In this document: positions 1-64,000 of the stretch, piece by piece
Layout of the letters: each line of letters starts with the position of its first letter
Numbering within the stretch: the stretch's first letter is position 1
Virus record (IMG/VR): IMGVR_UViG_3300045999_008996
Span: 158,564 to 222,563 of that record
Origin: a virus
Direction: 5' to 3' (one strand)
Length of the DNA: 64,000 bases
Translations under genes and position numbers: made by a program
Notes under the pieces: generated by a model
Told to the model about the DNA's origin: nothing
Database searches by the model: none
Seen by the model: only the letters and a program-made list of their open reading frames with translations

Positions 1-241
1 CTACTTGTTCTTTTTGAGTTCCTTTTTTGCGTGGATGCTTTTTAAGAAACTCTTGTGCTTGGGATGCTTTTTTTCGTTTTTGAGAAGCACTTCTAAACCT
101 TTCTAGGTTCGCATCAATATCTCTATTAAATTTGTTTACCCTTTCTTCATAATCATCTTGTTTTTTAAAACCACCCAAACCCTCATTCATAACAACTTCC
201 ATATATGCTTCTTGAAGACTACGAAAATTTTGTGCGTCCAT
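1..241 (-). CDS. Virion-type protein, N-terminal 80 residues (partial)
   Basis: The frame is open from an ATG at 241 to the window edge, so only the N-terminus is seen. It begins MDAQNFRSLQEAYMEV and then becomes charged and Lys/Gln-rich. The LQE-A step at residues 9-12 resembles the (L/I)xE-(A/G/S) site cut by the T4 gp21 prohead protease, and N-termini of this type are common on cyanophage structural proteins (family knowledge). A late promoter (TATAAATA) lies 20 bases upstream, which fits a late virion gene. The specific function is unknown. Confidence 0.7.
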   Translation of the reverse strand, partial: MDAQNFRSLQEAYMEVVMNEGLGGFKKQDDYEERVNKFNRDIDANLERFRSASQKRKKASQAQEFLKKHPRKKGTQKEQV

Positions 242-260
242 TCTACTAATACTTTTTAGA

Positions 261-268
261 TATTTATA
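261..268 (-). promoter_or_regulatory. T4-type late promoter TATAAATA
   Basis: The octamer on the minus strand matches the late promoter recognised by gp55-type sigma factors. It sits 20 bases upstream of the ATG at 241. It is back to back with a plus-strand late-type element at 275-282. Confidence 0.7.
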
Positions 269-274
269 TTTTTT

Positions 275-282
275 CATAAATA
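275..282 (+). promoter_or_regulatory. Late-type promoter CATAAATA
   Basis: One mismatch from TATAAATA, placed 26 bases upstream of the GTG at 308. It would drive the plus-strand small-gene cluster. It is divergent from the late promoter at 261-268, with 6 bases between them. Confidence 0.5.
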
Positions 283-307
283 TCATTGTATCATTTGGGA
301 CAGTGCA

Positions 308-421
308 GTGGCAAAGTCTGCAAACAAAGGCAAGAAGGGTTCCGCTGGCGGTAAGCAATCTAAACAAAATCAAGGTAATGCGACTGCGAAAAAGGCAAAG
401 AACGGCGGCAAGAAGAAGTGA
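308..421 (+). CDS. Small lysine/glycine-rich protein, 37 aa
   Basis: A GTG start gives a 37-residue product rich in Lys, Gly, Ala and Asn that ends in a run of lysines. A GGGA lies 7 bases upstream as a weak ribosome site. A competing frame (303-488) reads through the same DNA, but this frame has the strongly biased basic composition, and it ends just before the next gene, whose start is preceded by GAAG. The composition suggests nucleic-acid binding (inference). Function unknown. Confidence 0.55.
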   Translation: MAKSANKGKKGSAGGKQSKQNQGNATAKKAKNGGKKK

Positions 422-424
422 TAT

Positions 425-616
425 ATGCCACGCGAATGGAATACTCCCAAGCGTGAGCGATGGAACGCACCAATACATAATATTCTAAAAGCAATTGATA
501 ATCACACTCAAGAATACTTCAAGAGTGGTGATGTTTGGCATCTAGAAAAAGCAGATATGTTAAGGAAATATCTTCACGAACTTAAGACCTGGATACATAA
601 ACAAGAAGGAAGATGA
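425..616 (+). CDS. Conserved-type small protein, 63 aa
   Basis: Hydrophilic protein starting MPREWNTPKRERWNAP, probably alpha-helical in its second half (LEKADMLRKYLHELKTW). The stop overlaps the ATG of the next gene at 613, so the two are translationally coupled. No function can be assigned. Confidence 0.7.
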   Translation: MPREWNTPKRERWNAPIHNILKAIDNHTQEYFKSGDVWHLEKADMLRKYLHELKTWIHKQEGR

Positions 617-732
617 ATGAAATAGTTTGGTCAGTGAATATTATGCTCGCTATTGGAATGATTGGAGTTGCTTGGATAATTTATAAAATTTTACTTTTTG
701 CAAATCAAGAAAATGAAAGCGATCATAGTTGA
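613..732 (+). CDS. Single-span membrane protein, 39 aa
   Basis: Starts MNEIVWSVNIML; residues about 5-29 form one hydrophobic helix, followed by a short acidic tail. The ATG overlaps the previous stop (ATGA), and the next gene starts inside it at 713. Clustering of tiny membrane proteins beside lysis genes makes a holin or antiholin role possible, but nothing specific shows it. Confidence 0.55.
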   Translation: MNEIVWSVNIMLAIGMIGVAWIIYKILLFANQENESDHS

Positions 733-868
733 GTTTTTAATTCTTGCTCGTCTTTTAACTCATGATTGGATAATGCTTGAGAATAGAAGACCTATTCCTA
801 AAAGACAACCACCAGAAATAATTCGTTTTATTCGTAGACCTGCTAAAAGAGGTAGAAAACTAAAATGA
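713..868 (+). CDS. Small basic protein, 51 aa
   Basis: A hydrophobic N-terminus (MKAIIVEFLILARLL) is followed by a very basic tail rich in Arg, Lys and Pro. It overlaps the preceding gene by 20 bases and shares an ATGA with the next. This is the pattern of a membrane anchor with a cytoplasmic basic tail. Function unknown. Confidence 0.55.
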   Translation: MKAIIVEFLILARLLTHDWIMLENRRPIPKRQPPEIIRFIRRPAKRGRKLK

Positions 869-1125
869 AAAATATCAGTTCATTCACAGCAATTAGGTTA
901 ATAATTCTTGGATGGTCTGCTACTTTATTGACACTAAACTATATGGATTACTTAAAAAAAATGGATGCTACTTTCATAGCATCCGTATTTACTTCTGCAC
1001 TAGCAACTTTTGGAGTTGATGCAGCTAACAAAAAATCAAAGACCAGCCTTGATAAATCTGTAGATTGTGATGCCTGCAGATCCAAGAGTAGCAAAGAGAG
1101 CACCCAAACTACTGAAGAAACCTGA
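865..1125 (+). CDS. Small membrane protein, 86 aa
   Basis: Two hydrophobic stretches are seen (about residues 9-27 and 36-50), then a polar Ser/Lys/Thr-rich tail. Size and topology would suit a holin, and muramidase and peptidase genes lie nearby on the other strand, but this is only context. Its 3' end overlaps the antisense open frame at 1036-1353 by 90 bases. Confidence 0.65.
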   Translation: MKNISSFTAIRLIILGWSATLLTLNYMDYLKKMDATFIASVFTSALATFGVDAANKKSKTSLDKSVDCDACRSKSSKESTQTTEET

Positions 1126-1353
1126 TATCTTTTCTTCCAAAGGTTTTCTTTCTACGTGAAATAACTCTCTATTATCATATATCCATTGCCACATAGATAT
1201 TCTCATATCTTCTGGAACTAATGGATCAATCCAGGAACTAATTTCACTTTCTCTATCTCCAACAAGGATTCCGCTTTTATTGTAAGTGCGTATTCTTGTA
1301 ATATTGTATTCACCAGTATAATCTACTTGTTTGTCAGCAATTTCATCAGCAAC
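1036..1353 (-). other. In-frame 105-codon continuation after an amber codon
   Basis: Directly after the TAG at 1354-1356 the same frame stays open for 105 codons to a TGA at 1036-1038. No usable start codon lies near its beginning; the first in-frame ATG is 50 codons in. The text reads like normal protein: a beta-rich part (GEYNITRIRTYNKSGILVG), then WIDPLVPEDMRISMWQW, then a hydrophobic C-terminal helix (FFSSLGALFATLGSAGITIY). It is best read as the second half of the gene at 1354-1815, expressed by readthrough or lost by a recent nonsense mutation. Confidence 0.6.
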
Positions 1354-1815
1354 CTAAAAGTCAATATCTGCTTGAACACGCTCATAATGAGTTTTCATAA
1401 AAGTAACATCCAATTCAACATCACCGTTTTCTGGTCTATAAGGATGTGAAACACCATTCACACAAACTTCAAGTGTTCCTGGATGTAGTTTATTTTGAGT
1501 TGGGAATACTTGGCAGATTAATGGTTTAGGAATCAACCAGGATGTTTTCGTTAAAGCAAAGTATGGAATTCCAATAGAGAGAGTAATTGGTATTCCAAAA
1601 GCAAGTATTCTTTTTCGGTGACTGTTAATTATCGTCTGGGCAGCTTCACCAAGATCTTTTGTTCTAGCAGCGTGGATTACCAAAAGATTACGAAACGATT
1701 GTAGTCTTTTACGAAATCCAAGTTCATATTGCGATTCTTCAGCAACAAGTATCATATTATCCAGCTTCTGTAACAAGACCACATGATCTGTGTTGTTACA
1801 TTGCTCGGCGGGCAT
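1354..1815 (-). CDS. Membrane protein, 153 aa up to an amber stop
   Basis: Predicted transmembrane helix at about residues 93-112 (LAFGIPITLSIGIPYF), preceded by a basic helical domain and followed by a Pro-rich, beta-like exterior domain. It ends with TAG and the frame continues without any break into 1036-1353, giving a 259-residue protein if the amber codon is read. It lies just downstream of the muramidase and C39 peptidase, so a role in lysis or the cell envelope is plausible. A late-type AATAAATA is found about 25 bases upstream. Family not recognised. Confidence 0.65.
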   Translation of the reverse strand: MPAEQCNNTDHVVLLQKLDNMILVAEESQYELGFRKRLQSFRNLLVIHAARTKDLGEAAQTIINSHRKRILAFGIPITLSIGIPYFALTKTSWLIPKPLICQVFPTQNKLHPGTLEVCVNGVSHPYRPENGDVELDVTFMKTHYERVQADIDF

Positions 1816-1859
1816 TTATTTAATACTAGACGATATGACTATTTATTGATTGTAACAAA

Positions 1860-2318
1860 TTATGAAAACCAAAGTTTACCTTCTGCAACTCTTCTTCTCT
1901 TCAATCCCGCTTCCACACTTGTTCCTGGGTTATGATAAAGATATAAAGCATCAGGTACCTTAGTCCATTCTTTATTTTTAAGAACTCTGGTTATGGTATT
2001 AAAATTGGAAGACCCGTAAAAACCAGCACCAAGATTATAAGCAAAAGAAAGAAGTGCTCCTTTTTGATTTTCATTCATTTCACTCCAGTAAGGTATTCTT
2101 TGTAGTGATGGCAAAAATCTATTCTTTAAATCAAATTCAAGTAGAGTGTCTGCATACTTTTGAGTAATCACTCTACCTATTTTGAAGGGTGTCCCATCAA
2201 AGTCTTTAGTGCTTCCCCAACCAATTGTAATCGGCGGTCCTTTTGTTAAAGGATCTGGATAAGCATTTAAATGACATCCTTCAAACTCTTTGATTAAATT
2301 AATGCCAACCAACGGCAC
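1860..2318 (-). CDS. Endolysin, GH24 muramidase (T4 lysozyme type)
   Basis: 152 residues, the usual length of phage GH24 lysozymes. The catalytic region shows IKEFEGCHLNAYPDP followed by TIGWGS, matching the Glu-(8)-Asp-(5)-Thr arrangement of T4 lysozyme. The LLSFAYNLGAGFYGSS segment matches the second conserved block of the family. It would cleave the MurNAc-GlcNAc bond of host peptidoglycan at lysis. There is no signal peptide, so it would need a holin. The C39-like peptidase lies 33 bases upstream in the same direction. Confidence 0.88.
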   Translation of the reverse strand: MPLVGINLIKEFEGCHLNAYPDPLTKGPPITIGWGSTKDFDGTPFKIGRVITQKYADTLLEFDLKNRFLPSLQRIPYWSEMNENQKGALLSFAYNLGAGFYGSSNFNTITRVLKNKEWTKVPDALYLYHNPGTSVEAGLKRRRVAEGKLWFS

Positions 2319-2350
2319 TTCATTGGCATTATTAATGTTAGTTGGCGCTT

Positions 2351-3046
2351 CTACTTTTTTGCATCAAAAATACGACCCCAACCAGTCTTATCTCTTCCTT
2401 TTTCTAACCAACGATAAGTAAGGTCTGACTTTTTATAGACTGAACCTTTACCATTCGTAACTGGTCCAGTGTAACCATCGTTTAGAGAACCATAAGGATC
2501 GTTAACAACGTAGTCCTCACCTTTCTTTCCAATCACTACAACCATGTGCCCGCCAGTAGGATTAGATAAAGAGCCGCGGTGCAGGATACCAATAACGACA
2601 GGTCTCCCAGCAGATAACTCACGATCAAGATCAACAAACCCAAGATTGTAACTAAAGCGTGACTTAATTCCATAATTTTCCAGAACTTTTGTCTGGACGG
2701 TGTGATCAGTTGAATCACCAATCGCAAAAACTTTTTGGACATAGGCATCATCGCCTTTTGCTCCTTGAAGCGTACCTGGTTTGAAATACTCTAGGCACAT
2801 CGCACAAGCAGATGAGTTGCAAGTTCTTTGTGCATCTCTATAATTATCTGTTTGTGGATAAAAAGGAACAGGAAGAACTCCAGGAACAGTTGGTTTTGTT
2901 CTATAAATTCTAACCCAATTAGAAGTGTCTTCAAGCAAATCTGGGTTCTTACTTACAAGATCAACCTCAAATTGTTCTACAGCAGCAACATGCTTTGGAT
3001 TGTTCTCATCATAATGTTTAAAAAAGTTATGAAGATCTACTCTCAT
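2351..3046 (-). CDS. C39-like cysteine peptidase, probable lysis or virion endopeptidase
   Basis: 231 residues. A 55-residue N-terminal helical part precedes a papain-like C39_2 domain. The likely triad is Cys in RTCNSSACAM (about 76), His in GGHMVVVIG (about 166) and Asp in VVNDPYG (about 181). It sits directly upstream of the muramidase, so the likely substrate is the peptide stem of peptidoglycan (inference). An AATAAATA late-type element lies 22-29 bases upstream, just past the terminator at 3077-3102. No signal peptide is seen. Confidence 0.75.
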   Translation of the reverse strand: MRVDLHNFFKHYDENNPKHVAAVEQFEVDLVSKNPDLLEDTSNWVRIYRTKPTVPGVLPVPFYPQTDNYRDAQRTCNSSACAMCLEYFKPGTLQGAKGDDAYVQKVFAIGDSTDHTVQTKVLENYGIKSRFSYNLGFVDLDRELSAGRPVVIGILHRGSLSNPTGGHMVVVIGKKGEDYVVNDPYGSLNDGYTGPVTNGKGSVYKKSDLTYRWLEKGRDKTGWGRIFDAKK

Positions 3047-3076
3047 TGTCTCTATTAATTAGATATTTTATTTATT

Positions 3077-3102
3077 AAAAAAGCGTCCTTTCGGACGCTT
3101 TT
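3077..3102 (-). terminator. Rho-independent terminator after the peroxiredoxin gene
   Basis: A stem of AAGCGTCC and GGACGCTT with a 4-base loop is followed by a T-run on the minus strand. It ends the hli-petF-hli-prx operon, and a late-type AATAAATA follows the T-run. Confidence 0.85.
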
Positions 3103-3110
3103 GAGTATCT

Positions 3111-3638
3111 TCAAACAGTTGCAGTTTCTCGAACTGTAGATTTTACATAATCCAGAACATTCTCTGGAGTAGTTGCTTCGTAAGGGTCACTGTCTGCATT
3201 GTCTCGCTGACCTGCCTCAACGAATAGTTTTTCGATGATTCCGTTATCCACGACTGCAGCATAACGCCAAGAGCGGTCGCCGAAACCAAGGTTAGACTTA
3301 TTGACGAGCATACCCATAGAGCGTGTGAAGTAAGCATTTCCGTCTGGGATAAGTTTTACGTTCTTGATGTTCTGATCTTGTCCCCAAGCATTCATTACAA
3401 ACCCATCATTAACAGAGATGCAGTAAATAGCGTCGATGCCACTACCAATAAAGTCTTCGTATTTCTCTTCGAATCCAGGAAGCTGATAGGAACTGCAAGT
3501 AGGAGTGAAAGCACCAGGCAGACTAAACAAGACCACACGCTTTCCATCGAAAAGTTCTGCAGTTGTGCAATTTACAAACTCTCCATTCTCGCGGAATACA
3601 AATTCAACTTGAGGAACTTGGTATTGTTCTTTACGCAT
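3111..3638 (-). CDS. Peroxiredoxin, Prx5 type
   Basis: 175 residues with the family active site PGAFTPTCS (peroxidatic Cys at about 50). It reduces hydrogen peroxide and organic peroxides with a thiol or glutaredoxin partner. The ATG at 3638 is chosen because GGAGG lies 6 bases upstream; two in-frame ATGs further up (3653, 3683) would add 5 or 15 residues without a good ribosome site. It is the last gene of the operon with ferredoxin and two Hli proteins, which suggests protection of the photosynthetic apparatus from oxidative stress during infection. Confidence 0.85.
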   Translation of the reverse strand: MRKEQYQVPQVEFVFRENGEFVNCTTAELFDGKRVVLFSLPGAFTPTCSSYQLPGFEEKYEDFIGSGIDAIYCISVNDGFVMNAWGQDQNIKNVKLIPDGNAYFTRSMGMLVNKSNLGFGDRSWRYAAVVDNGIIEKLFVEAGQRDNADSDPYEATTPENVLDYVKSTVRETATV

Positions 3639-3687
3639 TTTAACCTCCATAGTATTTTCTTTTTTCTTAAAAATATTAAACATTAAT

Positions 3688-3795
3688 TCACCAGATTCCT
3701 GGAATGATTTGTCCAGTAAGGGCATAAGAACCCATTGCGGCAACAATACCAATCATTGCTGCCCAACCATTAATACGTTCTGCGCGTTCGTTCAT
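3688..3795 (-). CDS. hli: High-light-inducible protein (short form, 35 aa)
   Basis: The whole protein is one chlorophyll-binding helix, ERINGWAAMIGIVAAMGSYA, ending in TGQIIPG. It carries the ExxNGxxAM motif of the Hli/Scp family. A strong ribosome site (AAGGAG) lies 10 bases before the ATG. These proteins bind chlorophyll and carotenoid in thylakoids and dissipate excess light energy; phage copies help keep photosynthesis running during infection (known of cyanophages). It is shorter than the second copy at 5072-5293. Confidence 0.9.
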   Translation of the reverse strand: MNERAERINGWAAMIGIVAAMGSYALTGQIIPGIW

Positions 3796-3807
3796 TGTTT
3801 TTCTCCT

Positions 3808-3993
3808 TTAGTTTACTTTAGAATAGATAGAAGTTTCACCATAATCACGGTGAATTTTGTAACCAACAACTGCACCCTTAGTATTCATAAGTGCAGGCAT
3901 AAAGACAATTGTGAAGAATACTGCTGGTGCTCCAATAAACAGAGCAGCAACAATCACATAATAAGTCAGCAGTTCAATTAGAGAGTGTTCCAT
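3808..3993 (-). CDS. Small membrane protein, 61 aa, in the hli-petF operon
   Basis: Starts MEHSLIELLTYYVIVAALF; residues 6-34 are strongly hydrophobic and may form one long or two short helices, followed by a polar tail. The ATG overlaps the upstream gene by 20 bases. A longer frame from 4041 is open, but the extra residues are polar and overlap the neighbour more. Its place between ferredoxin and an Hli gene suggests a thylakoid role (inference from context). Family not recognised. Confidence 0.65.
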   Translation of the reverse strand: MEHSLIELLTYYVIVAALFIGAPAVFFTIVFMPALMNTKGAVVGYKIHRDYGETSIYSKVN

Positions 3994-4252
3994 TATAAGG
4001 GTGTTGTTGTTTGAGTTCAGGATTTGGTTGTGAAGGAACAACTGGGTTCCTTGATTTGTTTTTAATTACGATGAAAGCATCGTTTTGATAAGATACAGTT
4101 CCAAATGGTTTTGCCCATTTTGGGTTTGCGTTTGGACTAGTAGCAGTTCCTGTGACTGCTACTCCACCAATTTCAACTGAGATGTCATCATCTTTATCCC
4201 ATCCAAGTGTTTGAAGTGCAATTGCAAATTGCCCTAGCATATCAGCACTCAT
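3974..4252 (-). CDS. Hypothetical protein, 92 aa
   Basis: Soluble protein with a helical N-terminus (MSADMLGQFAIALQTLGWD) and a beta-rich centre (DISVEIGGVAVTGTAT) ending in a Pro/Gln-rich tail. The start shares one base with the stop of the upstream gene, so it is translated as part of the hli-petF operon. No function recognised. Confidence 0.7.
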   Translation of the reverse strand: MSADMLGQFAIALQTLGWDKDDDISVEIGGVAVTGTATSPNANPKWAKPFGTVSYQNDAFIVIKNKSRNPVVPSQPNPELKQQHPYNGTLSN

Positions 4253-4683
4253 CAGAATGCCTTTCCGAGAACATCACGAACTTCTGTTACAGAGTCATAA
4301 TTATCTCCAGCAACAGAGATGATTGCTTGAGTATCACGGCACCAGACAAGCACTTTCATATTACCAACTGTTGCCCATTGTGAATTACTATTGCTATCAG
4401 ACATATCACGAGCACCAAGTTCAAAAAACTTAGAGCGAGCAGTATTCCGACAAGCAATGTTATTTGGAGTGGAACGAACACCAAGAGACATTGAAGGGGG
4501 AGTAGATCCTCCAGAACTAAGAGCACCAAACGTAGCAGCAGTGCGACCACCAACTTCAGATTTAACTGGTGCAGATGCCATTACAACTGGTTTTGGTGAA
4601 GTAACTTCTTCAGCAAGAATTGGAGCACAAAAAGGAGTAACAGGAATTGCTACGGCAGCAGCAAGAAGAATATTATTAATCAT
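4252..4683 (-). CDS. Secreted or periplasmic hypothetical protein, 143 aa
   Basis: Begins [15 protein letters not shown], a clear signal peptide with a likely cut after APILA. The mature part is Ser/Pro-rich and has Cys residues near NNIACRN and LVWCRD that could form a disulfide. The start at 4683 overlaps the ferredoxin stop by one base (TGATG); an upstream extension to 4719 lies inside petF and is rejected. An exported protein in an operon with ferredoxin and Hli may act in the thylakoid lumen or periplasm (inference). Confidence 0.7.
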   Translation of the reverse strand: MINNILLAAAVAIPVTPFCAPILAEEVTSPKPVVMASAPVKSEVGGRTAATFGALSSGGSTPPSMSLGVRSTPNNIACRNTARSKFFELGARDMSDSNSNSQWATVGNMKVLVWCRDTQAIISVAGDNYDSVTEVRDVLGKAF

Positions 4684-4976
4684 CACAGATTCTCTTCCTG
4701 TTCGGCGAGAATTACACAATCACTTGTGGGATAAGCAACGCAAGTGAGAACCCAACCTTCTGCTTGTTGGTCATCATCAAGAAACGATTGTTCTTCGTTG
4801 TCAACTGTGCCGCTAATGAGTTTCCCAGCACAGGCAGAGCAAGCACCTGCCTTACATGATGAAGGGAGGTCAACACCTGCCTCTTCTGCTGCTTCAAGGA
4901 TATATTGGTCATCAGCACATTGGATAGTAGTTTCAGTGCCATCAGGAGATTGGAGAGTGACGTTAAAAGTAGCCAT
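4683..4976 (-). CDS. petF: Plant-type [2Fe-2S] ferredoxin
   Basis: 97 residues, the normal length. The cluster ligands are present in order: CKAGACSAC (Cys 41, 46, 49) and a fourth Cys about 29 residues later in VLTCVAYP. It carries electrons from photosystem I to reductases such as FNR and phage or host enzymes. It sits in the operon between two Hli genes, matching the cyanophage habit of taking over photosynthetic electron flow. Confidence 0.92.
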
Positions 4977-5062
4977 TAGTAAGTCTCACAAAGTTTTTCT
5001 ACGGATGCTGCCAACAGAACGAAGAAGGCAACGGATGTCATTGTAAACAAGAGTGAAGTCAT
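4976..5062 (-). CDS. Tiny membrane protein, 28 aa
   Basis: [20 protein letters not shown] forms a single transmembrane helix with a short polar tail. Its stop overlaps the petF start by one base (TAATG), and it fills the whole gap between hli and petF, which supports translation. The size resembles small photosystem or cytochrome b6f subunits, but I cannot match it to one. Confidence 0.5.
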
Positions 5063-5071
5063 TGTCAAGTC

Positions 5072-5293
5072 TCAAATTACTCCAAAGAAGAGGTGCCCAG
5101 TGAGAGCATAAGAAATAAAACCAGCAATAATCCCGAGCATTGCAGTGCGTCCATTCATTTTCTCCGCTTTTTCTGCATAGGGTTCGATGCCATAACGCTC
5201 AAGGTCTTCCTTGGTCATATACATCGCGGGTTCTTTGGCAAACATATTCATTTGCCCAAATTCGTTTTTTGTTACAGTCATTGTTACATTCAT
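5072..5293 (-). CDS. hli: High-light-inducible protein (long form, 73 aa)
   Basis: A 40-residue N-terminal part precedes the chlorophyll-binding helix AEKMNGRTAMLGIIAGF, then SYALTGHLFFG. The ExxNGRxAM motif is typical of the family. The ATG at 5293 or an in-frame ATG at 5281 could start it; neither has a clear ribosome site. It is the first gene after the consensus promoter at 5310-5338. Confidence 0.92.
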   Translation of the reverse strand: MNVTMTVTKNEFGQMNMFAKEPAMYMTKEDLERYGIEPYAEKAEKMNGRTAMLGIIAGFISYALTGHLFFGVI

Positions 5294-5309
5294 TAAGAAT
5301 TGTTACACA

Positions 5310-5338
5310 ATTATATAGGAAAAATAAAGGGATGTCAA
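5310..5338 (-). promoter_or_regulatory. Consensus sigma-70 promoter for the hli-petF-prx operon
   Basis: TTGACA at 5338-5333, a 17-base spacer, and TATAAT at 5315-5310: a perfect match to the host housekeeping promoter, 17 bases before the first possible ATG. This should be an early promoter used by unmodified host RNA polymerase. Confidence 0.92.
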
Positions 5339-5347
5339 GCACCCCCT

Positions 5348-5361
5348 GTATCATATGATAC
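5348..5361. promoter_or_regulatory. 14-bp perfect palindrome upstream of the hli promoter
   Basis: GTATCATATGATAC is fully self-complementary and ends 10 bases upstream of the -35 box. Size and place suit an operator or activator site. It is not a hairpin terminator, because it has no loop and no T-run. Confidence 0.45.
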
Positions 5362-5376
5362 TTATTTTGTTAAGGT

Positions 5377-6339
5377 TTACTGACCAATACGGTTCACAGC
5401 AATCCTTGCACGGTTCAAAATAGAACCAGACAGAGGAACATAACCCAAATCATCAGCAATACTTTGTGCCTTAGAGCTCAGAGCATAGTTCAGAGCAGCA
5501 CGAATATTACTTGTCTTTGCACCATTACCAGTGCGATATGCAAGAACCCAAGTCAGAGTAGAAATAGGATATGCATTTGCACCAGCAGGATTTGGGTTTT
5601 CGCCAGCAAGGTTTGCGTCCAGTTTGATGTTGTTCAGAGCAGCGGCACCAGTTGCAGCGGTGGGAAGAACAAACTTACCTGCCTTGTTTTGAATTGCTGC
5701 TGCTTGAATGCGATTTGCTTTTACAAATCCAGTGTTCACATAACCGATAGAACCAGGGGTCTGACGGATGCGACCAGAAACACCTTCATTACCCTTTGCA
5801 CCAACACCAGTAGGCCATTTAACTGCCTTACCTACACCTGGACCCCATCCACCAAAAGCAGCAAGAGAGTTAGTGAATGCATAAGTGGTTCCAGAACCAT
5901 CAGAACGATACACAGGAGTGATAGGACCAGCAGAACAACCAAGTGCTTTCCAATCCCTAATACGACCAGCAAAAATATCTACAGTCTGCTTCTGGGTGAG
6001 TTTCAGATTGCATCCTTTCTTGTTATAAGCAACAGCAATCGTTCCACCAACCATAGGAATCTGAACGACACCACGCTTTACTTTGGCGACATCTGCTGCG
6101 GAGATTGGTTCGTCACTTGCTCCAAAGTCAATTGTGCCCGCAATGAATTGACGAACACCAGCACCAGAACCAACGGACTGATAATTAACCCTACTCCCAG
6201 AAGTTCGTGCATAATCTTGGAACCATCGTTGATAAATGGGTGCGGGGAAGGTGGCACCAGCACTGTTCAGAGCAGGTCCAGCGAAAGCAGCAACAGGAGC
6301 AGCAACCAGACCAACAGCAATAAAGTTTTTGAGTTTCAT
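5377..6339 (-). CDS. pstS: Phosphate-binding protein of the Pst ABC transporter
   Basis: 320 residues with an N-terminal signal peptide (MKLKNFIAVGLVAAPVAAFA). The phosphate-binding fold motifs are present: AGATFPAPIYQRW, SVGSGAGVRQF, DFGASDEPI, and YRSDGSGTTYAFTN. It delivers phosphate to the host PstCAB permease in the periplasm. Phage pstS is common in marine cyanophages and is controlled by the host PhoR/PhoB system; a Pho-box-like repeat lies upstream at 6379-6408. The next gene upstream is a porin, so the pair may raise phosphate uptake across both membranes. Confidence 0.95.
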   Translation of the reverse strand: MKLKNFIAVGLVAAPVAAFAGPALNSAGATFPAPIYQRWFQDYARTSGSRVNYQSVGSGAGVRQFIAGTIDFGASDEPISAADVAKVKRGVVQIPMVGGTIAVAYNKKGCNLKLTQKQTVDIFAGRIRDWKALGCSAGPITPVYRSDGSGTTYAFTNSLAAFGGWGPGVGKAVKWPTGVGAKGNEGVSGRIRQTPGSIGYVNTGFVKANRIQAAAIQNKAGKFVLPTAATGAAALNNIKLDANLAGENPNPAGANAYPISTLTWVLAYRTGNGAKTSNIRAALNYALSSKAQSIADDLGYVPLSGSILNRARIAVNRIGQ

Positions 6340-6363
6340 AAAAAGTGAATAACTTCGTAAGTA

Positions 6364-6408
6364 ATAATACTAGAAGACAATCTTAAAGTCCACTAAGATT
6401 TGGTTAAG
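6364..6408 (-). promoter_or_regulatory. Pho-box-like repeats and -10 box before pstS
   Basis: On the minus strand CTTAACCA (6408-6401) and CTTAGTGG (6397-6390) are spaced by 11 bases, with a weaker third unit TTAAGATT at 6386-6379 in the same phase. The cyanobacterial Pho box is tandem CTTAACCT at 11-base spacing. TATTAT (6369-6364) follows 9 bases later, and there is no TTGACA-like -35, as expected for an activator-dependent promoter. Confidence 0.65.
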
Positions 6409-6424
6409 GTTTTCATTACCTAAC

Positions 6425-6450
6425 AAAAAAGTCACCCCATTTGGAGTGAC
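6425..6450 (-). terminator. Rho-independent terminator after the porin gene
   Basis: An 8-bp stem (GTCACTCC with GGGGTGAC, one wobble pair), a 4-base loop and six T on the minus strand. It separates the porin transcript from pstS. Confidence 0.85.
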
Positions 6451-6474
6451 CTAACTCAACTTATGAGTGGATTA

Positions 6475-7938
6475 TCAGAACTTGAAGGTAGTCTGGATTA
6501 CACCACCCCAGTTAGAGGAGTTATTAGCAAGACGTTGGTTATCGCTACCATAGATAATAGCGGGAGTAACGCTGATGTTATCAGACACTTGATACTTGTA
6601 GAAGATTTCAAGCATCGTGGACTTCTCAAGGTTTTTGCCAGTAGGTGCTTGACCGATAGCAACACCAGCAGAGTTACCATCAACAAACACATCGTCCCAG
6701 GTCAGACCAGCAAACCAAGATTGACTGTTAGTGGCATCACTTTGAGTGCCACTAACAGTATTCCAACCATAACCGCCAGAGATAGAGGGAACCCAACCAG
6801 ATTGAGTAGGTTGCCAATATGCGTTTACAGCGTAACCATTGGAGGTTTGACCAGGAACCAGAGTGCCAGAAGCACCGTTCAATCCGTTGTAGATGCGAAC
6901 ACGAGTACCTTCAGTGCCATAACGATAACCGAAAGCAGCACCCCAGTTAGTACCACGATATCCAATTTGTGCCAGGGTGTTGAGAGCACCAGACTTATCA
7001 AACTCACCAGTTGCACTATCAGCACCATTCTGTGCCACATAGTTTACACCAGCAACCAGACCTTTAGTTCCATACTGAACACCGAAACCGGAACCAGTTG
7101 CTTTATTATAAACACCTGGAGCACCTGCTACTTGGAAGAAGTCAAGAATGTTTGACTTATATGCAGTAGGAATCCAAGAGATTTCAGTATTACGAACAAG
7201 AGCACCAGCAGTCAGAGTAGTGCTGCCATTGAATACGGGGAACTGATAATAGAGACGATCAATAACTACGTTATTACCAACTTCACTAGTGGTATTATCT
7301 GCTTTATCTAGTTTAAAGATTGAAGAACTAGAACCAAAAGGATCTCCACTGAAGTTAGAAGAACGCAGACGAGTACGAAGCAGATCCTGACCAGTGAATG
7401 AAGTGTCCAGATTCAAACGCAGATCATAGTTGAATGCAGTATGAGTTACATCACCACCTTTGGTCTGGTAGTCATCAACACCACCAAGAACGAAAGATGC
7501 TTCACCTCGAAGTTTTGTAGTGGTGGAAAACTGATGTGCTTCAAGAGCAGTAACCTGTGCTTCCAGTTTGTCTACGCGACCACGAAGAACAGCAAGTTCT
7601 TGAGCAAACTCTGCTTGAAGACGCTTGAGTTCATCAGTAACCTCAGTCACACGATCGAGACAAGCATTCAAAAGTGCTGCTGCCTCGTATCGGGTCATTG
7701 CACGACCACCACCAAAGGTTCCATTGGGATATCCAGCAACGCAACCATAACGCTCTACAAGGTTGCTGAGTGCCTGATATGCCCAATCGGTAGGGCGAAC
7801 ATCAGAAAATTGAGTGACGCTTGTGACCTGTTCCGAAGAATATTGGTTGACTCCATTCATATCAAGATCTGCTGCAATCGCAGCAGGAGCAACCATTCCC
7901 AGAGCAACAGGTGCAAGCATCAGTTGTTTGAGTTTCAT
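6475..7938 (-). CDS. Cyanobacterial porin with SLH domain (OprB/Som type)
   Basis: 487 residues. Signal peptide (MKLKQLMLAPVALG...AIAA), an S-layer homology domain at about 45-100 (FSDVRPTDWAYQALSNLVER, then GYPNGTFGGGRAMTRYEAA), a coiled coil at about 100-135, and a C-terminal beta barrel ending in Phe (TTFKF). This is the layout of the main outer-membrane porins of marine cyanobacteria. A phage copy would be inserted into the host outer membrane and could raise solute or phosphate entry or replace a receptor. It has its own promoter at 8008-8036 and terminator at 6425-6450. Confidence 0.92.
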   Translation of the reverse strand: MKLKQLMLAPVALGMVAPAAIAADLDMNGVNQYSSEQVTSVTQFSDVRPTDWAYQALSNLVERYGCVAGYPNGTFGGGRAMTRYEAAALLNACLDRVTEVTDELKRLQAEFAQELAVLRGRVDKLEAQVTALEAHQFSTTTKLRGEASFVLGGVDDYQTKGGDVTHTAFNYDLRLNLDTSFTGQDLLRTRLRSSNFSGDPFGSSSSIFKLDKADNTTSEVGNNVVIDRLYYQFPVFNGSTTLTAGALVRNTEISWIPTAYKSNILDFFQVAGAPGVYNKATGSGFGVQYGTKGLVAGVNYVAQNGADSATGEFDKSGALNTLAQIGYRGTNWGAAFGYRYGTEGTRVRIYNGLNGASGTLVPGQTSNGYAVNAYWQPTQSGWVPSISGGYGWNTVSGTQSDATNSQSWFAGLTWDDVFVDGNSAGVAIGQAPTGKNLEKSTMLEIFYKYQVSDNISVTPAIIYGSDNQRLANNSSNWGGVIQTTFKF

Positions 7939-7972
7939 AAAAGTGTTTTAGTACTAAACGACATTTAGATTG

Positions 7973-7997
7973 TTAAGAATTACTACAGAATTCTTAA
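7973..7997. promoter_or_regulatory. Perfect 9-bp inverted repeat in the porin leader
   Basis: TTAAGAATT and AATTCTTAA are separated by 7 bases and lie just downstream of the -10 box at 8008-8013, about where transcription starts. It could be an operator or a leader hairpin of the porin mRNA. Confidence 0.5.
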
Positions 7998-8007
7998 GTA
8001 CTTATTT

Positions 8008-8036
8008 AGTGTAGCAGTAAATTCTAGAGGTGTCAA
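8008..8036 (-). promoter_or_regulatory. Sigma-70 promoter for the porin gene
   Basis: TTGACA (8036-8031), 17-base spacer, TACACT (8013-8008). The -35 box overlaps the end of the upstream glycosyltransferase gene. Confidence 0.7.
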
Positions 8037-8833
8037 GAGGTTTGTTGTGCTGCAGTATTTTCGGTTATCCTACCCAAATAAGGGTTATAATCTGTAATTT
8101 GTTCTGCAGTTAGGTCACTTCCTTGGGTTTTCCAGAAATTGAGTATTCCATCATGACTATTACGGTGAAAAACATCGATGTGTTCCGGATGAATAGTTGA
8201 TCCCAATTCTAATCTGTAAAGTAACAAGGGAGTTGCATAAGTTACACCAGAATTATAGATCAAATCATCAGCAACTGCTCTGGGTTTAACTCCATTATCA
8301 AGTTTATACTTATCACCACGAATATGATTATTAATTAATTTTTGAGCATGATGACGAGTAATTACATAACAGGCAGTGGAAAAATCATTTACGAATCTAT
8401 TATGAATAGGGACTACAATGTCTCCCGTACAAATGATTGCAAGTTGAATTACATCCCAAGCATAAGGAGCACGAGCAATAAAATCTTGCCAGGTAAAATT
8501 CCAATACTTGACTAAATCTAAATTACAATCATCTTCCATGATAATTGCATATGGACTATCAGAGGTTTCCATCCAATACTTAATTGCCTTCAAATGAGAA
8601 GTTGTACATCCAATCTCACCAGAGGTCATCATATCTGGATACTTACCTTTAATGATATCACTCAAATCATCTTCACGACCATCATATGCAGAGATGCGAG
8701 TATAATTTTCTATTTCCCAATACTTAAATTGGTCCTCCATATATTTTTGTCTTTCTGGTTGACCATCAAGATTCAAATAATAAATTGGACCAAAATTTTT
8801 GAGTTTATAAGTAGATTTATTTTTGTCCATCAA
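8033..8833 (-). CDS. Glycosyltransferase family 25 (LPS glycosyltransferase type)
   Basis: 266 residues. Family blocks are clear: IYYLNLDGQPERQKYME at the N-terminus, then GEIGCTTSHLKAIKYWM and the metal-binding YAIIMEDDCNL. GT25 enzymes add hexoses to lipopolysaccharide or lipooligosaccharide. It is the last gene of the glycan cassette and overlaps the upstream epimerase by 17 bases. Substrate unknown. Confidence 0.82.
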   Translation of the reverse strand: MMDKNKSTYKLKNFGPIYYLNLDGQPERQKYMEDQFKYWEIENYTRISAYDGREDDLSDIIKGKYPDMMTSGEIGCTTSHLKAIKYWMETSDSPYAIIMEDDCNLDLVKYWNFTWQDFIARAPYAWDVIQLAIICTGDIVVPIHNRFVNDFSTACYVITRHHAQKLINNHIRGDKYKLDNGVKPRAVADDLIYNSGVTYATPLLLYRLELGSTIHPEHIDVFHRNSHDGILNFWKTQGSDLTAEQITDYNPYLGRITENTAAQQTS

Positions 8834-9713
8834 TCCATTCCTTCAAATTTACTTTTGGTTCCCACCCAAATACTTTTTTAATTTTGAAATTATCTGCAAG
8901 AGTAACTTTTGTTTCTCCAATTCTAGGAGGAATGCACTCCACATTATCGGAAATAAATGAAGCAACTTCTTTGATTGAATAATTTTTTCCAGTTCCTACA
9001 TTGTAAACCTGCCCATAATGCACGTCTTTAACATTTGAAGTTGTAACAATAATATTAGCATTTACAACATCACTAACATGAGTAAAATCTCTTCTTTGTT
9101 CCCCTTCTCCTATAATAGTTAATGCTTTTCCATCTCTTCTTTGTCTTAAAAAAATTCCAACTACAGGCGCATATTGTCCTCGAAGAGGTTGATGTTCTCC
9201 ATAAACGTTAAAATATCTAAAGATAATAGTTTTTAATCCATACAAATCATTATACATTTTACAAAGTTTCTCACCACTAACTTTGGAAATAGAGTATGCA
9301 TTTAAACAATCATCTAACTGAGTTTCTACATTTGGAACACTATTCATTCCATAAGCAGAAGATGTTGAAGAGTATATCACGCACTTAACACCTGCCTCCC
9401 TAGAACACTGCAGTACCGTACAAGTGCCCACAGAATTAATGCTTACTGCCTCAATTGGATTCAGGATTGCAGGCTGAATACGTGCCTCTGCTGCAAGGTG
9501 AAACACATAATCTACGCCATCATAAAGAGAGCGTGTGTTTTCATAGTCACGAATATCATACTTATAATTCTGTGCATTATCGTTCCAATAGAACTGATCA
9601 TGGGTGTCAGAAAACTCATTATCAATTACAATGACCTCATGTCCTATACTGATTAATTTATCTACAAGATTTGAACCAATAAATCCTGCTCCGCCAGTTA
9701 CTAAACTTTTCAT
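8817..9713 (-). CDS. NAD-dependent sugar epimerase/dehydratase (SDR, UDP-glucose 4-epimerase type)
   Basis: 298 residues. NAD-binding GGAGFIGSN at residues 7-15, FHLAAEA at about 71, catalytic YSISK at about 137-141 preceded by SSTSSAYG. The family converts nucleotide sugars, for example C4 epimerisation. It overlaps both neighbours and so belongs to the glycan operon. Exact substrate cannot be read from sequence. Confidence 0.85.
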   Translation of the reverse strand: MKSLVTGGAGFIGSNLVDKLISIGHEVIVIDNEFSDTHDQFYWNDNAQNYKYDIRDYENTRSLYDGVDYVFHLAAEARIQPAILNPIEAVSINSVGTCTVLQCSREAGVKCVIYSSTSSAYGMNSVPNVETQLDDCLNAYSISKVSGEKLCKMYNDLYGLKTIIFRYFNVYGEHQPLRGQYAPVVGIFLRQRRDGKALTIIGEGEQRRDFTHVSDVVNANIIVTTSNVKDVHYGQVYNVGTGKNYSIKEVASFISDNVECIPPRIGETKVTLADNFKIKKVFGWEPKVNLKEWIDGQK

Positions 9714-10516
9714 AAAGTATTATTCCTAATAGATTTTATCCACCAACTAACTTTAAGTTTATCCATATTAAAAGTTTTATTAGAAAATTCTTCAAGTTTT
9801 TTATTCAAAAAATCTTCAGTTATTTCTTTAAATGATTTAACTATTACCACAGGAAGATCTGTTAAACATTTACAATGAATAGTGTTTTCTACAATTGGTA
9901 TTATACCATGATACATAGATTCCCACAAACGATGCGTATCAATTCCATTCCCACTTGGGCAAAGAATAAATTTATGATTATCTAACTGCGTTTTATATTC
10001 TTCCAATAATAAGTTTGGATGTTCAACAGAGCACCATTCATTTGTTTGAAAGTAATCATATATCCATTTTCTACATTTAGAATTAGTTTCTATTCTATGA
10101 TTTACATAAAGCAATTTTTTTGGAGATCCACTTTTTATTAACTTATCATATTTTAATGTAATTGGGCAATAATCATTTGCAATACCAATAGGAATAGGAA
10201 TCAAATCATTGTGATCATAATCTACATTTTGAGCATACCATTTTGAGATGCATTTTGGTTTAGTAAAAAATAACTCTTCATCTACCGCATAATCTCCTTC
10301 ATGAGTTATCAACTTTATATCTTTAATGTCATCTTCATCTTTAAGAGTATCAAAAAGTAGAGGAACTAAGTCAATTTTGCAAAAAAGAATATTACCATCA
10401 TCTAGTTCAAAGTTTTCATTCACATAAGTCTTGTGAGTTCCATTTTCAGGAATGGTTTCGGAAAAAATAACATCAGACTGTCTAGCAAAATTATATCCAC
10501 TTAAAAAGTCATTCAT
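9710..10516 (-). CDS. Exostosin-like glycosyltransferase
   Basis: 268 residues. The C-terminal half holds KFILCPSGNGIDTHRLWESM followed by GIIPIV, the pattern of exostosin/GT47-like and related GT-B enzymes in which the Glu binds the nucleotide sugar. No membrane segment. It shares four bases with each neighbour, so it is co-translated with them. Product unknown. Confidence 0.65.
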   Translation of the reverse strand: MNDFLSGYNFARQSDVIFSETIPENGTHKTYVNENFELDDGNILFCKIDLVPLLFDTLKDEDDIKDIKLITHEGDYAVDEELFFTKPKCISKWYAQNVDYDHNDLIPIPIGIANDYCPITLKYDKLIKSGSPKKLLYVNHRIETNSKCRKWIYDYFQTNEWCSVEHPNLLLEEYKTQLDNHKFILCPSGNGIDTHRLWESMYHGIIPIVENTIHCKCLTDLPVVIVKSFKEITEDFLNKKLEEFSNKTFNMDKLKVSWWIKSIRNNTL

Positions 10517-11166
10517 CGTATTCTTTCTCCCGTTTTTTCTCCACTATAAAGTGGTTCATCATTTTCATTGTATCCTTGTCCAATAAAATGATTTTTATCT
10601 CTAGTTTTCATCATCCAATCTACTTCCAGAAATCCATGAATCATACAATCTTTTTCTGCATCTTTCCATATAATATCTTTTAAGAAAATTTGATCGGACG
10701 TGTAAAAATGATACTTAGCATAATTCTCCATAGTAGAGAGAATAGTATCATCTATCTTACCTTTCATTCCCCACATGCCAGCAAGCATTGGCCAATCATA
10801 ATGTGGGTAATGATCTCTAATAATAGAAAACTTTTTATCGCTTTTTAACCACTCATTGACACATCTTACTTCTCTTTCAGAAAGTCGAGAATCACTGTCT
10901 CTAGACAACACAATATCATCATCATTTTGAAACATAGAATAAAATCTCCAAAATGCCCCAAATATAGACTCATCTTCAACTTGTGCTAATTCAACATTGG
11001 GAAGTTTCAACATATCTTCAACATAATGTGTTGGAACTGTGTCATTAATAAAAATTCTACAAGTCCAATCAGGAAACAATTCTTGTGCTATTTGAGCATT
11101 TTTAATTGCACCAATGGAATACGCGGGATTATTTCCCCACACGCTAATTGATATAATCTTTGCCAT
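10513..11166 (-). CDS. GT-A-type glycosyltransferase-like protein, 217 aa
   Basis: Starts AKIISISVWGNNPAYSIG and holds a DxD-like block IVLSRDSDSRLSERE at about 87-101, typical of GT-A glycosyltransferases that use a metal ion. It continues with a WGMKG segment and an acidic end. Part of the overlapping glycan operon; acceptor and donor unknown. Confidence 0.6.
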   Translation of the reverse strand: MAKIISISVWGNNPAYSIGAIKNAQIAQELFPDWTCRIFINDTVPTHYVEDMLKLPNVELAQVEDESIFGAFWRFYSMFQNDDDIVLSRDSDSRLSEREVRCVNEWLKSDKKFSIIRDHYPHYDWPMLAGMWGMKGKIDDTILSTMENYAKYHFYTSDQIFLKDIIWKDAEKDCMIHGFLEVDWMMKTRDKNHFIGQGYNENDEPLYSGEKTGERIR

Positions 11167-12545
11167 TATTGAAAATATCCAGATAGTTTTTCTCTATCGT
11201 ATTTACTGCCTTTGATAAGTGCAAATGCAGTTTTCAATTCGTCATCAAGAGTTCTCCAGACTTCTTGCATTTCCTTTCCAGCAACATCCTTATTATAATT
11301 TGTTCCTGGGGGATGATCTATTGTATGATTATAATCACGAATTACTGGACGACCATTAACAAAACAAATGGAAGCAAGAACAAGATCCCAACCCCAACCC
11401 ATTTTGTTATTTGAGAAATCTACATTTTTTGTAGTCATTTCCTGAATAATTTCTTTGCGAATAAACCAAACAGTTTCATCCGTACAAGCGACCATTTTTA
11501 TATTTTCATGATCCGCTTGAATAGAATCAATATCAGTATTTTCGGAAGAATACCAAGTGTAGTCAATATTTGGTGCATAAATTCCTGCATCATAATAATC
11601 AAAATATGTCCTTGCATCTTCTACAAGTTTTTCCCAATTATCATAAGAAACATCTCCCTGAACGTGCATCAGAATATCACCATCAAATAATTCAAGTGCT
11701 TTTCTGAATTGATCACTGAAATATGCATCATCACCAAGATCAACCCAACCATCTCTAGTATTATTGTCATCACTATTGATAACAGTTACTTTATCAAAAA
11801 TCTTAGAAAGAGAATCTTCAACTGCACAAGTTTTATCGAATTGATTATTCCAATTAAAAATAAAAGGTTGAATGTTCATATAATTTAGTTTAATTAAAGA
11901 TTTCAGTTGATCAATTTCTTCTTTGTGTTTTGAATATGGTCTAGGACAGTGTGCATCAATATAAGATATATCTCGCATTGTCCAATAGACTCTATCTAGT
12001 CTATTTTTTGCCATTCCATATTCCCATTCTCTATTATACTTTACTTTATCAAAAGAACAATTATCAATTCTTTCAGTAATGTATAACTCATCTGTATTCC
12101 ATCCCAATCCTAGAGAATTAAGACGTAAAACAAATTCTTCCCAAGTTTCATTTTCATTCTCTAATGCAATGGAAGAAAGAACTTTCCCATATGCAGAAAG
12201 ATAACACATTGGATATCTTTTACCTTCGTGTGCATCAGAAGAATAGATTATAATTTGATTATCAGACTTTGGAAGTTTTGACCAATAATAATTTTGATCA
12301 AATGGAAGCATATCAATATCTGTAGTCAAAACTATTCTATCTGGAAATGATTTTGCTACATATAATCTAACAATTTGAGATTGTAAAGAAGACTCTACTC
12401 CAGGAATAAGTGGAAATTGTTCGGTTCCTATCCGTGCGTAAAATGGTTCGAATCCCAAAGTTTCCCACATTTCGGAAACTAAGGGAGAAAACTCAGAATA
12501 ATCTGGATTACTGTCACTAGAAAATATTGCTATTGGTTTTTGCAT
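11166..12545 (-). CDS. Two-domain glycosyltransferase-like protein, 459 aa
   Basis: Residues 1-220 look like one GT-A-like domain (metal site RIVLTTDIDMLPFD at about 70-83). Residues about 225-445 look like a second, GT2-like domain (HVQGDVS, then GWGWDLVLASICFVNGR). Two catalytic-type domains in one chain would let one protein add two sugars in turn (inference). It overlaps its upstream neighbour by 16 bases. Confidence 0.6.
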   Translation of the reverse strand: MQKPIAIFSSDSNPDYSEFSPLVSEMWETLGFEPFYARIGTEQFPLIPGVESSLQSQIVRLYVAKSFPDRIVLTTDIDMLPFDQNYYWSKLPKSDNQIIIYSSDAHEGKRYPMCYLSAYGKVLSSIALENENETWEEFVLRLNSLGLGWNTDELYITERIDNCSFDKVKYNREWEYGMAKNRLDRVYWTMRDISYIDAHCPRPYSKHKEEIDQLKSLIKLNYMNIQPFIFNWNNQFDKTCAVEDSLSKIFDKVTVINSDDNNTRDGWVDLGDDAYFSDQFRKALELFDGDILMHVQGDVSYDNWEKLVEDARTYFDYYDAGIYAPNIDYTWYSSENTDIDSIQADHENIKMVACTDETVWFIRKEIIQEMTTKNVDFSNNKMGWGWDLVLASICFVNGRPVIRDYNHTIDHPPGTNYNKDVAGKEMQEVWRTLDDELKTAFALIKGSKYDREKLSGYFQ

Positions 12546-13192
12546 TTTAATTCATGAATACGATATATGGAATTTACATCCCCTTTGTTTAAAATTCGGT
12601 AATGATAATAAGAAATATCCAAATCATCGGATATTTCTCCTGGATTTAGATCAATTCGTTTCGCTGACGGATCAATTTGAACTCCCAAAACTTGAGTTAC
12701 AAATTTTCCTATCATCACATCATCACACCAACCGGGCATTCCATAATTATACAATACCTCTTTATTTTTAACAATTTCTTTTACCAGATCCTTTGAAAGA
12801 AAATATCCACTACCTGAAGCAAAATCTACTCTATTCAATTCTCCGTGACATCCGCAATAAAATTTTTCTAGAGGTTTATCTTCAACAAATTCACTAACAA
12901 GATTCAAATCAAAATATCCTGTTGAATTGCATCTAAAAATATAATCAAAATCTGATTCCAAAAATGTTTCATAAGCAGAGAGAGTTTTATATAGGCAAAT
13001 ATCCAAAGACTCTCTTCTATTTACATAAAAAGAATCGTTTTCGTCCCAAAAAATACTTTCACCACCACCATACATAAAAATTGTCTTTACATTTTCTGGA
13101 GATCTAGAAGCCCAGGTTTCTTTAGCAGCAGTATCTATAGGACCATAATGACCTTCTTTACAAGCAAGAACTAAATTTAAAATACTTTTCAT
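12530..13192 (-). CDS. GT31/Fringe-like glycosyltransferase
   Basis: 220 residues with the layout of beta-1,3-galactosyltransferase or Fringe enzymes: AAKETWAS near the start, FDYIFRCNSTGYFDL in the DxD position, ASGSGYFLSKDLV and a late WCDDVMIGKFV block (the EDV-G motif of the family). The classical DDD metal motif is replaced by RCNST, so activity is not certain. It is in the overlapping cassette. Confidence 0.6.
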   Translation of the reverse strand: MKSILNLVLACKEGHYGPIDTAAKETWASRSPENVKTIFMYGGGESIFWDENDSFYVNRRESLDICLYKTLSAYETFLESDFDYIFRCNSTGYFDLNLVSEFVEDKPLEKFYCGCHGELNRVDFASGSGYFLSKDLVKEIVKNKEVLYNYGMPGWCDDVMIGKFVTQVLGVQIDPSAKRIDLNPGEISDDLDISYYHYRILNKGDVNSIYRIHELKCKNQ

Positions 13193-13896
13193 CTCGATAA
13201 AAACCTCTTTCTCATATACTCTAAATTATCTGTTTGTATGTCATCCCATTTCATAAGTGCATCACCATCAATACTATTTGAAATATCGATACCTTCGCAT
13301 TTACAAATATAACCAATTACTCTTTCAGAAAATTGTCCATGATTAAATGTTTCGGATTTTATGTTTTCCAATACTTTTTTATTATCTAAAAGTTTTACAA
13401 AATCGTTTGAATATATTCCCATTGTTCCAAATATTGCATAAAAGTCATTAGAAAAATATCCATTAATATCATTATCATAATCAATTTTTTCAAAAATATC
13501 ATTCATCCATTGTATATACTCTTTCTTAATATCAGAATCTACATCATTTAAAGTTTCTAATGGGGAACTAAAATGCATAAAAACTTTAATTCTATCAAGA
13601 GAATCAATAAAACTCTGAATTGATTTTTTTAATGATACGGAGTCATGCATCAAAACATAATATCCTTCATCTGGATATTTTTCGTATGCACATTTCAATG
13701 CTCCAATTAATCTATATGGATTTGATACATCTAGTATTTCTACGTTATTATATTCTTCTATATCTTTATAGTAAGATTTATCATTGGATCCAGAATCAAC
13801 CAAAACAATTTTTTCCGTTGGGTGAATCTGTGTTATCGACTTTATAGAATCTAAAATTGGAGATCGAGAATCGTATTTGCAAGGAATTACAAACAT
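13189..13896 (-). CDS. GT2-like glycosyltransferase, 235 aa
   Basis: N-terminal FVIPCKYDSRSPILDSIKSI followed by EKIVLVDSGSNDKS resembles the nucleotide-binding start of family 2 enzymes (VDxGSxD). The following part is divergent. It begins 15 bases after the end of the gene at 13911 and overlaps the next by four bases. Confidence 0.55.
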   Translation of the reverse strand: MFVIPCKYDSRSPILDSIKSITQIHPTEKIVLVDSGSNDKSYYKDIEEYNNVEILDVSNPYRLIGALKCAYEKYPDEGYYVLMHDSVSLKKSIQSFIDSLDRIKVFMHFSSPLETLNDVDSDIKKEYIQWMNDIFEKIDYDNDINGYFSNDFYAIFGTMGIYSNDFVKLLDNKKVLENIKSETFNHGQFSERVIGYICKCEGIDISNSIDGDALMKWDDIQTDNLEYMRKRFLSR

Positions 13897-13910
13897 AAAA
13901 ACTTAATATA

Positions 13911-14714
13911 CTAATTTTCATACCAAATAACATTCCAGTTATCTAGTTTTGGTTTTAACAACATATTTAGATATGGATTATTGCAGTCTGGACCATCACA
14001 CTTTCTATGCCATTCGGTTCTTGCATATGCATGAAGATTAATTTTAACATTCTTCATCAGATTTTTTGATTGTAAATGATATACAAAAAGAGCAACCGAA
14101 TTTTCAATTAAATGAACTTCTTTTGCATTCTCAATAACTTTTACTGTATCTACAAAATTTGAAGATAGACGATGCAAATTTACAATAGATTTATTATTAA
14201 CGTATTTTCTGTTTATATTAAATGGATTGTAATCACAAATAGCAGCATAATCAGATTCAAGTTTTAACGAATTAAATAATTCATTTTCATCATCGACCAG
14301 TCGTTCAAAATAAAAATTATCAATTCTCATTGAACGAGGAAATCCCATATGAACGTAAAACTGAGATGCATTATCTGTTATTTTTTGGTCTCCAACATTT
14401 ATGTTAAGTGCTATTCCAATCTTCCTAAGTTTATTATAATAGTTTCTATCATAATTTCCTTCGTGATAATAAAGTTCTCCGACTCTAGTATCAATAATAT
14501 CAAAAGAATCTTCACTTAAGCATCTATCGTGATATTCTATAAATCCCAGAGGAATTACATTTTTATTATCATGAAATAAAGATCGAACAAAAGAAGCGCA
14601 AATATCAGTTACAACATATACCTTATCATATTTTTCCAAAAGGAATCTAATCATTCCATTATTAGAAATATAATCTCCAATAGCATCATAACCAATAAAA
14701 AATATATCTTTCAT
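13911..14714 (-). CDS. Possible GT-B/heptosyltransferase-like protein, 267 aa
   Basis: Starts KDIFFIGYDAIGDYISNNGM and then a VYVVTD strand, the look of GT9-type enzymes (IRxxxxGDxxxxxP, then a second strand). The C-terminal half has a KEVHLIENSVALFVYHL block. The similarity is weak and no catalytic residue is certain. It overlaps the GDPD-like gene by four bases. Confidence 0.45.
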   Translation of the reverse strand: MKDIFFIGYDAIGDYISNNGMIRFLLEKYDKVYVVTDICASFVRSLFHDNKNVIPLGFIEYHDRCLSEDSFDIIDTRVGELYYHEGNYDRNYYNKLRKIGIALNINVGDQKITDNASQFYVHMGFPRSMRIDNFYFERLVDDENELFNSLKLESDYAAICDYNPFNINRKYVNNKSIVNLHRLSSNFVDTVKVIENAKEVHLIENSVALFVYHLQSKNLMKNVKINLHAYARTEWHRKCDGPDCNNPYLNMLLKPKLDNWNVIWYEN

Positions 14715-15157
14715 ATAAAAGCGGGATAATCAGTACAAACAGCAAAAGCACCATCAAAACAAGTAGTATCAGTCAATCCAACAATATCATCTTTACCAAT
14801 CAAAGGTATAATAACATTATTATCAATCTTCATAGAAAGATCATGTAACCAAATCTTTCCAGTTGTAGTATAAGTAAAAGGATCGTTGGTATGACAAAAT
14901 GAATGGTATGTCCAGCATTCAACTGCTGCTTCTGAATTTTTACAATGGATCCAAAGATAGTTTCTACGTTTATCTATCCAATTATGATCAATTTTATATT
15001 GTGGTTCATCATGACCTAACCACAATTCCCCATTAATAGATCTAACATCAATTTCTACATCATACCCATTTCCAATGGCACAATCAATATAAGTGGGTCT
15101 ATTTTCTTTATCGGGAACTGGACCACGAATGTTCCCCCTATGAGAAATAATTTTCAC
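14711..15157 (-). CDS. Glycerophosphodiester phosphodiesterase-like protein, 148 aa
   Basis: Key GDPD positions are present: ISHRGN at the start (His-Arg), then YDVEIDVR (Glu and Asp metal ligands) and LWLGHDE (second His). It is only about 60 percent of a typical GDPD length and seems to lack the C-terminal part of the barrel, so it may be a minimal version. It may hydrolyse glycerol-phosphate diesters linked to surface glycans or lipids (inference). Confidence 0.6.
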   Translation of the reverse strand: MKIISHRGNIRGPVPDKENRPTYIDCAIGNGYDVEIDVRSINGELWLGHDEPQYKIDHNWIDKRRNYLWIHCKNSEAAVECWTYHSFCHTNDPFTYTTTGKIWLHDLSMKIDNNVIIPLIGKDDIVGLTDTTCFDGAFAVCTDYPAFI

Positions 15158-15465
15158 AGTTCTTCAATCCTCAATGCTTTATCTTCTATAAACAAATCGT
15201 AAAATGGTTTATCGACTTTTAGTTCATGATATTTTGCTCCCCATTCAGCAAGTTGATTACGTGTCAAATCTTTCCAATCAATTTGCTTTCTGGATCCACG
15301 AGCAGTCCAATAAACTATTGTGTGACCTTCATCATATAGTTTATTGATTTTTTCTATATTTTCTACTATAGGTTTTGCTTTTGTATAATCATGGGTTGTT
15401 CCAAAGTCAACAGAAGTTTCCCGATGACAAATGGTTTCATCAATATCAACATAAATGACTTTCAT
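15154..15465 (-). CDS. HAD-like hydrolase, 103 aa
   Basis: Begins KVIYVDIDETICHRE, the DxDxT/S nucleophile motif of the HAD superfamily, followed by TIVYWTARGS (motif II Thr) and a C-terminal IEDKA. Small HADs of this type occur in capsule and LPS gene clusters. It overlaps both neighbours by four bases. Likely a sugar-phosphate phosphatase; the substrate is unknown. Confidence 0.7.
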   Translation of the reverse strand: MKVIYVDIDETICHRETSVDFGTTHDYTKAKPIVENIEKINKLYDEGHTIVYWTARGSRKQIDWKDLTRNQLAEWGAKYHELKVDKPFYDLFIEDKALRIEEL

Positions 15466-16127
15466 TGATACATATTTCTCCTGTAGTTTTCATTTGGGCA
15501 AGTATCAACATCAGCAACTTCTTGTTTGGTAAGGAACTTAACTCCACCTAGAAGTTTTGCTCCAACAAAAATATCAGCAGATTTTTCACACATTAATGTT
15601 GCGGCGGCACAATCTTTTTTAGATGCAGATGCTGTGATTATACCATGGTTTTGTAGAAGTATCAACTTAGGAAAAAATCCTTCACAATCGATAAATCTAG
15701 AAACATGTTCCTCAACTAATTTTAAAATTGCTTCTCCCGGAGGAGCATAAGGAATGACACAAGATTTGGTCCCGTTTCTAACAATTTGATCAGGAAACCA
15801 TCTATTATTTGCAAATTGATATAATTGATTTGAACAAAGAATCTTTGTAGTATTAGGTGGATGTGTATGAGCAATAAAATTTATTTCTGGGTAAGTTCTC
15901 ATAATCCAAGCGTGAAAAGAAGTTTCAATGCTTGGTTTTTTTTGTAAAAGTTCTATTTGAACTCCACGAATATTACACAAAGTCAAGTCTTCTTCTGATA
16001 AAGTATGAAGACTTGTTCCACTTGCTTTAATTACAAAAGTATTTTCACTTTTTCGCATTGAAACATTTCCTTCACCGCAAATAGTATAATCACTAATTTC
16101 GTGTGCTAAATCTAGTATTTCAGACAT
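15462..16127 (-). CDS. Class II aldolase/adducin family protein
   Basis: 221 residues. Zinc ligands appear as IAHTHPPNTT (two His) and LLQNHGII (third His), with the catalytic acidic region near SFHAW. The GEGNVSMR motif binds phosphate. Family members cleave or form sugar phosphates such as fuculose or ribulose 5-phosphate. In this cassette it may make a precursor for a rare sugar (inference). Confidence 0.8.
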   Translation of the reverse strand: MSEILDLAHEISDYTICGEGNVSMRKSENTFVIKASGTSLHTLSEEDLTLCNIRGVQIELLQKKPSIETSFHAWIMRTYPEINFIAHTHPPNTTKILCSNQLYQFANNRWFPDQIVRNGTKSCVIPYAPPGEAILKLVEEHVSRFIDCEGFFPKLILLQNHGIITASASKKDCAAATLMCEKSADIFVGAKLLGGVKFLTKQEVADVDTCPNENYRRNMYQ

Positions 16128-17223
16128 CTTTAATAAAAGTTTCTATGGTATTTAGATTTACTCTCCAAGGTGAATTTAAACCACCAGAAATAGAAAGAGC
16201 ACCATCACTATCAATAGTTTCTTCAATTTTTTCAACAAACTCAGTATCATTAAAATGATGAAGTTGAGTGTGCATCATCGAATACTCAAAGCGAGTATTA
16301 ACATCAAAGAACAGAGGACTATTAATTGAAATAACTTTTGTTTCTGGTGGAGAAAAAATTACATTACACATACCACCACCAATAGGACCAGCAACATACT
16401 TTGCAGAATTGAAGAGTCCAATCTTTTCTTTCATCGTCATATTTTCACAAAAGACTTCTTCATATCCTAAAGACTTGAAGAGTTCTGCTACTTCATCTTC
16501 ATTCACACAACGACGACGTTCTGTGTAATTAGTGCCGATGTTTTCGAAGTTATTATGCAACCAAGTTCTACGTGAAATATAAATTTTTTCTGGTCCTTTA
16601 TACTCTCCTTTCATACGGTTGATAATATCAAATACTCCTGAGTGTGGTGGAGTGTTTGATAGTCCATTGTGAGTCAAAGAAGACCCAACTACAACTGTGT
16701 TGTATAAGGTATCGGGATTCAAGAATATAACATCTTTCTTTCTTATTCCCAGAAGTTCTAGACATTCCCAAACAAATGGATATAAATCGTCTTTTCCCTC
16801 TGGGGGACTTATAAGAAGTTTTAGTTCTGGATGAATCTGCTTCTCATTAAAATATGAATAAAGATAAGGTAACGTATCGTATATAAAGTGGAAATAATTT
16901 GCAGTATTATAAACAAAATAAAATACTGGAAGAGAGCAAAAATTTTTAAAGTAAAATGGATGATTTATTTCATATGCCATTGTCTCTTCATAAACTGTGC
17001 CACGACCAAGAGACATAAACATCTCTTTTGTTGGAAGAATCAATTTATGAGTTTGATGTGAATAAATCAGTGGTTGTGGATAATGTTTTGACAATCCAGT
17101 AAATTGGCAGGAAAAGAAATATGCAACTTCAATATCCCTACCATTTTCATCTTTTTCTTTTATCAGTCTAGTTCTTCCAGAATTCCAATATTCAATTGGT
17201 AAAATAGTCTTTTGAATACTCAT
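16120..17223 (-). CDS. GT61-type glycosyltransferase (DUF563)
   Basis: 367 residues from the ATG at 17223; a longer frame to 17247 lies deeper in the upstream gene. Family features: NTANYFHFIYDTLPYL in the N-terminal half, YISRRTW in the middle and GPIGGGMCNVIFSPP near the C-terminus, the usual GT61 signature region. These enzymes transfer xylose or GlcNAc in eukaryotes and act in bacterial surface-glycan clusters. Confidence 0.72.
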   Translation of the reverse strand: MSIQKTILPIEYWNSGRTRLIKEKDENGRDIEVAYFFSCQFTGLSKHYPQPLIYSHQTHKLILPTKEMFMSLGRGTVYEETMAYEINHPFYFKNFCSLPVFYFVYNTANYFHFIYDTLPYLYSYFNEKQIHPELKLLISPPEGKDDLYPFVWECLELLGIRKKDVIFLNPDTLYNTVVVGSSLTHNGLSNTPPHSGVFDIINRMKGEYKGPEKIYISRRTWLHNNFENIGTNYTERRRCVNEDEVAELFKSLGYEEVFCENMTMKEKIGLFNSAKYVAGPIGGGMCNVIFSPPETKVISINSPLFFDVNTRFEYSMMHTQLHHFNDTEFVEKIEETIDSDGALSISGGLNSPWRVNLNTIETFIKDV

Positions 17224-18754
17224 AAGGATGCCAATCAACTTTATCAAAAAATCTTTGCCAATATTCGTAAGTCTTTAAATCGTTAGGAGTTCCCCAACAA
17301 ATGTATTCATCAACGGTAAAGTTTTTAACTTTATATCCCATTTCAATAGCAGAATTGATTAGATTATCTACGTAATATTCACCATTTGTTTTGGTATTAG
17401 TAAAATAAAGATTCTTTAGAGGTTCAATAAATTTCTCTTTATTTCTAAAGAACATTGTTCCAACAATGGCATTTCCTTTAAGAGGATCATCTCCTTTAAA
17501 TTCTTTTACATTTACTTTCGTAATGTTATCATCACCATCAATATCTAACCAAGAATACATATTCGGATTATGCTTACTAGCATAATTTCTGGTATAACTC
17601 CAAACTATAATATCATTAGATTCGTCATTTACCAAATCAACAAATTCATATGGATCATAAAAAACTCCATTATCGCAGGCGGAAATTAAAACTGCAAGTT
17701 TGGGATCAACATTTTCCAAAATCTTTTCGCAAGTGCAAGCTTGACCTTGAAGAACATTATCGATCCAAACTATTTCACCATTTAAATCAACAAACTCTTG
17801 ATGATCTTTTAAACATCCATATATTACTTTATCTGTTCTTGGTAAGCATCTTACTGCTTGATCTACCATTCTTTTTTCATTAATAGGAATAAAAGGTTTT
17901 GGTAAATCATATCCTTCAGACTTAAATCTACTTCCTTCTCCAGCCATTGGAAGCACTGTTACAGAATCGACTAAAACTGCTTTTGGTATTTGGAATAATG
18001 ATTTAATATTATATGAAGACCATTTTCTATAAAAGTCTAAATCGGAAGGTGTTCCCCACTGCAGCATATGAGGAACTTCAAAAACAAAAGAATTTAATTC
18101 ATCTTCATTCAATAAATTGTAAATTAAACTCACATAATATTCACCATTAATATTAACATCTTCATCCATTAACTGCTGGAAGTATTTTTTAACATAATAA
18201 CCTTTTCTAAAATAATAAGTTCCAGTAGATGCAAATTCAGACATTTTATTGTCTGTAAATGGTTGCTTTTCTCTGATTTCTAATATTCTATTATTATCTT
18301 CTACTTTACAGAATGCATAATTATCGCTACCCAGCATATGTGGATGGAATCCAGTATAACAAACCACTGCTCCATCACACCGAGTATCATTTACAAACTG
18401 TTCAAATTCATTGTAATTCCAATACATTGAAAAATCACAGTAATTTACTATGACTTGCTCGTCATCTTTGATGATATCAAAAATCTTTGATACTGTATAA
18501 ACTGGACCCAACTTATGAGATGGTATGCTTAAAATAGTCTTATTTTCAACTAAGTCATTCAAAACTTCTTGAATATTTGTAGTTTTAGAATGAATATCAT
18601 TTACTATAAAAATAAATTCAGAATCTTTTGGAAAAAGATCTACAATATGCTTTATTACAGTTTTTCCATCTACTTCAATTAAGTATTTTGGTTCATCATA
18701 TCCAGCAGCAGAAAACCTGCTGCTCATACCAGACATTGGAATTATAATTTTCAT
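17192..18754 (-). CDS. Tandem nucleotidyltransferase (two sugar-phosphate NTP-transferase domains)
   Basis: 520 residues made of two copies of the same domain. Copy 1 starts IIPMSGMSSRFSAAGYDEPK and copy 2, at about residue 270, starts VLPMAGEGSRFKSEGYDLPK. Both have the G-SRF...PK nucleotide-binding motif and both end in NGEYYV and WGTP-DL blocks. The enzyme would make nucleotide sugars from sugar-1-phosphates; two domains may serve two substrates or hold one inactive copy. It ends 32 bases inside the GT61 gene. Confidence 0.8.
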   Translation of the reverse strand: MKIIIPMSGMSSRFSAAGYDEPKYLIEVDGKTVIKHIVDLFPKDSEFIFIVNDIHSKTTNIQEVLNDLVENKTILSIPSHKLGPVYTVSKIFDIIKDDEQVIVNYCDFSMYWNYNEFEQFVNDTRCDGAVVCYTGFHPHMLGSDNYAFCKVEDNNRILEIREKQPFTDNKMSEFASTGTYYFRKGYYVKKYFQQLMDEDVNINGEYYVSLIYNLLNEDELNSFVFEVPHMLQWGTPSDLDFYRKWSSYNIKSLFQIPKAVLVDSVTVLPMAGEGSRFKSEGYDLPKPFIPINEKRMVDQAVRCLPRTDKVIYGCLKDHQEFVDLNGEIVWIDNVLQGQACTCEKILENVDPKLAVLISACDNGVFYDPYEFVDLVNDESNDIIVWSYTRNYASKHNPNMYSWLDIDGDDNITKVNVKEFKGDDPLKGNAIVGTMFFRNKEKFIEPLKNLYFTNTKTNGEYYVDNLINSAIEMGYKVKNFTVDEYICWGTPNDLKTYEYWQRFFDKVDWHPYEYSKDYFTN

Positions 18755-18778
18755 ATATTCTTCAGTATTGAATTATAT

Positions 18779-19822
18779 TTATTTTTTCAATTGAGAGTTA
18801 ATCCAATTATATGTTTTTTCAATACCTTCTTCTAAAGTCATACTGTAGTCCCAACCAAGTTTTTCGCGAATTAGATCATTATTTGAATTGCGACCACGAA
18901 CACCAAGAGGACCGTCAATATGATTCTTTTCTACTACTTTATTAGCAACTCTAGCAGCAGTATCAACAAGTTGATTGATTGTAACCATTTCTTCTGATCC
19001 AATATTAACTGGACCCATGAAATCACTATTCATCATTCTGCGGGTTGCTTCAATGCATTCATCAATATACAGGAAAGAACGAGTCTGTAAACCGTCTCCC
19101 CACACATCAATGGTTCCACCTTCCTCTGGAAGGTAGGCAACTTTACGGCAGATTGCTGCAGGAGATTTTTCCCTTCCTCCTTCCCAGGTTCCTTCAGGTC
19201 CAAAGATATTATGATACCTAGCAACCCTGACAGGAATACCGTAGTTCCTATGATAAGCGAAGTAAAGACGCTCTGAGAAGAGTTTTTCCCAACCATATTC
19301 TGAGTCTGGGTTTGCTGGATATGCGGACTCTTCACGACAATCAGGATTGTCTGGATCTAATTGATTATGCTCTGGATACATGCAGGCAGATCCAGAGTAG
19401 AAAATCTTAGTTTTGTTTACTTCTTTGAAATCATTCAGTTGTCTTTGTGCTTCAAGAACATTCAAATTGATTGTTGCAGAGTTGTGCATGATATCAGCAT
19501 CGTTCTCACCAGTGAAAACGAATCCCGCACCACCCATATCAGCAGCAAACTGATAAATTTCGTCAAAGGTTTCAATGTACCTACTAGGAACAAAATTATA
19601 AAAATTTCTATAAGGACCTTTATATTGAAGAACTCTCTCTACAAAATTTAAGTCTCGCAGATCTCCAATAACAAATTCATGTGCTTCGCTTTCAGAATAT
19701 TCTGGTAGTTTAAGGTCTACACCACGTACCCAATAACCTTCAGATCGTAGTCTTTTTACCATGTGACTTCCAATGAAACCACCAGCACCAAGAACAAGTG
19801 CTGTTTTCTTATATTCACTCAT
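18779..19822 (-). CDS. GDP-mannose 3,5-epimerase-like SDR
   Basis: 347 residues. The match to plant GDP-mannose 3,5-epimerase is strong in order and wording: GAGGFIGSHM, FAADMGGAGFVFTGENDAD, SGSACMYPE (catalytic Cys region), YGWEKL (Tyr-Lys), GTWEGGREKSP, DGLQTRSFLYIDEC and GPLGVRGRNSNN. The enzyme makes GDP-L-galactose or GDP-gulose from GDP-mannose. It is the first gene of the glycan cassette, right after a consensus promoter fused to a terminator (19849-19882). Confidence 0.85.
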   Translation of the reverse strand: MSEYKKTALVLGAGGFIGSHMVKRLRSEGYWVRGVDLKLPEYSESEAHEFVIGDLRDLNFVERVLQYKGPYRNFYNFVPSRYIETFDEIYQFAADMGGAGFVFTGENDADIMHNSATINLNVLEAQRQLNDFKEVNKTKIFYSGSACMYPEHNQLDPDNPDCREESAYPANPDSEYGWEKLFSERLYFAYHRNYGIPVRVARYHNIFGPEGTWEGGREKSPAAICRKVAYLPEEGGTIDVWGDGLQTRSFLYIDECIEATRRMMNSDFMGPVNIGSEEMVTINQLVDTAARVANKVVEKNHIDGPLGVRGRNSNNDLIREKLGWDYSMTLEEGIEKTYNWINSQLKK

Positions 19823-19848
19823 AAACGAATAAATTACTCCTAGTATAT

Positions 19849-19877
19849 ATTATACAAAAAAAGGAGGTTGTTGTCAA
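19849..19877 (-). promoter_or_regulatory. Consensus sigma-70 promoter fused to a terminator, for the glycan cassette
   Basis: TTGACA (19877-19872), 17-base spacer, TATAAT (19854-19849). The -35 box lies in the hairpin of the terminator at 19856-19882 and its T-run is in the spacer. It is 27 bases upstream of the epimerase ATG. Confidence 0.88.
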
Positions 19878-19882
19878 CCTCC
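19856..19882 (-). terminator. Rho-independent terminator before the glycan cassette
   Basis: GGAGGTTG and CAACCTCC pair around a 4-base loop, followed by seven T. It ends transcription arriving from the upstream GIY-YIG and tRNA region while its own bases form the next promoter. Confidence 0.88.
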
Positions 19883-19968
19883 TCAAGTTATTCAGGCTCG
19901 CCACCAATTCTTTGACTGGAAATTGGAAACCAGGCGGGAGAGAGTCCCATCCGCACCAGCAAGAATTT

Positions 19969-20532
19969 TTATTGTGCCTTATCTTGCGGGCACCAGGAAG
20001 ACCATTTTTTAGATTTGCTATAAATTCTATTAGCAACTTCCATTTTAGTCATATTATAGTGTTCCATAATAGATTGGATACCAACATACTCTTTACCATC
20101 AACTATAAAAATTTTTTTTGAGGGTTTAACAAAATTTAAAATTCTTTTATTTCTTTCTTCTTCAGAAAGAGAATCCCAATGCTTTTTTACAGAGTGTTTG
20201 ATATTATCTTTATGTTCTTCAGTAATGACTTGTAAAGGTCTAACTTTTTTTAGTTTTTTGCTAATTTTTAGTTTATGTTCTTCACTTAATGGAGTTCTTC
20301 CTTTACTTCCACCACTTTTTCTGTTTAAAAGATTATCTAATATTGATATTAGATATTTTTCGTGTTTTAATGCATCCTCTTCAGAAAGGTTTTTCTTCAA
20401 AAATAATATTTTATCTTTGGTGGGTCTTGGAACATTATGATTTTTATGAAATGCTCTACGACCAGTTCCCTTTCCTATGTAATATGGTGTTCCATTTTCA
20501 CGAAGATATGCATATGTGTAATAGGTCTTCAT
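19969..20532 (-). CDS. GIY-YIG homing endonuclease with NUMOD domains
   Basis: 187 residues. The N-terminal nuclease shows YYTYAYLRENGTPYYIGKG (GIY-YIG motif variant) and a Glu-containing HEKYLI helix. A NUMOD3-like piece (TPLSEEHKLKISKKLK) and a NUMOD1-like helix-turn-helix (GIQSIMEHYNMTKMEVANRI) follow, as in T4 Seg-type freestanding endonucleases. Such genes copy themselves into related phages near their cut site. About 85 bases of unassigned sequence lie between its end and the terminator at 19882. Confidence 0.85.
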   Translation of the reverse strand: MKTYYTYAYLRENGTPYYIGKGTGRRAFHKNHNVPRPTKDKILFLKKNLSEEDALKHEKYLISILDNLLNRKSGGSKGRTPLSEEHKLKISKKLKKVRPLQVITEEHKDNIKHSVKKHWDSLSEEERNKRILNFVKPSKKIFIVDGKEYVGIQSIMEHYNMTKMEVANRIYSKSKKWSSWCPQDKAQ

Positions 20533-20580
20533 ATAAATTTTACTATTACATAGTATTATTTATATGAATGGCTCCACCAC

Positions 20581-20814
20581 TTAGTTTTGAGAAACTAAGA
20601 AAAGTTGGGTTAACTTTGATATCTCGGTAATACCAAAGAAAGCACATAAGAATAGTACATCCCAAAGTTTAAGTTTAATAGCAAAGGGAACTGTGAGTAA
20701 TCCTCCAACAACCTTTATCATCAAACCGTATTTAAATTCTCCCCATAACATAGTTTGATAACCAATTATGAGGAGAATGTTTCCAATCCACCGAAGTAAA
20801 TCAGATTTAGACAT
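20581..20814 (-). CDS. Small membrane protein, 77 aa
   Basis: Three hydrophobic stretches at about 8-24, 32-47 and 50-66 predict a compact integral membrane protein with a short polar tail. Lone gene between the GIY-YIG endonuclease and two small soluble genes. Function unknown. Confidence 0.65.
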   Translation of the reverse strand: MSKSDLLRWIGNILLIIGYQTMLWGEFKYGLMIKVVGGLLTVPFAIKLKLWDVLFLCAFFGITEISKLTQLFLVSQN

Positions 20815-20862
20815 AAGGGGTTTTGCTCCCGACCAGTGCTTTTTAAGTCTCTCCGTGACTAT

Positions 20863-21108
20863 TTACTCACCATCGTCTCTCACATAACAAGGAACACGAT
20901 CTGGATCTAACCATTTCGCATACTCAATATCCTCCATTGCAGTAGAACATTGTAGCACATTATCAAAAAGATAAATGTCATTCCAGCGTTTTGTATACTC
21001 GTTTTGCTTTTGCATACGGTAATCGGGTTTGCCGTTAATCTCAAGGATACCAACTTCTACGAAACGGTATCCTTCACGTTCCAAAAGAACTTTAGGAAGT
21101 CGTGTCAT
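20863..21108 (-). CDS. Hypothetical protein, 81 aa
   Basis: Soluble protein of mixed alpha/beta type (RFVEVGILEINGKPDYRM). The ATG at 21108 overlaps the upstream stop; a GTG at 21111 would add one residue. It ends acidic (DPDRVPCYVRDDGE). No family recognised. Confidence 0.65.
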   Translation of the reverse strand: MTRLPKVLLEREGYRFVEVGILEINGKPDYRMQKQNEYTKRWNDIYLFDNVLQCSTAMEDIEYAKWLDPDRVPCYVRDDGE

Positions 21109-21323
21109 CACGCCACTTCAACGGATTCAAGATCTGCAAGGACATACTCCATAAGCATTTCATAATCATCAAGAGGATCACCAGAGAATACTACACCTTC
21201 ATTCTCATAGAAACGACGAACCTTTTTGTAGAGTTTCGGATTCTTTACATCAAGGTAGAAGTCACCGTTTGCTGCACCGCGAAGGGTTTGAACGTCTTTC
21301 TTGAATTTTGCTGTGAGAGTCAT
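21108..21323 (-). CDS. Hypothetical protein, 71 aa
   Basis: Small acidic protein with a basic N-terminus (MTLTAKFKKDVQ) and a helical C-terminus (DDYEMLMEYVLADLESVEV). It is the first gene after the promoter at 21346-21375 and overlaps the next gene. Function unknown. Confidence 0.65.
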   Translation of the reverse strand: MTLTAKFKKDVQTLRGAANGDFYLDVKNPKLYKKVRRFYENEGVVFSGDPLDDYEMLMEYVLADLESVEVA

Positions 21324-21345
21324 TGTTTTGAATGTTGACCTTAGT

Positions 21346-21375
21346 ATTATAAGGGTTTGACAGGTAATCTGTCAA
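21346..21375 (-). promoter_or_regulatory. Sigma-70 promoter, N18 spacer
   Basis: TTGACA (21375-21370), 18-base spacer, TATAAT (21351-21346), 23 bases before the ATG at 21323 and directly after the end of tRNA-Met. Confidence 0.8.
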
Positions 21376-21376
21376 G

Positions 21377-21450
21377 TGCTCCTTGCGTGGATCGAACACG
21401 CCTCAGGCGAATTATGAGTTCGCTGCATTCACCAGATTGCTAAAGGAGCA
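21377..21450 (-). tRNA. tRNA with CAT anticodon (Met or Ile2)
   Basis: A 7-bp acceptor stem (TGCTCCT), an anticodon arm GCGAA-CTCATAA-TTCGC and a T-arm GCGTG-TTCGATC-CACGC. The CAU anticodon fits elongator Met, or Ile if C34 is modified to lysidine. No encoded CCA. Confidence 0.85.
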
Positions 21451-21454
21451 AGGT

Positions 21455-21541
21455 ACGAGTGGGTGGATTCGAACCACCTCAAAGCCGCTAATCTGGCGGA
21501 AAGGCGTTATAAGTGCCCTCTGACTACCAAGTCTCACTCGC
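21455..21541 (-). tRNA. Class II tRNA with apparent TAT anticodon (Leu/Ser-like body)
   Basis: 87 nt with a long variable arm (CCGC and GCGG around a 7-base loop), a T-arm GGTGG-TTCGAAT-CCACC and an acceptor CGAGTG/CACTCG. The best anticodon arm is GGGCA-CTTATAA-CGCCT, giving UAU, which reads the Ile codon AUA; the A31-C39 closing pair is mismatched and the D-loop is short. Bacterial class II tRNAs are Leu, Ser or Tyr, so UAU is unexpected. It has its own consensus promoter at 21555-21583. Confidence 0.7.
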
Positions 21542-21554
21542 TTGAACCAGGTCT

Positions 21555-21583
21555 ATTATAGAGGACCTGGAACTCTATGTCAA
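21555..21583 (-). promoter_or_regulatory. Consensus sigma-70 promoter for the class II tRNA
   Basis: TTGACA (21583-21578), 17-base spacer, TATAAT (21560-21555), 14 bases before the tRNA. The -35 box overlaps the stop of the Phd-like gene. Confidence 0.9.
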
Positions 21584-21810
21584 GAACCTTCTTCGTGGTC
21601 AGTGTGTATTCGTATCATATCATCATCCACTTTAGATTCTACTGCAAACTTTATAGTTTCGTTATATGGAACAATCACTGCGTTTCTTTCTCCATCAGTA
21701 ATAATAAATGATTCGCCGTTCTCTACTCTTTGTATTAGATTGTCAAAATCTACTTGAAACTCTTGAACTGTAAATTTTTGGAGATCTGAAAGTTCTGGAT
21801 ACATTTTCAT
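21580..21810 (-). CDS. Phd/YefM-like antitoxin-type protein, 76 aa
   Basis: The centre of the protein reads TVQEFQVDFDNLIQRVENGE then SFIITDGERNAVIVPY, which is the Phd/YefM antitoxin pattern (SVREFRxxFDELIERVExGE, then a beta hairpin and an AVLVP strand). Starts at 21810 or 21804; neither has a clear ribosome site. The acidic C-terminal tail would be the toxin-binding part. No toxin gene is next to it: tRNAs flank it on both sides. It may act as a DNA-binding repressor or neutralise a host toxin (inference). Confidence 0.65.
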   Translation of the reverse strand: MKMYPELSDLQKFTVQEFQVDFDNLIQRVENGESFIITDGERNAVIVPYNETIKFAVESKVDDDMIRIHTDHEEGS

Positions 21811-21827
21811 AAAGTGAAGTTTATGAT

Positions 21828-21898
21828 CGGGGTGAGAGGGATCGAACCTCTGTCTTCTTGCTCCCAAAGCAAGCCGTCTACCGCTGACTTACACCCCG
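21828..21898 (-). tRNA. tRNA-Pro (TGG)
   Basis: Acceptor CGGGGTG/CACCCCG, anticodon arm CTTGC-TTTGGGA-GCAAG, T-arm AGAGG-TTCGATC-CCTCT. Lies 23 bases downstream of the promoter at 21921-21949. Confidence 0.93.
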
Positions 21899-22015
21899 TT
21901 ATTTGTTTCTGTGTATAAACATAATACCAGCAAATGGTACGATTGTCAACCCACATCCACAAAGAAAAAGAAAGAAGGGACTTGCTGCTAATGTTTCAAC
22001 AAGATGAAAAATCAT
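21899..22015 (-). CDS. Single-span membrane protein, 38 aa
   Basis: Starts MIFHLVETLAASPFFLFL and stays hydrophobic to residue 34. The ATG overlaps the upstream stop (ATGA). A consensus-like promoter lies inside the gene, and its stop abuts tRNA-Pro. Function unknown. Confidence 0.5.
   Translation of the reverse strand: MIFHLVETLAASPFFLFLCGCGLTIVPFAGIMFIHRNK
21921..21949 (-). promoter_or_regulatory. Sigma-70 promoter for tRNA-Pro and the Phd-like gene
   Basis: TTGACA (21949-21944), 17-base spacer, TATTAT (21926-21921). It is inside the 38-aa gene. Confidence 0.8.
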
Positions 22016-22239
22016 CTTCCCCTCCAGTTCTTGTATTCATAATACATGTATTGGTCGGTTTCGTCAAGCCCCTGTAAAGGAGCATGAACGTCCCAGTGTG
22101 ACCATTCAATACAGAACTGTTTAATATGTATATCATTAACAGCAGTCTTTACTCCATACATTCTAGAAAATGAAGACATTGCAAAATGATATTTTTGTCT
22201 AATGTGCGGTTCCATTTCCCTTATATTCTTTGGAGTCAT
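22012..22239 (-). CDS. Hypothetical protein, 75 aa
   Basis: Soluble, aromatic-rich protein (CIEWSHWDVHAPLQG, then DQYMYYEYKNW). AGGAGG lies 6 bases before the ATG. Overlaps a 39-aa gene upstream and the 38-aa gene downstream. No family recognised. Confidence 0.65.
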   Translation of the reverse strand: MTPKNIREMEPHIRQKYHFAMSSFSRMYGVKTAVNDIHIKQFCIEWSHWDVHAPLQGLDETDQYMYYEYKNWRGR

Positions 22240-22318
22240 AGTATCCTCCTCTTGTTCCGAAATAGAGTGTTGTTAAAACAAACGGAATAGAAATGAAAAT
22301 AAGTGCTTTACCTAACAT
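22199..22318 (-). CDS. Small membrane-anchored protein, 39 aa
   Basis: MLGKALIFISIPFVLTTLYF is a signal anchor, with a polar tail of 19 residues. Its ATG lies inside the last codons of gnd. It overlaps the next gene by 41 bases and holds that gene's ribosome site. Function unknown. Confidence 0.5.
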   Translation of the reverse strand: MLGKALIFISIPFVLTTLYFGTRGGYYDSKEYKGNGTAH

Positions 22319-23330
22319 GATGTCCCCCAAACATATAACGCATTCCGTTTAGGATTTTTGCTCCGAATGATCCGAGATTGCGTGAGTTAAATCTTTCAAA
22401 TAGTGCTGTAGTAATAACAGGAGCGGGAACCCCCAGGTCCACAGCGGCAGAAACAGTCCAACGACCCTCACCACTATCGGATACTCCTCCAGAGAACTGT
22501 TTAAGGCTACCATCCCGGCGTAACACATCAGCAGTAAGATCAAGTAACCAAGACCCAACCACGCTACCGCGACGCCATAACTCAGCAACCTCAGCAACAT
22601 CAATATCATAACAATAGGATTCGGGGTCTGCCATAGGGGCGACTTCTGCATCTCCTTCTCTAACATATTTGGCACCCACATTAGCGTTCTTCAGAATGTT
22701 GAAACCTTCTGCATATGCTTGCATTATTCCATACTCAATACCGTTGTGAACCATCTTCACAAAATGTCCTGCACCTGGACCACCACAATGCAACCAACCA
22801 AACTCAGCAGAAGTTACATCCGAGTCATACTGAGTCCTGGGGGCAGCGTTGATTCCTGGAGCGAGGGCATCAAAAATGCTTGCACAAGTGGCGACCGCAG
22901 TATTTCCGCCACCAACCATAAGACAGTATCCACGATCCAAACCATAAACACCGCCGCTAGTACCACAATCAATATATTGGATACCAAGTTTTGCAAGACG
23001 CTCTGCTCTCTTCCGACTGTCTTTAAAATTGCTATTGCCATGATCAATAATAATATCTCCCTCACCACAATATCGTAGTAACTCATTGATTGTTTCCTCT
23101 ACAGTTTCTGCTGGCACAACCATTTGAAATATTCCTGGATTGCCATTACCTTTTACTACTTGAACAAGGCTTTGTATAGTAGTCGTAACACCATTAACAT
23201 ATCCGTTTTCATATGCTTCTTGAGCCTTTTCATAGTTCCTTCGGTAACCCCAAACCTCAATACCCGCTTTCATCATGCGGCGAGACATTCCTTCACCCAT
23301 TCTTCCCAAACCAATTAATCCTACTTTCAT
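22308..23330 (-). CDS. gnd: 6-phosphogluconate dehydrogenase, decarboxylating
   Basis: 340 residues, the short form of the family. NADP-binding GLIGLGRMGEGMSRRM at the start, the catalytic CGTSGGVYG, GGPGAGHFVKMVHNGIEYG with the key Lys and Asn, and GVSDSGEGRWT near the C-terminus. It makes ribulose 5-phosphate, CO2 and NADPH. Phage copies are thought to push carbon through the pentose phosphate pathway for dNTP synthesis, which fits nrdA/nrdB nearby. The ATG at 23330 follows GGAGG by 5 bases and overlaps the stop of a 31-aa gene. Confidence 0.95.
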   Translation of the reverse strand: MKVGLIGLGRMGEGMSRRMMKAGIEVWGYRRNYEKAQEAYENGYVNGVTTTIQSLVQVVKGNGNPGIFQMVVPAETVEETINELLRYCGEGDIIIDHGNSNFKDSRKRAERLAKLGIQYIDCGTSGGVYGLDRGYCLMVGGGNTAVATCASIFDALAPGINAAPRTQYDSDVTSAEFGWLHCGGPGAGHFVKMVHNGIEYGIMQAYAEGFNILKNANVGAKYVREGDAEVAPMADPESYCYDIDVAEVAELWRRGSVVGSWLLDLTADVLRRDGSLKQFSGGVSDSGEGRWTVSAAVDLGVPAPVITTALFERFNSRNLGSFGAKILNGMRYMFGGHHVR

Positions 23331-23422
23331 AAAACCTCCGGATATGCGTGTGTAAGTCCCCAATGTATAAAAAGTCCAATAGACGAAAAAAGAAGAATTG
23401 TAGATATTATTGTTTTAATCAT
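23327..23422 (-). CDS. Tiny membrane protein, 31 aa, coupled to gnd
   Basis: MIKTIISTILLFSSIGLFIH is one hydrophobic helix. The stop overlaps the gnd start (ATGA) and its start overlaps the 37-aa gene by 8 bases, so ribosomes would pass through all three. It contains the gnd ribosome site. Confidence 0.5.
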   Translation of the reverse strand: MIKTIISTILLFSSIGLFIHWGLTHAYPEVL

Positions 23423-23528
23423 CTTCTTCATCTTCGTAAGCAGATGGTTCTTCAAAGAGTTCTTCCATTTTTTGTTGAAGAACTCTTTTGTTTAGTTTTT
23501 GCAAATCTTCTTCTGTGATTGTTACCAT
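23415..23528 (-). CDS. Small acidic protein, 37 aa
   Basis: Starts MVTITEEDLQKLNKR and ends in a run of Glu and Asp (YEDEEDD). Its ATG shares one base with the preceding stop (TAATG). Helical and highly charged; function unknown. Confidence 0.55.
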   Translation of the reverse strand: MVTITEEDLQKLNKRVLQQKMEELFEEPSAYEDEEDD

Positions 23529-23731
23529 TAGTTTAAAGTAATTTTAAGAAATGGAAGTAACGGGGGAATAACTCCAACTAATCTCAAAAGTCCCTCAGCA
23601 AATAAAGCAAGAACCACCCAACCGACGCACATACTAATGATAGAAGCATTACGGTTGTGTCTTCGGATAGCAGCATCAATCATCTCCTGAACTTCAGAAC
23701 GTGTGATAAATTCTTCTTGTTCGTGCATCAT
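23528..23731 (-). CDS. Membrane protein, 67 aa
   Basis: A polar helix (EEFITRSEVQEMIDAAIRRH) is followed by a transmembrane stretch at about 31-62 (SIISMCVGWVVLALFAEG, then LRLVGVIPPLLPFL). Part of the overlapping small-gene chain that ends with gnd. Confidence 0.6.
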   Translation of the reverse strand: MMHEQEEFITRSEVQEMIDAAIRRHNRNASIISMCVGWVVLALFAEGLLRLVGVIPPLLPFLKITLN

Positions 23732-23877
23732 TTTTCATCGCCAAGAAATTTTGCAAGAGGGTCTCTTCGGGTTTTTACGATTTCAACTGCTCTTTTGTAG
23801 AACATATTATCCATGTTCCCAGAAGATTCAAAAGTTGCTTTGATCTTCACCCAATTATCGTAGGTGTGTTGATCCAT
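23728..23877 (-). CDS. Hypothetical protein, 49 aa
   Basis: Starts MDQHTYDNWVKIKATFE; a short soluble helical protein. First gene after the promoter at 23903-23930. Its stop overlaps the next start. Function unknown. Confidence 0.55.
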   Translation of the reverse strand: MDQHTYDNWVKIKATFESSGNMDNMFYKRAVEIVKTRRDPLAKFLGDEK

Positions 23878-23902
23878 CGGTTCGTCCCCGTGATACTACT
23901 AT

Positions 23903-23930
23903 ATACTAATCACAGGTATTTCGATGTCAA
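23903..23930 (-). promoter_or_regulatory. Sigma-70 promoter for the small-gene/gnd operon
   Basis: TTGACA (23930-23925), 16-base spacer, TAGTAT (23908-23903). Other -10-like hexamers lie just downstream, so the exact -10 is uncertain. Confidence 0.65.
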
Positions 23931-23993
23931 CTTTTTGTGTTCATATCGTAACACTGTTGAAAAAATTATTAAATTTGTAACTATTCTTAAAAC

Positions 23994-24078
23994 GGAAGCG
24001 GTAGGATTTGAACCCACGAACGCTATTAACGTTGGTTGTTTTCAAGACAACTGCCATAAACCACTCGGCCACGCTTCC
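23994..24078 (-). tRNA. tRNA-Ser (TGA)
   Basis: Class II tRNA; acceptor GGAAGCG/CGCTTCC, anticodon arm GTTGT-CTTGAAA-ACAAC, variable arm AACG/CGTT, T-arm GTGGG-TTCAAAT-CCTAC. Confidence 0.93.
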
Positions 24079-24088
24079 AGTAGAAGGT

Positions 24089-24340
24089 TCAACGAACCTC
24101 AAAATCCAATCGTTTTACTTTACGTTGGCGTCTTGCTTCTTGAAAAGCAAGATCTTGCGAAGAAAGAACATTTGATTTTTGTTCTTTCTGGATAGAGTTT
24201 AACATAACAATGCGAGATAAGTCAAGTGCTGATATCTTATCTCCACGAATTGTTGCCATATTAGGACAACCACAGGTCACCGTTTTTGAATGATGTCCTG
24301 TTATTTCCTTATTACAATCTTTGCATCTTATTGAAATCAT
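24089..24340 (-). CDS. Zinc-ribbon-like small protein, 83 aa
   Basis: CKDCNKEITGHHSKTVTCGC at residues 6-25 holds CxxC and CxC pairs that could bind zinc, followed by a long basic helix (FQEARRQRKVKRL). It may bind nucleic acid or act as a small regulator (inference). It lies between tRNA-Ser and the Dps gene. Confidence 0.65.
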   Translation of the reverse strand: MISIRCKDCNKEITGHHSKTVTCGCPNMATIRGDKISALDLSRIVMLNSIQKEQKSNVLSSQDLAFQEARRQRKVKRLDFEVR

Positions 24341-24355
24341 GATTCTTCATCCTAT

Positions 24356-24790
24356 TCATTGCAGGTGTGCTCTTAACTGCCAAACAAACTTACCATGAGA
24401 TTCCATTAAATCTTGAACTAAATTTGCTGTAGCATATGACTTTTGATTTTCAGATTCTTCCGAAATCTCTACCATTAAATCACAAAACTTGGTATTGTTA
24501 TCAAGAAGCTCTTGAAGCATTTCTTTTGCTCCAGTTGAACTTGCTGCCTCTTTGATTTGAGTTACCTCAAGCATTCTAGAAAGAGAACTGAGAGGTTTTA
24601 CATTCAAATAACGCATATGTTCCGAAAGACGATCAATCTCTTCAAACATAGTTTCATACTGACCGCCAAAGAGTTGATGAAGTTGAGTGAAGTCTTCACC
24701 TACAACATTCCAATGAAATGCCCAAGTTTTATGGAATAAAACAAAAAGCGATGACTGTGCATCACTCAAGAGTTTATAAAGTTTTTCCAT
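24356..24790 (-). CDS. Dps-like ferritin-family protein
   Basis: 144 residues from the ATG at 24790; a longer frame runs back through the tRNA-Val gene and is rejected. Dps signatures: FHWNVVGEDFTQLHQLFGG (His of the ferroxidase site) and YETMFEEIDRLSEHMRYL (Asp and Glu ligands). The family stores iron, removes peroxide and can protect DNA. It pairs in theme with the phage peroxiredoxin. Confidence 0.85.
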   Translation of the reverse strand: MEKLYKLLSDAQSSLFVLFHKTWAFHWNVVGEDFTQLHQLFGGQYETMFEEIDRLSEHMRYLNVKPLSSLSRMLEVTQIKEAASSTGAKEMLQELLDNNTKFCDLMVEISEESENQKSYATANLVQDLMESHGKFVWQLRAHLQ

Positions 24791-24819
24791 TATACTCTTT
24801 TTATTTTTATTTATCAAGT

Positions 24820-24891
24820 GGGCAAAGAGGGATTCGAACCCCCGACATCCTCCGTGTAAAGGAGACGCTACTACCGCTGAGCTATTTGCCC
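24820..24891 (-). tRNA. tRNA-Val (TAC)
   Basis: Acceptor GGGCAAA/TTTGCCC, anticodon loop TTTACAC, T-arm GGGGG-TTCGAAT-CCCTC. Confidence 0.93.
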
Positions 24892-24895
24892 TGGC

Positions 24896-24966
24896 TCCAC
24901 AACCTGGATTCGAACCAGGGACCAAGTGATTAACAGTCACCGACTCTACCGCTGAGCTATTGTGGA
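24896..24966 (-). tRNA. tRNA-Asn (GTT)
   Basis: Acceptor TCCACAA/TTGTGGA, anticodon loop CTGTTAA, T-arm CCTGG-TTCGAAT-CCAGG. Confidence 0.93.
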
Positions 24967-24971
24967 ATGAA

Positions 24972-25040
24972 GGAAGTTACTGGACTTACACCAGTTACGA
25001 GGGCATTGTCTGCTTGTCTTGATTCTTTGACTTAACTTCC
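24972..25040 (-). other. tRNA-like structure, possible decayed tRNA
   Basis: 69 nt on the minus strand with a perfect 7-bp acceptor-like stem (GGAAGTT/AACTTCC), a T-arm-like hairpin ACTGG-TGTAAGT-CCAGT directly before the 3' arm, and a 3-bp D-like stem. It has no proper anticodon arm, no T33 and no TTC in the T-loop. It sits in line with true tRNA genes. Confidence 0.5.
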
Positions 25041-25081
25041 TTTGGCGTCTTTCTATGCTATCTGCATAACGACTACCAAGA

Positions 25082-25152
25082 GCGAAAGACGAGATTCGAA
25101 CTCGCAACAACCTGCTTGGAAGGCAGGGACTCTACCGTTGAGTTACTTTCGC
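25082..25152 (-). tRNA. tRNA-Gly (TCC)
   Basis: Acceptor GCGAAAG/CTTTCGC, anticodon arm CCTGC-CTTCCAA-GCAGG, T-arm GCGAG-TTCGAAT-CTCGT. Confidence 0.93.
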
Positions 25153-25161
25153 AATGAGACA

Positions 25162-25190
25162 ATCATAAACTATTTTAGTTTGATTGTCAA
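25162..25190 (-). promoter_or_regulatory. Sigma-70 promoter inside the tRNA array
   Basis: TTGACA (25190-25185), 17-base spacer, TATGAT (25167-25162), 10 bases upstream of tRNA-Gly. Confidence 0.75.
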
Positions 25191-25192
25191 GT

Positions 25193-25273
25193 GTCGATGA
25201 GAGGACTTGAACCTCCACAGATTAATCTACTGGAACCTAAACCCAGCGCGTCTACCAATTCCGCCACATCGAC
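25193..25273 (-). tRNA. tRNA-Leu (TAG)
   Basis: Class II tRNA; acceptor GTCGATG/CATCGAC, anticodon arm CTGGG-TTTAGGT-TCCAG, variable arm, T-arm GGAGG-TTCAAGT-CCTCT. The anticodon UAG reads CUA/CUN. Confidence 0.93.
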
Positions 25274-25337
25274 TTGATGGAGTAAGTATGATATACCTCA
25301 TAAGGATATAACAGTGACTTACCCTCTATCATTTTAT

Positions 25338-25366
25338 ATATTAACAGACTCAAAAGAATCTGTCAA
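25338..25366 (-). promoter_or_regulatory. Sigma-70 promoter inside the tRNA array
   Basis: TTGACA (25366-25361), 17-base spacer, TAATAT (25343-25338), upstream of the leader hairpin and tRNA-Leu. Confidence 0.75.
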
Positions 25367-25368
25367 GC

Positions 25369-25440
25369 GTCCTTTGAGAGATTCGAACTCCCGCACATAG
25401 GTTCGTAGCCTACTGCTCTATTCCACTGAGCTAAAAGGAC
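25369..25440 (-). tRNA. tRNA-Arg (ACG)
   Basis: Acceptor GTCCTTT/AAAGGAC, anticodon loop CTACGAA, T-arm GGGAG-TTCGAAT-CTCTC. Confidence 0.93.
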
Positions 25441-25444
25441 AAGT

Positions 25445-25515
25445 TCTGAGGGTAGGATTCGAACCCACGAATGGCGGGACCAAAACCCGCTGCCTTACCG
25501 CTTGGCGACCTCAGA
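25445..25515 (-). tRNA. tRNA-Gln (TTG)
   Basis: Acceptor TCTGAGG/CCTCAGA, anticodon arm GCGGG-TTTTGGT-CCCGC, T-arm GTGGG-TTCGAAT-CCTAC. Confidence 0.93.
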
Positions 25516-25516
25516 A

Positions 25517-25587
25517 GCCCTCAATTGGATTTGAACCAACGACCTACTCATTACTAGTGAGTTGCTCTACCACTGAGCTATAAGGGC
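25517..25587 (-). tRNA. tRNA-Thr (AGT)
   Basis: Acceptor GCCCTTA/TGAGGGC, anticodon arm ACTCA-CTAGTAA-TGAGT, T-arm GTTGG-TTCAAAT-CCAAT. The A34-containing anticodon AGU is unusual for threonine in bacteria and phages. Confidence 0.9.
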
Positions 25588-25590
25588 GGG

Positions 25591-25660
25591 GTGCCGTGAG
25601 GGAATCGAACCCTCATATAGAGAACCACAATCTCCTGTCTTACCATTAGACTAACGACAC
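25591..25660 (-). tRNA. tRNA-His (GTG)
   Basis: Acceptor GTGTCG/CGGCAC, anticodon arm GGAGA-TTGTGGT-TCTCT, T-arm GAGGG-TTCGATT-CCCTC. No encoded G at position -1 is seen. Confidence 0.9.
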
Positions 25661-25662
25661 AA

Positions 25663-25735
25663 GGCAGTAGATAGATTTGAACTATCGACCATAGGCATAT
25701 GAGACCCGTGCTCTGCCAGACTGAGCTATACTGCC
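25663..25735 (-). tRNA. tRNA with CAT anticodon (Ile2 or Met)
   Basis: Acceptor GGCAGTA/TACTGCC, anticodon loop CTCATAT with a weak stem (two wobble pairs and an outer mismatch), T-arm GATAG-TTCAAAT-CTATC. The body resembles bacterial Ile2 tRNA, which would need lysidine at C34; Met is the alternative. Confidence 0.8.
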
Positions 25736-25738
25736 AAC

Positions 25739-25826
25739 GGAAGTGGTTGGATTCGAACCAACGGATGCCTATAAAGACATCGGCGGATTAGCAATCCACT
25801 GCATTAGACCTCTCTGCCACACTTCC
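25739..25826 (-). tRNA. tRNA-Ser (GCT)
   Basis: Class II tRNA; acceptor GGAAGTG/CACTTCC, anticodon arm GTGGA-TTGCTAA-TCCGC, long variable arm, T-arm GTTGG-TTCGAAT-CCAAC. Confidence 0.93.
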
Positions 25827-25830
25827 AATA

Positions 25831-25901
25831 GGAATGGTGAGATTCGAACTCACGACCACACGATTATCAGTCGTGTACTCTAACCAACTGAGCTACATTC
25901 C
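25831..25901 (-). tRNA. tRNA-Ile (GAT)
   Basis: Acceptor GGAATG/CATTCC with a mismatched seventh pair, anticodon arm ACGA-CTGATAA-TCGT, T-arm GTGAG-TTCGAAT-CTCAC. Confidence 0.92.
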
Positions 25902-25907
25902 TGTGGT

Positions 25908-25978
25908 ATTCCTAACGGGATTCGAACCCGTGCTGCCACCTTGAAAGGGTGGTGACCTAACCGCTAGTCGATAGGAAC
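25908..25978 (-). tRNA. tRNA-Glu (TTC)
   Basis: Acceptor GTTCCTA/TAGGAAT, anticodon arm CCACC-CTTTCAA-GGTGG, T-arm ACGGG-TTCGAAT-CCCGT. Confidence 0.92.
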
Positions 25979-25982
25979 TTAA

Positions 25983-26025
25983 TGCTGACGGCATTCTGGA
26001 TTATCAGCTCCAGCGCAAATCAGCA
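25983..26025 (-). other. Armless tRNA-like remnant, 43 nt
   Basis: A 7-bp outer stem (TGCTGAT with GTCAGCA, one wobble) encloses a perfect 5-bp stem CTGGA/TCCAG whose 8-base loop contains CTGATAA, identical to the anticodon loop of tRNA-Ile (GAT) 80 bases away. No D- or T-arm. It lies exactly between tRNA-Glu and tRNA-Asp. Confidence 0.45.
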
Positions 26026-26027
26026 AC

Positions 26028-26098
26028 GACTCTAACGGGATTTGAACCCGTGATACTACCGTGACAGGGTAGCGTGATAACCGCTTCACTATAGAGTC
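26028..26098 (-). tRNA. tRNA-Asp (GTC)
   Basis: Acceptor GACTCTA/TAGAGTC, anticodon arm CTACC-CTGTCAC-GGTAG, T-arm ACGGG-TTCAAAT-CCCGT. Confidence 0.93.
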
Positions 26099-26103
26099 AA
26101 GGT

Positions 26104-26184
26104 GGGAGGAGCAGGATTCGAACCTGCGAAGGTAGAACCGTCTGATTTACAGTCAGATTCCTTTAGCCACTCGGAAATCCTCCC
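26104..26184 (-). tRNA. tRNA-Tyr (GTA)
   Basis: Class II tRNA; acceptor GGGAGGA/TCCTCCC, anticodon arm TCTGA-CTGTAAA-TCAGA, T-arm GCAGG-TTCGAAT-CCTGC. Confidence 0.93.
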
Positions 26185-26188
26185 AGAT

Positions 26189-26260
26189 GGGTATGGTCGG
26201 GTTCGAACCGACGACTTACAGGTTAAAAGCCCGCTACTCTACCAACTGAGTTACATACCC
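26189..26260 (-). tRNA. tRNA-Lys (TTT)
   Basis: Acceptor GGGTATG/CATACCC, anticodon loop CTTTTAA, T-arm GTCGG-TTCGAAC-CCGAC. Confidence 0.93.
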
Positions 26261-26376
26261 TTAGAATTAAATTGTCAAGGTTCGGGGTGTGGTCTCTCTC
26301 GACCACTTGATTAGAATACCACCTTTTGGACTCTGGGGGGAGATTGGTGGACACTTAGGAAACTGGTCCAAGCAAC
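26261..26376 (-). other. Non-coding structured gap in the tRNA array
   Basis: No gene is seen in these 116 bases. They hold a perfect 6-bp hairpin GTGGTC-GAGAGA-GACCAC and a TTGACA with no convincing -10 at the proper distance. They lie between the terminator at 26377-26410 and tRNA-Lys, so they may be a leader or processing region of the tRNA transcript. Confidence 0.4.
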
Positions 26377-26410
26377 AAAAAAGGGGAGGAAACTTTTGGT
26401 TTCTCTCCCC
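26377..26410 (-). terminator. Rho-independent terminator inside the tRNA array
   Basis: GGGGAGAGAAAC pairs with GTTTCCTCCCC (one bulge) around a short A-rich loop, followed by six T. Ends the 33-aa gene transcript. Confidence 0.85.
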
Positions 26411-26435
26411 TCTATTTGCTTTTATGGATTGCATA

Positions 26436-26537
26436 TTACATATGTCTTTCCATTTCAGCAAACAGGGGATTACCCTCAATATGCCAATCACGGCAATCGA
26501 GAGTACTAATCTGTTTGGTGGTGATTTGGAAAGACAT
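26436..26537 (-). CDS. Tiny protein, 33 aa, within the tRNA array
   Basis: Starts MSFQITTKQISTLDCRDW and ends EMERHM. It has its own late promoter (26559-26566) and its own terminator (26377-26410), which supports a real gene despite its size. Function unknown. Confidence 0.55.
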   Translation of the reverse strand: MSFQITTKQISTLDCRDWHIEGNPLFAEMERHM

Positions 26538-26558
26538 TGTTTTCGACCTAAGTGTTTT

Positions 26559-26566
26559 TATTTATA
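26559..26566 (-). promoter_or_regulatory. T4-type late promoter TATAAATA
   Basis: Exact octamer, 22 bases upstream of the ATG at 26537. Confidence 0.75.
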
Positions 26567-26590
26567 AGACTTTTATTTAAAAAGTCTAAC

Positions 26591-26663
26591 GGGTTAGGAG
26601 GGACTCGAACCCCCGACCAATTCATTAGAAGTGAATTGCTCTATCCATCTGAGCTACTAACCC
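26591..26663 (-). tRNA. tRNA-Arg (TCT)
   Basis: Acceptor GGGTTAG/CTAACCC, anticodon arm ATTCA-CTTCTAA-TGAAT, T-arm GGGGG-TTCGAGT-CCCTC. Confidence 0.93.
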
Positions 26664-26749
26664 AAGAGACCTCTCTGTTTGTGCTTCTATGAGAGGCATG
26701 AGAGGGGTGAGACTTATATGAGGTTTGGACCCTCACTGCTCATATGATT

Positions 26750-26778
26750 ATTGTACTACTCCTTTTTACAGGTGTCAA
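26750..26778 (-). promoter_or_regulatory. Sigma-70 promoter for the upstream end of the tRNA array
   Basis: TTGACA (26778-26773), 17-base spacer, TACAAT (26755-26750). It overlaps the 3' end of the gene at 26756-27166. Between it and tRNA-Arg lies an ATATGAG/CTCATAT inverted repeat. Confidence 0.75.
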
Positions 26779-27166
26779 GCCATGGTGAACAGAGTCTCAT
26801 TTCTCCTCCAAGTTTCTTACACTCTTCAGTATAACACTTAGAAGTATCTAGAGGCCTCTCTATCAACCTCGACAAAGGTATTCTACTGTTGTTCGAAGCC
26901 CCTGTCAAGCGTTCATACTCACGAATAGCCTTATCAACATCCCTCTCAACTCTCCTACCCACCACAGCAGGGTCCTGGAGCAGCACGTCGTTGATTACGG
27001 TGCCTGGGAACAGAGTCCTCTGAACCTCGTCTAAGAGGTCCCAGAGGCGCTCCTGGGGCGCTCCAGTGCATTGGGAGAGGGTCGCTACGATACCGCTGAG
27101 TATGGCGCTTATAAGGATTATCTGCTTCTTGTTCGGTCTCTTCTTTCCGAAGTTAAAATTGAACAT
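26756..27166 (-). CDS. Hypothetical membrane-anchored protein, 136 aa
   Basis: A basic start (FGKKRPNKKQ) and a hydrophobic helix at about 15-32 (IILISAILSGIVATLSQC) suggest a membrane anchor, with Cys 33 close to a lipoprotein-like position. The rest is charged and helical with a Cys-rich end. The DNA is clearly more GC-rich than its neighbours. The ATG directly follows the T-run of the hairpin at 27167-27197. Function unknown. Confidence 0.65.
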   Translation of the reverse strand: MFNFNFGKKRPNKKQIILISAILSGIVATLSQCTGAPQERLWDLLDEVQRTLFPGTVINDVLLQDPAVVGRRVERDVDKAIREYERLTGASNNSRIPLSRLIERPLDTSKCYTEECKKLGGEMRLCSPWLDTCKKE

Positions 27167-27197
27167 AAAAAAAGAGGAGTAGCAACCGCTCTCCTCT
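27167..27197 (-). terminator. Hairpin with T-run abutting a start codon
   Basis: AGAGGAG and CTCCTCT pair around an 11-base loop and are followed by seven T, then immediately the ATG of the next gene. A late-type CTAAATA lies just upstream of the stem. It may end the RlpA-like transcript or hide the purine-rich ribosome-site-like 5' arm. Confidence 0.65.
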
Positions 27198-27221
27198 ATT
27201 TAGTATTAAACTTTTAGATCA

Positions 27222-27584
27222 TTATACCCGCGAGTAACAAATCCTAGCAACACCTTGACTGGGTGAAGCAATAGTAGAGAATGCACCGTAAGACAAGTCA
27301 AGGTCTCTACCCGCGATATAAGGACCGCGATCATTAACACGTACAATTACCGATTTACCATTGGATTGATTTGTAACTCTCAGCCTTGTTCCAAATGGCA
27401 ACCATTTATGTGCTACAGAATTAGAATAAGCATTGTATCTTTCGCCATTGGCAGTTGTCTGCCCGTGATATCCATCACCAACTCCATAATGTGATGCGAG
27501 GGAACATCCGCTCGCTGCCTTTGCTTGTAGGGGTGCTAATCCTGCAGTGACAATGGCAAAAATTGAAAGTGTTTTAAAAAGCAT
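27222..27584 (-). CDS. RlpA-like double-psi beta-barrel protein, secreted
   Basis: 120 residues from the ATG at 27584, which opens a signal peptide (MLFKTLSIFAIVTAGLAPLQ, then AKA-A); a longer frame to 27638 only adds residues before it. The mature part carries the RlpA pattern: ASHYGVGDGYHGQTTANGERY, LPFGTRLRVTN and VIVRVNDRGPY with the catalytic-type Asp. RlpA proteins are septal peptidoglycan lytic transglycosylases. In a phage it may weaken or remodel the wall. Confidence 0.85.
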   Translation of the reverse strand: MLFKTLSIFAIVTAGLAPLQAKAASGCSLASHYGVGDGYHGQTTANGERYNAYSNSVAHKWLPFGTRLRVTNQSNGKSVIVRVNDRGPYIAGRDLDLSYGAFSTIASPSQGVARICYSRV

Positions 27585-27682
27585 TAAATTTAACAGAACT
27601 CTACATCCGTATAGAAAGGGGGTACACCCTTTTCTCAAAGGGCACTTTCCACGGCTCTAAATCAAAATCAAAGTCTCATAAT

Positions 27683-27711
27683 AAAAAACCCTGCTCATAA
27701 CAGGGATTTTT
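27683..27711 (-). terminator. Rho-independent terminator between two genes
   Basis: ATCCCTG and CAGGGTT-type arms (5-6 bp core CCCTG/CAGGG) around a 7-base loop, followed by six T. It starts 2 bases after the -10 box of the promoter at 27714-27742. Confidence 0.75.
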
Positions 27712-27713
27712 AC

Positions 27714-27742
27714 ATAATAAGTTAATATTTAGAATTTGTCAA
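27714..27742 (-). promoter_or_regulatory. Sigma-70 promoter for the RlpA-like gene
   Basis: TTGACA (27742-27737), 17-base spacer, TATTAT (27719-27714). Transcripts from it would begin with the hairpin at 27683-27711 as their 5' end. Confidence 0.8.
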
Positions 27743-27751
27743 GAGTTTGGT

Positions 27752-27970
27752 TTACCGAACATCAACTTCTTGTTCATCAGTCCAGTCTTCATCTTCCAAA
27801 CAAAGATAATCCAATTCTTGAGTTCCTTCTGGAATATTAATCCACTCATCAAACTCTGCAAGAAGTGCCTGAGCATTCTTATGACGGTCTGCTTCGTGAA
27901 GGAGTTCAATTTTGTTAATTGCCCATTCACGAACAAACGCTACAGGTTCGCTTTCAATCTGAGTTTCCAT
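27752..27970 (-). CDS. Acidic hypothetical protein, 72 aa
   Basis: Starts METQIESEPVAFVREWAINK; helical and very acidic at the C-terminus (LCLEDEDWTDEQEVDV). The ATG at 27970 is chosen to limit overlap with the endonuclease gene; an upstream open frame to 28147 lies inside that gene. A promoter-like sequence at 28008-28036 could serve it. Confidence 0.65.
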   Translation of the reverse strand: METQIESEPVAFVREWAINKIELLHEADRHKNAQALLAEFDEWINIPEGTQELDYLCLEDEDWTDEQEVDVR

Positions 27971-28397
27971 AGTAATCTTTTCGGAAGTACCTGTTGAGGA
28001 TGTTGCTATTGTAGTAGGCAGGTGTTCCGTTGTCAAGTGATTCTGTGAGGACATTGTGTGCGAAGAGTTGTCGGGTTTCTTCGAAGTTAGTTTTGCCCTT
28101 TGTTTTATGTAATGATAAAATAGTGCGCGTAAAATTCTCCCTACCATACTTTTTTATGTCCTCCTTGAGTTCTGGGCATGATCCATAGTAATTCTTCCAG
28201 TCAGATTCTGCCTTAACTTTTCGAGACTTTCCTCTCGGAGTGCGGAAACTCCAGAAATATTTTCTACCAATATAGTCGCGATTAGTTGTGTTGCAATGAA
28301 TATGATATACAAAACCATAATAATCCAGAATATCACTTGAACCAAATTCTTTTCCATTGTAGGTCCAAGGATTTTCATAGTCAATATCTGTACTCAT
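27954..28397 (-). CDS. GIY-YIG-like endonuclease
   Basis: 147 residues from the ATG at 28397. The segment YGFVYHIHCNTTNRDYIGR is a divergent GIY-YIG motif, followed by an Arg/Lys-rich linker, WKNYYGS and a KYGRENF block seen in phage freestanding endonucleases. Probably a homing endonuclease or a decayed relative. It overlaps the 53-aa gene upstream by 17 bases. Confidence 0.7.
   Translation of the reverse strand: MSTDIDYENPWTYNGKEFGSSDILDYYGFVYHIHCNTTNRDYIGRKYFWSFRTPRGKSRKVKAESDWKNYYGSCPELKEDIKKYGRENFTRTILSLHKTKGKTNFEETRQLFAHNVLTESLDNGTPAYYNSNILNRYFRKDYYGNSD
28008..28036 (-). promoter_or_regulatory. Sigma-70-like promoter inside the endonuclease gene
   Basis: TTGACA (28036-28031), 17-base spacer, TACAAT (28013-28008), 38 bases before the ATG at 27970. 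Inside coding DNA, so chance cannot be excluded. Confidence 0.5.
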
Positions 28398-28542
28398 CAA
28401 TAATATCAAGAACTTCGTTCAGATATTTATGAGCGAGTCCTTTCATATCCATTTCTGGTCTAATATGATCTTTGTGCAATTTATCTTTTAATTTTAAAAC
28501 ACGAACTTTAATTTCATCTTTAGTCAGTTGATTTTTGGACAT
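28381..28542 (-). CDS. Small charged helical protein, 53 aa
   Basis: Starts MSKNQLTKDEIKVRVLKLKD; Lys/Glu-rich helices without a known motif. The ATG follows directly after the T-run of the hairpin at 28543-28567, the same design as at 27166. Function unknown. Confidence 0.65.
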   Translation of the reverse strand: MSKNQLTKDEIKVRVLKLKDKLHKDHIRPEMDMKGLAHKYLNEVLDIIDEYRY

Positions 28543-28567
28543 AAAAAAGAGGAGTGTGACCTCCTCT
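28543..28567 (-). terminator. Hairpin with T-run after nrdB, abutting a start codon
   Basis: AGAGGAG and CTCCTCT pair around a 6-base loop, then six T and the ATG of the next gene. It ends the nrdA-nrdB transcript. Both arms are identical to those at 27173-27197. Confidence 0.75.
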
Positions 28568-28572
28568 ATCTA

Positions 28573-28719
28573 TCAGATATCATTTAACCATTCTTTGCAA
28601 TAGTCATAATCACCAAACATAAACTCATCACATTCTGCTGCTTCTCGGTATGCGTTTAGGATTTCCTGTTCGCACCATTCATCATAATTGGAATCCTGCG
28701 AAAGTATTTTTGGTAACAT
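28573..28719 (-). CDS. Small acidic Cys-containing protein, 48 aa
   Basis: Starts MLPKILSQDSNYDEWCEQ and contains YDYCKEWLNDI at the end. The ATG lies inside the nrdB C-terminus in another frame, and it ends just before the terminator. Rich in Trp, Tyr, Cys and acidic residues. It might be a small partner of the reductase; there is no direct evidence. Confidence 0.45.
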   Translation of the reverse strand: MLPKILSQDSNYDEWCEQEILNAYREAAECDEFMFGDYDYCKEWLNDI

Positions 28720-29872
28720 CTTGTTTGATTCCCCCAACTACATAACTTTCGACTTCCGTTTCTTGTGGGGCTACTTGGAGACCTTTAGAGGAAATCCAGT
28801 GTTGAGTCCATGGAAGAGGATTATTGTTTGCTGAAATATCGTATTGTGGTTTAAGACCGATTGCTTTTAATCTACGATTTGCAATCCATTCAACATACTG
28901 CTGAAGAAGTTTATCATTTAGCCCAATCATGCTTCCATCTTTGAACAGATAATCTGCCCATTTCTTTTCTTCATTTACTGCACGATCAAACATCTTATAG
29001 ACCCATTCTTCCTCTTCTTTAGCAATCTGCTTCATTTCAGGATCATCACCTTCCCTCCATTTATTCAGAATATTCTGAGTAAGTGCTAGGTGCTGGTTTT
29101 CGTCTCTTGCAATGAGACTAATGATTTTAGCGGATCCTTCCATAAGCTTAAGTTCACCAAAGGCGAAACTACAAGCAAAACTAACGTAAAAGCGAATACC
29201 TTCAAGAATATTAACGTTTGCGACTGCTCTGTACAGTTTTCGTTTAACGTCATTAATTGATTCCTTTGCGTATGATACTCCTTCAAGATTGTGCATCCAG
29301 GCATCGGATACACCATATTGTTGTGCGGATTGAATGAAGTCATCATAAGACTCTGTAACGCTCTTAGCACGTTCCAGAATACGCTCATCTCCAATGATAG
29401 TATCAAAGACCTCAGAAGGGTCTGGATAAATGTTTTTAATGATGTAAGTGTAAGAGCGTGAGTGAATCATTTCCATAAATCCCCACACTTCCATACACGC
29501 TTCCAATTCAGGAAGTGAGCAGTATGGAATAAATGCCATTCCAGGTCCACGCCCCTGAACAGAATCGAGCATAATCTGATACTTCAGATTAGAAGTGTAG
29601 ATATGCTTCTGCTCAGGGCGTAAAGTTTGATAATCTCCACGATCCTTCTGGAGAGACACCTCTTCGGGTCTCCAGAAGTATCCTAATTGTTGAGTAGTCA
29701 GTTTATCGAAGATTGGATATTTGTATGAATCATATCTCTGAACTCCAAGAGGTTTTCCAAAAAACATAGGTTGTTTCTTGGTATCAACCTTTTCAGTATT
29801 AAAAACGGTCATTCCTTTAATATTTGTCTGTGGTTCTTCGGTTGAAGAAATTTTAAACTGCACAGGATTCAC
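28682..29872 (-). CDS. nrdB: Ribonucleotide reductase class Ia, beta subunit
   Basis: 396 residues. Iron ligands are visible as MEMIHSRSYTYII (Glu-x-x-His) and ARDENQHLALTQN (Glu-x-x-His), with the first acidic ligand near YCSLPELEACMEVW. It houses the diiron-tyrosyl radical used by NrdA to make dNDPs. It overlaps nrdA by 20 bases. With MazG and gnd it supports phage DNA synthesis. Confidence 0.95.
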   Translation of the reverse strand: MNPVQFKISSTEEPQTNIKGMTVFNTEKVDTKKQPMFFGKPLGVQRYDSYKYPIFDKLTTQQLGYFWRPEEVSLQKDRGDYQTLRPEQKHIYTSNLKYQIMLDSVQGRGPGMAFIPYCSLPELEACMEVWGFMEMIHSRSYTYIIKNIYPDPSEVFDTIIGDERILERAKSVTESYDDFIQSAQQYGVSDAWMHNLEGVSYAKESINDVKRKLYRAVANVNILEGIRFYVSFACSFAFGELKLMEGSAKIISLIARDENQHLALTQNILNKWREGDDPEMKQIAKEEEEWVYKMFDRAVNEEKKWADYLFKDGSMIGLNDKLLQQYVEWIANRRLKAIGLKPQYDISANNNPLPWTQHWISSKGLQVAPQETEVESYVVGGIKQDVTKNTFAGFQL

Positions 29873-32150
29873 ACTCTCCCTCCTCTACTGAACTTAACTC
29901 ACTTAGCAAATCTTGAAGATTGGGTTTTTCTTCTACTACCTCATCAGTCTTAATATCATAAGTGTTTTGGTAATAAGAAGTCTTCCACCCGTACTTGTAT
30001 GTAGTCAAAAAGTCATTTGCCATCACCGACACAGGAACTTCATTATCTTGGTAATTTTCTGGATTATAGGACCAGTTTCCAGAAATTGCTTGATCAAAGA
30101 ATTTTTGCATCACAGCAACAACATTAATATAACCATTGTTACTAGGCATATCCCAAAGAAGCGTATAATTGTTCTTGAGAGAATGGTACTGAGGAACAAT
30201 CTGCTTAAGAGGTCCTTTCTTTGATTTTTTAATGGACAAGAATCCGCGAGGAGGTTCGATTCCGTTAGTGGCGTTTGACACAACGGAACTGCTCTCCGAT
30301 GGCATCTGTGCGGACAGTGTTGAGTGCCGGAGACCGTGCTCCAGGATGGATGCTCTAAGTTCTTCCCAATCATGCTGATAAGAAATGGATGAAATTTCGT
30401 CTACATCTTTTTTATAAGTATCTATTGGAAGAATGCCATCTGCATACTTAGTGCGCCCAAAATATTCACAATATCCCTTTTCTTTAGCAAGTTGATTGGA
30501 TGCCTTGAGAAGATAATATTGAAATGATTCAGAAAGTCCATGAACAGCATCCCATGCCTCTTGAGAGTCATAGTTAAACCCAAGTTTTGCCAAATAGTGG
30601 GCAAGTCCAATATAACCAATACCAAGGGAACGACGTGCCTTGGTGGCGATTTCTGCTGCCGCTACGGGATACTTTTGATAGTCAATCAACTCATCAAGTC
30701 CGCGAACTGAAAGGTCACAAAGTTCTTCAAGTTCTTCATCAGACTTTACCTTTCCAACATTAATAGCAGAGAGAATACACAACGCAATCTCACCACTCGT
30801 GTCATCAATATGCTGAATAGGATAAGTTGGTAGAGTGATTTCCTGACAAAGGTTACTCATCTCAACCTTATCTTTAAAAGATGAGTGTGAGTTACAGTGG
30901 TCAATATTCATAATATAGATGCGACCCGTTTCCGCACGTTCCTTGAGAAGGTTAAGAATGAGTTCTTGTGCTTTAATAGTTTTTTTCGGAATATCAGGAT
31001 TGTTTTCATAACCAATATAGAGAGAGTCAAACTCAATTGTTCCGAAAGAATCATAAAGTCCAGGGACATCATGCGGAGAGAAAAGCGTGATCTCATCATC
31101 TTGAATGAACCTTTCATAGAAGATTTTGCTGATTTGAATGCTATAATCAAGTTTTCGAACACGATTGTCCTCCGTACCCTTATTGTTTTTAAGAACAAGA
31201 ATATCTTCTATTTCTTGGTGCCAGATGGGGAAGTGGACTGTCGCGGATCCACCTCGTATGCCATTTTGCGTGCAACATCTGACAGTTGCTTCAAACTTCT
31301 TGAGAAATGGTACAACACCCGTGTGTTGAACTTCTCCACCTCTGATTTTGCTGTTGATGCCACGGATTCGACCAGCGTTGATGCCGATTCCCGCCCTCTG
31401 TGCAACGTATCGACCAATAGCCATATCAGAGCTAAAGATAGAATCGAGGGTGTCATCAACATCAACAAGAACACAACTAGCAAATTGTCTAAGTGGTGTT
31501 CGCACTCCTGCCATAATGGGAGTTGGGATGTTGATTTTGTGCTTTGAGATTGCGTCATAATACCTCTTGACATATGACATTCTAGTTTCTTTGGGGTACT
31601 CTGCGAAGATAGTCAGAGCAATCATCATATACATGAACTGTGGAGTTTCATATACTCCACCAGAACTACGATCTTGAACAAGATACTTATCAACTACCTG
31701 TCGAAGACCTGCATAGGTAAATAGAAAATCGCGATCATGATCAATAAATGAATTAGCACGTCCAATCTCTTCTTGAGAATACTTTGTGTAGATCTCATTA
31801 TCGTAAACTTCATCAGACACGCAATTAATAATATGCTGCTCAAGAGTAGGAAGTTCTTTCATTTTTCCATAAAGTTGTTTCCTTACTGCAAAAAGAAGAA
31901 GACGTGCAGCAACAAACTGATAGTTTGGATGATCCAAATCAATCAAATCACTAGCACTACGAATTAAAATTTCTTGAATTTCTGCCGTAGTAATACCATC
32001 ATAAAATTGAATACCAGACTTCATCTCAACTTGACTCGCAGATACTCCTGCAAGACCCCTACACGCTTCTTCAACCATTAAGTGCATCTTATCGAGATCA
32101 ATGCTCTCAATAGATCCATTCCTCTTTTGAACTTTTAGACCGTTGCTCAT
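29853..32150 (-). CDS. nrdA: Ribonucleotide reductase class Ia, alpha subunit
   Basis: 765 residues from the ATG at 32150, which overlaps the primase stop (ATGA). An N-terminal ATP-cone-like region (LKVQKRNGSIESIDLDK) precedes the catalytic barrel. Active-site Cys in ASCVLVDVDDT, the LCQEITLPT block and the C-terminal redox pair CESC are all present. It reduces NDPs to dNDPs with NrdB. Confidence 0.96.
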   Translation of the reverse strand: MSNGLKVQKRNGSIESIDLDKMHLMVEEACRGLAGVSASQVEMKSGIQFYDGITTAEIQEILIRSASDLIDLDHPNYQFVAARLLLFAVRKQLYGKMKELPTLEQHIINCVSDEVYDNEIYTKYSQEEIGRANSFIDHDRDFLFTYAGLRQVVDKYLVQDRSSGGVYETPQFMYMMIALTIFAEYPKETRMSYVKRYYDAISKHKINIPTPIMAGVRTPLRQFASCVLVDVDDTLDSIFSSDMAIGRYVAQRAGIGINAGRIRGINSKIRGGEVQHTGVVPFLKKFEATVRCCTQNGIRGGSATVHFPIWHQEIEDILVLKNNKGTEDNRVRKLDYSIQISKIFYERFIQDDEITLFSPHDVPGLYDSFGTIEFDSLYIGYENNPDIPKKTIKAQELILNLLKERAETGRIYIMNIDHCNSHSSFKDKVEMSNLCQEITLPTYPIQHIDDTSGEIALCILSAINVGKVKSDEELEELCDLSVRGLDELIDYQKYPVAAAEIATKARRSLGIGYIGLAHYLAKLGFNYDSQEAWDAVHGLSESFQYYLLKASNQLAKEKGYCEYFGRTKYADGILPIDTYKKDVDEISSISYQHDWEELRASILEHGLRHSTLSAQMPSESSSVVSNATNGIEPPRGFLSIKKSKKGPLKQIVPQYHSLKNNYTLLWDMPSNNGYINVVAVMQKFFDQAISGNWSYNPENYQDNEVPVSVMANDFLTTYKYGWKTSYYQNTYDIKTDEVVEEKPNLQDLLSELSSVEEGECESCAV

Positions 32151-33115
32151 ATTTTCTTCCAAGTAGTAAATTTAAGTTTTGCTTCTAATCCGGAGTAAGT
32201 ATTTAATTCTATCACATTTTGAATATCAAGTCCAGATAAAATCATATCGTTAATATCCTTTTCAGATATTGTAGAAGGCCAGATTACAACTTGTTCACCT
32301 TCATCAATACGCTTTGAGATTCGATTAACGATTTCTGCATTACGTGGTTCGTTATCATAAATCCAAACACGCCTGAAAATATTCCACTTATCAAGATCAC
32401 CATCAGCTCCACAAAGAGCAATCGCGTTGCGAATGAAAGTTGAGTCGAAGGGACCTTCCGTGATGTAGACAGTTTCAGTTTTTTGGACTTCATCAAGACC
32501 ATAGATTTTTGGTGCGTCATCATTAAGCATTACAGTGATGTATTTTACCTTGCTGGGACCAAGTGCTCTACCTTGAAATCCGACTAAAGTATTTTGATAA
32601 AACAAAGGAATAATAATCCTTGATTCATCTTTATCTGCACTGTCGAATGTTTGGTGAAGAGAGTTAGTCCACTCCTTAAATTTTTCGGCGTAATAATAGT
32701 TATCTGGATTTAATTTTCTACTTTCCAAATACTTTTTTGCATCAATATTTGCGGATGCTTTTGGTAGGTCTAACTTAGGTTTGAATTTTGGCGCTTCAAA
32801 ATGAAACTTTGGTTCTTCTACAGTAAAAGATTTTCCAGTGTGTCCTTCTTTAAACTTTTCAAACGTGTATTGTTTATAAACTACAGGATCTATTTGTTTT
32901 AAAAAATTATTGAAAGAAATATTTACGCCACAGTTATGGCACTTAAAATTTGTATTATTTTTTACTTGATACAAATATCCTCTTGCCTTGTTTTTATTTT
33001 TTTGAGAATCTCCACAAATCGGACAACGAAAATTATAAAGATTGTGTTTTACTTTCTTAAATTTTTGAAACCGCGTAGATATCAAATTGATGTACTTCAC
33101 ATCAACAAAATCCAT
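32147..33115 (-). CDS. 61: DNA primase (T4 gp61 type)
   Basis: 322 residues. An N-terminal zinc finger (FRCPICGDSQ, later FKCHNCGVNIS) and a Toprim domain (VYITEGPFDSTF, then VWIYDNE). It makes RNA primers for the lagging strand together with helicase gp41. The ATG at 33115 is used; the codons before it begin with TTG. Its promoter at 33140-33167 contains a palindrome. Confidence 0.92.
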   Translation of the reverse strand: MDFVDVKYINLISTRFQKFKKVKHNLYNFRCPICGDSQKNKNKARGYLYQVKNNTNFKCHNCGVNISFNNFLKQIDPVVYKQYTFEKFKEGHTGKSFTVEEPKFHFEAPKFKPKLDLPKASANIDAKKYLESRKLNPDNYYYAEKFKEWTNSLHQTFDSADKDESRIIIPLFYQNTLVGFQGRALGPSKVKYITVMLNDDAPKIYGLDEVQKTETVYITEGPFDSTFIRNAIALCGADGDLDKWNIFRRVWIYDNEPRNAEIVNRISKRIDEGEQVVIWPSTISEKDINDMILSGLDIQNVIELNTYSGLEAKLKFTTWKKI

Positions 33116-33139
33116 AACCAATCTTTAATGGGTGACCTT

Positions 33140-33167
33140 ATTCTACCAGACTATCTGGTCTTGTCAA
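33140..33167 (-). promoter_or_regulatory. Sigma-70 promoter with a palindrome in its spacer, for primase-nrdA-nrdB
   Basis: TTGACA (33167-33162), 16-base spacer, TAGAAT (33145-33140). The spacer holds ACCAGA-N3-TCTGGT (33145-33159), a likely operator. A CAGTTAT/ATAACTG inverted repeat lies a little upstream. Confidence 0.75.
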
Positions 33168-33280
33168 GACACAAAACAGTTATGAGACCTGTCCACTTTA
33201 TAACTGAATTTGTAATCTTTTGGAGTGAATAAATGTTTGTTTTATTTTTAGTTTTCATTGGCAATATCGCCAACACTTGA

Positions 33281-33691
33281 TTATTTAGTTTTAACTTGTA
33301 CTTGTTGAGAATCTGGCGTTAAAAGATCTACAACTACATGAGATTGTGATAATCCAAAGGATATTACAGCAAAAACTCCTATAATTATCCAACGAAATTT
33401 TACAACTTCTTCCAGTTTACTTTCTACTTTTTCTATTCTTTCTGTTACTGCATCGTGTTGATCTTTATTTTCTAATTTTAATTCTTCAATCAATCTACCA
33501 ATATAATCGTCTGCCTTATGGCACTGATCTATTTTTTCTTCATGAACGGCAAGCATTTTGCTGATATTCTGACTGGTCTTGCCCATAATCTGAATTGCTT
33601 CATCAATCTTTCTCATCATAATTTCATACGATGAAAGTCTTTCTTCTAAAACAGCAATTTTAGTATCTGCAGAAGTATTTGAATTAAACAT
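33281..33691 (-). CDS. Coiled-coil membrane protein, 136 aa
   Basis: Residues about 10-95 are a long amphipathic coiled coil (KIAVLEERLSSYEIMMRKID and onward), followed by one transmembrane helix (WIIIGVFAVISFGLS) and a polar tail of 25 residues. The shape recalls phage spanin- or superinfection-type membrane proteins, but no family is certain. Its promoter region carries an inverted repeat at 33701-33739. Confidence 0.7.
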   Translation of the reverse strand: MFNSNTSADTKIAVLEERLSSYEIMMRKIDEAIQIMGKTSQNISKMLAVHEEKIDQCHKADDYIGRLIEELKLENKDQHDAVTERIEKVESKLEEVVKFRWIIIGVFAVISFGLSQSHVVVDLLTPDSQQVQVKTK

Positions 33692-33700
33692 CTCTTTTCG

Positions 33701-33739
33701 TGAGTTATTATTTCTTATACTACCGAAACAAATAACTCA
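33701..33739. promoter_or_regulatory. Inverted repeat flanking a -10-like box
   Basis: TGAGTTATT (33701-33709) and AATAACTCA (33731-33739) are perfect 9-bp partners around a minus-strand TATAAG (33719-33714). It lies 10 bases upstream of the ATG at 33691 and could be an operator. Confidence 0.45.
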
Positions 33740-33756
33740 AGTAGTTTTATTATTAT

Positions 33757-33969
33757 TTATTTCATCCACCTTTTACGAGAACCAGGTGGAAGTTTGATTT
33801 GTGGACCTCTTCTTCTTTCAAATCTCATCACAGGACTAAACCCAGCAGGACCTTCTTTTCCCGTTGGATCAGTTTCACTTCCAACACCTCCTCCCTTACC
33901 AGGAAGATTTGCGGTCATCATTTCTTCTCTAATTATAGAGATAATCCAATCAAGTTTCTTCTTTTCCAT
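33757..33969 (-). CDS. Hypothetical protein, 70 aa
   Basis: A helical start (KKKLDWIISIIREEMM) is followed by a Gly/Pro-rich linker and a very basic C-terminus (FERRRGPQIKLPPGSRKRW). It overlaps the upstream gene by 20 bases. Function unknown; the basic tail suggests nucleic-acid or virion contact. Confidence 0.65.
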   Translation of the reverse strand: MEKKKLDWIISIIREEMMTANLPGKGGGVGSETDPTGKEGPAGFSPVMRFERRRGPQIKLPPGSRKRWMK

Positions 33970-34342
33970 TATAGATTTTGTTGAGTTCTGCTAAACAATA
34001 AAGATCAACTTGAATATCATGAATACCGGATTTTGGATATTCAGGTAGTCTATTTAAAAAAATAATAAAAGATTTTAAAGAAGACCACAGATCCTTTTCA
34101 ATTTTAAAAAAAAGCATTGGAGTTGTTGCCTCACCAAAAATATTATAAAGAATGATAAAGTGATTTAAGAGAAGATGAGTTTTAAGTTCACCTTCTCTTT
34201 TATATCTTTTCAACAACCTCTTAATATACTTAAAGTGATTTAAGTCTTTTTCAAAGTCCTCTTTAGTAACTGCTTGAGGATTTTCATAATTTTTAATAGC
34301 AAAGAGAAGAAAATTATCTTCATTCAATTCATTAAAAATCAT
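33950..34342 (-). CDS. Hypothetical protein, 130 aa
   Basis: Almost wholly helical (EDFEKDLNHFKYIKRLLKRY, LLLNHFIILYNIFGEATTP), rich in Lys and aromatic residues. It sits between two structural-type genes. No family recognised. Confidence 0.7.
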   Translation of the reverse strand: MIFNELNEDNFLLFAIKNYENPQAVTKEDFEKDLNHFKYIKRLLKRYKREGELKTHLLLNHFIILYNIFGEATTPMLFFKIEKDLWSSLKSFIIFLNRLPEYPKSGIHDIQVDLYCLAELNKIYNGKEET

Positions 34343-34349
34343 ATATCAA

Positions 34350-35108
34350 TCAAACAGGGGTTGGATAAAGAATTCCATCAGTGCCTGTAGTGATACCAGA
34401 CATTGCAACAAGAGTTTCGGTTTTAACTCTGAAGTTGCCCTGACAGTCTATGTATGTTGTAACACCAACCCAACCTTGATGAGCAAACCCACTATAAGCA
34501 GCAGGAACAGAATCAGTAGAAATTCCATAAACTTGCTTATCGTACCCGTCAACATATCTCCTAAATGTTAAAATATCTCCAGTTGCGATTCCAGCAGAGA
34601 TAGTAGAACCGAGAGTAATATTTACAGTGCCAACAGTAGAAATGACAAGATTATTTCCATTATTTACCACAAAATCTCCATCAATCAATCCACTTGGAGG
34701 AACGACTGGAATAATGCTTGTACCAATATTAGCATTGGTGGTTGCAGTTCCTGTAATAGTTAGAGTTGTTATTGATGGAGCAGAATCGTTAGCGTTGCTG
34801 TAAGAACTATCAAGAACAGTATACTTTGGAAGTTCGCTGATATAAAACGCCGTTGATGCGATTGCAGCACCACTTAATCCAGCAGTTGAAGCGATTGAAA
34901 GAGAAGTTGTGCTAGCAATACCAACAATTACAGCGTCTCCAAAATAGGTTCCACCACCACCACGAATACCAAATCTAATCACATCTCCAGTCGCTGCTGC
35001 ACCAACTTGTCCAAAAGTTGTGCCAGAACCAACCACTTCAAGAGTGGTGTAATTTAAAGTTACTGTGCCTCCAGAACCTTTGTTGTCATTATTTCCCCAG
35101 AGTGCCAT
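34350..35108 (-). CDS. Virion structural protein, 252 aa
   Basis: Beta-rich and low in charge with many Gly, Ser, Thr and Ile: MALWGNNDNKGSGGTVTLNY at the start, then repeats of short strands (TTLTITGTATTNANIGTS). This start and composition are typical of cyanophage structural proteins, possibly a head or tail decoration. It has its own late promoter (35141-35148) directly after a terminator. Confidence 0.75.
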   Translation of the reverse strand: MALWGNNDNKGSGGTVTLNYTTLEVVGSGTTFGQVGAAATGDVIRFGIRGGGGTYFGDAVIVGIASTTSLSIASTAGLSGAAIASTAFYISELPKYTVLDSSYSNANDSAPSITTLTITGTATTNANIGTSIIPVVPPSGLIDGDFVVNNGNNLVISTVGTVNITLGSTISAGIATGDILTFRRYVDGYDKQVYGISTDSVPAAYSGFAHQGWVGVTTYIDCQGNFRVKTETLVAMSGITTGTDGILYPTPV

Positions 35109-35140
35109 GTTCTTTTCCGTAAAAGTTATTTGCTAGAAAT

Positions 35141-35148
35141 TATTTATA
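35141..35148 (-). promoter_or_regulatory. T4-type late promoter TATAAATA
   Basis: Exact octamer, 33 bases before the ATG at 35108. It begins inside the T-run of the terminator at 35148-35180. Confidence 0.85.
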
Positions 35149-35180
35149 AAAAATAGAGACCTCATTTTGAGGTCTCTATT
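35148..35180 (-). terminator. Rho-independent terminator running into a late promoter
   Basis: A perfect 13-bp stem (AATAGAGACCTCA with its complement) around a short A-rich loop, then six T that pass into TATAAATA. Confidence 0.9.
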
Positions 35181-35195
35181 AAGTTTTAAGTTATC

Positions 35196-35381
35196 TCAAG
35201 GAGTAGGATCAACTGCTCCTTTTTTCTTTAAATGTGATTGAACTTGAAGAAGAACAAATGAAACAAGTCCATTTGACTTTAACTTATTATTTGCCCCCAA
35301 AAACTCAGAGACAATAAGCAAAATGGTAGCAATAGCAGCTTCATTAGCTTTAGCCCAAGCTAGGATTACTGCGAGAGACAT
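35196..35381 (-). CDS. Small membrane protein, 61 aa
   Basis: A hydrophobic N-terminal half (MSLAVILAWAKANEAAIATI, then LLIVSEFLGAN) and a basic amphipathic C-terminus. Size and layout would fit a holin or virion membrane peptide. A terminator follows it and a large virion gene precedes it. Confidence 0.65.
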   Translation of the reverse strand: MSLAVILAWAKANEAAIATILLIVSEFLGANNKLKSNGLVSFVLLQVQSHLKKKGAVDPTP

Positions 35382-35421
35382 AATAACCTCCTATAAAGAG
35401 TATCCTAACCTATTTAGGAAA

Positions 35422-36909
35422 TTATACAGTAACGTCAGTATCAGTTCCTTTAGGAGCAGATCTAAGTGCTTGAAGTTTTCTATTTAAGATTTGAACTTCT
35501 TGCTGTCTTTGACGATCTTTTTGCTGTGCGATTTTCTTTTGTGCTTGATCAGGTTTTTCCTGGGTCTTTGGTTGAATTTCCATTGCCTGTTCGGCAATTT
35601 TCTTTGCCATTTTGGTAGCAGTGGCATACATCACTTCTTTACCACGACCAGGATATCTCTTTTCAAAGTCTGCTACCTTATCCTTCATTGACTTTACAAG
35701 TCTTTCTTTTTCTTTAGTTTCAGAACGAGTTAATGTCTTTTCGTCAATTTGAACTTGCTCACTTCTTACACTTGCGAGAAGATCATCTAATTTGGACTTT
35801 CTCTTTTTTGTAGGTGCCTTAGTAGTTCCACCACTTACTTTAGTAGTCTTTGCTTTTGCTTTTGGTTTTGCTTTTGGTTTTGTTGGAGTTGTTGCACTAC
35901 CTTCCCAAGGATCAGAAGGTTTTTCTGCTTTGGGTTTTGGTTTTGGTTTCTGAGGAACTGTTGAACTTCCTTTCCATGGATCAGAAGGTTTTTCTGCTTT
36001 CTTTTTAGTAGGTCCAGTATAAGAACCACTGCTTACTCTTTCTTTAGTTCCTGCACCTGCACCACGATAAACTGATGCAGATCTTGTTTTAGTATGTGCC
36101 GCACTCGGTTTTGAATCACCACCTTCCATTTTACGAGCAACACCTAATGCACCTTTAGCAACTTTTCTTGCTCCCGTTGCAACTGCTTGCTTTGCTGCTT
36201 TCTTAGCACCACGAACTTTACTAGAAAGTTTTTGTCTTGCAAGTCTTCCAACTGCTGCAACTAAATTACCTCTTTTCTTTTGTCCTGTAGGAGTATCATG
36301 TCCAAAAGTTACTTTTGCTTCAGTAAGTGCAAACTCAAGTGCTTCTTCAATATCATCCTCATCATAACCTTCATCAAGGAGTTCATCATAAACACTTTCA
36401 ACAATATAATCAACTTCATCAACTTCTACCATTTCAAGCAGAGTTCCGCCCAGGTTTTCTACCGCTTCACCAATATTAGGATTGATTTTGATTTTATTTT
36501 TTACTGCTTTTTCAGTAATCTTTTCATCACCTTTATCTTTAGAAACAACTTCTAAAATCTCAGAAAGATCTTCTCTCCAATTTGAATATCCTTCCTTTAC
36601 ACTCTTCTTTGCAATCGCAGCACCACGAACTTTTCTACGATTTAGAAGATACTTATCAGTCTTATCGTGATCACCGTCATTATCAATATCTTTATCCTCT
36701 TTACCTACAGGATCAAGTGCTTCTTTAATCTTATTCTTTTCTCTCATTGCTTTTGCTTTTGCAAGTGCTCTTTCTCTAGCAGCATCTCTTTCTGCTTTTG
36801 GAATTGCAGTTACAGCACCAAGTCTTTCTGCTGGTTTTCCAGGAACTGCTGATTCAGCAACCTGTTCCAAATACACTCTAGAAATATCATTCAGAGGATT
36901 AATAGACAT
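35422..36909 (-). CDS. Large low-complexity virion protein, 495 aa
   Basis: The N-terminus (NDISRVYLEQVAESAV) looks like other cyanophage virion proteins. An EF-hand-like loop DIDNDGDHDKTDKYL lies at about 73-87. The middle has acidic helices; residues about 210-360 are Lys/Ala/Pro-rich with a repeated unit AEKPSDPW(K/E)GS about 30 residues apart and KPKAKPKAKAK runs. A second helical region closes the protein. It is transcribed from the late promoter at 36943-36950. Probably structural or packaged with DNA. Confidence 0.7.
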   Translation of the reverse strand: MSINPLNDISRVYLEQVAESAVPGKPAERLGAVTAIPKAERDAARERALAKAKAMREKNKIKEALDPVGKEDKDIDNDGDHDKTDKYLLNRRKVRGAAIAKKSVKEGYSNWREDLSEILEVVSKDKGDEKITEKAVKNKIKINPNIGEAVENLGGTLLEMVEVDEVDYIVESVYDELLDEGYDEDDIEEALEFALTEAKVTFGHDTPTGQKKRGNLVAAVGRLARQKLSSKVRGAKKAAKQAVATGARKVAKGALGVARKMEGGDSKPSAAHTKTRSASVYRGAGAGTKERVSSGSYTGPTKKKAEKPSDPWKGSSTVPQKPKPKPKAEKPSDPWEGSATTPTKPKAKPKAKAKTTKVSGGTTKAPTKKRKSKLDDLLASVRSEQVQIDEKTLTRSETKEKERLVKSMKDKVADFEKRYPGRGKEVMYATATKMAKKIAEQAMEIQPKTQEKPDQAQKKIAQQKDRQRQQEVQILNRKLQALRSAPKGTDTDVTV

Positions 36910-36914
36910 CTTAA

Positions 36915-38207
36915 TTAAGCGCGTACTTTTTGTTTCTTATACTTATTTATAAATTTGTCTAAGAACGAGGATCCACCTGCTTGAAGATTTTCTTTTCCTA
37001 AAGATGAACCAGGAGTTTGTTTGAGTGCATACTTCAAATATCCAGTTGTTCCAAAAAGAGTATTTGGTTTTCCTGGTTCTCTATACATTCTATCCATTTT
37101 AACTTCAGTATATTCCATTACATCTTTAATCCAAGACTTAAACATATATCCTTCTTCAGTCACGCAGATTAAGTGGTTAGTTCCCCTACGCATTACTTCA
37201 CCAATCAAACCAGTGTTTAGATTTTGAACCTTATCTCCGATTCTAAAAATTTTTCCTCTCACATAATTCTCACGAAGATTTCTCATATCATACTTTGGAG
37301 CAATCTCCCATAATGCATAACTTTCTTTCTTTACCTTTGATTTCTTGACTTGCATTCCTTGACGAACTGCATTGAAGAGTGCTTGAGTATCAGCATCATT
37401 CAATGTCTTTGGTGTTCCTCTACGGAAAGAATCGAAATCATTATCCATTACTGCTTTTCTCATCTTGGATGCAGACATTCCTTCTACACCTTCAGCATCT
37501 GCATCTCTTACGCCAGCAGATATAACACGAATCAAATCAAAGTTGTATAGTTCTCCATTATACTTTTGTGCAAGATTTTCAAACTCTGCTTGACGATCAG
37601 AACCAACGACAATGTTTACATTATTATAACCATCCTCATTTGCAGTCACTAAGACGTTAAAAATGGTTTTCATCTCTTCATCATTAATAATGTTCTCCTC
37701 AAACTCGGGGAACATTTTCTTCATATAAGAAACTTTAGTATTAGGGTCTAAAGGATTTTTCTTTGGATCTTGAGACCTTGAAGGGTAAATCTTAATATCT
37801 CCACCAGCAGAAATTCTCTTCGCTGACTTGAGAAGTTTATCGTGTCCTACTGTTGGTGGATTGAAGCGACCAAAAACAACAGTGAGTGGTGGTAGTTCCT
37901 CTGCGGGTTGCTCTTCAGGTGCTTGTCTTGGTGCTGCTTGAGGTTGTGGAGCAGGGGCAGGTGCTGCTTGAGTTGGTTGTGTGGTTGGTGCAGCACCAGC
38001 AGGTTGTCTTCCTGCAGCAGGTTCTTCTGCACCTTTTGGTTGACGACCATCAATATACTTCAGTTTTCCCTTTTCGGTTCTCGCAACAACTTTACCCGAA
38101 CGGTCCAACCATCCACCGTGACCATCCCCAGTGTATCCAAGTTTTTTCGCTTGCATTGCTGCTTGCGATTCTTTTGCTTCAGTTAGAAAATTGAGAAAAC
38201 TTTTCAT
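36915..38207 (-). CDS. Virion-associated nucleotidylyltransferase (NMNAT/cytidylyltransferase fold)
   Basis: 430 residues. The N-terminus MKSFLNFLTEAKES copies the T4 capsid-targeting sequence (MKTYQEFIAEA) and offers LTE-A for prohead protease cleavage. A Pro/Ala/Gln linker follows at about 60-105. The nucleotidylyltransferase domain (about 107-290) has FGRFNPPTVGHDKLL (HxGH type, here VGH) and SASKMRKAV (ISSTxxR type). A C-terminal domain (about 300-430) is of unknown fold. It may act on NAD or nucleotide precursors and enter the host with the DNA (inference). Confidence 0.75.
   Translation of the reverse strand: MKSFLNFLTEAKESQAAMQAKKLGYTGDGHGGWLDRSGKVVARTEKGKLKYIDGRQPKGAEEPAAGRQPAGAAPTTQPTQAAPAPAPQPQAAPRQAPEEQPAEELPPLTVVFGRFNPPTVGHDKLLKSAKRISAGGDIKIYPSRSQDPKKNPLDPNTKVSYMKKMFPEFEENIINDEEMKTIFNVLVTANEDGYNNVNIVVGSDRQAEFENLAQKYNGELYNFDLIRVISAGVRDADAEGVEGMSASKMRKAVMDNDFDSFRRGTPKTLNDADTQALFNAVRQGMQVKKSKVKKESYALWEIAPKYDMRNLRENYVRGKIFRIGDKVQNLNTGLIGEVMRRGTNHLICVTEEGYMFKSWIKDVMEYTEVKMDRMYREPGKPNTLFGTTGYLKYALKQTPGSSLGKENLQAGGSSFLDKFINKYKKQKVRA
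36943..36950 (-). promoter_or_regulatory. T4-type late promoter TATAAATA
   Basis: Exact octamer 34 bases before the ATG at 36909, inside the 3' end of the upstream gene. Confidence 0.75.
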
Positions 38208-38230
38208 ATTTTGTGTTGATATACTTATAT

Positions 38231-39379
38231 TTATTTCTTCTTATAATCGCACATAATATGCGATGGATAAACTTTTCCTGCTTTATTTCTAAAATTGAAC
38301 TGAAAATTATATAGAGATGATGCACAATCTACAATAACTTTTTTACCAGTTCCTGTTGTTCCTCCATAATAAGCAGTAATTCTTCCCATTAAGTTTGTTG
38401 ATTTATTTAGATAATTATCATCAACTTCGTATATATCTACCTTTCCTGCGCCTTTACCGTGAACCATTACATAACCATATCCCATCATCTGTCTCAGTAA
38501 CTTAGTCATTGCATTCTTATCACATGTATTAGTAACATCTTGCTGGTAATTTTCAATTTTACCAGAATGTGGGTAGTTATTAAATGTGCTACAGAATGAT
38601 GTTTCGTCTAAACCAAATACTTCTAAAATATTTTTAGCAGTTTCATTAAGATTATAATCATTAACAGATTTTTCTGTAAAAATGCTTTGTATTCCAATAT
38701 TAGCAAAAGCAAGAGTGCTTTGAAATTTTAAAGAAAGATATACTTCTTTATTACCAAATTTAAGAGTAATATCTGTAACAGTGGATCCAATATTTTCTTG
38801 TCCCGTTCCTATTGACAAATTTCTTTTTGAAACCTTTAGTGGTCTTTTTTGATTTAATTCACCCACAGCAATAACTTCTTTTAAAGGTGCTTTATGTTTT
38901 TTTCCTAGATCTTCAACGATCTGTTTTGCCTGAGTATGATATTTTCCTTTCTTTCCCTCACAGTTTAAAATGTTGACCAAAGACTCATAAAACTCTCTTT
39001 CAAAGACTAATCCAAGATTTTCTTTTTTTCCTGATCCAGCACCTTGACCGCCAAATTCTCCAGTTTTTTCTAAATCATTAATCTTTACAGTAGTAATTCT
39101 TCCAGTATTTTCATACTTACCAGTTAATTCAATTGATGACTTCGTTCCTTTTGTAGACGCTGCTTCTTCTACTCTGGAAATTATTTCCTTTACAAGATTT
39201 TTTTCTTTAGTCTCATATGCATATTGCTTTCCATTTATATCCAAAATGAGAGCAACTGGCAAAAAAATTCCTTCCTTTGTTAGGAATTTATTTTCTTTTC
39301 CTTCTAAACCAAGAAACTTTTTTACAAAAGTATCATAGTTGCCTCTTTTTAAAAGGTCCTCTTTTTTTAAGAGTGCCAT
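38231..39379 (-). CDS. Hypothetical protein, 382 aa (possible nuclease-like core)
   Basis: Lys-rich alpha/beta protein. A central stretch, GSTVTDITLKFGNKEVYLSL followed by KFQ, resembles the D...(x)LK core of PD-(D/E)xK nucleases, but the Glu is not secure. The gene begins 22 bases after an exact late promoter (39401-39408) and lies in the structural region, so it is made late. No family recognised. Confidence 0.65.
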   Translation of the reverse strand: MALLKKEDLLKRGNYDTFVKKFLGLEGKENKFLTKEGIFLPVALILDINGKQYAYETKEKNLVKEIISRVEEAASTKGTKSSIELTGKYENTGRITTVKINDLEKTGEFGGQGAGSGKKENLGLVFEREFYESLVNILNCEGKKGKYHTQAKQIVEDLGKKHKAPLKEVIAVGELNQKRPLKVSKRNLSIGTGQENIGSTVTDITLKFGNKEVYLSLKFQSTLAFANIGIQSIFTEKSVNDYNLNETAKNILEVFGLDETSFCSTFNNYPHSGKIENYQQDVTNTCDKNAMTKLLRQMMGYGYVMVHGKGAGKVDIYEVDDNYLNKSTNLMGRITAYYGGTTGTGKKVIVDCASSLYNFQFNFRNKAGKVYPSHIMCDYKKK

Positions 39380-39400
39380 CTATACATATACTGTTTTATG

Positions 39401-39408
39401 TATTTATA
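39401..39408 (-). promoter_or_regulatory. T4-type late promoter TATAAATA
   Basis: Exact octamer 22 bases before the ATG at 39379 and 3 bases past the 3' end of tRNA-Ala. Confidence 0.8.
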
Positions 39409-39410
39409 AT

Positions 39411-39481
39411 GGAGTGTAAGGAAATCGAATCCTTATTGCTGGAATGCAAATCCAGAGTAATAACCGTTATACGAACACCCC
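39411..39481 (-). tRNA. tRNA-Ala (TGC), isolated
   Basis: Acceptor GGGGTGT/ACACTCC, anticodon arm CTGGA-TTTGCAT-TCCAG, T-arm AAGGA-TTCGATT-TCCTT. It lies 13 kb from the main tRNA array and has its own promoter at 39492-39520. Confidence 0.92.
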
Positions 39482-39491
39482 AAGTTTAGAT

Positions 39492-39520
39492 ATTATAAAA
39501 CCCCTCAACTAAAAAGTCAA
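39492..39520 (-). promoter_or_regulatory. Sigma-70 promoter fused to a terminator, for tRNA-Ala
   Basis: TTGACT (39520-39515), 17-base spacer, TATAAT (39497-39492). The -35 is the 5' arm of the terminator hairpin and the -10 begins at the end of its T-run. Confidence 0.8.
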
Positions 39521-39526
39521 GGGGTT
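39496..39526 (-). terminator. Rho-independent terminator overlapping the tRNA-Ala promoter
   Basis: A 12-bp stem (AACCCCTTGACT with AGTTGAGGGGTT, two wobbles) around a TTTT loop, followed by four T. Confidence 0.8.
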
Positions 39527-39543
39527 AGAGCAACCTTCCGTGG

Positions 39544-39729
39544 TTATTTATCAACTACTTGACTGATTGCATCATCAAGTTGAACAATAACTCCACGAAT
39601 ATCAGAAACCCGAGGAGGAACACTTACTTCATCATAAGTATATCCTTTTTGGGCATCGAACAAAACCTGACGAACTGCTGCTGCTGCATGAACACTCATT
39701 TTAATTGTTACTTGTTTTTCTTTACTCAT
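39544..39729 (-). CDS. Hypothetical protein, 61 aa
   Basis: Starts MSKEKQVTIKMSVHAAAAVR and has a short helical then beta pattern (GVIVQLDDAISQVV). GGAGG precedes the ATG closely. It ends before the fused terminator-promoter at 39492-39526. Function unknown. Confidence 0.7.
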   Translation of the reverse strand: MSKEKQVTIKMSVHAAAAVRQVLFDAQKGYTYDEVSVPPRVSDIRGVIVQLDDAISQVVDK

Positions 39730-39754
39730 AGTACCTCCAGTTTTTGTTTTATTA

Positions 39755-40306
39755 TTATATCATATTTTCTTTATTCCATCTACCTCTTCCCTTCCTTTCT
39801 CTATCAACACTATTATCTTTAGGAGTTCCTAACCACAGATTATTCAAATAGTTTATTTGAGGATAAGATAAAGTTTCCTCTTTATGAAGGACATATAAAC
39901 CTTCCTTCCAAGGTAAAAAATTTTTTCCAACTAAAGTAGAAACTCTCTGTGTTGTTCCATTAATTTTTACATTCCAATAATAGTCACAAGTAGAATTTTT
40001 TACTAACGAAGGTTTCAAAAACATCCAAAAAACATTACTCCATATTCTTCCTTTAGTAGTAACAAAGTAATTGGAAAAATTTTTTAATTGTTTTGCTTCT
40101 TCTCCATCATCCAAATACTTTATCCATTCATAAGGAAAGTATCTAACCATTATTTGAATATAAGTTTCTTCATATCCTCTTGGTTTAAGAAACTTTCCGT
40201 TTCCTTTCATACTCCATATCCTTCCTAAGTTGGAAACATATATCCAATCTTTTAGATTAGATTGTTTCCACTCTTCATTGGGAGTATCTGGTAGAGTATT
40301 AATCAT
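39755..40306 (-). CDS. HNH homing endonuclease with NUMOD4 domains
   Basis: 183 residues. Two NUMOD4-like segments: EEWKQSNLKDWIYVSNLGRI at about 11-30 and a second one around NYFVTTKGRIWS. The C-terminal part (LVGKNFLPWKEGLYVLHKEE, then NYLNNLWLGTPKDN) is an HNH_3 domain in which the first His-His of the usual VHHIDG is reduced to LHKEE, so the nuclease may be weakened. Located beside MazG, as a freestanding mobile gene. Confidence 0.78.
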   Translation of the reverse strand: MINTLPDTPNEEWKQSNLKDWIYVSNLGRIWSMKGNGKFLKPRGYEETYIQIMVRYFPYEWIKYLDDGEEAKQLKNFSNYFVTTKGRIWSNVFWMFLKPSLVKNSTCDYYWNVKINGTTQRVSTLVGKNFLPWKEGLYVLHKEETLSYPQINYLNNLWLGTPKDNSVDRERKGRGRWNKENMI

Positions 40307-40315
40307 TATTTTGAG

Positions 40316-40720
40316 TTAAATATCTCCAGATTTTCTATTTTCAGAACGCTCAATACTAAATGCACCTTCAGGATAACGAGCATTCAGTTTCTCAAAGTTC
40401 ATTTGAATAACTTCTTCAAGAGAAATATCTAGTCCAATACATGCTTGAGAAATATACCACATAATATCTCCAAGTTCTCGCTTCAGGTGAAACAGATTTT
40501 CTTGGTTGACTGGTTTACCTTGAAAGACAATCTTCTTTACAATTTCAGTAAACTCACCTGCTTCAGCAGACATTCCTACAGCAGCAGTTAGCATTCGCTC
40601 GGTAGGAAAATTCTGTTCTCGCAGTTCCATAAGACTGTTGATAAAAGAAACATGGTCTTTACTTGGATTAGAGGTAGTGGTATTAACGAACTCCACGTAC
40701 TTATTAAGATCAATAGTCAT
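40316..40720 (-). CDS. mazG: MazG-like nucleotide pyrophosphohydrolase
   Basis: 134 residues with the MazG helices AVGMSAEAGEFTEIVKKIVF and HLKRELGDIMWYISQACIGL, which hold the ExxE...ExxD magnesium site. The family hydrolyses NTPs or dNTPs; cyanophage MazG is thought to act on nucleotide pools or the stringent-response signal. Promoter at 40762-40789. Confidence 0.9.
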   Translation of the reverse strand: MTIDLNKYVEFVNTTTSNPSKDHVSFINSLMELREQNFPTERMLTAAVGMSAEAGEFTEIVKKIVFQGKPVNQENLFHLKRELGDIMWYISQACIGLDISLEEVIQMNFEKLNARYPEGAFSIERSENRKSGDI

Positions 40721-40761
40721 ATTAGAATTTAAATCCTCTGAGTATTTTTAGTGTTTTTTTA

Positions 40762-40789
40762 ATTATACTTCTTTTTTTTCTATAGTCAA
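40762..40789 (-). promoter_or_regulatory. Sigma-70 promoter for mazG
   Basis: TTGACT (40789-40784), 16-base spacer, TATAAT (40767-40762), 42 bases before the mazG ATG. Confidence 0.8.
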
Positions 40790-40793
40790 GTAT

Positions 40794-41345
40794 TTAATTT
40801 ACGTTATAAATCCAACAATCATTTCTATTCTCTCCGATTTGAATTTCAGAAAGAACTTCATTTACTGCTTCATTAACTGGAGAACTAGAAATATCATGTC
40901 CTGCTAAAACCCCACCAGTTTTCACTTTAGGCAACCATGCTTGTATATCACTTTTGACATTTTCATATTCGTGACCAGCATCAATAAAAACAAAATCAAG
41001 ACTAGCATCTTCAAATGTATCTGCTGCTTCAGTCGAAGTCATTTTTAATACTTTATAGTATTTTTCAACTGGTTTCATGTTAGAAATAAATGTCTCATAA
41101 AGTTGAGGAAGATCTTCATAACCTTTATGTTCAACACTTCCCAAAAAATGATCCACACAAAAGAATTCAATATCCTTTTGCGAGTTTGCAATTTCTACAC
41201 ACATATATGATGATGATTTTCCTTTCCAAGAACCAACCTCTACAAATTTACTTCCAGATGGAAATTTTTCTACCATTGACTTATATAAATCTGGATATGT
41301 AAACCAATCTTGTCCAAATTCTTTATTTTGATAAATGTGTTCCAT
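40794..41345 (-). CDS. Class I SAM-dependent methyltransferase
   Basis: 183 residues, Methyltransf_24 type. SAM-binding VEVGSWKGKSSSYM at about 35-48, and LDFVFIDAGHEYENVKSDI with GGVLAGHD. Such enzymes methylate small molecules or sugars; some occur in glycan clusters. It abuts gp41 (start at the gp41 stop). Substrate unknown. Confidence 0.85.
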   Translation of the reverse strand: MEHIYQNKEFGQDWFTYPDLYKSMVEKFPSGSKFVEVGSWKGKSSSYMCVEIANSQKDIEFFCVDHFLGSVEHKGYEDLPQLYETFISNMKPVEKYYKVLKMTSTEAADTFEDASLDFVFIDAGHEYENVKSDIQAWLPKVKTGGVLAGHDISSSPVNEAVNEVLSEIQIGENRNDCWIYNVN

Positions 41346-42721
41346 TAAAATTTAAATCCTTCAAATGTTTTCTTTGGTTTCTTTTCTTCATAATTATACT
41401 CCTCATCCTTTCCGTTGTCAAGGATATCATTCTGAGCAGATTGTTCGCAGTCATAAAGACGCATTTTTGCACGATCAATACCAATCACAAAACGCTTATG
41501 AATGGTTGGATCATTATATCGGTTCTTAAGTTGTTTTACAAGAATCTGTCCAAGACCTTCTAAGTCTTCTGTAGAAATCAATGCAAACATTAGGTCAGCA
41601 GTTGCAGGAAGACCGAATGATTCCGAAGTATCAGTCAGTTCAACATCAGAAGAACCATAACCACTACGAGTAGTCTGCGTTGCACTGACGATGGGAACAT
41701 TGAATTCTACAGCAAGACCACGAAGTTCTTCTGCGATTGCTTTTACAAAAGTATAAGAGTTGATATTGCTATTACCTTTATACCTAGAAGAAGAACAGAT
41801 ATTTAGATAGTCAATAAAAATGATATCTGGACGGAATGACTTCTTTAGTGCAAGTTCATTTAGAAGGGATTTGAAATGTCCAGAGTGTGCAGACGCAGTT
41901 GGATACTCTTTGATAATTAGAGTTCCTTGAGTTTTCTTTGCTAGGTTTGTAACCTTGTTCTCAAACATTTGCTTAGGAAGGTTTACAATATCTTGAATAG
42001 GAACATTCAGTAAGTTTGCGTCAATTCTTTCAGCAATGCGTTCTTCTGCCATTTCCAACGTAATGTACAGAACGTTCCTCCCTTGGAGCAAGACGGAGCT
42101 AGCCACATGGCACATGAATAGAGATTTCCCGACACCCGTACCAGCAAGAGCGATGTTAAGAGTTTTGTTAGGGAGACCACCTTTCGTGATTTTGTTAAAG
42201 TATTCAAGATCAAATTCAATTTTATCCTCCTTTTTGTGATACGATTCGTAACGTTGTTCATAATCCTGAAGATAATCATGCCCAACATGATTATCAAAAC
42301 TTACAGCAAGAGCATCAGAAAGAATAGAAGGAATACTGTCGCGATTCTTCTTTTCATCATTTCCATCTGCAATATGAATAGACTCCATAAGTGCCAAATA
42401 AATAGCACGATCGCGACACCACTTTTCAGTTGTATCAACTAACCAATTAAACTCTGCAGAAACATCCTCAAGGCAAGAGATAATTTGAACTATTTCTTTA
42501 AATGATTGTTCATTAATATCATTTCTTTTTTCAATCTCAATACATAAAACCTCTTTCGTTGCTGGTTGATTATATTCTTGAACAAAAGAAAGTATTTCTT
42601 CAAATACAATTTTTTGATTTTGGTCTTCAAAGTATTCGGATTTGATAAATGGTATTACTTTTCGAATATATTGTTCATTGTGTAAAAGGTTTCTAAGAAC
42701 TAGAAACTCAACTTTCTCCAT
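41345..42721 (-). CDS. 41: Replicative DNA helicase (T4 gp41, DnaB family)
   Basis: 458 residues. RecA-like core with Walker [13 protein letters not shown] at about 197, Walker [12 protein letters not shown], and the [10 protein letters not shown] arginine-loop region. It unwinds DNA ahead of the fork on the lagging strand and works with primase gp61. It overlaps UvsX by 14 bases. Confidence 0.95.
41393..41421 (-). promoter_or_regulatory. Consensus sigma-70 promoter inside the gp41 3' end
   Basis: TTGACA (41421-41416), 17-base spacer, TATAAT (41398-41393), 48 bases before the methyltransferase ATG. It is a perfect match despite lying in coding DNA. Confidence 0.75.
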
Positions 42722-43715
42722 AACTAAATTCCTTGCGTGCGATTTCGTCCAACTGTTGCATTACTTCTTCAGTAAAATATTCCTCAGGATTAGCAAGAAT
42801 CTGTTTTGCATAGATTTTCTTGCCGTCCATTTCATAGCGTCCCGCTACATTCTTCCAGAGTCCACCAATCTCACCAAGTTCCAGAAGACCATAGTAACGA
42901 TCAAGACCGCGCTCATCATAATACAGACGGACTTCAACATCCTTGTTCTCCTTACTCAAACGCGACTTAGCAGTCTTAGCTTTGATAATATTTCCGACCA
43001 CTTCCGTTCCGTCCTTTTCTTTCTTTTTGCTGAGATAAATGATTGAAGACGCTGCGTACTTGAGTCCGCTGCCTCCACCCATTTCCTTAGTTGGTACGTA
43101 AGATCCGATAACGTCATAAGTATGATTGGTTACTATCATTGGAATGTTTGCTTGACCAAGTTTCAAGGTAAGCATACGGAATGCACCTTTAATCAGTTGC
43201 GATTTGGTCATATCGCGAACTTCTTTATCGTTCAAAGCATCATTGATCTCTTTACTGGTGGAAAGCATACCTAAAGAGTCTAGCACAAACATGCAAGGAT
43301 TGCGCTCTCCTTCGGGTTTTTTCATATAAAGGTCTACTGCCTTGAGTGCCTTTCCGCGAAACTCTTCAACAGTAACAACATTAACAACCACCAAACGAGA
43401 AGTATCAATTCCACGAGATTCTAGAAGAGATTTAGTGATAGCAGCTTCAGTATCAAAGTAGAGACAATACCCATCGGTATTATTATCAAGGAAATTCTTA
43501 ACCACAGCGAGAGAAAAGAAAGTCTTTCCAGTACTAGACTCTCCAGCAATAGCAGTAATCTTATTCCCAGATACACCGCCAAATATACTACCTGAAACCA
43601 GTGCATTAAAAATGTACGAACCTGTGTCAACATAAGTTTCACTTTCGTCAATGTCGGAAGCAAGTTGAGTATACTCGCCACCAATTTCCTTTACAATATC
43701 TTTTAAAAAATCCAT
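42708..43715 (-). CDS. uvsX: UvsX RecA-like recombinase
   Basis: 335 residues from the ATG at 43715; the codons before it start with TTG. Walker [13 protein letters not shown] at about 60, the [10 protein letters not shown] strand, Walker [12 protein letters not shown], and the L2-like [13 protein letters not shown]. It forms filaments on ssDNA and drives strand exchange and recombination-dependent replication with UvsY and gp41. Confidence 0.95.
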
Positions 43716-43719
43716 TTTA

Positions 43720-44256
43720 TCAACCAATATCAATTTTCCAGTTTTTTACATCAGTATCACTCTGACGTGTAATGCTAAGTGAAGTTCCATCATCAAAAGC
43801 ATCTAATACTCCAATACCATTGTTCTCATAAACTGAGTATTCTTGGTAATAGTCATCATCACTTTTTTGAATAGAGACCCAAGGACATCCAACAGTTGGA
43901 TTAATAAAGCAAAGAAGAAGTGCTTTTCCAATAGAATCACCGTGAGAAGTAACTCTTTGAATACGGACATATACGTCCATACCATTTACCCAATTGCTAA
44001 TTCCATCAACAATATCAGAAACAATATCCATACTAATACCACCAACAGTAGTACTTCCAGATACCTCAGGGAATGGACTCATAATATTTGTATTTTTATC
44101 AATATACTGAATCACTTTAGTTTCTGGACTAGGAGTTGCCATCTTAATTTGGTAGAAAACATCGTCCCCCCATCCATCACTGTTCCTGACCATAACGTCA
44201 GTATCTTTACGCATCCATGCTGTCAGTTTATTAAACATTAAAATGATTTTTTTCAT
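43720..44256 (-). CDS. Hypothetical protein, 178 aa
   Basis: Beta-rich acidic protein ([20 protein letters not shown], then [12 protein letters not shown] and [16 protein letters not shown]). It lies between DNA polymerase and UvsX, so a replication-linked role is possible. The ATG at 44256 abuts the gp43 stop. No family recognised. Confidence 0.7.
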
Positions 44257-46757
44257 TATTCAAAAAAAGAATCAAGGTTTACTGTTTTTTCTACACTCCA
44301 CCCAATAGCATCAAGAATAATCTTGAGTGGTTCTAGAAATGCCTTTTCGAATTGTAGGTCATAATCAATGTATCTGTCAAGGTTAAGTTCCTTAGGAAAC
44401 TCTTGAATAAATGAAATAATATTCTCATGAATACTATTTGGTTTCTTTAAATAAATGAACTTAATCTTTTCTCCATTTTGAATAAGAGAATACTTGTTAG
44501 TCAATTTATTTTGTTTAATATAATGATTAAACAGAAGTGCTCCACGAACATGGATAGGAGTTTTTGGCGCATAAATGTTTGAAGAAGAGGAATACTTCTG
44601 AACATCAGAAGCTGACCTTGGAAAAGAGATAGATTCTGGAGGAAGTGTCTTAAATTCACGACGACATTTATCAATAAACTCAATCACCTCATCTTCAGTT
44701 CCGCTCATCATCAACTTGAGAGCATCCTTAATCATCTTGCGACAAGGAGCAGGAGTAGAAGATTTAACTGCTTCAATACCCATCATCTTTAGTTTAGGTT
44801 CTTCATAGCGAACACCTTCACTGTCCCATACATTTAAGATATAACGCTTCTTAGCAGTCCAGATTCCACGGTCAGCGATGTTTTCACGCTTCATCTGCAT
44901 CTTCTGGTCATATGCATTCACATAATCCGCCAGTTCTTGGTAGCAACCTTCAATATATTTTTCAAGTTCCACCTTACAGACCTTATCAAGGAACGAAACA
45001 ATGCTTTCAGTAGTTTTCTCTCTTCCTTTGAATATAGTTTGAACCAAAGGGCCCATATTAAGATAAATGGAGTCAGTATCTGAAGCAATAACATAATCAA
45101 CATCCTGTGTCTTAAGAAGTTTATTGATATAGTTATTCATTTTACCTTCAATCCACCGAATTGCAACCTGTCCACTTAATGTAATTGCTTCAGCATTTTC
45201 AAGTTTGTAATAACGGAAATACTGATTACCAATCGCACCATAAGCAGAGTTCAGAGAAATCTTCTTTGCCATTTGAATGTTATTGCATCGAGCAATCTCT
45301 TTTACAAGTTCTTTATTCTTTGTTTTCTCATACTCTTTCTTTGCTTCAATCATTTTCTTTTTGAAAATGACACGATCCTGATACATTTTATCCATTAGTT
45401 CAGGAAGAAATCCACGAACGTCTTTGCGGAACATTGCACCATTTGCACATACTGCGTAGTCCTTATACATTTCAAATGTAATTTCTTTGTTCAAAATCTT
45501 ATCGACTGTGACTGTTGGATGCCTTTCATCAACAAGAGTTTCTGGACTTACATTGAATTGCATAATCAGGTGTGGATACAGACTATTCAAGTCAAAGTTA
45601 ACAACCCAATCATACATTCCTGGTTTTGGTTCTTTTACATATGCACCTGCATACTTTTCATTTTTTTGAGTTTTACTTCTTGGAGGAATGACAATGTTTC
45701 TTTTCTTCAAATAGTTGTAGATAATATTGTCCCACATTCGAACTTGATAGAAAACGTCAGCATAATTTACTTTTGCGTCATATGCCATCGTGAGTGCAAG
45801 TTCAATCAACTTCATCTTGTCTTCCAAACGGTCAACAAGTTCTACGTCAACGATGTTGTACTCAATAAACTTTTGCCATCCTTGAGTGTAAAAATCTTTA
45901 AAGGTATCAAACTCAGAGTGATCAAGTTTTTTCTGCCCAAGTTCAACTTCAGCAATATAATCAAGACGATATGATTCTTGTGCCTTATAAGTAAATTTCT
46001 TATAAAGGTCAAGATAGTCAAGTTGAGTCATTCCACCAACATCAAATGTCGTGTGCTTACGTCCATTGATATAGATTTCTCCTTCTGTGACAAGTCCCCA
46101 GTTAGAGAAACGCTTCATTAATTTCTCGCCAAGAACACGATTCAGTCTCTTACAGATATAAGGAATATCGTACAACTGAATATTCCAACCAGTTACCACA
46201 TCAGGAACATCAACCATCCAATAATTGATAAAACTGTTTAGAAGTTCATATTCACTTGGACAGTAATAATAGGTCACATTACTTTGCTTATTATTAAATG
46301 GTTTGACTCCCCAAGTAATAATCTTTTTAGTTGTATAGTCCTGAATTGTAATTGCAAGAATTTCTTCAGAACAAGATTCAACATCAGGGAATCCTTGTTC
46401 CGATGCAACCTCAATGTCCAGAGTTACAAGTTTAATTTTACTAATATCAAACTTGATTTCATCCTCCGGATATTTTTCTGAAATGTATTGATAGATATAT
46501 CGATCGTTTCCATAAATCTCAAATCCATCAATCTCATCGTACTTTTTGTAGAACTCACGACAATCCTTAACGGTTCCTGGATTGATTGGTTCTACTGCTT
46601 CACCACTTAATGTTCTATACTTAGAATCCTTTTTAGTTTTTACATAAAGTGTTGGGAAAAACTCATCTCTTGTTTCAAACCTTTTACCATTTTCTACTCC
46701 ACGAACTAAAAACTGATTTCCAATCAACTGAACATTAGTATAAAAGCTTTGCATCAT
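44256..46757 (-). CDS. 43: DNA polymerase, family B (T4 gp43)
   Basis: 833 residues. Exonuclease motifs VTLDIEVASE, TGWNIQLYDIPYI and YNIVDVELVDRLED; polymerase motifs DLNSLYPHL (A), SLNSAYGAIGN (B) and ASDTDSIYLN (C). It replicates phage DNA with clamp gp45 and loader gp44/62. The start overlaps the 83-aa gene (ATGA). Slightly shorter than T4 gp43 (898 aa), as usual in cyanophages. Confidence 0.97.
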   Translation of the reverse strand: MMQSFYTNVQLIGNQFLVRGVENGKRFETRDEFFPTLYVKTKKDSKYRTLSGEAVEPINPGTVKDCREFYKKYDEIDGFEIYGNDRYIYQYISEKYPEDEIKFDISKIKLVTLDIEVASEQGFPDVESCSEEILAITIQDYTTKKIITWGVKPFNNKQSNVTYYYCPSEYELLNSFINYWMVDVPDVVTGWNIQLYDIPYICKRLNRVLGEKLMKRFSNWGLVTEGEIYINGRKHTTFDVGGMTQLDYLDLYKKFTYKAQESYRLDYIAEVELGQKKLDHSEFDTFKDFYTQGWQKFIEYNIVDVELVDRLEDKMKLIELALTMAYDAKVNYADVFYQVRMWDNIIYNYLKKRNIVIPPRSKTQKNEKYAGAYVKEPKPGMYDWVVNFDLNSLYPHLIMQFNVSPETLVDERHPTVTVDKILNKEITFEMYKDYAVCANGAMFRKDVRGFLPELMDKMYQDRVIFKKKMIEAKKEYEKTKNKELVKEIARCNNIQMAKKISLNSAYGAIGNQYFRYYKLENAEAITLSGQVAIRWIEGKMNNYINKLLKTQDVDYVIASDTDSIYLNMGPLVQTIFKGREKTTESIVSFLDKVCKVELEKYIEGCYQELADYVNAYDQKMQMKRENIADRGIWTAKKRYILNVWDSEGVRYEEPKLKMMGIEAVKSSTPAPCRKMIKDALKLMMSGTEDEVIEFIDKCRREFKTLPPESISFPRSASDVQKYSSSSNIYAPKTPIHVRGALLFNHYIKQNKLTNKYSLIQNGEKIKFIYLKKPNSIHENIISFIQEFPKELNLDRYIDYDLQFEKAFLEPLKIILDAIGWSVEKTVNLDSFFE

Positions 46758-47005
46758 TCTTTAATCAGGTCTTCGTATTTTTCAAGTAGTGTTGGAGTTG
46801 GATCAACAAGAGTAAGAATTTTATCTGAACTCATCATAAATGTAGATTGCTTCGTATATCCACAAAGAAATGGTTCTAAAGTTTGATCACTTTTTACAAC
46901 AAAGGGTTTTGTAAGTTTACAGTCAGGTTCTCCAAGATCCGAAGTAACTTCTTCAATTTTACTAATCAAAATAACATTGTTTATTAGTGCTAATACTTTG
47001 GTCAT
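46754..47005 (-). CDS. Small beta-barrel-like protein, 83 aa (paralogue A)
   Basis: Pattern of short strands: VLALINNVILISKIEEV, CKLTKPFVV, LEPFL, STFMMSSDKILTLVDPTPTL, then a helix EKYEDLI. The same order of blocks is seen in the proteins at 49827-50114 and 59987-60382. The fold could be Sm-like or SH3-like (inference). First gene of the gp43 transcript, behind the fused promoter at 47027-47055. Confidence 0.65.
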   Translation of the reverse strand: MTKVLALINNVILISKIEEVTSDLGEPDCKLTKPFVVKSDQTLEPFLCGYTKQSTFMMSSDKILTLVDPTPTLLEKYEDLIKE

Positions 47006-47026
47006 TTGAATCTCATACCTCTCAAT

Positions 47027-47055
47027 ATTCTACCAATAAAAAAAGGAGGAGTCAA
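47027..47055 (-). promoter_or_regulatory. Sigma-70 promoter fused to a terminator, for the gp43 operon
   Basis: TTGACT (47055-47050), 17-base spacer, TAGAAT (47032-47027). The -35 lies in the 3' side of the terminator hairpin and the T-run is in the spacer, as at 19849-19882. Confidence 0.8.
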
Positions 47056-47079
47056 CCTGGATTTTGCCAGGTGCTCCTC
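47038..47079 (-). terminator. Rho-independent terminator overlapping the gp43 promoter
   Basis: Two-part stem GAGGAG...ACCTGG with CCAGGT...CTCCTC and small bulges, then seven T. It ends the transcript of the 60-aa gene at 47103-47285. Confidence 0.8.
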
Positions 47080-47102
47080 GCGCCGACGATATTCAATACT
47101 AT

Positions 47103-47285
47103 TTATTCTCCGCCGTTCCCCCCACCATTACCACCGTCACCATCTCCATTTCCACCAGCACTTGAACGACTTCTTACAGGAACTGCTTTTCCTTTTGGAA
47201 TGTTTTTTTGCTTTCCTCCAGAATAAACAAGGTGAGGAACTGCATTCTTATATGCGATTGTTTTGAACTCGTCGAAAGATTTCAT
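47103..47285 (-). CDS. Small protein with Gly-rich tail, 60 aa
   Basis: Starts MKSFDEFKTIAYKNAVP, close to the capsid-targeting start of 36915-38207 but without the LxE-A step. It ends in a Gly/Asn/Asp run (NGDGDGGNGGGNGGE). A late-type CTAAATA lies just upstream. Possibly virion-associated; function unknown. Confidence 0.6.
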   Translation of the reverse strand: MKSFDEFKTIAYKNAVPHLVYSGGKQKNIPKGKAVPVRSRSSAGGNGDGDGGNGGGNGGE

Positions 47286-47299
47286 TTTTTTATTTTTAT

Positions 47300-47734
47300 T
47301 TAGAGATAATCCTTTCGCGCATGATGTTCTGGGACAATTTTACCAAGTTTAATGGTTAACAGTCCATCCTCAAATACAACTTCTCGTACTTCCGTGTCAT
47401 CGGATAGTGTCCATGCTCTCTTGAAAGATCGTTGAGCCAGTCCCTTATGGACGTAGTTTGTATCAGATTCCCTATCCTCCTTTTGCCCTTCAACAAAAAG
47501 TTTTCCATACTCCGTGTATACATGCACTTCCTCCTTCTTAAATCCAGCGAGTGCAAGTTCGAGTCGTGATTCTACGTTACTGACTTGAACAAGGTTATAT
47601 GGTGGATAATTAGAAGTTGTTTCGTGAAGATTAAACAGACGATCAAAATATTCATCCATCCCAATACTATTGCGATTAATCCTTTCCAATAGAGCAGGAA
47701 GATCCGACGCAGTATAACGCATAAGGTTAGTCAT
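47300..47734 (-). CDS. hsp20: Small heat-shock protein (Hsp20/alpha-crystallin)
   Basis: 144 residues. An alpha-crystallin domain at about 45-135 (SRLELALAGFKKEEVHVYTE, then LFVEGQKE and the VVFEDGLLTIKL strand). AAGGAG lies 9 bases before the ATG. It is a holdase chaperone, nearly universal in cyanomyoviruses, and may act in capsid or photosystem protection. A TATAAT (47800-47795) lies upstream, following the terminator at 47810-47841. Confidence 0.93.
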   Translation of the reverse strand: MTNLMRYTASDLPALLERINRNSIGMDEYFDRLFNLHETTSNYPPYNLVQVSNVESRLELALAGFKKEEVHVYTEYGKLFVEGQKEDRESDTNYVHKGLAQRSFKRAWTLSDDTEVREVVFEDGLLTIKLGKIVPEHHARKDYL

Positions 47735-47809
47735 TATGGTAGCTCCTTTTTAAAGCGAGTTTGTGTTTTGTGGACCCTTTCGGCATCCATTATTAATTAT
47801 ACAAGAAAC

Positions 47810-47841
47810 GAAAAAAAGAGGTATCGGCAAAACCGAACCTC
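47810..47841 (-). terminator. Rho-independent terminator after regA
   Basis: AGAGGT-TCGG and CCGA-TACCTCT-type arms around a T-rich loop, followed by seven T. It ends the gp45-gp44-gp62-regA transcription unit. Confidence 0.85.
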
Positions 47842-47894
47842 TTTTTAGGGTGTTCCGACTTTTGTAGAGTGCCGCACGAATGGCACACCACTAT

Positions 47895-48332
47895 TTATTC
47901 GGTTTCCTGACCCTTTCCCTTCTTACCAATATTATACTTCTGCTCCAAAATCCAATCACCCTTGTCCTTATATGCGAGGACTTTAATTTGATTAAGTGGG
48001 GCAATGTCAGAAACTGAATCCTCTTTTACAACAGTAATCAGTCCCCAGTCAGCAAGAAGGCGGGCAATGCGATTACGTCTCTGAACATCATTCACCGTAA
48101 GGTTAGCGTGTTTACCGTCTAGAGCAAACAGTTCCTTAAAGTGAACAATGTAATATCTACCTTGCTTATGCAAAATATGGCAAGATTGATAGAGTTTTTT
48201 CTCCTTTCTTGATGCAACTCCGATGCGTGTCAAAGTCTCACGAACTTTCAAAAAGTCATCTGGTTCATTAAGAATGACCTCCACCATTTGGTCTTGAGAC
48301 CAATTTACTGTAGGTTCTACCGTAGTAGTCAT
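47895..48332 (-). CDS. regA: RegA translational repressor
   Basis: 145 residues. The match to T4 RegA is direct: EVILNEPDDFLKVRETLTRI, LYQSCHILHKQGRYYIVHFK and RRNRIARLLADWGLI. It binds start regions of early mRNAs and lowers their translation. N- and C-terminal tails are longer than in T4 (122 aa). It overlaps gp62 by four bases. Confidence 0.95.
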   Translation of the reverse strand: MTTTVEPTVNWSQDQMVEVILNEPDDFLKVRETLTRIGVASRKEKKLYQSCHILHKQGRYYIVHFKELFALDGKHANLTVNDVQRRNRIARLLADWGLITVVKEDSVSDIAPLNQIKVLAYKDKGDWILEQKYNIGKKGKGQETE

Positions 48333-48712
48333 TTTGATCCTCCAATATCAAGTCGTTTTTTAATAAAGTTAATTTGTTCTTTTGTCAGGATTTTCAGTGC
48401 TTGGGATGCTTTCTCATTACTATAACCATAGTATGATTTAACACACTCTAAGTCTGTAACCTTATCCTTTCGGAGCCAGGGAGAAAATCTCTTCTTTTTC
48501 CTTAGACTATTTAGATAAAACAAATATTGCATATCTTTATCAAGTTGATGGTGCATATTCATTTCATTTGCAAAAAGAATGCAATCAATATGACCTGATA
48601 AACATCTATTGATAACAAAAGGTGCATATTCCTTAATACAATATTCATCCTCTTGAATTAAATTTTCTTTCGTAAAATTTATCGAGTTTAACCAATCTTT
48701 AAGTTCCATCAT
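48329..48712 (-). CDS. 62: Clamp loader small subunit (T4 gp62)
   Basis: 127 residues. Helical protein with KDWLNSINFTKENL at the start and SLRKKKRFSPWLRK in the middle. Assigned mostly from position between RegA and the clamp-loader genes, the known order 44-62-regA. It is shorter than T4 gp62 (187 aa). It loads clamp gp45 together with gp44. Confidence 0.8.
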   Translation of the reverse strand: MMELKDWLNSINFTKENLIQEDEYCIKEYAPFVINRCLSGHIDCILFANEMNMHHQLDKDMQYLFYLNSLRKKKRFSPWLRKDKVTDLECVKSYYGYSNEKASQALKILTKEQINFIKKRLDIGGSK

Positions 48713-49830
48713 CTGATAATTTTAATTTCCTCATCATCTGTCCAGAGTTCAACCTTTGTTCTGAATCTATTTTCTTCTTTTAGTTTTTCGTATCTCTTTG
48801 TTGCTTTCTTCTTCCACCAAGAGATAATATTTTCCAAATAAAATTTATCCCAGTTCTGACCACGAACTAGTTCTTTTTGCTCCCCAAGAATTACTTCACG
48901 AACATTGGAGTATCCATATTCAGAAATGTAAAATCTCTTCTTTTGAGTAAGATTAAATGCAGAATTGATGACAGTATTAAACTCATCAAGTTTTTGTTTG
49001 TCTTGGAGTGAGTTTTTAATTATGGAGATCATTTTAGTCTGTCGCTTCATCTTTTTTGATGATGCCTTATTATCGGTCAAAGGAGTATTATTGTTCAGAT
49101 AAGTAAACCTATCGTGCAATCTGTGAAACACATCATCGTGAAGAAGAGGTAAGAACTTACTCTCAGTCAAACCTTTATATCGCATAAAAGGTTTTAGACC
49201 ATCATATTGAGATGCGTCTGTAGTTGAACCATAAAGAGAAGTTGTTTCAAAAAGAGCAATGTCTTTTTCAAAAACTTTGTTAAGTGTTTCTCTTGCATAA
49301 TGAGAGCAACAAAGTAGTGCCAAAAGTTTACCACCAAGGTAATTATATCCAAATGGTTGTGACGGAACAATCACGAAACCCATAGCTGCGTGACGATTAA
49401 AGATAGAAAGATTAGGGGGTTTACCTAACCACTCATTTCTTGGTTTTGAATTAATAGTTGGAGAACCAAATCGAATAAATCCAATTACCTTACTAGTATT
49501 CCTTTCAAAAACCATCCAACGGAGTTCTCTACCAGGAATATTTGATTCATTGTTATGAGAAGACACAACTCTCAAAAGAGTGTTGTAGTGTTCTTGAGGT
49601 AGTGCTTGCTGGAAACGATCACCAACAAACTTAATATCAAACTCCATATCTTCTGGATGAATATCTTCATTAAAGAACTCATCGTGCAATGGAGCAAGTG
49701 TATTAGAACTCTTGATTACTTCTTTCTTCACAAAACGCAAATAATCTTCAATATTTCCCATCTGAGAAAAATACTTAATAAATTCATCTGCTGCCCATTG
49801 AGCGTCTTGTTCTGAAATAATCATCATCAA
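48709..49830 (-). CDS. DUF4338/DruA-like protein, 373 aa
   Basis: RELRWMVFERNTSKVIGFIR, then LSIFNRHAAMGFVIVPSQPF, LGGKLLALLCCSHYARETL and FETTSLYGSTTDASQYDGL follow the order of the DUF4338 family, which includes DruA of the Druantia defence system. The function of that domain is not known to me. It lies inside the clamp-loader operon, overlapping both neighbours, so it is expressed early with replication genes. The assignment is tentative. Confidence 0.55.
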   Translation of the reverse strand: MMMIISEQDAQWAADEFIKYFSQMGNIEDYLRFVKKEVIKSSNTLAPLHDEFFNEDIHPEDMEFDIKFVGDRFQQALPQEHYNTLLRVVSSHNNESNIPGRELRWMVFERNTSKVIGFIRFGSPTINSKPRNEWLGKPPNLSIFNRHAAMGFVIVPSQPFGYNYLGGKLLALLCCSHYARETLNKVFEKDIALFETTSLYGSTTDASQYDGLKPFMRYKGLTESKFLPLLHDDVFHRLHDRFTYLNNNTPLTDNKASSKKMKRQTKMISIIKNSLQDKQKLDEFNTVINSAFNLTQKKRFYISEYGYSNVREVILGEQKELVRGQNWDKFYLENIISWWKKKATKRYEKLKEENRFRTKVELWTDDEEIKIIR

Positions 49831-50114
49831 ACAATTAACTTTTTAGATGGTTTTTGAATTACCGAAAACATTTGTTCATATTGTTCCACAATTTGTTCTT
49901 GCGTATCGGCAACATACACTACATAACTTGTTTTGACCTTAATTTCCTCATTCTTATCTTTCAAAAGTGGAGACCAAGGAGCAAATCCAAGTTGTCCATT
50001 ACCGGAAGGAATAGCAACAATTGGATTAGTAATAACAATAAAAGCATCAGCATCCTCAATAAGGTCTGCAATGACATCTTCACCAGACCACATACGAATT
50101 AGTTTTACATTCAT
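49827..50114 (-). CDS. Small beta-barrel-like protein, 95 aa (paralogue B)
   Basis: MNVKLIRMWSGEDVIADLIE, VITNPIVAIP, LGFAPWSPLL, then a Val/Tyr strand and an IVEQYEQMF helix. Block order and key words (GE(E/D)-(V/I)xA, NPI, PW) match 59987-60382 and, more weakly, 46754-47005. A strong AAGGAG lies before the ATG. Located between gp44 and the DUF4338-like gene. Confidence 0.7.
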   Translation of the reverse strand: MNVKLIRMWSGEDVIADLIEDADAFIVITNPIVAIPSGNGQLGFAPWSPLLKDKNEEIKVKTSYVVYVADTQEQIVEQYEQMFSVIQKPSKKLIV

Positions 50115-50125
50115 TTTTTTCTCCT

Positions 50126-51070
50126 TTATTTAAATTCACACTCACACATAATTTCAGTTAGTGCTGCTAAGAGATTAATTTCTTGGTCAGCCACGAACGC
50201 ACATTGGTATTGATACTTAGCAATAACAAGAACGGCAGCAGGGATAGACTGGGGTGAAAGACAATCAAAAGTGGCGTCATAAATCCTGCGAAGTAGACTA
50301 GAAGCATCGTTGTCCAGGTTGGAGACCACCCACTTACGAACCTCTGTAAAGTTCTTGTCTTTGAGGTTTTTGATAAGTTCATTTACAGAGATGTCTGAGA
50401 AAGATGCAAGAATGCCCGAGTCAATTTTTCCTCCTGTAGAGTATCTTTGGCATTCGTTGAGAACCCTACGAAAATCTGGGAAGTGCTTTGTAACAAGTTC
50501 CGCAACGACTTTTTGATCATATTCAATTTTTTCCGAATCCAAAATTGATTGAAGTCGTTGAAAGAAACTACCTGCAAGTTGAACTCTTTGCTTCCCTTTG
50601 ATGGTGAAGTCGATGACGGCACATCGGGAGTGAAGAGGTTCAATAATCTTGTTTTTGTAGTTGCAGGTGAAGATGAATCGGCAGTTGTTATAAAATGCCT
50701 CAATATTCGCCCGTAGTAGGAGTTGTACATCATTACCGGTATTGTCTGCTTCGTCAATGATGATGACTTTATGTTTAGAAGATCCCGTAAGTGAGACGGT
50801 CGAAGCGAAGTTCTTTGCTTGGTTTCGTACAGTATCCAAGAAACGCCCTTCGTCGGATCCATTGATGACATAATAATCTGCTCCCAATTCATTGCACAAT
50901 GCTTTTGCGATTGTAGTTTTACCAATACCAGGAGGTCCTGCAAGAAGAAGATTCGGAATCTCTCCCTTCTCAACAAACTCCTTAAATGTTTTTTTAGTTT
51001 CATCAGGAAGAATACAGTCATCAATTACTTGAGGCCTGTACTTTTCCACAAAAAGAAATTCACTTGTCAT
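50126..51070 (-). CDS. 44: Clamp loader large subunit, AAA+ ATPase (T4 gp44)
   Basis: 314 residues. VEKYRPQVIDDCILPDE at the start, Walker A AGPPGIGKTTIAKAL at about 44, Walker B VIIIDEADNT, and an SRC sensor region (EPLHSRCAVIDF). It opens sliding clamp gp45 and places it on primed DNA. The ATG at 51070 is used. Confidence 0.95.
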   Translation of the reverse strand: MTSEFLFVEKYRPQVIDDCILPDETKKTFKEFVEKGEIPNLLLAGPPGIGKTTIAKALCNELGADYYVINGSDEGRFLDTVRNQAKNFASTVSLTGSSKHKVIIIDEADNTGNDVQLLLRANIEAFYNNCRFIFTCNYKNKIIEPLHSRCAVIDFTIKGKQRVQLAGSFFQRLQSILDSEKIEYDQKVVAELVTKHFPDFRRVLNECQRYSTGGKIDSGILASFSDISVNELIKNLKDKNFTEVRKWVVSNLDNDASSLLRRIYDATFDCLSPQSIPAAVLVIAKYQYQCAFVADQEINLLAALTEIMCECEFK

Positions 51071-51072
51071 AA

Positions 51073-51585
51073 TCAAATCCAATCGGGTTTTCTTTCGGGC
51101 ATACGAAGATAGTTATCGGAAACCCAAGGTTTGGATGCGATGTATCTTTTGTATGCTTCAAATGTGTCAATAGTGTCGTCAAACTTCCATTCCTCAGGCA
51201 TAGCACGAGCAAATGGTGTCACCTCTGTAATTTTGCCCTTTGGAAACAAGTAATATGCATCCACAAGAGTTTTATAACAGGAGTGAGTTTTATTATACCG
51301 CAGGTAGTATTCATCAGACAAGTTCAATCCCCATTTGATTAACCAGTAGGCATTATGGATACTTTCCATTGCCCACTTGGTGCAGGGATGATTGCGGAAT
51401 GCTCCTTTCTCGGTCTTGTAGGGGGTTCCATCTGCCTTGGGAAGGGTTCCATACCCATACCCCCACTTCTGCGATGCCACGATAGAGAGCATCTGACAGC
51501 ACTCCAGGGGCATCTTAACGATGTGTTTATCGGGGAGGCACACCGCACTCTCGGCAGGCCAAGGAGAGGTAACAAAGATGTTCAT
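51073..51585 (-). CDS. Pyrimidine-dimer glycosylase-like protein (Pyr_excise type)
   Basis: 170 residues. MNIFVTSPWPAESAVCLPDK then HIVKMPLECCQMLSIVA, HPCTKWAMES and EYYLRYNKTHSCYK match a family of phage and bacterial proteins placed with pyrimidine-dimer DNA glycosylase / endonuclease V. The catalytic residues of T4 endonuclease V are not obvious, so repair activity is not certain. It lies between gp44 and gp45. Confidence 0.55.
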   Translation of the reverse strand: MNIFVTSPWPAESAVCLPDKHIVKMPLECCQMLSIVASQKWGYGYGTLPKADGTPYKTEKGAFRNHPCTKWAMESIHNAYWLIKWGLNLSDEYYLRYNKTHSCYKTLVDAYYLFPKGKITEVTPFARAMPEEWKFDDTIDTFEAYKRYIASKPWVSDNYLRMPERKPDWI

Positions 51586-52250
51586 CAACCAAAAGTAGAA
51601 TCAGGTTCCAGAGCAATATAGTAAGTCACATCAAACCCAGTATTTTTAAAGCGTGACAAAAGTTTAGAAGAAATTACTACCTCATAAGAACCAGGAATAA
51701 TCTTGATGTTCTCCACCTTAAAGTTGAAAGTAAATACTTCATCGGTTTCACCAACAACAACAGAGAAGTCATTAGATGTATCGTTCTTCTTATCACGAAC
51801 AACCAATTTCACCACACCTGCTTCACCAACCACAGACAAGTCAGGAAGTTGATACACAGCAGCAGCTTTAAGGAGTTTATCAAGTTCCTTGGTATCAAGA
51901 ATGAAACAAACATCTTCAGAAGGAAGTGAAATAGATTTGTCCGGAGGGGTAACAATTACATTAGGATCTGCAAAGAAATATTTTGAGCGAGAACGACCTT
52001 CTTTGATTACAACATAACCATCGTTTTGGAAATCAAGTTCAGCGTTCTGATGAAGGTTAAGACCATTCAAGAACTGGTTCAAATCATAGATACCAAAATC
52101 CTTAGGAAGTTCTTCTTCAATTGTTGCTTCTGCCAATATATTTTTCATAACGCTAATTGTCCGCAAAGAACTACCTTCTTTAAACAAGATTGACTGATTA
52201 ATAGAAGAGAAGTTTTTGAGAAGCGTAAGAGTTTTATCAGAGAGTTTCAT
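51585..52250 (-). CDS. 45: Sliding clamp (T4 gp45)
   Basis: 221 residues, near T4 gp45 (228). KLSDKTLTLLKNFSSINQSI at the start and FKNTGFDVTYYIALEPDSTF at the end match the family. It forms a trimeric ring that tethers gp43 and also activates late transcription with gp55 and gp33 in T4. Confidence 0.95.
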   Translation of the reverse strand: MKLSDKTLTLLKNFSSINQSILFKEGSSLRTISVMKNILAEATIEEELPKDFGIYDLNQFLNGLNLHQNAELDFQNDGYVVIKEGRSRSKYFFADPNVIVTPPDKSISLPSEDVCFILDTKELDKLLKAAAVYQLPDLSVVGEAGVVKLVVRDKKNDTSNDFSVVVGETDEVFTFNFKVENIKIIPGSYEVVISSKLLSRFKNTGFDVTYYIALEPDSTFG

Positions 52251-52255
52251 AATAA

Positions 52256-52585
52256 TCAGCGAGAGAATTCAGTAAGACCGTTATCTTTGCGGGTGTAGTG
52301 TCCGTCAAAGTGAAGAAGGAGCATAGCATAGTGAATTACTTTGAGCAAATCACGCTTGTTGCGTCCATCCTTGTCACCATAGCGACTTCCATACTTTAGA
52401 ATATTTGCTTGACAGAAACCAGGAGCAAGGTCCTTTGCTGCCATCAAATCAATCGTTTGAATGTCACTATATTCTTCATTGTGACCACAATAGTGACTTC
52501 CATAAGTTCCAGTCACATAATCTTCAACATCTTTGAGAATTTTGTCTTCGTTGTATTTCCAAAAATGAGTTTTGTTGTCTGTCAT
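52256..52585 (-). CDS. DUF3310-like protein, 109 aa
   Basis: The C-terminal part (DLAPGFCQANILKYGSRYGD, then RDLLKVIHYAMLLLHF) follows the DUF3310 pattern (GNxIKYxxRxxxK...DLxKAxxYL). The ATG at 52585 opens MTDNKTHFWKYN; an ATG at 52612 is possible. Its consensus promoter lies at 52645-52673. Confidence 0.65.
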   Translation of the reverse strand: MTDNKTHFWKYNEDKILKDVEDYVTGTYGSHYCGHNEEYSDIQTIDLMAAKDLAPGFCQANILKYGSRYGDKDGRNKRDLLKVIHYAMLLLHFDGHYTRKDNGLTEFSR

Positions 52586-52644
52586 AGTAATAGTAAAAGT
52601 TGAATCAATCATAAAAAGAGGGAAGGCACTTTTTACCTTCACCA

Positions 52645-52673
52645 ATTATATCAAACAGACTGATATGTGTCAA
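52645..52673 (-). promoter_or_regulatory. Consensus sigma-70 promoter for the gp45-gp44-regA operon
   Basis: TTGACA (52673-52668), 17-base spacer, TATAAT (52650-52645), overlapping the cobS stop. It should start early transcription of the DUF3310-like gene, gp45, gp44, gp62 and regA. Confidence 0.9.
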
Positions 52674-53781
52674 TGGACTCTTCGGTAGGCATTTTGAAAT
52701 CAGCGTCTACCTTGTCATAAAGTTCAAGGAATGCTTGCTTGGTTTCGTCGTCGAAACGATTCACGCACACTTGGATTGCCTTTGCTTTATCTTGGAAGAT
52801 GCTGTAGGCACGGATGATGTGAACCAGACGGCGAGTGCTGATGATCTCCTCAATGCCACCATCGTAGAAGGTCTTACGGATGATGTCTGCCCAGTCCACC
52901 AGGCGCTTGCAGAAGTCACGGTCTTCTACACCAAGGTCCAGAGCGGTGCCTTCCAGAATCTTCTGCTCTGTGCTGGGAGCAGGGTAGGATTGCTCAAAGG
53001 TCACTGGGAAGCGTTCCAGGAATGCCTCGTTCAGCACATTGGTTCCAATGAAGCGTCCGTCATCAGAACCCTTTCCCTTAGTGTTTGCGGTGGCAATCAC
53101 ATTGAAACCAGCGGCAGGTTTCACCCAGCGACCAATCTTTTTCAGAAAGACACCCTTTCCTTCAAGGATAGATTGGAGACACAGAATCTTGTTGGAAGCA
53201 AGGTCAATTTCGTCAAGAAGAAGGATTGCTCCTCGCTCCAGTGCCTCAATGACGGGACCATTGTGCCAAGCAGTGTTGCCATCAACAAGGCGGAAACCAC
53301 CAATCAAATCATCCTCATCAGTTTCAATTGTAATGTTTACACGAATCAGTTCACGCTTAAGTTGAGCACACGCTTGCTCAACAGAAAACGTTTTACCATT
53401 GCCCGACAGACCCGTAATGAACGTAGGATAAAAAAGACTGGACTTGATAATTTTGTAAATATCACTAAAATTACCAAACTTGACGAAGGTATCATCTTTA
53501 TCAGGAATAAGATTTTGCTCTACAGGAGGAACCACAGAAGGTGCTTGGAAAGTACGTTCGATTTCTTCTACTTTTTGCTGTGTTACTTCAAGGTTCCATT
53601 TACCGCGACCAACTTTGAATTGATCAAGTTTTTTAGTTACAGTTTGATAGTTAGCATCGTTCAGATTACACCAGGCACGAATATCGGCACCAGTGATGGT
53701 GTTCCCATACAGGTTCTGGAGAGAAGTGCGGATGTAGTCGGAGGAGAGTGCCATTCGTTTGCTTTGTTTCAACCTAGTCAT
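52651..53781 (-). CDS. cobS: CobS-like AAA+ ATPase
   Basis: 376 residues. A helical N-terminal domain, then an AAA+ core with Walker A TGLSGNGKTFSVEQ, Walker B AILLLDEIDLA, and the NVIATANTKGKGSDDGRF sensor block typical of CobS/MoxR. CobS is the ATPase of the cobalt chelatase for vitamin B12; phage CobS is common in cyanomyoviruses, but a complete chelatase is not encoded here. The upstream zincin/VWA gene is a likely partner. An ATG at 53754 is an alternative start. Confidence 0.9.
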   Translation of the reverse strand: MTRLKQSKRMALSSDYIRTSLQNLYGNTITGADIRAWCNLNDANYQTVTKKLDQFKVGRGKWNLEVTQQKVEEIERTFQAPSVVPPVEQNLIPDKDDTFVKFGNFSDIYKIIKSSLFYPTFITGLSGNGKTFSVEQACAQLKRELIRVNITIETDEDDLIGGFRLVDGNTAWHNGPVIEALERGAILLLDEIDLASNKILCLQSILEGKGVFLKKIGRWVKPAAGFNVIATANTKGKGSDDGRFIGTNVLNEAFLERFPVTFEQSYPAPSTEQKILEGTALDLGVEDRDFCKRLVDWADIIRKTFYDGGIEEIISTRRLVHIIRAYSIFQDKAKAIQVCVNRFDDETKQAFLELYDKVDADFKMPTEESIDTYQSV

Positions 53782-53789
53782 TATAGACC

Positions 53790-53812
53790 AAAAAAGGGTC
53801 CTCCTGGGACCC
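53790..53812 (-). terminator. Rho-independent terminator before cobS
   Basis: GGGTCC and GGACCC pair around a 5-base loop, followed by six T on the minus strand. A TATAAT lies between the T-run and the cobS ATG without a good -35. Confidence 0.75.
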
Positions 53813-53818
53813 CTGTGG

Positions 53819-54004
53819 TCAGTTTGCCAACTGGTTCCTGAGTTCTTTCAGATACTCTTCACTTGCAATGTGACCCGTATAACCTGGATAATATTTTTTT
53901 ACTAGTGTGGGAATACCCATAGCAGTTGTGCTGCTATTGCACTTAATCCATACTTCTTTGGTATCATATTTTACTACGTGCTCAAATGGAAATTTAGTCT
54001 TCAT
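53819..54004 (-). CDS. Hypothetical protein, 61 aa
   Basis: Starts MKTKFPFEHVVKYDTKEVWI; mixed beta/alpha with a C-terminal helix (EEYLKELRNQL). Its start overlaps the stop of the CobT-like gene by four bases, so it is coupled to it. Function unknown. Confidence 0.65.
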   Translation of the reverse strand: MKTKFPFEHVVKYDTKEVWIKCNSSTTAMGIPTLVKKYYPGYTGHIASEEYLKELRNQLAN

Positions 54005-56187
54005 GCTACCAAAGAAATAAATTCTCCTAATACTTTTTTATTTAGTTTTTTGGTTTTAAGAGACTTTACAAATGCGGACTTGATTTGAGACTTGGTTGCA
54101 CAATCAGCAACTTCAAACTCTGTATCCTGAGAAAGTGCAGTTGCAGACATTCCAAAGTATGCATCATAACCAGACTTGGTGATAGTAAAACTCTTTACTT
54201 TCTTCCAATCACTTTGAATTTTTTCGTACTCTTTGTCTAGTTGAGAGTGATACATCTGAACAAATCGACTAAAGTTGCGACTTTCAAGAACACGAATACC
54301 AATAAAGTTCATAGAAGAAAACTTATCCTTCAAGTTCCTAAGAAGAACATCGGTAAACTCGTGATATCCATATCCAATTTGATAGGTAGTTCCAAGTTTA
54401 CGGTCACGAAGAAATGTGCTCATAGGATTAATGTATCCAGTCCCAATAAATGGTTTCTTTTCCCACTGACGTTTGACTTCTTTATGGTGAACAAGTTGAT
54501 TTGCTTCACCATCGGTAAGTACAATACATTGAACTTTTTGCAGTTTGTTTTCCTTCTGAAACTTAGGAAGAATTTGATGAAGAGTGATTAATGCTTCATT
54601 CAAAGGAGTTCCTGAAAGAGCAAGACGATTTGAATACGTGTAAGGAGAACTGTAAGTCCTACCAAAACAATAAGCAAGACGCCAAATGTTAAGCATTTGA
54701 TGTTCAAGAATACTACCTGAAACTTTACTAGTAAGAATATTCATCATAGCAAAAGTTTCATCAACAACTAAAAGTCCTTCTTTCTTTTGATAGTGTGGAG
54801 TGCGGTCAGCAGCAAGATAACGATCATTCTCATAGTCATATTCACCACGCCTCCATTCATTAGTGAACGCATAAACCTCAAAGGGAATGGATACTTTTTT
54901 ACAAAACCAAACAATATTGAAGAGTTGCTTGCAAGTGTCGAGCATCACATCACACATAGAACCACTCCAGTCAAGAACAAATACCAGACCATGATTCTTA
55001 CCATCAGGAATCACAGAGACTTTTTTAAACAAGTCCTCATTATACTTGTAGGTATGAAGACGAGTAGTATCAAGAACTCCTGTACGAGCAGTAGAAGCAC
55101 GAGCATATTGATCTGCTGCCTTGCGGCATTCAAACTCTTTTACAAGATAGTTAACTTCTTTTTGGGCAGAAGTCTTAAACTTCTTGAAATCAATATCAGA
55201 CTCTTTGTAAAGATTTACAGGAATATAATTTTGCATCTCAGCGTGTTCATTATGAATTTTTTGTTGATGTGCAAAGGAATCATCAATATCTTTGTGAACA
55301 TCGGAGTTCTTGCCAATAATAGTGTCAAGATTTACTTGAGGGACTTCAACATAAACATTATCATATCCATCGTTCCCAACAAGATTGCGAATTTTATCTT
55401 CCAAAGATTCTGCAGTGCGAACTTCGGGTTCTTCTTTTTCTTCAGAAGATTTTACAGGAGTTTCATCACCTTGAGCAGTTCCACCATAGGACTCTTCAGA
55501 CTGTTTTTCGGAGGAGTTATCACTTTCACCTTCTTGCTCAGAAGAGGAGTCATTACTCTCCACATAATCGCTTGCAGGAGACTGTGAATTTCCTTGAGTC
55601 TCGTGAGAGTCAAAGTCAGCAACTTTCTGTTGTTGCTCCTTTTCTTTCTTGCAATATTTGTAAAGTTCTTCAGCAGCAATTAGTGCATCTGCAAAACTTT
55701 CACATGCACCAATTAAATTGATAATTTCTTGTTCTTCAGGTTTAAAATCTAGAGTAATGAAATTACCAATCTTGAAGTAAAGGTTTGCACGGTCAGCAAG
55801 GTTGAATTTAGAAATATCCTCATCTTCAAGTTGAAAAAAGTCTTCTTCATTCAGTTCTTTATAACCATTGAAGAAAGTCTTAGCAAGTCCAGCATACTTA
55901 CGCTTCATCAGTTTCTCAATGCGAGCATCCTCAACAACATTCACAAACTGTTGAGGAACCTTTGCAGTCTCGGTCCAATCTTCATCAGGAGTGAAGAGTG
56001 CATGTCCTACTTCATGACCCACCAAAAGGTCATACACAAGTCCACTCGCTTTTTCCCACAAGGGTAGAGTCAGGACACGAGTATGGACGTTAAAACAAGC
56101 AGTAGAGACCTTCTTGTGCTCCACCACAAGATCTTCAGTGGCAAGAAGTTTGGCAAGTTGAGATTTGATTTCGTGAGAGACTGCCAT
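54001..56187 (-). CDS. CobT-like protein with zincin (HExxH) and VWA domains
   Basis: 728 residues from the ATG at 56187. An N-terminal zincin-like HEVGHALFTP (HExxH) at about 57-66; an acidic Ser/Glu-rich linker at about 205-270; then a VWA domain with the MIDAS motif VLDWSGSMCD at about 408-417 and a TDGEANQL block. VWA plus MoxR/CobS ATPase pairs work as chelatases or protein-remodelling machines. The added zincin motif suggests proteolysis. Adjacent to cobS with one small gene between. Confidence 0.8.
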   Translation of the reverse strand: MAVSHEIKSQLAKLLATEDLVVEHKKVSTACFNVHTRVLTLPLWEKASGLVYDLLVGHEVGHALFTPDEDWTETAKVPQQFVNVVEDARIEKLMKRKYAGLAKTFFNGYKELNEEDFFQLEDEDISKFNLADRANLYFKIGNFITLDFKPEEQEIINLIGACESFADALIAAEELYKYCKKEKEQQQKVADFDSHETQGNSQSPASDYVESNDSSSEQEGESDNSSEKQSEESYGGTAQGDETPVKSSEEKEEPEVRTAESLEDKIRNLVGNDGYDNVYVEVPQVNLDTIIGKNSDVHKDIDDSFAHQQKIHNEHAEMQNYIPVNLYKESDIDFKKFKTSAQKEVNYLVKEFECRKAADQYARASTARTGVLDTTRLHTYKYNEDLFKKVSVIPDGKNHGLVFVLDWSGSMCDVMLDTCKQLFNIVWFCKKVSIPFEVYAFTNEWRRGEYDYENDRYLAADRTPHYQKKEGLLVVDETFAMMNILTSKVSGSILEHQMLNIWRLAYCFGRTYSSPYTYSNRLALSGTPLNEALITLHQILPKFQKENKLQKVQCIVLTDGEANQLVHHKEVKRQWEKKPFIGTGYINPMSTFLRDRKLGTTYQIGYGYHEFTDVLLRNLKDKFSSMNFIGIRVLESRNFSRFVQMYHSQLDKEYEKIQSDWKKVKSFTITKSGYDAYFGMSATALSQDTEFEVADCATKSQIKSAFVKSLKTKKLNKKVLGEFISLVA

Positions 56188-56356
56188 TGGATTTGTTTCG
56201 TATGGAACCACTATAAAACGAAAGGTCGCCTTTTGGGCGACCCATGTGACGCTTTTTGAACTGGGCGAGTCGTGCTTTTGCTTGCCTCAGTGCTTGCGGT
56301 TTAAGTTTTCGTTTCTGTTCTTTCTTGGAATGGTGCTTCCAGTTTGGTACTTGCAT
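56135..56356 (-). CDS. Small basic protein, up to 73 aa
   Basis: Starts MQVPNWKHHSKKEQKRKLKP and is strongly basic to about residue 42, suggesting nucleic-acid binding. Its 3' half overlaps the CobT-like start and holds a terminator-like hairpin (GGTCGCC with GGCGACC, then T-rich), so the true end is uncertain. Confidence 0.5.
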   Translation of the reverse strand: MQVPNWKHHSKKEQKRKLKPQALRQAKARLAQFKKRHMGRPKGDLSFYSGSIRNKSNGSLSRNQISTCQTSCH

Positions 56357-56370
56357 TGTTCTTGAGTGAT

Positions 56371-58083
56371 TCAGACCACCATATACGAAAAACCTTTGAC
56401 TTTCTCAAACTTTATGACACTTTCAAATTTGTCCTCCATACCAGTCTTATGGGATATAACAAAAATATTTGCATCTTTGATTACATAACGAATGATTTTA
56501 AGAAACTCTTCGGTCCCAGTAGAATCCAAAGAACTATCAAAAATTTCATCAAGAATCATTAAGTTAGTATTCACTGAGTTTTTCATTCTTGCAACTTCTC
56601 TCCAAGTAAAAAGAAGTGCTAGGTCAATTCTCTGTTTTTCTCCCTCACTGAAAGAGGCATAAGAGAAATCTTCGTGAATAGGTGACTGGACGGTTTCATT
56701 AAATTCCTCATCAAGAGTAAAGTTAATATAGAAGTCCATCATTTGCAGATAACGATTAACCTGCTGATTGATGAGCGGCAAATACTTCTTAATGATTTTG
56801 GATTTTACTCCACCGTCTTTGAGCAAACTATACGAAAAATCGTAGTAGTTGATTGTGTCTTTTTTAGAAGCGAGTTCGTCGTATGTAGTTTTTAAGTTGT
56901 CTCTGAAGGATTCTAACTTCTCATGTTCAGAATTTCGGTTTGCAAGGTTCTCGGTAAGAACTTGAATTTCATGTTCAAGATTTCGGATTTGTCTTTGTAA
57001 TCCGTTAATCTTAATATTGTTTTGAGAAATGCCATTCGTTAATTTTGAAATCTCCTTCGACAGAGTATTGAATTGACGCTCTCGCTCCTCTTCCTCTTTA
57101 ATTGCCTCCTCTAGTTCTTTATAACCAGATTGCAACTCTTTTGCTTTATTTTGAGCGTCGTTAATTTTATTTATTCTAAACTCTTCACCAATAGATTGTG
57201 TACAAGTCGGGCAAACCGTATTCTCAGTGAAAAACTTATGTTCTTTAGTAATAGTGGATACTTTTTGAGAAATCTTACCTTTTAAGTTTCCAAGTTTACG
57301 AAGTTTCTCCGCATATCCAACCAACTTATCTTGCTCTCGGATATACTCATAAAGAGGTTCTTCTAAAGAAGTATTATCTTCCATCAAATGGTCAACTTCC
57401 TCAGTCAAAGACATAATAGAAACATTCTTATCATCAATATTTTTTTTTCCCCTATTTTCAAGTTCTTCAATGAACTCTTCTTGCATCTTAACTTTATCAA
57501 GAAGCGATTCTTTCTTCAACTCATAAACTTTAATTTCTTCTTTTGTTTGACGAATCTTCTCTTTGATTACCATATTCATTGAAGAAAAAATCTTAATATC
57601 AAGAAGATCTTCAATCACTTCTCTGCGGTGAGCAGCAGAAAGTTGCATAAAAGGAACAAAAGTACTAGAACCCAAAATTACAATTTGAGTGAACGACTTG
57701 TAGTTCATCTTAAGAACATTTTGCTCTAACCACTTCTGCTGATCCAAAGCAGCAGAAGATTGATCTAGAGCAGTATCATTTCTCCAGATCTCAAAGAGTG
57801 TTGGTTTAATTCCTCTTATAACTTTCCATTCAGTATTTCCAATTGAAAATTCCACTTCAACTTTACAATCCTTTTCATTTACAGAATTGACTAATTGTGG
57901 TTTATTAATCTTACGAAATGGTTTTCCAAACAAAGCAAATGTAAGTGCATCCAGAACGGTGCTTTTTCCTGCTCCATTTGTACCTACAATAAGATTAGTT
58001 TTATTTTTTGTGAAATCAACTTCAGTGTACTGTGTTCCTGTACTTAGAAAGTTTTTCCAACGAATAGTCTTAAATAAAATCAT
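56371..58083 (-). CDS. 46: Recombination nuclease subunit (T4 gp46, SbcC/Rad50 type)
   Basis: 570 residues. Walker A GTNGAGKSTVLDALTFALFG near the start, long coiled coils, a zinc hook CPTC in the centre, a signature-like FSEGEKQRIDLAL and Walker B LMILDEIFDSSLD at the end. With gp47 it resects DNA ends for recombination and host DNA breakdown. Confidence 0.95.
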   Translation of the reverse strand: MILFKTIRWKNFLSTGTQYTEVDFTKNKTNLIVGTNGAGKSTVLDALTFALFGKPFRKINKPQLVNSVNEKDCKVEVEFSIGNTEWKVIRGIKPTLFEIWRNDTALDQSSAALDQQKWLEQNVLKMNYKSFTQIVILGSSTFVPFMQLSAAHRREVIEDLLDIKIFSSMNMVIKEKIRQTKEEIKVYELKKESLLDKVKMQEEFIEELENRGKKNIDDKNVSIMSLTEEVDHLMEDNTSLEEPLYEYIREQDKLVGYAEKLRKLGNLKGKISQKVSTITKEHKFFTENTVCPTCTQSIGEEFRINKINDAQNKAKELQSGYKELEEAIKEEEERERQFNTLSKEISKLTNGISQNNIKINGLQRQIRNLEHEIQVLTENLANRNSEHEKLESFRDNLKTTYDELASKKDTINYYDFSYSLLKDGGVKSKIIKKYLPLINQQVNRYLQMMDFYINFTLDEEFNETVQSPIHEDFSYASFSEGEKQRIDLALLFTWREVARMKNSVNTNLMILDEIFDSSLDSTGTEEFLKIIRYVIKDANIFVISHKTGMEDKFESVIKFEKVKGFSYMVV

Positions 58084-58342
58084 GTTCAGTGTTTGGAGGA
58101 ATTACAATATCATCAGGAGTAATAACAGTATATTGATATCCATGCATTTCGCAAGTTTTTATCATTACTTCATCTTCGATTTCAATCACATGCATCTCAG
58201 GATATCCATCATCTTCTAACATCATAGCATACCGAACAGCATCATCCTCTTCTTGAAAGAGATATAAAATGTGCTCTCCTTCATCATCAATTACTGAATA
58301 TGCTCCTTCAGTTTCTCTACCATTGATTGTTAGAATGAACAT
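58070..58342 (-). CDS. DUF3110-type protein, 90 aa
   Basis: MFILTINGRETEGAYSVIDD, then LFQEEDDAVRYAMMLEDDGY match the cyanobacterial and plant DUF3110 family. Its role is unknown. It sits between gp47 and gp46 and overlaps gp46 by 14 bases, so it may be a partner or regulator of that nuclease (inference). Confidence 0.75.
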   Translation of the reverse strand: MFILTINGRETEGAYSVIDDEGEHILYLFQEEDDAVRYAMMLEDDGYPEMHVIEIEDEVMIKTCEMHGYQYTVITPDDIVIPPNTEHDFI

Positions 58343-59383
58343 TTAAACTAATTCACATGCTTCTTGATAAATTTCTTGCATCATTTTTTGAATGGTAGAT
58401 TTATCAAGATTGATTTCTGCCTCCTCAATATATCTATTCAAGATAGATATAGTATCTTCGCTTTCAAATGCTTCAAACTCTTCAGGTTCTTGAATATCAA
58501 AGTTCTCAATGATTTTAAGTTCTGCAATACTAGAAGCATAAAGTTTATCAATAAATTTTTCAAACTTTTTGGTATCTGATTTCTTGCGAACAACAACCTT
58601 TACAATCTTATTCTCATATTCGCGAGTATCAAATGTTTGATAGTTGGTATCCTCATAGTAAATATTATAAAACATTTTATAAGGATTATTGACTGGAGTA
58701 TGTTCTAATGTTTCCGTATCAAAGATAGTAAAACCGCGAGTATCATTTACATCGGTCCAGTAAATCTCATAAGGATTTCCTAAGTAGAAGACTGTTCCAT
58801 TAGTCGATCGAGTGTGATAGTGTCCCGAGAAGACACGTTCGAACTTCTCAAATAACTTGCTTTCCAAACCATGCTCCATGACGATTTGGCGATTAACTCT
58901 AAATCCTTGGAGTTCAAGGTGCCCCATCGCACATGGGCAAGTTGTCTTTTTAATAAGTTTGAGAGTGCTTTCCTCATTTTCTTGATTAATCCATGGAATA
59001 AAAAGAGTTGGTAGTTGCCCCAACATCACTTCAGTCGGTTCTGAATATACAGTCACATTATCATACTCACGCAGAAGCAAATCAACTGCATTTACATTAT
59101 TAGTGTTCTTGTAATACGCAGTATGATTTCCTACGATTGTATGGACCTCGACTCCCATTTCCTGAAGACGATCATAATAATTATTTTTAGCCCAAGATAA
59201 AGCAGAGAAATCAATTCCTTTACGACTATCAAAAGTATCTCCCATGTCTATAACGGTAGTAATCCCATGCTCTTCGAGTGTTGGGAAAAATACGTCATTA
59301 TAAAATTTTAGGAAATAGTCATGAAAGAGTTTGGAATTCTTTCTTGCCCCAAAGTGTTGGTCAGTAATAATTGCTACTTTCAT
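58343..59383 (-). CDS. 47: Recombination nuclease subunit (T4 gp47, SbcD/Mre11 type)
   Basis: 346 residues with the calcineurin-type metal motifs in order: ITDQHFGARK, VIDMGDTFDSRK, VGNHTAYYKN, and FSGHYHTRS. It is the nuclease partner of gp46. It abuts the gp55 gene. Confidence 0.95.
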   Translation of the reverse strand: MKVAIITDQHFGARKNSKLFHDYFLKFYNDVFFPTLEEHGITTVIDMGDTFDSRKGIDFSALSWAKNNYYDRLQEMGVEVHTIVGNHTAYYKNTNNVNAVDLLLREYDNVTVYSEPTEVMLGQLPTLFIPWINQENEESTLKLIKKTTCPCAMGHLELQGFRVNRQIVMEHGLESKLFEKFERVFSGHYHTRSTNGTVFYLGNPYEIYWTDVNDTRGFTIFDTETLEHTPVNNPYKMFYNIYYEDTNYQTFDTREYENKIVKVVVRKKSDTKKFEKFIDKLYASSIAELKIIENFDIQEPEEFEAFESEDTISILNRYIEEAEINLDKSTIQKMMQEIYQEACELV

Positions 59384-59881
59384 TCAATACCGCAGTTTGC
59401 TGTGAACTCCGTCCTTGATAGAATTATAGTCGGAATAGTTCCCGCCGTCAACTGAATTATCGTCTGCAAACACTTCAGAATATCCAGAACGCTCAAGAAT
59501 TTTATTTTTAATTTCCAATTGACGCTTTTCTCTTTGAATACGACGAAGGAAAGCATAGTGAATGATTTGAGTGAAATAAGCAAAAGGATTTTGAGACTTC
59601 TCGGGATTGAAGTTGTGAATATACTGAACACAATTTTCAATACCGTCAGAAATCATATCTTCCTTAAACATGTAGTTCACGAAGTTTGGTTTAAAGGAGA
59701 GATGGTTTGCAATCTTCAGAAAACACTCTCCAATGTAGCGAGGAATAGGAGGTTTTGGTTTTCCTTGAATCTGTGCAATTTCTTTATCTTCACGATACTT
59801 AATAAGTGCAGCAAGAAACTCCTTGTTATTAACGTAATGCTCTGACCTCTTTCTTTTGGTCATAACTGCTGTGGTAATCAT
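59384..59881 (-). CDS. 55: Late-transcription sigma factor (T4 gp55)
   Basis: 165 residues. The conserved centre FLKIANHLSFKPNFVNYMFK and FAYFTQIIHYAFLRRIQREK is the sigma-2-like region of gp55. It directs host RNA polymerase to TATAAATA late promoters, several of which are seen in this window. An in-frame ATG at 59863 could also start it. Promoter at 59907-59935. Confidence 0.93.
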   Translation of the reverse strand: MITTAVMTKRKRSEHYVNNKEFLAALIKYREDKEIAQIQGKPKPPIPRYIGECFLKIANHLSFKPNFVNYMFKEDMISDGIENCVQYIHNFNPEKSQNPFAYFTQIIHYAFLRRIQREKRQLEIKNKILERSGYSEVFADDNSVDGGNYSDYNSIKDGVHSKLRY

Positions 59882-59906
59882 AAGTTTTTATCATTATTAT
59901 GTATAG

Positions 59907-59935
59907 ATTATACCACTTATGCAAATGCTTGACAA
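59907..59935 (-). promoter_or_regulatory. Sigma-70 promoter for gp55
   Basis: TTGTCA (59935-59930), 17-base spacer, TATAAT (59912-59907), 26 bases before the gp55 ATG. Confidence 0.75.
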
Positions 59936-59957
59936 GGTGTTCAAAAGTTGATACAAT
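59929..59957 (+). promoter_or_regulatory. Plus-strand promoter-like sequence overlapping the gp55 promoter
   Basis: TTGACA (59929-59934), 17-base spacer, TACAAT (59952-59957). No plus-strand gene follows; transcripts would be antisense to 59987-60382. Confidence 0.4.
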
Positions 59958-59986
59958 TACCTTTGTGGAGGTTGATAAGATTAACT

Positions 59987-60382
59987 TTAGCTATTTTTAT
60001 AAAGCTTCTCTAAGAGCTCTTTAGCATCATTGACATTAGCAATATATCCCATTCTACGATTCAACTTCGGTTCATTATTCTTTTCTCTACTTGATTGTCT
60101 GACATAAGACTGGTACATCATAATCATTTCAACATCAGAAGATTCGGAAAGAGTTATAACATCTTCAAGGTTAATAATAAACATATCTTCTGTAGTTGTT
60201 TTTAACCAGGGTTCTAATTTATATCCAATAATTCCTGTTCTGCTCTTAATTTCATTTACAGTAATTGGATTAGAGATAATTAAAATAGTCCTATCCTCTT
60301 CTTCAGAAGCTGCTACCTTAGCAAAGATCTCTTCACCTGTTTTTAATTTAAGAGTGCAGTAAAAATCTTCTTCAATTCCCAT
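59987..60382 (-). CDS. Small beta-barrel-like protein, 131 aa (paralogue C)
   Basis: FYCTLKLKTGEEIFAKVAAS, IISNPITVNE, GYKLEPWLK, MFIINLEDVITL, then a MYQSYVRQ helix and a basic tail. The same block order as 49827-50114 suggests common descent; an Sm-like or SH3-like barrel is possible (inference). It overlaps UvsW by 11 bases and may modulate it or bind RNA. Confidence 0.7.
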   Translation of the reverse strand: MGIEEDFYCTLKLKTGEEIFAKVAASEEEDRTILIISNPITVNEIKSRTGIIGYKLEPWLKTTTEDMFIINLEDVITLSESSDVEMIMMYQSYVRQSSREKNNEPKLNRRMGYIANVNDAKELLEKLYKNS

Positions 60383-61844
60383 TTTTCTTTAGTTGTATAG
60401 TGATTATTTCATAGTTGAAGTTTTCTTCATTATAAATTTTGATCCTTTCTATTAAGTGATTTAGGGTATAATTTTTTCTTGAATTATAAGTACAATCATC
60501 AGCGATGTCATAAAGAACTGCTTTTACTTTATTTTTTCCTTTTCTGAGTACTCTTCCGATTGATTGAAGATTTCTAATTCTTGATTTGCTAGGAGAAGCA
60601 AAAATAACATTATGGAGATTTTTAATATTAACTCCAGTAGAAAAAGTTCCATAGGAAGCAACAATTATTGCGTTGTTTTCCCTTTCAGTAATTTCTCTAA
60701 CTAACTCCCTTTCTTCAGTATCAACTCCACCATGAATAAAAAATACTTTTCTATCACCTCGCTTAGTATTATTTATCTTTTCATAAAGTATTGCTCCATG
60801 CGCTTCTACTCTTGAAAATAAAACAAGAGTATTCCCTTTTAAATCTAGAGAAAGATTTGTAATAAATTTATTTCTTTGTTCTTGGGAAATTAAATATTGA
60901 ATTTCATCTTCGTAAGTTTCAAACTTTTGTGGTTGATGTTTAAGTACAAGACAGCGAATATCTAACTGTGAAATATGTCCTTGTTCCATCAACTCATAAG
61001 TTCTAGTAACCTTATATGAAGGACCAAACAATCCTTCAAGAACCCACTTATGAGTTTGAGTTCCATCTAAAGTTCCAGTAAATCCAAAACGATACTTTGC
61101 ATGATGAAGTTTGGTCATAATATCAATAAGAGACTTGCTTTTAAACAAGTGTGCTTCATCTCCTATAACTACTTGGTAATCTTCAAAAAATGAACGTTCT
61201 AGTTTATAAACAGATTGCCAAGTTGTAATCGTAACTGAATGTTCATTTGTTTTTTCTCTACCTGAATAAATTCTGTGACAATATGACTCAGCATCCCAAC
61301 CGTAATCCTGGAAATCCTTGTGCATCTGCTCTACGAGAGATGTCGTTGGAACAACTAGAAGAATTTTTTGACCTCTATCCACATAATACCGCACGAGTGC
61401 GTAAATCATCAGACTTTTTCCTGACGCAGTGGGACTTATCAGCATCTTTCGATTATGCCGTAAAGCATCATATACTCCCTCTATTTGATACTGACGTGGA
61501 GAATGAGAACAAATAGATGACATATAATCCTTCACACCTTCGAAGGATATTGCCTCATTTACTTCAAAAGGTAGTCCATAAAATTTATTTTCTTTAAACT
61601 CATAAGTATAATTATGAAGTTTTAGTTTGTCGATAACTTTATCCAACAAACCCGCATAAATTTCGCCAGTATGTGAACTTAACAGACGAATTTTTCCGTC
61701 CCAATGTCTGCTTCTATACTGGGACATAAATTTTGCAGATTCAACCTCAAATGTAAAGTATGGTTGAAGTTCGTATAAAATATGAGGTTCACAATGTAGT
61801 TTTATGTAAACCTCATTCTTCTTTTCAATAACTACGTCACTCAT
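60372..61844 (-). CDS. uvsW: UvsW RNA-DNA helicase
   Basis: 490 residues. An N-terminal domain, then SF2 helicase motifs: RQYQIEGVYDAL (Q-like), PTASGKSLMI (I), IGDEAHLFKSK (II), FGFTGTL (III), and SIGRVLRKGKNK (VI). It unwinds R-loops and branches and shifts replication from origins to recombination. Confidence 0.95.
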   Translation of the reverse strand: MSDVVIEKKNEVYIKLHCEPHILYELQPYFTFEVESAKFMSQYRSRHWDGKIRLLSSHTGEIYAGLLDKVIDKLKLHNYTYEFKENKFYGLPFEVNEAISFEGVKDYMSSICSHSPRQYQIEGVYDALRHNRKMLISPTASGKSLMIYALVRYYVDRGQKILLVVPTTSLVEQMHKDFQDYGWDAESYCHRIYSGREKTNEHSVTITTWQSVYKLERSFFEDYQVVIGDEAHLFKSKSLIDIMTKLHHAKYRFGFTGTLDGTQTHKWVLEGLFGPSYKVTRTYELMEQGHISQLDIRCLVLKHQPQKFETYEDEIQYLISQEQRNKFITNLSLDLKGNTLVLFSRVEAHGAILYEKINNTKRGDRKVFFIHGGVDTEERELVREITERENNAIIVASYGTFSTGVNIKNLHNVIFASPSKSRIRNLQSIGRVLRKGKNKVKAVLYDIADDCTYNSRKNYTLNHLIERIKIYNEENFNYEIITIQLKKNGN

Positions 61845-61871
61845 AGCATCATAATTGCTATGAATATTTAT

Positions 61872-62309
61872 TTACCCTAGACCAGACTGAAAACGTAAAA
61901 AGTCTATTGAATTTTTAATTTGGTAAGTTCTATTTGAAATCATTTTAAGAATACTATCAATATAACTCAACATAGTTTCGTAGTATTCTATTTTTAAACT
62001 AACTTGAGACAGATTTTCATCCGAATCTAAGTATCCTTGAAGAGTTTCTTTATCGCGAATCTTTTTTGGAAAAGGATTTTCTAAGTAAACTTCTGGGTCT
62101 GCTTTTCCTGTAAAGTATTCATATCTTTCATGCCTTATTTTTTTCTTCTGTTGTTCTGCTCTCTTTTTTAATAAGTTGATGGTATTATAAAGATCAAAAT
62201 ACTTTGAATGTAGAATTGGAATATTTAAAGATTCTGTGTGTAAATTATCGATGTCTATCTTCGAATCTTGCTCCCACATTTTTTGGATTGTATCCAAATC
62301 AATACTCAT
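61872..62309 (-). CDS. uvsY: UvsY recombination mediator
   Basis: 145 residues, near T4 UvsY (137). Helical: IQKMWEQDSKIDIDNLHTES, then SKYFDLYNTINLLKKR and the KYFTGKADPEVY-like HERYEYFTGKADPEVY block. It loads UvsX on ssDNA. It shares four bases with the tail protein gene. Confidence 0.93.
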   Translation of the reverse strand: MSIDLDTIQKMWEQDSKIDIDNLHTESLNIPILHSKYFDLYNTINLLKKRAEQQKKKIRHERYEYFTGKADPEVYLENPFPKKIRDKETLQGYLDSDENLSQVSLKIEYYETMLSYIDSILKMISNRTYQIKNSIDFLRFQSGLG

Positions 62310-62854
62310 AGTTTATTTCCTTGCAAATCATAAATGTTGTATATAGTATACTTGAAACTAACGTCTGCCGTAAAGTACTGAATATCTGTATCTGTAGCAT
62401 CAAACGTCATTGTTGATAATGAATATGGAAATAAATCTTGGAATCTTATTTGAAAGTTTGGTATTTGACTACTCGTTAAAACTTGCAATGTTCCATCTGA
62501 GTAAATGTTCTGACTATCTTTTGCATAGTTACCCTGAACTGTTCCAGATTCTTCGAGTTCTGCAAACTGACTTATTTGTTCAGGAAATCCTAATCCACGA
62601 ATCCAGTTTTGTATCTCCATATAGTTTTCAAGATTTTCATCAACTAAAAATCTTAAAGTCAAATCTCCAAATTCAATCATATCACCTGGAGTTGGTAGCA
62701 TTTTGGTGTATGAAGGTTGAACAGTAACTCCAAGATTTAAATCTGGAATATTTGCTTGATTGCAGAAAAAAGCAACTTTAGGAGTTCTTGTTAGAGTAAA
62801 CTTAAATCCTGTTGGAGATAAAAAGTTTCTATTATCTATCTGCCCTCTGGTCAT
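62306..62854 (-). CDS. Tail or baseplate structural protein (possibly gp3), 182 aa
   Basis: GFKFTLTRTPKVAFFCNQAN, IPDLNLGVTVQPSY, FGDLTLRFLVDENLENYMEI and NWIRGLGFPE are features of T4-like tail tube and baseplate proteins. Length and place between gp23 and uvsY suit the tail completion protein gp3 of cyanophages, but a tube-type protein cannot be excluded. Confidence 0.6.
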   Translation of the reverse strand: MTRGQIDNRNFLSPTGFKFTLTRTPKVAFFCNQANIPDLNLGVTVQPSYTKMLPTPGDMIEFGDLTLRFLVDENLENYMEIQNWIRGLGFPEQISQFAELEESGTVQGNYAKDSQNIYSDGTLQVLTSSQIPNFQIRFQDLFPYSLSTMTFDATDTDIQYFTADVSFKYTIYNIYDLQGNKL

Positions 62855-62868
62855 GGTTTTTTAAGTAT

Positions 62869-63345
62869 TTAGATAACTCTTTCCCATCTGCTGCCAGGAC
62901 CATTATATTTTAAAGATCTACTTATACTACTCACTAAAACTCCAGTATCTATCTTAGCTTCTTTCATTGATTTATAAATTTTACCAGTTTTTCTATCTTT
63001 AACGGATATTATTCTTGATTGTCTTGTTGCTTCTTTAACGTGCTCTGGGCATCTCTTTCCAAGTGTTCCACCATCTCCACCTAAAGTGGCATTATATTGT
63101 GGTTTTAATTTATCTATCCAATAAATTTCTCTTTCTCCATTATTACTTTCATCAGTTTCTTCTATGATTTGCCATATAAAGTTATCTCTTCCATATTTAC
63201 GTAAAGCATTTGGAAATGGTGCATTAGTATTTTTATTAGTAGCATACCACCAATGTTTATACTCTCTATTTTCAATTGGACCTTTACATCTACCAATATA
63301 AAATTTATTATTAATTTTATTAGTTGATTTGTAAATATAAAACAT
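62869..63345 (-). CDS. GIY-YIG homing endonuclease (Seg type)
   Basis: 158 residues. FYIYKSTNKINNKFYIGRC is the GIY-YIG motif, NALRKYGRDNFIWQIIEE and EREIYWI hold the conserved Arg and Glu, and the end (DRKTGKIYKSMKEAKID) is a NUMOD1-like DNA-binding part. Freestanding, between gp23 and a tail gene. Confidence 0.88.
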   Translation of the reverse strand: MFYIYKSTNKINNKFYIGRCKGPIENREYKHWWYATNKNTNAPFPNALRKYGRDNFIWQIIEETDESNNGEREIYWIDKLKPQYNATLGGDGGTLGKRCPEHVKEATRQSRIISVKDRKTGKIYKSMKEAKIDTGVLVSSISRSLKYNGPGSRWERVI

Positions 63346-63368
63346 ATCACTGAGGTTTTTAACTATAT

Positions 63369-63376
63369 TATTTATA
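63369..63376 (-). promoter_or_regulatory. T4-type late promoter TATAAATA after gp23
   Basis: Exact octamer directly following the T-run of the gp23 terminator, 24 bases before the endonuclease ATG. Confidence 0.8.
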
Positions 63377-63403
63377 AAAAAAGAGGACCTTTTTTAGGTC
63401 CTC
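63376..63403 (-). terminator. Rho-independent terminator after gp23
   Basis: A perfect 8-bp stem GAGGACCT/AGGTCCTC with a 5-base loop and seven T that merge into the late promoter. Confidence 0.9.
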
Positions 63404-63423
63404 CGATGAATCTGTTGCAAAAA

Positions 63424-64000
63424 TTACATCAGATTTTTTACAGCAACTCTTCTGTAGTAACGGTTAGAGTTGGTCTTGAGTGCTCCGAGACCCTGAGTAG
63501 TTCCCTCTGCAAATGGGTTTGCAACGAGACCATAACGGGTCTTAAATCCGATCTTGGGCTGGAAGCTGTTCTCACCAACGGCACGAACCATTTGGAGAGG
63601 AACATAAGGACAATAGAAGAGTCCAGCGTCATAAGGTGAAGAACCCTTATAACCAACAACGTAGTACTGATTACCACCTGTTGGAGCAGCATTACCTGAA
63701 GTCAGGTTAGCAGCATATGGGTCAATATAAACGCGGAATTTGCCCATCAGAGTACCAGCAAAGGTGTTGCCGGTGTCGTCTACGGTGAGGTTAGCGTTGA
63801 GTGCTGGGGTGTAATCCAGAACGCCAGCCATGGTTAGAGCGGAAGCAACGTCTGCAGAGCAGAGGATGATGTTGCCCTTTCCACGACGAGTTCTCTGAGC
63901 GATTGCGTTAGCATCACGCTCAATCTGGAACAGAAGACCCTTGAACTTCTCAACTGACCAACGACCGTTGGAGTCAACATCAAGGTCGAATACACCAGCG
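63424..64000 (-). CDS. 23: Major capsid protein gp23, C-terminal part (partial)
   Basis: The frame is open from the window edge to a stop at 63424, about 191 residues. RWSVEKFKGLLFQIERDANA, IAQRTRRGKGNIILCSADVA, then FRVYIDPYA, YYVVGYKGSSPYDAGLFYCP, YVPLQMVRAV and KTRYGLVANPFA are the standard C-terminal text of T4-like gp23. It forms the capsid hexamers. The N-terminus lies beyond the window. Confidence 0.96.
   Translation of the reverse strand, partial: AGVFDLDVDSNGRWSVEKFKGLLFQIERDANAIAQRTRRGKGNIILCSADVASALTMAGVLDYTPALNANLTVDDTGNTFAGTLMGKFRVYIDPYAANLTSGNAAPTGGNQYYVVGYKGSSPYDAGLFYCPYVPLQMVRAVGENSFQPKIGFKTRYGLVANPFAEGTTQGLGALKTNSNRYYRRVAVKNLM

Follow-up and report, generated by a model that had tools for sequence, protein, structure and literature searches.

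The locus and its genes

The window, the final 64 kb of a virus contig of 222,563 bases, contains at positions 36915-38207 an intact ORF with an ATG start that encodes a protein of 430 amino acids with no interruption. The first-pass annotation had delimited this ORF correctly, leaving unstated its strand, which is minus, and the residues that it quoted are present in the product, GRFNPPTVGH at positions 113-122 and SASKMRK at positions 245-251. The protein is a full-length homolog of the T4-GC190 'cytitidyltransferase' of T4-like cyanophages, with matches in 563 phage records; the identity is 62% to the protein of Bellamy, 60% to that of S-SCSM1 and 59% to that of S-SM2 (labelled T4-GC 190). 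Full-length homology and synteny place it in T4-GC190/phrog_395, a known core family of the T4-like cyanophages. The source virus infects marine-type cyanobacteria, and the enzyme is of the NMN/pantetheine nucleotidyl-transfer type. The gene, the parts of its product and the associated features are as follows.

36915-38207, minus strand: virion nucleotidylyltransferase gene, T4-GC190/phrog_395 family (phrog_395, E = 9e-105)
38228-38234, minus strand: late-promoter-like motif ATAAATA, 28 nt upstream of the enzyme gene (in the relatives, the motif starts at -28)
38178-38207, minus strand: residues 1-10, MKSFLNFLTE, capsid-targeting-like, with a predicted prohead-protease cut E10/A11 (conservation, T4 comparison)
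38037-38174, minus strand: residues 12-57, module of about 45 aa, xKKLGYTGDGHGGWLDRSGKVVARTEKGKLKY... (HMM; pLDDT about 77)
37890-38036, minus strand: residues 58-106, Pro/Ala/Gln-rich disordered linker (pLDDT < 50; 5% identity, 56% gaps)
37338-37889, minus strand: residues 107-290, nucleotidylyltransferase domain of the NMNAT/PPAT fold (AlphaFold, Foldseek, phrog_395)
37842-37871, minus strand: residues 113-122, active-site motif GRFNPPTVGH (G113, R114, N116, P117, G121 and H122 invariant)
37455-37475, minus strand: residues 245-251, second motif SASKMRK (S245-K248 and R250 invariant)
37110-37286, minus strand: residues 308-366, beta-rich C-terminal module peculiar to the cyanophage family (pLDDT about 83)
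35422-36909, minus strand: 495-aa gene downstream of the enzyme gene (homolog SSCSM1_92, a virion protein by mass spectrometry)
34350-35108, minus strand: 252-aa gene farther downstream (homolog SSCSM1_95, labelled tail fiber, a virion protein)

In the S-SCSM1 record, the products of genes 92, 93 and 95, downstream of ORF91, are flagged as virion proteins, and homologs of 92 and 95 are encoded in the window. Directly upstream of the enzyme gene lies a 382-aa gene (38231-39379, minus strand; phrog_8438), with TATAAATA shortly 5' of its start. This gene was rejected as a candidate for another virion protein: the S-SCSM1 virion protein SSCSM1_90 occupies the same place but is not homologous. Twenty tRNA genes are located at 21376-26664 (nineteen) and 39409-39482 (minus strand).

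With the Syn19-type, S-CRM01 and P-SSM2 groups set aside, 17 of the 18 non-redundant relatives have ATAAATA ahead of the gene, in most cases at -28, against a chance expectation of about 0.03 per 60 nt. Across the window as a whole, ATAAATA occurs as often as chance predicts (22 vs 23.6 expected), so that only the conserved position before the enzyme gene is informative. The motif is absent in the Syn19-type group, where transcription would start farther upstream.

A conserved capsid-targeting-like N-terminus

The N-terminus of the enzyme, MKSFLNFLTEAKESQ, resembles those of the internal proteins (IPs) of phage T4, as had been noticed in the first-pass annotation: of the 11 residues of MKSFLNFLTE-A, five are the same and two are conservative replacements (F/Y at position 4 and L/I at position 8). 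In the T4 record, IPII and IPIII begin with MKTYQEFIAEA, and IPI begins with MKTFKEF. Mutants of T4 IPIII indicate that residues 4 and 7 govern targeting, and residues 8 and 10 processing (PMC9026906); in the 430-aa enzyme, these critical positions are filled by F4, F7, L8 and E10.

The MKxFxxFxxE(A/T) start, with L, F or I at position 8, is kept in 167 of 168 homologous ORFs. In an alignment that extends down to 44% identity, the first invariant columns are M1, K2, F4, F7, E10 and A11, and the next one is F112. Across the 19 distant rows of the alignment, the identity to the window enzyme is 67% in residues 1-11, 54% in the catalytic domain, 31% in the 45-aa module and 5% in the linker, making residues 1-11 by sequence comparison the best-conserved segment of the enzyme. 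The codons of these residues vary at synonymous sites in the distant rows, which, together with the conservation of the residues themselves, argues for strong selection on the protein sequence. When scored with an N-terminal position matrix built from its own family, the enzyme reaches 24.8, compared with 10.9 for the top one of 55,305 internal windows in the same genome; the match to the signal, as judged from sequence, exceeds chance.

The cyanophage matrix was discarded as a detector for T4: only IPI ranked first among 692 T4 protein starts, and IPII and IPIII scored poorly because Y4 is absent from cyanophages, so the T4 comparison rests on the direct sequence match. Homologs in jumbo coliphages and in Caulobacter phage Cr30 lack the capsid targeting sequence (CTS), as does the enzyme of P-HM2. 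In P-HM2 (1865-3760), the nucleotidylyltransferase is split into a signal-less enzyme followed by a gene with an MKSLSDF start and the C-terminal module.

The nucleotidylyltransferase domain and its substrate

AlphaFold modelling with 31 sequences yielded a confident domain at residues 107-290, a small beta-rich domain at residues 308-366 and a disordered linker. The first-pass annotation had suggested comparing residues 107-290 with NMNAT; the NMNAT fold was recovered, but PPAT matched equally well, the Foldseek matches being PPAT, NadM and NadD (E = 1e-5 to 5e-4). The Rossmann-type nucleotidylyltransferase fold is accompanied by the (G)xFxPx(H/T)xGH and SxSxxR motifs, and the domain resembles adenylyltransferases of the NMNAT/PPAT type. 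Given the invariance of G113, R114, N116, P117, G121, H122, S245, A246, S247, K248 and R250, it is very probably catalytically active.

The likeliest reaction is the conversion of NMN or NaMN to NAD, with pantetheine phosphate or another substrate possible; NMN adenylylation is our tentative first choice, at somewhat less than an even chance. The role in NAD metabolism proposed in the first-pass annotation is possible. The matches that lean toward NMNAT are the NadR model (E = 0.007), an NMN adenylyltransferase PHROG (E = 0.011) and the MJ0541 NMNAT (E = 0.57), none of them significant alone. The curated NMNAT model TIGR01526 was not matched significantly (15.7 bits vs a cut-off of 341), Pfam CTP_transf_like stayed below threshold (E = 0.004; 17.7 vs a cut-off of 21), and a PDB search with the sequence profile gave weak matches only. 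NARP1 Namat was ruled out as a relative by its Nampt-like fold.

That packaging is correctly interpreted but the substrate is something other than NMN, namely, pantetheine phosphate, the phosphate of a sugar or lipid, or a macromolecule, is close to an even possibility. Foldseek places PPAT/CoaD alongside NadM and NadD, the databases label the family cytidyltransferase, and a search of the genome for NAPRTase/NAMPT and Nudix partners found none. The TxGH in place of HxGH in the active-site motif, a PPAT-like trait, favors such a substrate as well, whereas the weak sequence matches listed above point the other way.

A mobile module between the signal and the enzyme

To search for the 45-aa module, we used a profile of residues 12-58 derived from the enzyme family only, with the S-CREM2 group left out. 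This profile detects the S-CREM2 kinase (two copies, E = 4e-16), an S-CREM2 protein labelled 'Cas9' (E = 5e-12), the S-N03 kinase (two copies, E = 1e-25) and S-CRM01 g128 (E = 4e-13). Both S-CREM2 carriers, the gp14 kinase and gp12 ('Cas9'), were detected in virions. In the enzymes of S-CRM01 and S-CREM2 themselves, the module is absent, and the signal is located just ahead of the catalytic domain. Present on unrelated proteins and missing from these two enzymes, the module is mobile and dispensable for catalysis. In the source genome, no second protein carries it. The C-terminal module (residues 308-366) was found at 474 places in 474 phage records.

The same signal on other virion proteins

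A matrix built from the enzymes of other phages, with gp154 excluded, was applied to S-CREM2 at a position fixed at the N-terminus. The top N-termini are those of the gp14 kinase (18.9), the gp6 SAM lyase (10.9) and two small proteins, gp136 (10.4) and gp13 (9.3), followed by a next score of -2.7; all four proteins were detected in virions (Fisher p = 0.003). With a broader regular expression, which was picked after inspection, seven of the eight S-CREM2 matches are virion-detected (p = 0.0002); gp122 in this set is probably a chance match. Ranking every S-CREM2 N-terminus in a one-sided test gave no significance (p = 0.43), the reason being that the majority of virion proteins have structural roles, for which a CTS is unnecessary. 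Sliding the matrix over the first 40 residues produced mixed matches (gp84, gp209) and was discarded.

A CTS-bearing 106-aa protein (S-SCSM1_30, S-SZBM1_191) is missing from both virion proteomes, and S-SZBM1_192 is missing from that of S-SZBM1. Taken together with the S-CREM2 matches, these cases make the signal a good but imperfect predictor across three proteomes. The signal is a general one: in related phages, it is borne by a kinase, a SAM lyase and small proteins.

Several individual proteins deserve description. The source record encodes, outside the window, the 106-aa protein MKSFKQFISESVNISGDFNGNLYINS (4814-5134, minus strand), which adjoins the portal gene and has a strong CTS-like start; it is conserved in S-SCSM1 and S-SZBM1, beside other head genes. 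A 73-aa ORF (source record 156168-156389, minus strand), also outside the window, starts with MKTFKQFISEC, the third-best CTS-like N-terminus of the genome. In S-CREM2, gp6 (3837-5081) is a true S-AdoMet lyase (PF23780, E = 2e-19) with a CTS-like MKDFDSFLEE, is found in virions and is a candidate injected anti-restriction enzyme. The published virion CRISPR-Cas9 nuclease of S-CREM2, gp12 (7704-10313), matches no Pfam family at E = 0.01 and bears a CTS-like RFASFMAEAA at about residue 19 in addition to the 45-aa module, so its Cas9 label looks doubtful.

Presence in virions and predicted processing in the prohead

That this family occurs in virions was known beforehand; the manner of loading is what the papers searched leave undescribed. 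Published mass spectrometry on CsCl-purified virions of four relatives identified T4-GC190 in S-SM1 (Sullivan et al. 2010; PMC3037559), ORF91 in S-SCSM1, which is 60% identical to the window enzyme and was named NMNAT (PMC9602691), S-SZBM1_140 with 2 peptides (PMC9146016) and S-CREM2 gp154 with 3 peptides (PMC10665884).

The source genome has a T4-type head module that includes a gene for a Peptidase_S77 (gp21-type) prohead protease (E = 1.5e-37), an adjoining scaffold-like ORF and a gp23 gene whose two parts lie at opposite ends of the contig. At the end of the gp23 propeptide, FLTE|A of T4 aligns with LMES, FLAEA, LTEA and LLTEA in four cyanophages, which suggests that the local protease plausibly retains the LxE|A/S specificity. 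A single LxE is found near the N-terminus of the enzyme, at residues 8-10. For the predicted cut between E10 and A11, the support is indirect and comes from the protease gene and the gp23 motif.

The N-terminus might alternatively target the protein and stay uncut, or the protein might be a bound structural or scaffold-interacting part of the virion that is not injected. Targeting and processing are separable in T4, where a protein with D at position 10 was targeted and uncut (PMC9026906), and in S-CREM2 gp14 and gp6 the E of the signal is followed by E or F rather than A. However, neither E10 nor A11 varies in the alignment of the enzyme, the genome encodes a gp21-type protease, the gp23 propeptide has this motif at its end, and an intact catalytic enzyme would be odd as a purely structural part. 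We regard this alternative as unlikely.

A further reading, which we hold to be very unlikely, is that the enzyme acts mainly in the cell late in infection, with co-purification accounting for the virion signal and the T4 likeness being coincidental: co-purification is admitted as possible in the published S-SCSM1 and S-CREM2 proteome studies themselves, and in S-SM2 the enzyme gene sits among replication genes (gp41/mazG, gp61), but the enzyme recurs in four independent virion proteomes, its N-terminus is its best-conserved part and S-CREM2 proteins with such starts are virion-detected.

A proposed route into the head and the host

We consider it probable that the gene encodes a CTS-targeted, processed and injected head-internal nucleotidylyltransferase that is expressed late. 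Expression would start from the gene's own late promoter, as the motif and its conservation suggest. MKSFLNFLTE, acting as a T4-type CTS, would then pull the protein into the prohead core, and during head maturation the gp21-type protease would cut after E10, leaving a mature protein that starts with AKESQ. The signal would be joined to the intact nucleotidylyltransferase domain through the 45-aa module and a flexible linker, and the enzyme would enter the host alongside the DNA and work at the start of infection. Of the head-packed enzyme envisaged in the first-pass annotation, the targeting signal is upheld by its conservation and its recurrence on other virion enzymes; injection with the DNA is what we infer from the analogy with T4.

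A broader proposition, on which we are evenly divided, is that T4-like cyanophages possess a general loading system in which a CTS, often combined with the mobile 45-aa module, is placed on unrelated enzymes, so that a kit is delivered before gene expression and the N-terminus alone predicts its members. The cargo would include the nucleotidylyltransferase in nearly all of these phages and a kinase, a SAM lyase and the 'Cas9'-labelled protein in some. Given the same tag on unrelated enzymes in the particles of related phages, these viruses probably deliver a small set of enzymes to the host.

For over ten years, proteome studies of cyanophages have counted this enzyme among the virion-associated proteins, along with kinases and further non-structural enzymes, leaving it undecided whether they are packaged or contaminants. 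The conserved T4-type signal offers a packaging mechanism for such enzymes and turns the N-terminus into a predictor of injected effectors in some of the ocean's most abundant viruses. Should the enzyme make NAD, an NAD-related activity would be delivered before transcription, which, speculatively, bears on NAD-depleting defences. Among the open-access papers searched, only a T4 review mentions both cyanophages and capsid targeting; we found no description there of the targeting signal in T4-GC190, of its occurrence on further virion enzymes, of the mobile module or of a way in which the enzyme is packaged.

Comparison with known systems

The closest known counterparts are the T4-GC190 proteins of cyanophages S-SM2, P-SSM2, Syn19 and S-SCSM1, which share the domain order and the gene neighborhood, the nearest being 59-62% identical, and for which presence in virions is already known as a family feature. 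NadM, NadD, NadR and CoaD (PPAT) have the same fold and the GRFxPPxxGH and SxSxxR motifs, but just 11-17% sequence identity across the structural alignment. In S-CREM2, a different cyanophage, gp14 and gp6 carry a CTS-like sequence at the very start, whereas in gp12 it is found at about residue 19; the catalytic domains of all three are unrelated to that of the window enzyme.

With T4 IPI, IPII and IPIII, the enzyme shares the MKx(F/Y)xxF(I/L)xE(A) start and the positions that in T4 govern targeting and processing, and a gp21-type protease encoded in the genome and, as predicted from the promoter motif, late-type expression are common to both systems. T4 belongs to a different phage family from the source virus, whose relatives are Kyanoviridae, and the T4 IPs, which inhibit Type IV restriction enzymes (PMC12373910), are small, whereas in the cyanophage several domains make up the cargo enzyme, which has a 45-aa module and a linker in addition.

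Follow-up and report, generated by a model that had tools for sequence, protein, structure and literature searches.

The 64,000-nucleotide stretch of viral DNA analyzed here (the window) belongs to a virus record of 222,563 bases and carries a DruA-like (DUF4338) gene at positions 48709 to 49830 on the minus strand. The gene is listed with a TTG start and 373 amino acids; judging from the sequence, translation probably does not begin there, and an ATG at 49827 or 49824 is likelier. On one side lie gp45 (51585 to 52250; identified by Pfam and PHROG), a pyrimidine-dimer DNA glycosylase gene that belongs to this operon and separates gp45 from gp44 (51073 to 51588; Pfam), the clamp-loader ATPase gene gp44 (50126 to 51082, minus strand; phrog_168 and PF21328), and a small phrog_527 gene (49827 to 50114, minus strand; PHROG). 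On the other are the clamp-loader subunit gene gp62 (48329 to 48712, minus strand; PF16790 and phrog_225) and the gene for the translational repressor RegA (47895 to 48332, minus strand; PF01818). The stop and start codons of the DruA-like gene overlap both of its neighbors, at 49827 to 49830 and 48709 to 48712. Its location inside the clamp-loader operon, as given in the original prediction, was thus upheld by the Pfam and PHROG assignments of gp45, gp44, gp62, and regA. The interval between gp44 and gp62 (48713 to 50125, minus strand), hereafter the slot, also contains the phrog_527 gene, and in relatives it holds a D12 N6-adenine methyltransferase gene. No druB, druC, druD, or druE was present beside the DruA-like gene, where the neighbors are gp45, the glycosylase gene, gp44, the phrog_527 gene, gp62, and regA. 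Membership in a Druantia type I operon was ruled out, as the DruE helicase and DruB to DruD are missing among these neighbors.

Assignment to the DUF4338/DruA family, also part of the original prediction, was confirmed by two profile analyses. PF14236 (DruA, DUF4338) matched the 373-amino-acid protein with 39.7 bits (E value, 4.3e−10; curated cutoff, 27) across residues 62 to 199, corresponding to positions 49234 to 49647 on the minus strand, and a profile-profile comparison of the phage family with eight bacterial DUF4338/DruA proteins gave a probability of 98.9 (E value, 1e−17; 242 columns). The phage alignment used for profile and structure work consisted of the window protein and 42 of 324 relatives, picked at 85% identity (43 rows). 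PHROG_19197, a family of unknown function, matched residues 3 to 373 with 550.6 bits, and the only NCBIfam match fell far below the cutoff of that model. A sequence search of the PDB found no match at E values up to 10, tblastn against plasmids found none at E values up to 0.1, and blastn of the gene against E. coli genomes found none. A DruA-like fold in six Synechococcus phages has already been published using Phold (PMC12774648), with a TM score of 0.73 between the S-PRM1 relative and DruA. The S-PRM1 gene (NC_055761) is 53% identical to that of the window and occupies the same slot; the available excerpts of PMC12774648 list its product as a defense-database match and mention neither the operon nor an exchange with a methylase. 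Comparison with six relatives, hand-picked from contigs L001 to L080, gave dN/dS values of 0.03 to 0.065 (dS exceeded 1 in four of the six, for which the ratios are rough), and the gene is therefore under purifying selection and maintained.

Using tblastn, the DruA-like gene was identified in 31 of 50,697 records in a phage collection, and in 30 the match covered 80% or more of its length. These were named as phages of Synechococcus (n = 25) or Pelagibacter (n = 3), as "Marine" (n = 2), or as Cyanophage (n = 1). A gp44 of the same type (E value, ≤1e−50) was found in 599 records, 461 of which were named Synechococcus, Cyanophage, or Prochlorococcus. The DruA-like gene is therefore a minority trait among named phages. 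In IMG/VR it is frequent, with at least 600 matches. Fifteen annotated named carriers were selected from the 31 records, and in 12 of these the gene lies between gp44 and gp62. It follows gp43 in Pelagibacter phage HTVC008M and lies near gp47 and gp46 in S-B68, and Mosig carries a divergent copy near 2OG-Fe(II) oxygenase genes. HTVC008M has two DruA-family genes (L438:5117-6259 and L083:5004-6128). Annotations among the carriers are mostly hypothetical or "putative cytoplasmic protein"; S-SCSM2R has "methylcarbamoylase mom" and S-CREM1 has "iron-binding protein," a label for which a term search of the S-CREM1 paper returned no explanation.

To describe slot content without selecting on it, 160 IMG/VR loci were fetched by gp44 alone, and the 40 that were incomplete were left out. 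Among the 120 complete gp44-gp62 intervals, 95 held a D12 N6-adenine DNA methyltransferase gene, 18 held the DruA-like gene, 7 held neither, and none held both. Because the methyltransferase genes run into the beginning of gp62, slot membership was decided by gene midpoint. The D12 genes were sought with a profile of four slot copies (E value, 1e−5), which distant members could escape. The DPPY motif was kept in 94 of the 95 slot methyltransferases. Restricting the count to loci fetched with the gp44 of the window (n = 62) gave the methyltransferase in 37, the DruA-like gene in 18, neither in 7, and again both in none. A further 240 loci were fetched via the DruA-like gene (three types), four of them also among the 160 above; no D12 methyltransferase was detected on any of these loci, 166 of which had a complete slot. 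The original prediction described the gene as fixed among essential early replication genes. With 31 records against 599 for gp44 and 18 of 120 intervals, its distribution is instead sporadic, and since it also alternates with an adenine methyltransferase, it is not fixed.

The boundaries of the exchange were located by comparing the window with S-RIM8, S-SSM2, P-HM2, and S-SSM4, of which S-RIM8 and S-SSM2 were chosen after the methylase was noticed in their gp44 row and the other two were not. All four carry a D12 methyltransferase gene (PF02086) between gp44 and gp62, and none has the DruA-like gene. The two proteins share the slot but belong to unrelated families, the D12 enzyme being a methyltransferase with a DPPY motif and no acyltransferase fold. 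In all four comparisons, nucleotide identity (74 to 92% in aligned blocks) ended at 50125 to 50128, where gp44 stops, and resumed at 48712, where gp62 begins. On a tree of gp44 with 137 rows (the 120 loci, 16 named phages, and the window), the DruA-like label had to change 19 times, at least six of them on well-supported branches; the tree was quickly built, with 53 of its 125 inner branches open. In independent pairs, the methyltransferase never changed in parallel with the DruA-like gene and changed in the opposite way in four to six of six, and a kinship-aware test of exclusion, for which these six pairs are few, returned a median p of 0.0625. Across whole genomes, 14 of 16 carriers (the 15 named phages plus the record of the window) had no D12 methyltransferase, while the window's record and S-SCSM2R had one elsewhere in the genome. 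The copy in the window's own record lies outside the window (G000:C1:60974-61717), and its Pfam score of 209 bits, much higher than the approximately 100 bits of the slot type, indicates another subfamily. Overall, the DruA-like gene has been repeatedly exchanged with a D12 adenine methyltransferase gene at one site. No account of this exchange was found among the open-license papers listed in literature searches.

AlphaFold2, run on the 43-row alignment, returned a model with a pLDDT of 89.6 and a pTM of 0.86. The leading Foldseek matches in the PDB were GNATs, all weak (best E value, 3.2e−3; none at ≤0.001). VIA-align gave Z scores of up to 9.9 for the model, with values of 9 to 10 to many GNATs. 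Mom of phage Mu (8bv8) ranked 16th (Z, 9.6; rmsd, 3.8; 172 residues; 13% identity); its alignment was the longest among the 50 VIA-align matches listed, and its Z score was tied with those of other GNATs, many of which act on proteins or small molecules. From these structural matches, the predicted GNAT-like region spans about residues 59 to 329 (positions 48844 to 49656, minus strand), and the protein is predicted to have a GNAT acyltransferase fold. GNATs bind acyl-CoA through the motif [RQ]xxGx[GA]. The candidate stretch in the phage family, Q158-P-F-G161-Y-N163, ends in N, and its Q and G are present in 43 of 43 sequences and its final N in 42. About 20 residues, including those around the predicted active site, are invariant in these 43 diverse relatives. 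DUF4338 has already been called a GNAT domain (PMC10853773), and Mom has been placed in the GNAT superfamily (PMC7824862). Among viral models (BFVD), the best five matches were giant-virus and phage proteins without a telling name, followed by a GNAT, and a phage Mom ranked seventh (E value, 8e−3). Giant-virus proteins among the best of these structural matches came from Faunusvirus (E value, 2.7e−15), Yasminevirus, and Dasosvirus, and the DruA-like family may thus reach viruses of eukaryotes.

Bacterial DUF4338 proteins could be divided into two groups by motif and PADLOC score. The first has L(G/C)GKLVA.L and TT...SSxYNR and scored 272 to 652 bits with the PADLOC DruA model in four of four proteins tested; the second, which scored at most 23 bits, has LAS.xLAL, ETFVD, and GTxYRAANWxxxG or motifs close to these. 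The phage protein resembles the first group, with LGGKLLALL and TTSLYGST..SQYDGL, so that the PADLOC-recognized bacterial proteins and the phage protein both have L(G/C)GK(L/V)xAL and TT...SxY. By profile it belongs to the same family as DruA of type I Druantia (PF14236; PADLOC PDLC00002). It differs from that protein in lacking druB to druE as neighbors, in its weak scores with the two PADLOC DruA models (23.2 and 14.6 bits), and in having a conserved QPFGYN stretch and a C-terminal part of its own.

Mom of phage Mu is an acyl-CoA-dependent modifier of DNA adenine. The Pfam Mom profile, PF25680, did not match the DruA-like protein at E values up to 10, and hhalign found no match when the phage family was set against seven Mom proteins (probability, 0.8). 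Calling the protein a Mom was therefore rejected. The second DUF4338 group (ten sequences, three of them near-copies) aligned with Mom over 161 columns (probability, 94; E value, 1.2e−7), with ETFVE..GTCYRAANW set against SFAD..GVVYQASNF, and with the phage family (probability, 93; E value, 2.5e−7), both E values being those of single comparisons. PF25680 also scored 18.8 bits (cutoff, 27.1) on one protein of this group, inside the DruA stretch. These alignments provide evidence for a distant kinship of DUF4338 and Mom, with the phage protein linked to Mom through the second group and through its predicted GNAT fold. Among the open-license papers listed in literature searches, none was found that treats DUF4338 together with Mom. 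The kinship does not amount to evidence for the chemistry of Mom in the phage protein: S124 and D149 of Mom appear not to be kept, as, aligned transitively via the second DUF4338 group, they fall on G167 and at about S198/L199. The title of 8bv8 describes the S124A mutant as inactive. The invariant residues of Mom are H58, Y59, and D149, and the 43-row phage alignment has no invariant HY pair.

Taken together, the acyltransferase fold, the kinship of DruA, DUF4338, and Mom, the position in a replication operon, and the repeated exchange with a methylase argue for DNA modification. We judge it slightly better than an even bet (roughly 55%) that the DruA-like protein is a phage DNA-base-modifying acyltransferase standing in for adenine methylation. 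In such a scheme, the GNAT-fold enzyme of the DruA family would modify bases of the phage's own DNA, possibly by chemistry like that of Mu Mom, an acyl-CoA-dependent change of adenine. The modification would replace the N6-adenine methylation of close relatives, encoded at the same site of the clamp-loader operon. Being made together with the replication proteins, the enzyme could mark new phage DNA, which host nucleases would then ignore. We infer DNA as the substrate, acyl-CoA as the group donor, and protection as the benefit. The original prediction had offered three ideas for a phage homologue (a decoy, an anti-defense factor, or an original function of the domain in DNA metabolism). The last of these fits best and is taken here, more narrowly, as DNA modification; an anti-defense effect could follow indirectly, through marked DNA escaping a nuclease. 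If correct, this reading would give DruA a function and abundant marine viruses a DNA modification, and it would explain the presence of such genes among replication genes.

It is less likely, though worth weighing, that the acyltransferase acts on a protein, be it host RNA polymerase, some nuclease, or a part of the replication machinery, and that its sharing of a site with a methylase is coincidental. The predicted fold is generic to GNATs, and many GNATs have proteins or small molecules as substrates. According to PMC7824862, host RNA polymerase is acetylated by Rac, a GNAT of phage origin, and Mom was not matched directly by profile. The exchange with the methylase and the bridge between DUF4338 and Mom point instead to DNA, as does a fusion of a ParB_N domain (27.7 bits; cutoff, 26.3) to a DruA domain on a marine proteobacterial contig (L355:1154-2911) whose neighboring frames look chromosomal by eye. 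In phage Appa, a ParB-like gene directly adjoins Mom, and this arrangement and the fusion both agree with the DNA-modification reading. On another contig, a gene lying some 3.5 kb away from a DruA-like one (L349:12514-13581) matched MT-A70 weakly (20.8 bits; cutoff, 23.9), and its start has a ParB-like look.

A somewhat more doubtful proposal is that the gp44-gp62 gap is a cargo site usually holding one larger gene, so that the two enzymes would exclude each other through shared recombination borders and not through overlapping jobs. The borders are indeed precise and shared, and the slot also takes a PD-(D/E)XK nuclease gene, which in one locus fills it in place of either modification enzyme (L598:5448-6068), an endonuclease VII-like gene in S-8S53, and a 2OG-Fe(II) oxygenase gene in HTVC008M (L083:917-1477). 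S-T4, S-RIM8, and S-SSM4 likewise have 2OG-Fe(II) oxygenases in the vicinity of the slot. The slot is, however, not restricted to a single gene, as methyltransferase-holding gaps reach about 3 kb and small genes were present beside the methyltransferase in 64 of 95 cases and beside the DruA-like gene in 7 of 18; the small-gene model combines two small families that are not related to each other, and all it establishes is that a slot may contain more than a single gene. Against a neutral cargo site, 113 of the 120 slots hold one of just two enzymes, and Mosig, HTVC008M, and S-B68, which carry the DruA-like gene elsewhere, are also without a D12 methyltransferase, though three genomes are few. 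Counterdefense against Druantia, with the protein as a DruA decoy or a dominant-negative subunit spoiling the host complex, is improbable: its resemblance to the DUF4338 group recognized by the PADLOC DruA model would suit such a role, but the residues invariant in 43 relatives, the predicted active site included, suggest an enzyme over a decoy, a decoy offers no reason for the methylase exchange, and nothing was found in support of the decoy of the original prediction.

Returning to DNA modification as the preferred reading, an extension to the whole family can be put forward only tentatively. PMC7251935 lists DruA of Druantia as a protein of unknown function. DUF4338/DruA proteins might be distant relatives of Mom that modify DNA bases in an acyl-CoA-dependent way; the cyanophage member would make a new bulky adenine mark, repeatedly replacing N6-methylation in the clamp-loader operon, and the DruA of type I Druantia would mark self DNA. 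DUF4338 domains were also found fused in frame to DDE_Tnp_1_assoc in four loci, three from genome G257 (L411, L419, and L424) and one from G242 (L429), the last of which also includes a DDE transposase. The unit in G257 is about 1.9 kb and is present in three chromosomal copies that are 98 to 99.7% identical; the DruA/Mom-like domain is thus carried by an insertion sequence as well.

What the first reader, a model, noticed from the sequence alone, without database searches (positions are those of the whole stretch)
52651..56187. CobS ATPase paired with a protein that joins zincin and VWA domains
CobS is usually discussed as a B12 chelatase subunit in cyanophages. Here its neighbour has an HExxH zincin motif at the N-terminus and a MIDAS VWA domain at the C-terminus, as in MoxR-VWA machines that remodel or cleave proteins. 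The pair may be a phage-encoded ATP-dependent protease or remodelling complex instead of, or besides, a cobalt chelatase.
Basis: partly seen in the sequence, partly recalled or inferred. Interest (0 to 1): 0.6.

Follow-up and report, generated by a model that had tools for sequence, protein, structure and literature searches.

The report
Cyanophage AAA+ ring with protease-like partner
A virus of photosynthetic bacteria carries a long-known gene pair, filed under vitamin B12, that looks instead like an ATP-driven ring motor with a partner that has a protease-type zinc site and a metal-dependent grip; related pairs sit beside DNA-replication genes in unrelated phages and in drug-resistance plasmids.

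Summary
On the minus strand, 52651-53781 encodes a CobS-like MoxR-type AAA+ ATPase and 54001-56187 a 728-residue protein with an N-terminal zincin-like domain (HEVGH 58-62, candidate third ligand E86 in EDxR) and a C-terminal VWA domain with a full MIDAS site. In 60 diverse homologues (down to 29% identity) H58, E59, H62, E86, D87, R89 and the MIDAS D/S/S/D are invariant; CobS follows on the same strand in 176 of 178 loci with room. It is not a true CobS (70.5 bits, cut-off 558.6). 151 host-family genomes have no CobS, though 130 have CobN.

The pair is not new: phage records say 'cobS' and 'peptidase', one paper calls it CobST hijacking host CobN, another describes MoxR plus metallopeptidase-VWA in other jumbo phages. 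My evidence reconciles them: the protein is homologous to CobT, but cellular CobT has lost the HExxH that most phage and plasmid versions keep. A same-architecture pair lies beside ssb/bet/exo on IncC plasmids, including in E. coli, which lacks CobN. Best reading: a MoxR-VWA remodelling machine with a probably active metallopeptidase domain, tied to DNA replication/recombination. Substrate and proteolysis are unproven.

The parts
52651..53781 (-). CobS-like MoxR-type AAA+ ATPase, 376 aa (likely true start ATG at 53754, 367 aa)
   Evidence: Pfam AAA_5 1e-17 and CbbQ_C 1.2e-5; phrog_249 6e-138; TIGR01650 CobS only 70.5 of 558.55 bits; PDB sequence matches to midasin, CobS, NorQ, CbbQ
53389..53412 (-). 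Walker A, GLSGNGKT, residues 124-131
   Evidence: G124, G127, G129, K130 invariant from cyanophages to Sinorhizobium CobS
53272..53313 (-). helix-2 insert segment DDLIGGFRLVDGNT of the MoxR type, residues 157-170
   Evidence: pattern found in 165 of 174 CobS homologues; NorQ uses this insert to bind NorD (PMC13036017)
53206..53226 (-). Walker B, ILLLDEI, residues 186-192
   Evidence: D190 and E191 invariant
53819..54004 (-). 61-aa ORF between the two genes, overlapping the zincin-VWA stop by 4 nt; no family match
   Evidence: the same gap holds pcyA in P-SSM4 and three ORFs in P-SSM2
54001..56187 (-). zincin-VWA protein, 728 aa (phrog_459 'peptidase'; CobT-like)
55624..56187 (-). N-terminal zincin-like domain, residues 1-188
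   Evidence: model pLDDT 87.1, pTM 0.83; top PDB neighbours are zincins
56002..56016 (-). HEVGH, candidate zinc ligands and catalytic Glu, residues 58-62
   Evidence: H58, E59, H62 invariant in 60 of 60; HExxH in 64 of 64
55921..55932 (-). EDAR, residues 86-89; E86 is the candidate third zinc ligand on the next helix
   Evidence: E86, D87, R89 invariant; helix 79-97
55420..55623 (-). acidic, low-confidence linker, residues about 189-256
   Evidence: pLDDT under 50 at 190-251
54004..54999 (-). VWA domain, residues 397-728
   Evidence: best PDB neighbours are NorD VWA (Z 15.4) and Mdn1/Rea1 MIDAS (Z 12.5-14.7)
54958..54972 (-). MIDAS motif DWSGS, residues 406-410 (completed by T527 at 54607-54609 and D559 at 54511-54513)
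56223..56243 (-). terminator-like hairpin between gp46 and the zincin-VWA gene
53794..53814 (-). terminator-like hairpin just upstream of CobS

Best explanation
The two genes encode a MoxR-type AAA+ remodelling machine with a probable built-in metallopeptidase, used during phage DNA replication and recombination, not primarily a cobalt chelatase. The CobS-like protein forms an ATP-driven ring (inferred from family). The VWA domain docks on the ring and its MIDAS metal grips an acidic residue of a target protein (inferred from NorQ/NorD). ATP turnover pulls or twists the target, and the N-terminal zincin domain, tethered by an acidic linker, cleaves or clamps it (inferred). Shown here: domain anatomy, invariant zinc-site and MIDAS residues, near-obligate gene pairing, homology of the zincin domain to CobT, and a recurring position beside replication/recombination genes in unrelated mobile elements. 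Not shown: proteolysis, physical interaction, or the substrate.
For: Invariant H58/E59/H62/E86 and MIDAS residues. Zincin-like N-domain model with zincins heading the PDB list. The VWA domain's nearest structures are VWA domains that work with AAA+ partners: NorD, Mdn1, Rea1 fill ranks 1-9, Z 12.5-15.4, above integrin-type VWA at about 11.5. CobS adjacent in 176/178. Score far under the CobS equivalog cut-off. No CobN or CobT Pfam match in its own genome record. Neighbours are gp43, regA, gp62, gp44, gp45, gp46, gp47, gp55, uvsW, uvsY. CobST-like pairs lie beside DnaE/DNA ligase in SSU5, nickie and Rhizobium phages, primase/helicase in ICP2, and ssb/bet/exo on an IncC plasmid, whose VWA protein also has HEAAH, EDCRIE and MIDAS. 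E. coli, whose plasmids carry such proteins, gave no CobN match as a control genome.
Against: No single zincin match is strong (best Z 7.0, Foldseek E 0.23). Some relatives have lost HExxH (Pseudomonas nickie, Stenotrophomonas ANB28, Acinetobacter plasmid), so catalysis is not needed everywhere. Host-family genomes carry CobN in 130 of 151, so a chelatase role is possible in these hosts. Neighbourhood is suggestive only; T4-like gene order is conserved in general, and the SSU5, nickie, Rhizobium and Stenotrophomonas cases are related to each other.
Confidence: 0.55

Rival explanations
1. Viral CobST: the pair acts as the ATPase and VWA subunits of a cobalt chelatase, joining host CobN to raise B12 (or pseudo-B12) output; the HExxH is a relic. 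This is the published reading for tailed viruses (PMC8651126).
For: The N-domain is homologous to CobT through SSU5-type proteins (hhalign 4e-10; SSU5-type hits PF06213 at 2e-37). Host-family genomes have CobN (130/151) but no CobS (0/151). CobS sequence matches solved CobS chains.
Against: HExxH and E86 are invariant in the phages, while two cellular CobT sequences have lost HExxH. The same kind of pair sits in elements of E. coli, which gave no CobN match. Far below the CobS equivalog cut-off. The genes sit in the replication module.
Confidence: 0.2
2. Virion-assembly chaperone-protease: the machine folds and cleaves structural proteins during capsid or tail maturation, as proposed for group 2.2 jumbo phages (PMC7824862).
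For: Same architecture described there; the same paper cites a MoxR-VWA system needed for tail assembly of an archaeal virus.
Against: An IncC conjugative plasmid, which makes no virion, carries the same architecture. The genes lie among replication genes in the window and in most phages read here. No late-promoter-like ATAAATA lies just upstream, although that scan is at chance level over the window.
Confidence: 0.15
3. Non-proteolytic remodeller: a MoxR-VWA chaperone whose zincin fold serves as a metal-holding or docking domain, perhaps for metal insertion as in NorQ/NorD.
For: VWA domain closest to NorD; NorQD inserts iron (PMC13036017); zinc site lost in some relatives that keep the pair.
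Against: The catalytic glutamate E59 is invariant along with the ligands; metal holding alone would not require it.
Confidence: 0.1

Closest known systems
Jumbo-phage group 2.2 MoxR AAA+ / metallopeptidase-vWA pair (PMC7824862)
   Same: MoxR AAA+ gene beside a gene with N-terminal metallopeptidase and vWA domains
   Different: Reported for group 2.2 phages; the window belongs with cyanophages, which that paper puts in group 2.1. Orthology to their example proteins was not tested here.
Viral CobST cluster (PMC8651126); cyanophage core cobS (PMC3037559)
   Same: Same gene pair in cyanophages; homology of the second gene to CobT is supported here
   Different: That paper calls 'peptidase' a mistaken annotation; here the HExxH/ExxR site is invariant in the cyanophages and HExxH is absent from the cellular CobT sequences checked.
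Aerobic cobaltochelatase CobS/CobT (PF06213, PF11775, TIGR01650)
   Same: AAA+ plus VWA with an N-domain sharing the E-x-x-R-(I/V)-E motif
   Different: Window proteins miss the family cut-offs; no CobN in the genome record; zinc motif kept
NorQ/NorD and CbbQ/CbbO (PMC9976466, PMC13036017)
   Same: MoxR ring with helix-2 insert, VWA partner with DxSxS-T-D MIDAS; NorD VWA is the best structural match (Z 15.4)
   Different: NorD N-domain was not compared with a zincin here; the known role is iron insertion
Zincins: ArdC, minigluzincins (abylysin, jannalysin), IrrE/PprI, Wss1
   Same: HExxH helix plus next helix; they head the PDB list for the N-domain
   Different: Z at most 7.0; none is known to me to be fused to a VWA or paired with a MoxR ATPase

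Membership tests
Aerobic cobaltochelatase (CobN-CobS-CobT) | CobS reaches the TIGR01650 equivalog cut-off (558.55 bits) | tested here: not met
   70.5 bits
Aerobic cobaltochelatase (CobN-CobS-CobT) | CobT reaches PF06213 or PF11775 cut-offs | tested here: not met
   Window protein: no CobT hit. Eleven relatives hit PF06213 weakly, best E 0.0067.
Aerobic cobaltochelatase (CobN-CobS-CobT) | CobN available | tested here: inconclusive
   None in the phage record; 130 of 151 genomes of the presumed host family have it
Aerobic cobaltochelatase (CobN-CobS-CobT) | Inserts cobalt into hydrogenobyrinate diamide | not testable with these tools
   needs biochemistry
MoxR AAA+ / VWA pair | AAA+ with Walker A/B, sensor 1, Arg finger, helix-2 insert, CbbQ_C | tested here: met
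MoxR AAA+ / VWA pair | VWA partner with complete MIDAS | tested here: met
   D406, S408, S410, D559 invariant, T527 at least 90%; NorD VWA Z 15.4
MoxR AAA+ / VWA pair | Conserved gene pairing | tested here: met
   176 of 178
MoxR AAA+ / VWA pair | Physical complex | not testable with these tools
   complex prediction and co-purification not available
Gluzincin-type metallopeptidase | HExxH plus downstream Glu ligand, conserved | tested here: met
   H58, E59, H62, E86 invariant
Gluzincin-type metallopeptidase | Zincin fold | tested here: inconclusive
   Confident model; zincins lead the list but Z is at most 7.0 and Foldseek E at least 0.23
Gluzincin-type metallopeptidase | Peptide-bond hydrolysis | not testable with these tools
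   needs assay with E59Q control
Jumbo-phage group 2.2 MoxR / metallopeptidase-vWA | Same gene pairing and domain architecture | tested here: met
   against the description
Jumbo-phage group 2.2 MoxR / metallopeptidase-vWA | Orthology to the published example proteins | not tested
   their sequences were not retrieved

The most novel reading that the evidence does not exclude
A zincin-VWA plus MoxR machine is a shared mobile-element device for ATP-driven protein cleavage at DNA replication/recombination sites, present from cyanophages to IncC plasmids, and the CobT subunit of vitamin B12 cobaltochelatase descends from it by loss of the protease site.
Probability: 0.3. Interest if true: 0.75.

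Novelty: new member of a known kind. Interest (0 to 1): 0.45.

Why it matters
cobS is a core gene of marine T4-like cyanophages, is used as a community marker, and is routinely counted as a B12 auxiliary metabolic gene (PMC3037559, PMC9983427). If the pair is a remodelling protease, that ecological reading is wrong for a very abundant virus group. It would also explain why hosts without CobS have phages that nearly all carry it, and would link CobT to an ancestral metalloprotease. The claim is testable with a single active-site mutant.

Tried and rejected
Pfam on the window zincin-VWA gives no meaningful hit. Sequence searches of the PDB with the protein, the full alignment and the N-domain alignment give only chance or acidic-linker matches; the weak CobT match lies in the linker and is not used. 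Direct profile comparison of the cyanophage N-domain with cellular CobT alone is weak (E 0.026, against 0.27-0.69 for shuffled or reversed controls), so homology rests on the SSU5-type bridge. CobT chains did not appear in the fold searches; this is not evidence against a shared fold. PADLOC: no defence-system match. A search for the zincin-VWA in 151 host-family genomes found none, but without a positive control, so it is not used. A late-promoter-like motif scan was at chance level. Asking the viral collection with the Ochrobactrum protein gave nothing. Whole-protein fold search was filled by VWA hits, so the N-domain was folded and searched alone. Tree: several long branches meet, so only the statement that HExxH-less proteins need at least two changes is used.
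Full report
The place. The window is the end of a 222,563-base virus record. Its genes are those of a T4-like cyanophage: gp43 polymerase, regA, gp62, gp44, gp45, gp46, gp47, gp55, UvsW, UvsY, with psbA/psbD-type genes just outside the window. The closest annotated relatives of the finding's second gene are in Synechococcus and Prochlorococcus phages.

The observation. The first is a MoxR-type AAA+ ATPase (AAA_5, CbbQ_C) of the phage family annotated 'porphyrin biosynthesis'. The second belongs end to end to the phage family annotated 'peptidase'. It carries HEVGH at 58-62 and a MIDAS motif at 406-410 completed by T527 and D559. In 60 homologues down to 29% identity, H58, E59, H62, E86, D87, R89 and the MIDAS residues D406, S408, S410 and D559 are invariant. 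HExxH is present in 64 of 64 non-redundant viral-contig homologues. The AAA+ gene follows on the same strand in 176 of 178 loci, at a median gap of 315 bases. What fills the gap varies: a 61-aa ORF here, pcyA in P-SSM4, three ORFs in P-SSM2.

The N-terminal domain. Folded alone with 53 sequences it gives a confident model (pLDDT 87.1, pTM 0.83): three strands, the HExxH helix 49-65, then helix 79-97 carrying E86. The PDB structures nearest to it are headed by zincins: ArdC (Z 7.0), abylysin (6.1), jannalysin (5.8), selecase, IrrE/PprI, BlaR1 and Wss1 (Foldseek order). Each match alone is modest (no Z of 8, no Foldseek E under 0.2). The case for a zincin rests on the agreement of the list with the invariant motif.

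The VWA domain. The nine best structural neighbours are VWA domains that work with AAA+ motors: NorD (Z up to 15.4), Mdn1 and Rea1 (12.5 to 14.7); other VWA domains follow at 11.9 and below. Published NorQ/NorD work shows the VWA 'finger' in the pore of the MoxR ring, contacts to the helix-2 insert, and a role for MIDAS in holding the target (PMC13036017; PMC9976466). The window ATPase has that insert (DDLIGGFRLVDGNT) and the usual AAA+ motifs. The hairpins at 567-603 of the model, after D559, are a candidate finger; that is inference.

Relation to CobT. Two published readings conflict. One says the cyanophage 'peptidase' is a misannotated CobT that recruits host CobN (PMC8651126). Another describes a MoxR ATPase beside a metallopeptidase-vWA protein in group 2.2 jumbo phages (PMC7824862) and places cyanophages in group 2.1. 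Both are partly right. The cyanophage N-domain profile matches that of SSU5-type phage and plasmid proteins (hhalign 4e-10). SSU5-type proteins match the CobT family PF06213 (2e-37) and still carry HExxH. Cellular CobT from Sinorhizobium and the CobT chain in PDB 9uka keep the E-x-A-R-V-E motif but have DSMAL where HExxH stands. In a tree of 21 proteins HExxH is in both main halves and its absence needs at least two changes; the simplest reading is loss in CobT and separately in a phage/plasmid group. The root is unknown and several branches are long, so this is an inference. The direct comparison of cyanophage and cellular CobT N-domains is weak (E 0.026).

Is it a cobalt chelatase? The window ATPase scores 70.5 bits against a CobS cut-off of 558.55. 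Its genome record has no CobN or CobT match. In 151 genomes of the family of Synechococcus sp. RCC307 (the presumed host family), CobS is found in none, while CobN passes its cut-off in 130. So the hosts could lend a CobN, and the chelatase reading is not excluded. Against it as the general role: an IncC plasmid has a CobS-like ATPase (phrog_249, 3e-47) and, a few genes on, a 598-aa protein with HEAAH, NVLEDCRIE and a MIDAS motif. Matches to that protein occur in 1,431 plasmid records, 347 of them from Escherichia. E. coli gave no CobN match as a control genome.

Neighbourhood. CobST-like pairs lie among replication or recombination genes in unrelated settings: the T4-like core here, DnaE and DNA ligase in SSU5, nickie and Rhizobium phages, primase and helicase in ICP2, and ssb, bet and exonuclease on the IncC plasmid. 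The Gordonia phage is unclear. Conjugative plasmids make no virions, which weakens a virion-assembly role as the common function. This pattern is suggestive only.

Verdict. The mechanism type, a MoxR AAA+ ring driving a VWA partner, is well supported. A working protease domain is likely but unproven; I put it at about 0.6-0.65. The substrate is unknown; replication or recombination complexes are my best guess. The pair and its architecture are already in the literature, so the finding is a member of a known kind. What is added is the reconciliation of the two published readings, the host CobS/CobN counts, and the IncC parallel.

Noticed in passing
L351:1366-2334 and L351:7563-9359 (IncC plasmid pNDM-US-2): A CobS-like ATPase and a zincin-VWA protein (HEAAH, NVLEDCRIE, MIDAS) flank ssb, bet, exonuclease and DUF3150; close copies of the VWA protein are in several hundred plasmid records.
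   Followed up: partly
52645-52673, minus strand: A perfect 12-of-12 sigma-70 consensus promoter with TG before the second hexamer, in the end of CobS, pointing at the DUF3310/gp45 genes.
   Followed up: no
53754-53786, minus strand: TATAAT overlaps the first CobS ATG right after a terminator-like hairpin; CobS may be a separate transcript starting translation at 53754.
   Followed up: partly
26669-26705, minus strand: Rfam match to abiF RNA (41.3 bits, gathering 37) beside the tRNA cluster.
   Followed up: no
19890-19995, minus strand: Rfam match to the wcaG RNA element (83.1 bits).
   Followed up: no
21376-26664 and 39409-39482, minus strand: Twenty tRNA genes, nineteen in one region plus a lone tRNA-Ala.
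   Followed up: no
L171, L172, L089 (nickie, ANB28, Acinetobacter plasmid): CobT-like partners that keep the VWA and the CobS neighbour but have lost HExxH.
   Followed up: partly
L090:3941-5682 (Staphylococcus phage 812): A CobS-like ATPase whose neighbouring ORFs show no HExxH motif and no recognisable VWA partner.
   Followed up: no
51073-51588, minus strand: Pyrimidine dimer DNA glycosylase family gene (Pfam 4.8e-15) between gp44 and gp45.
   Followed up: no
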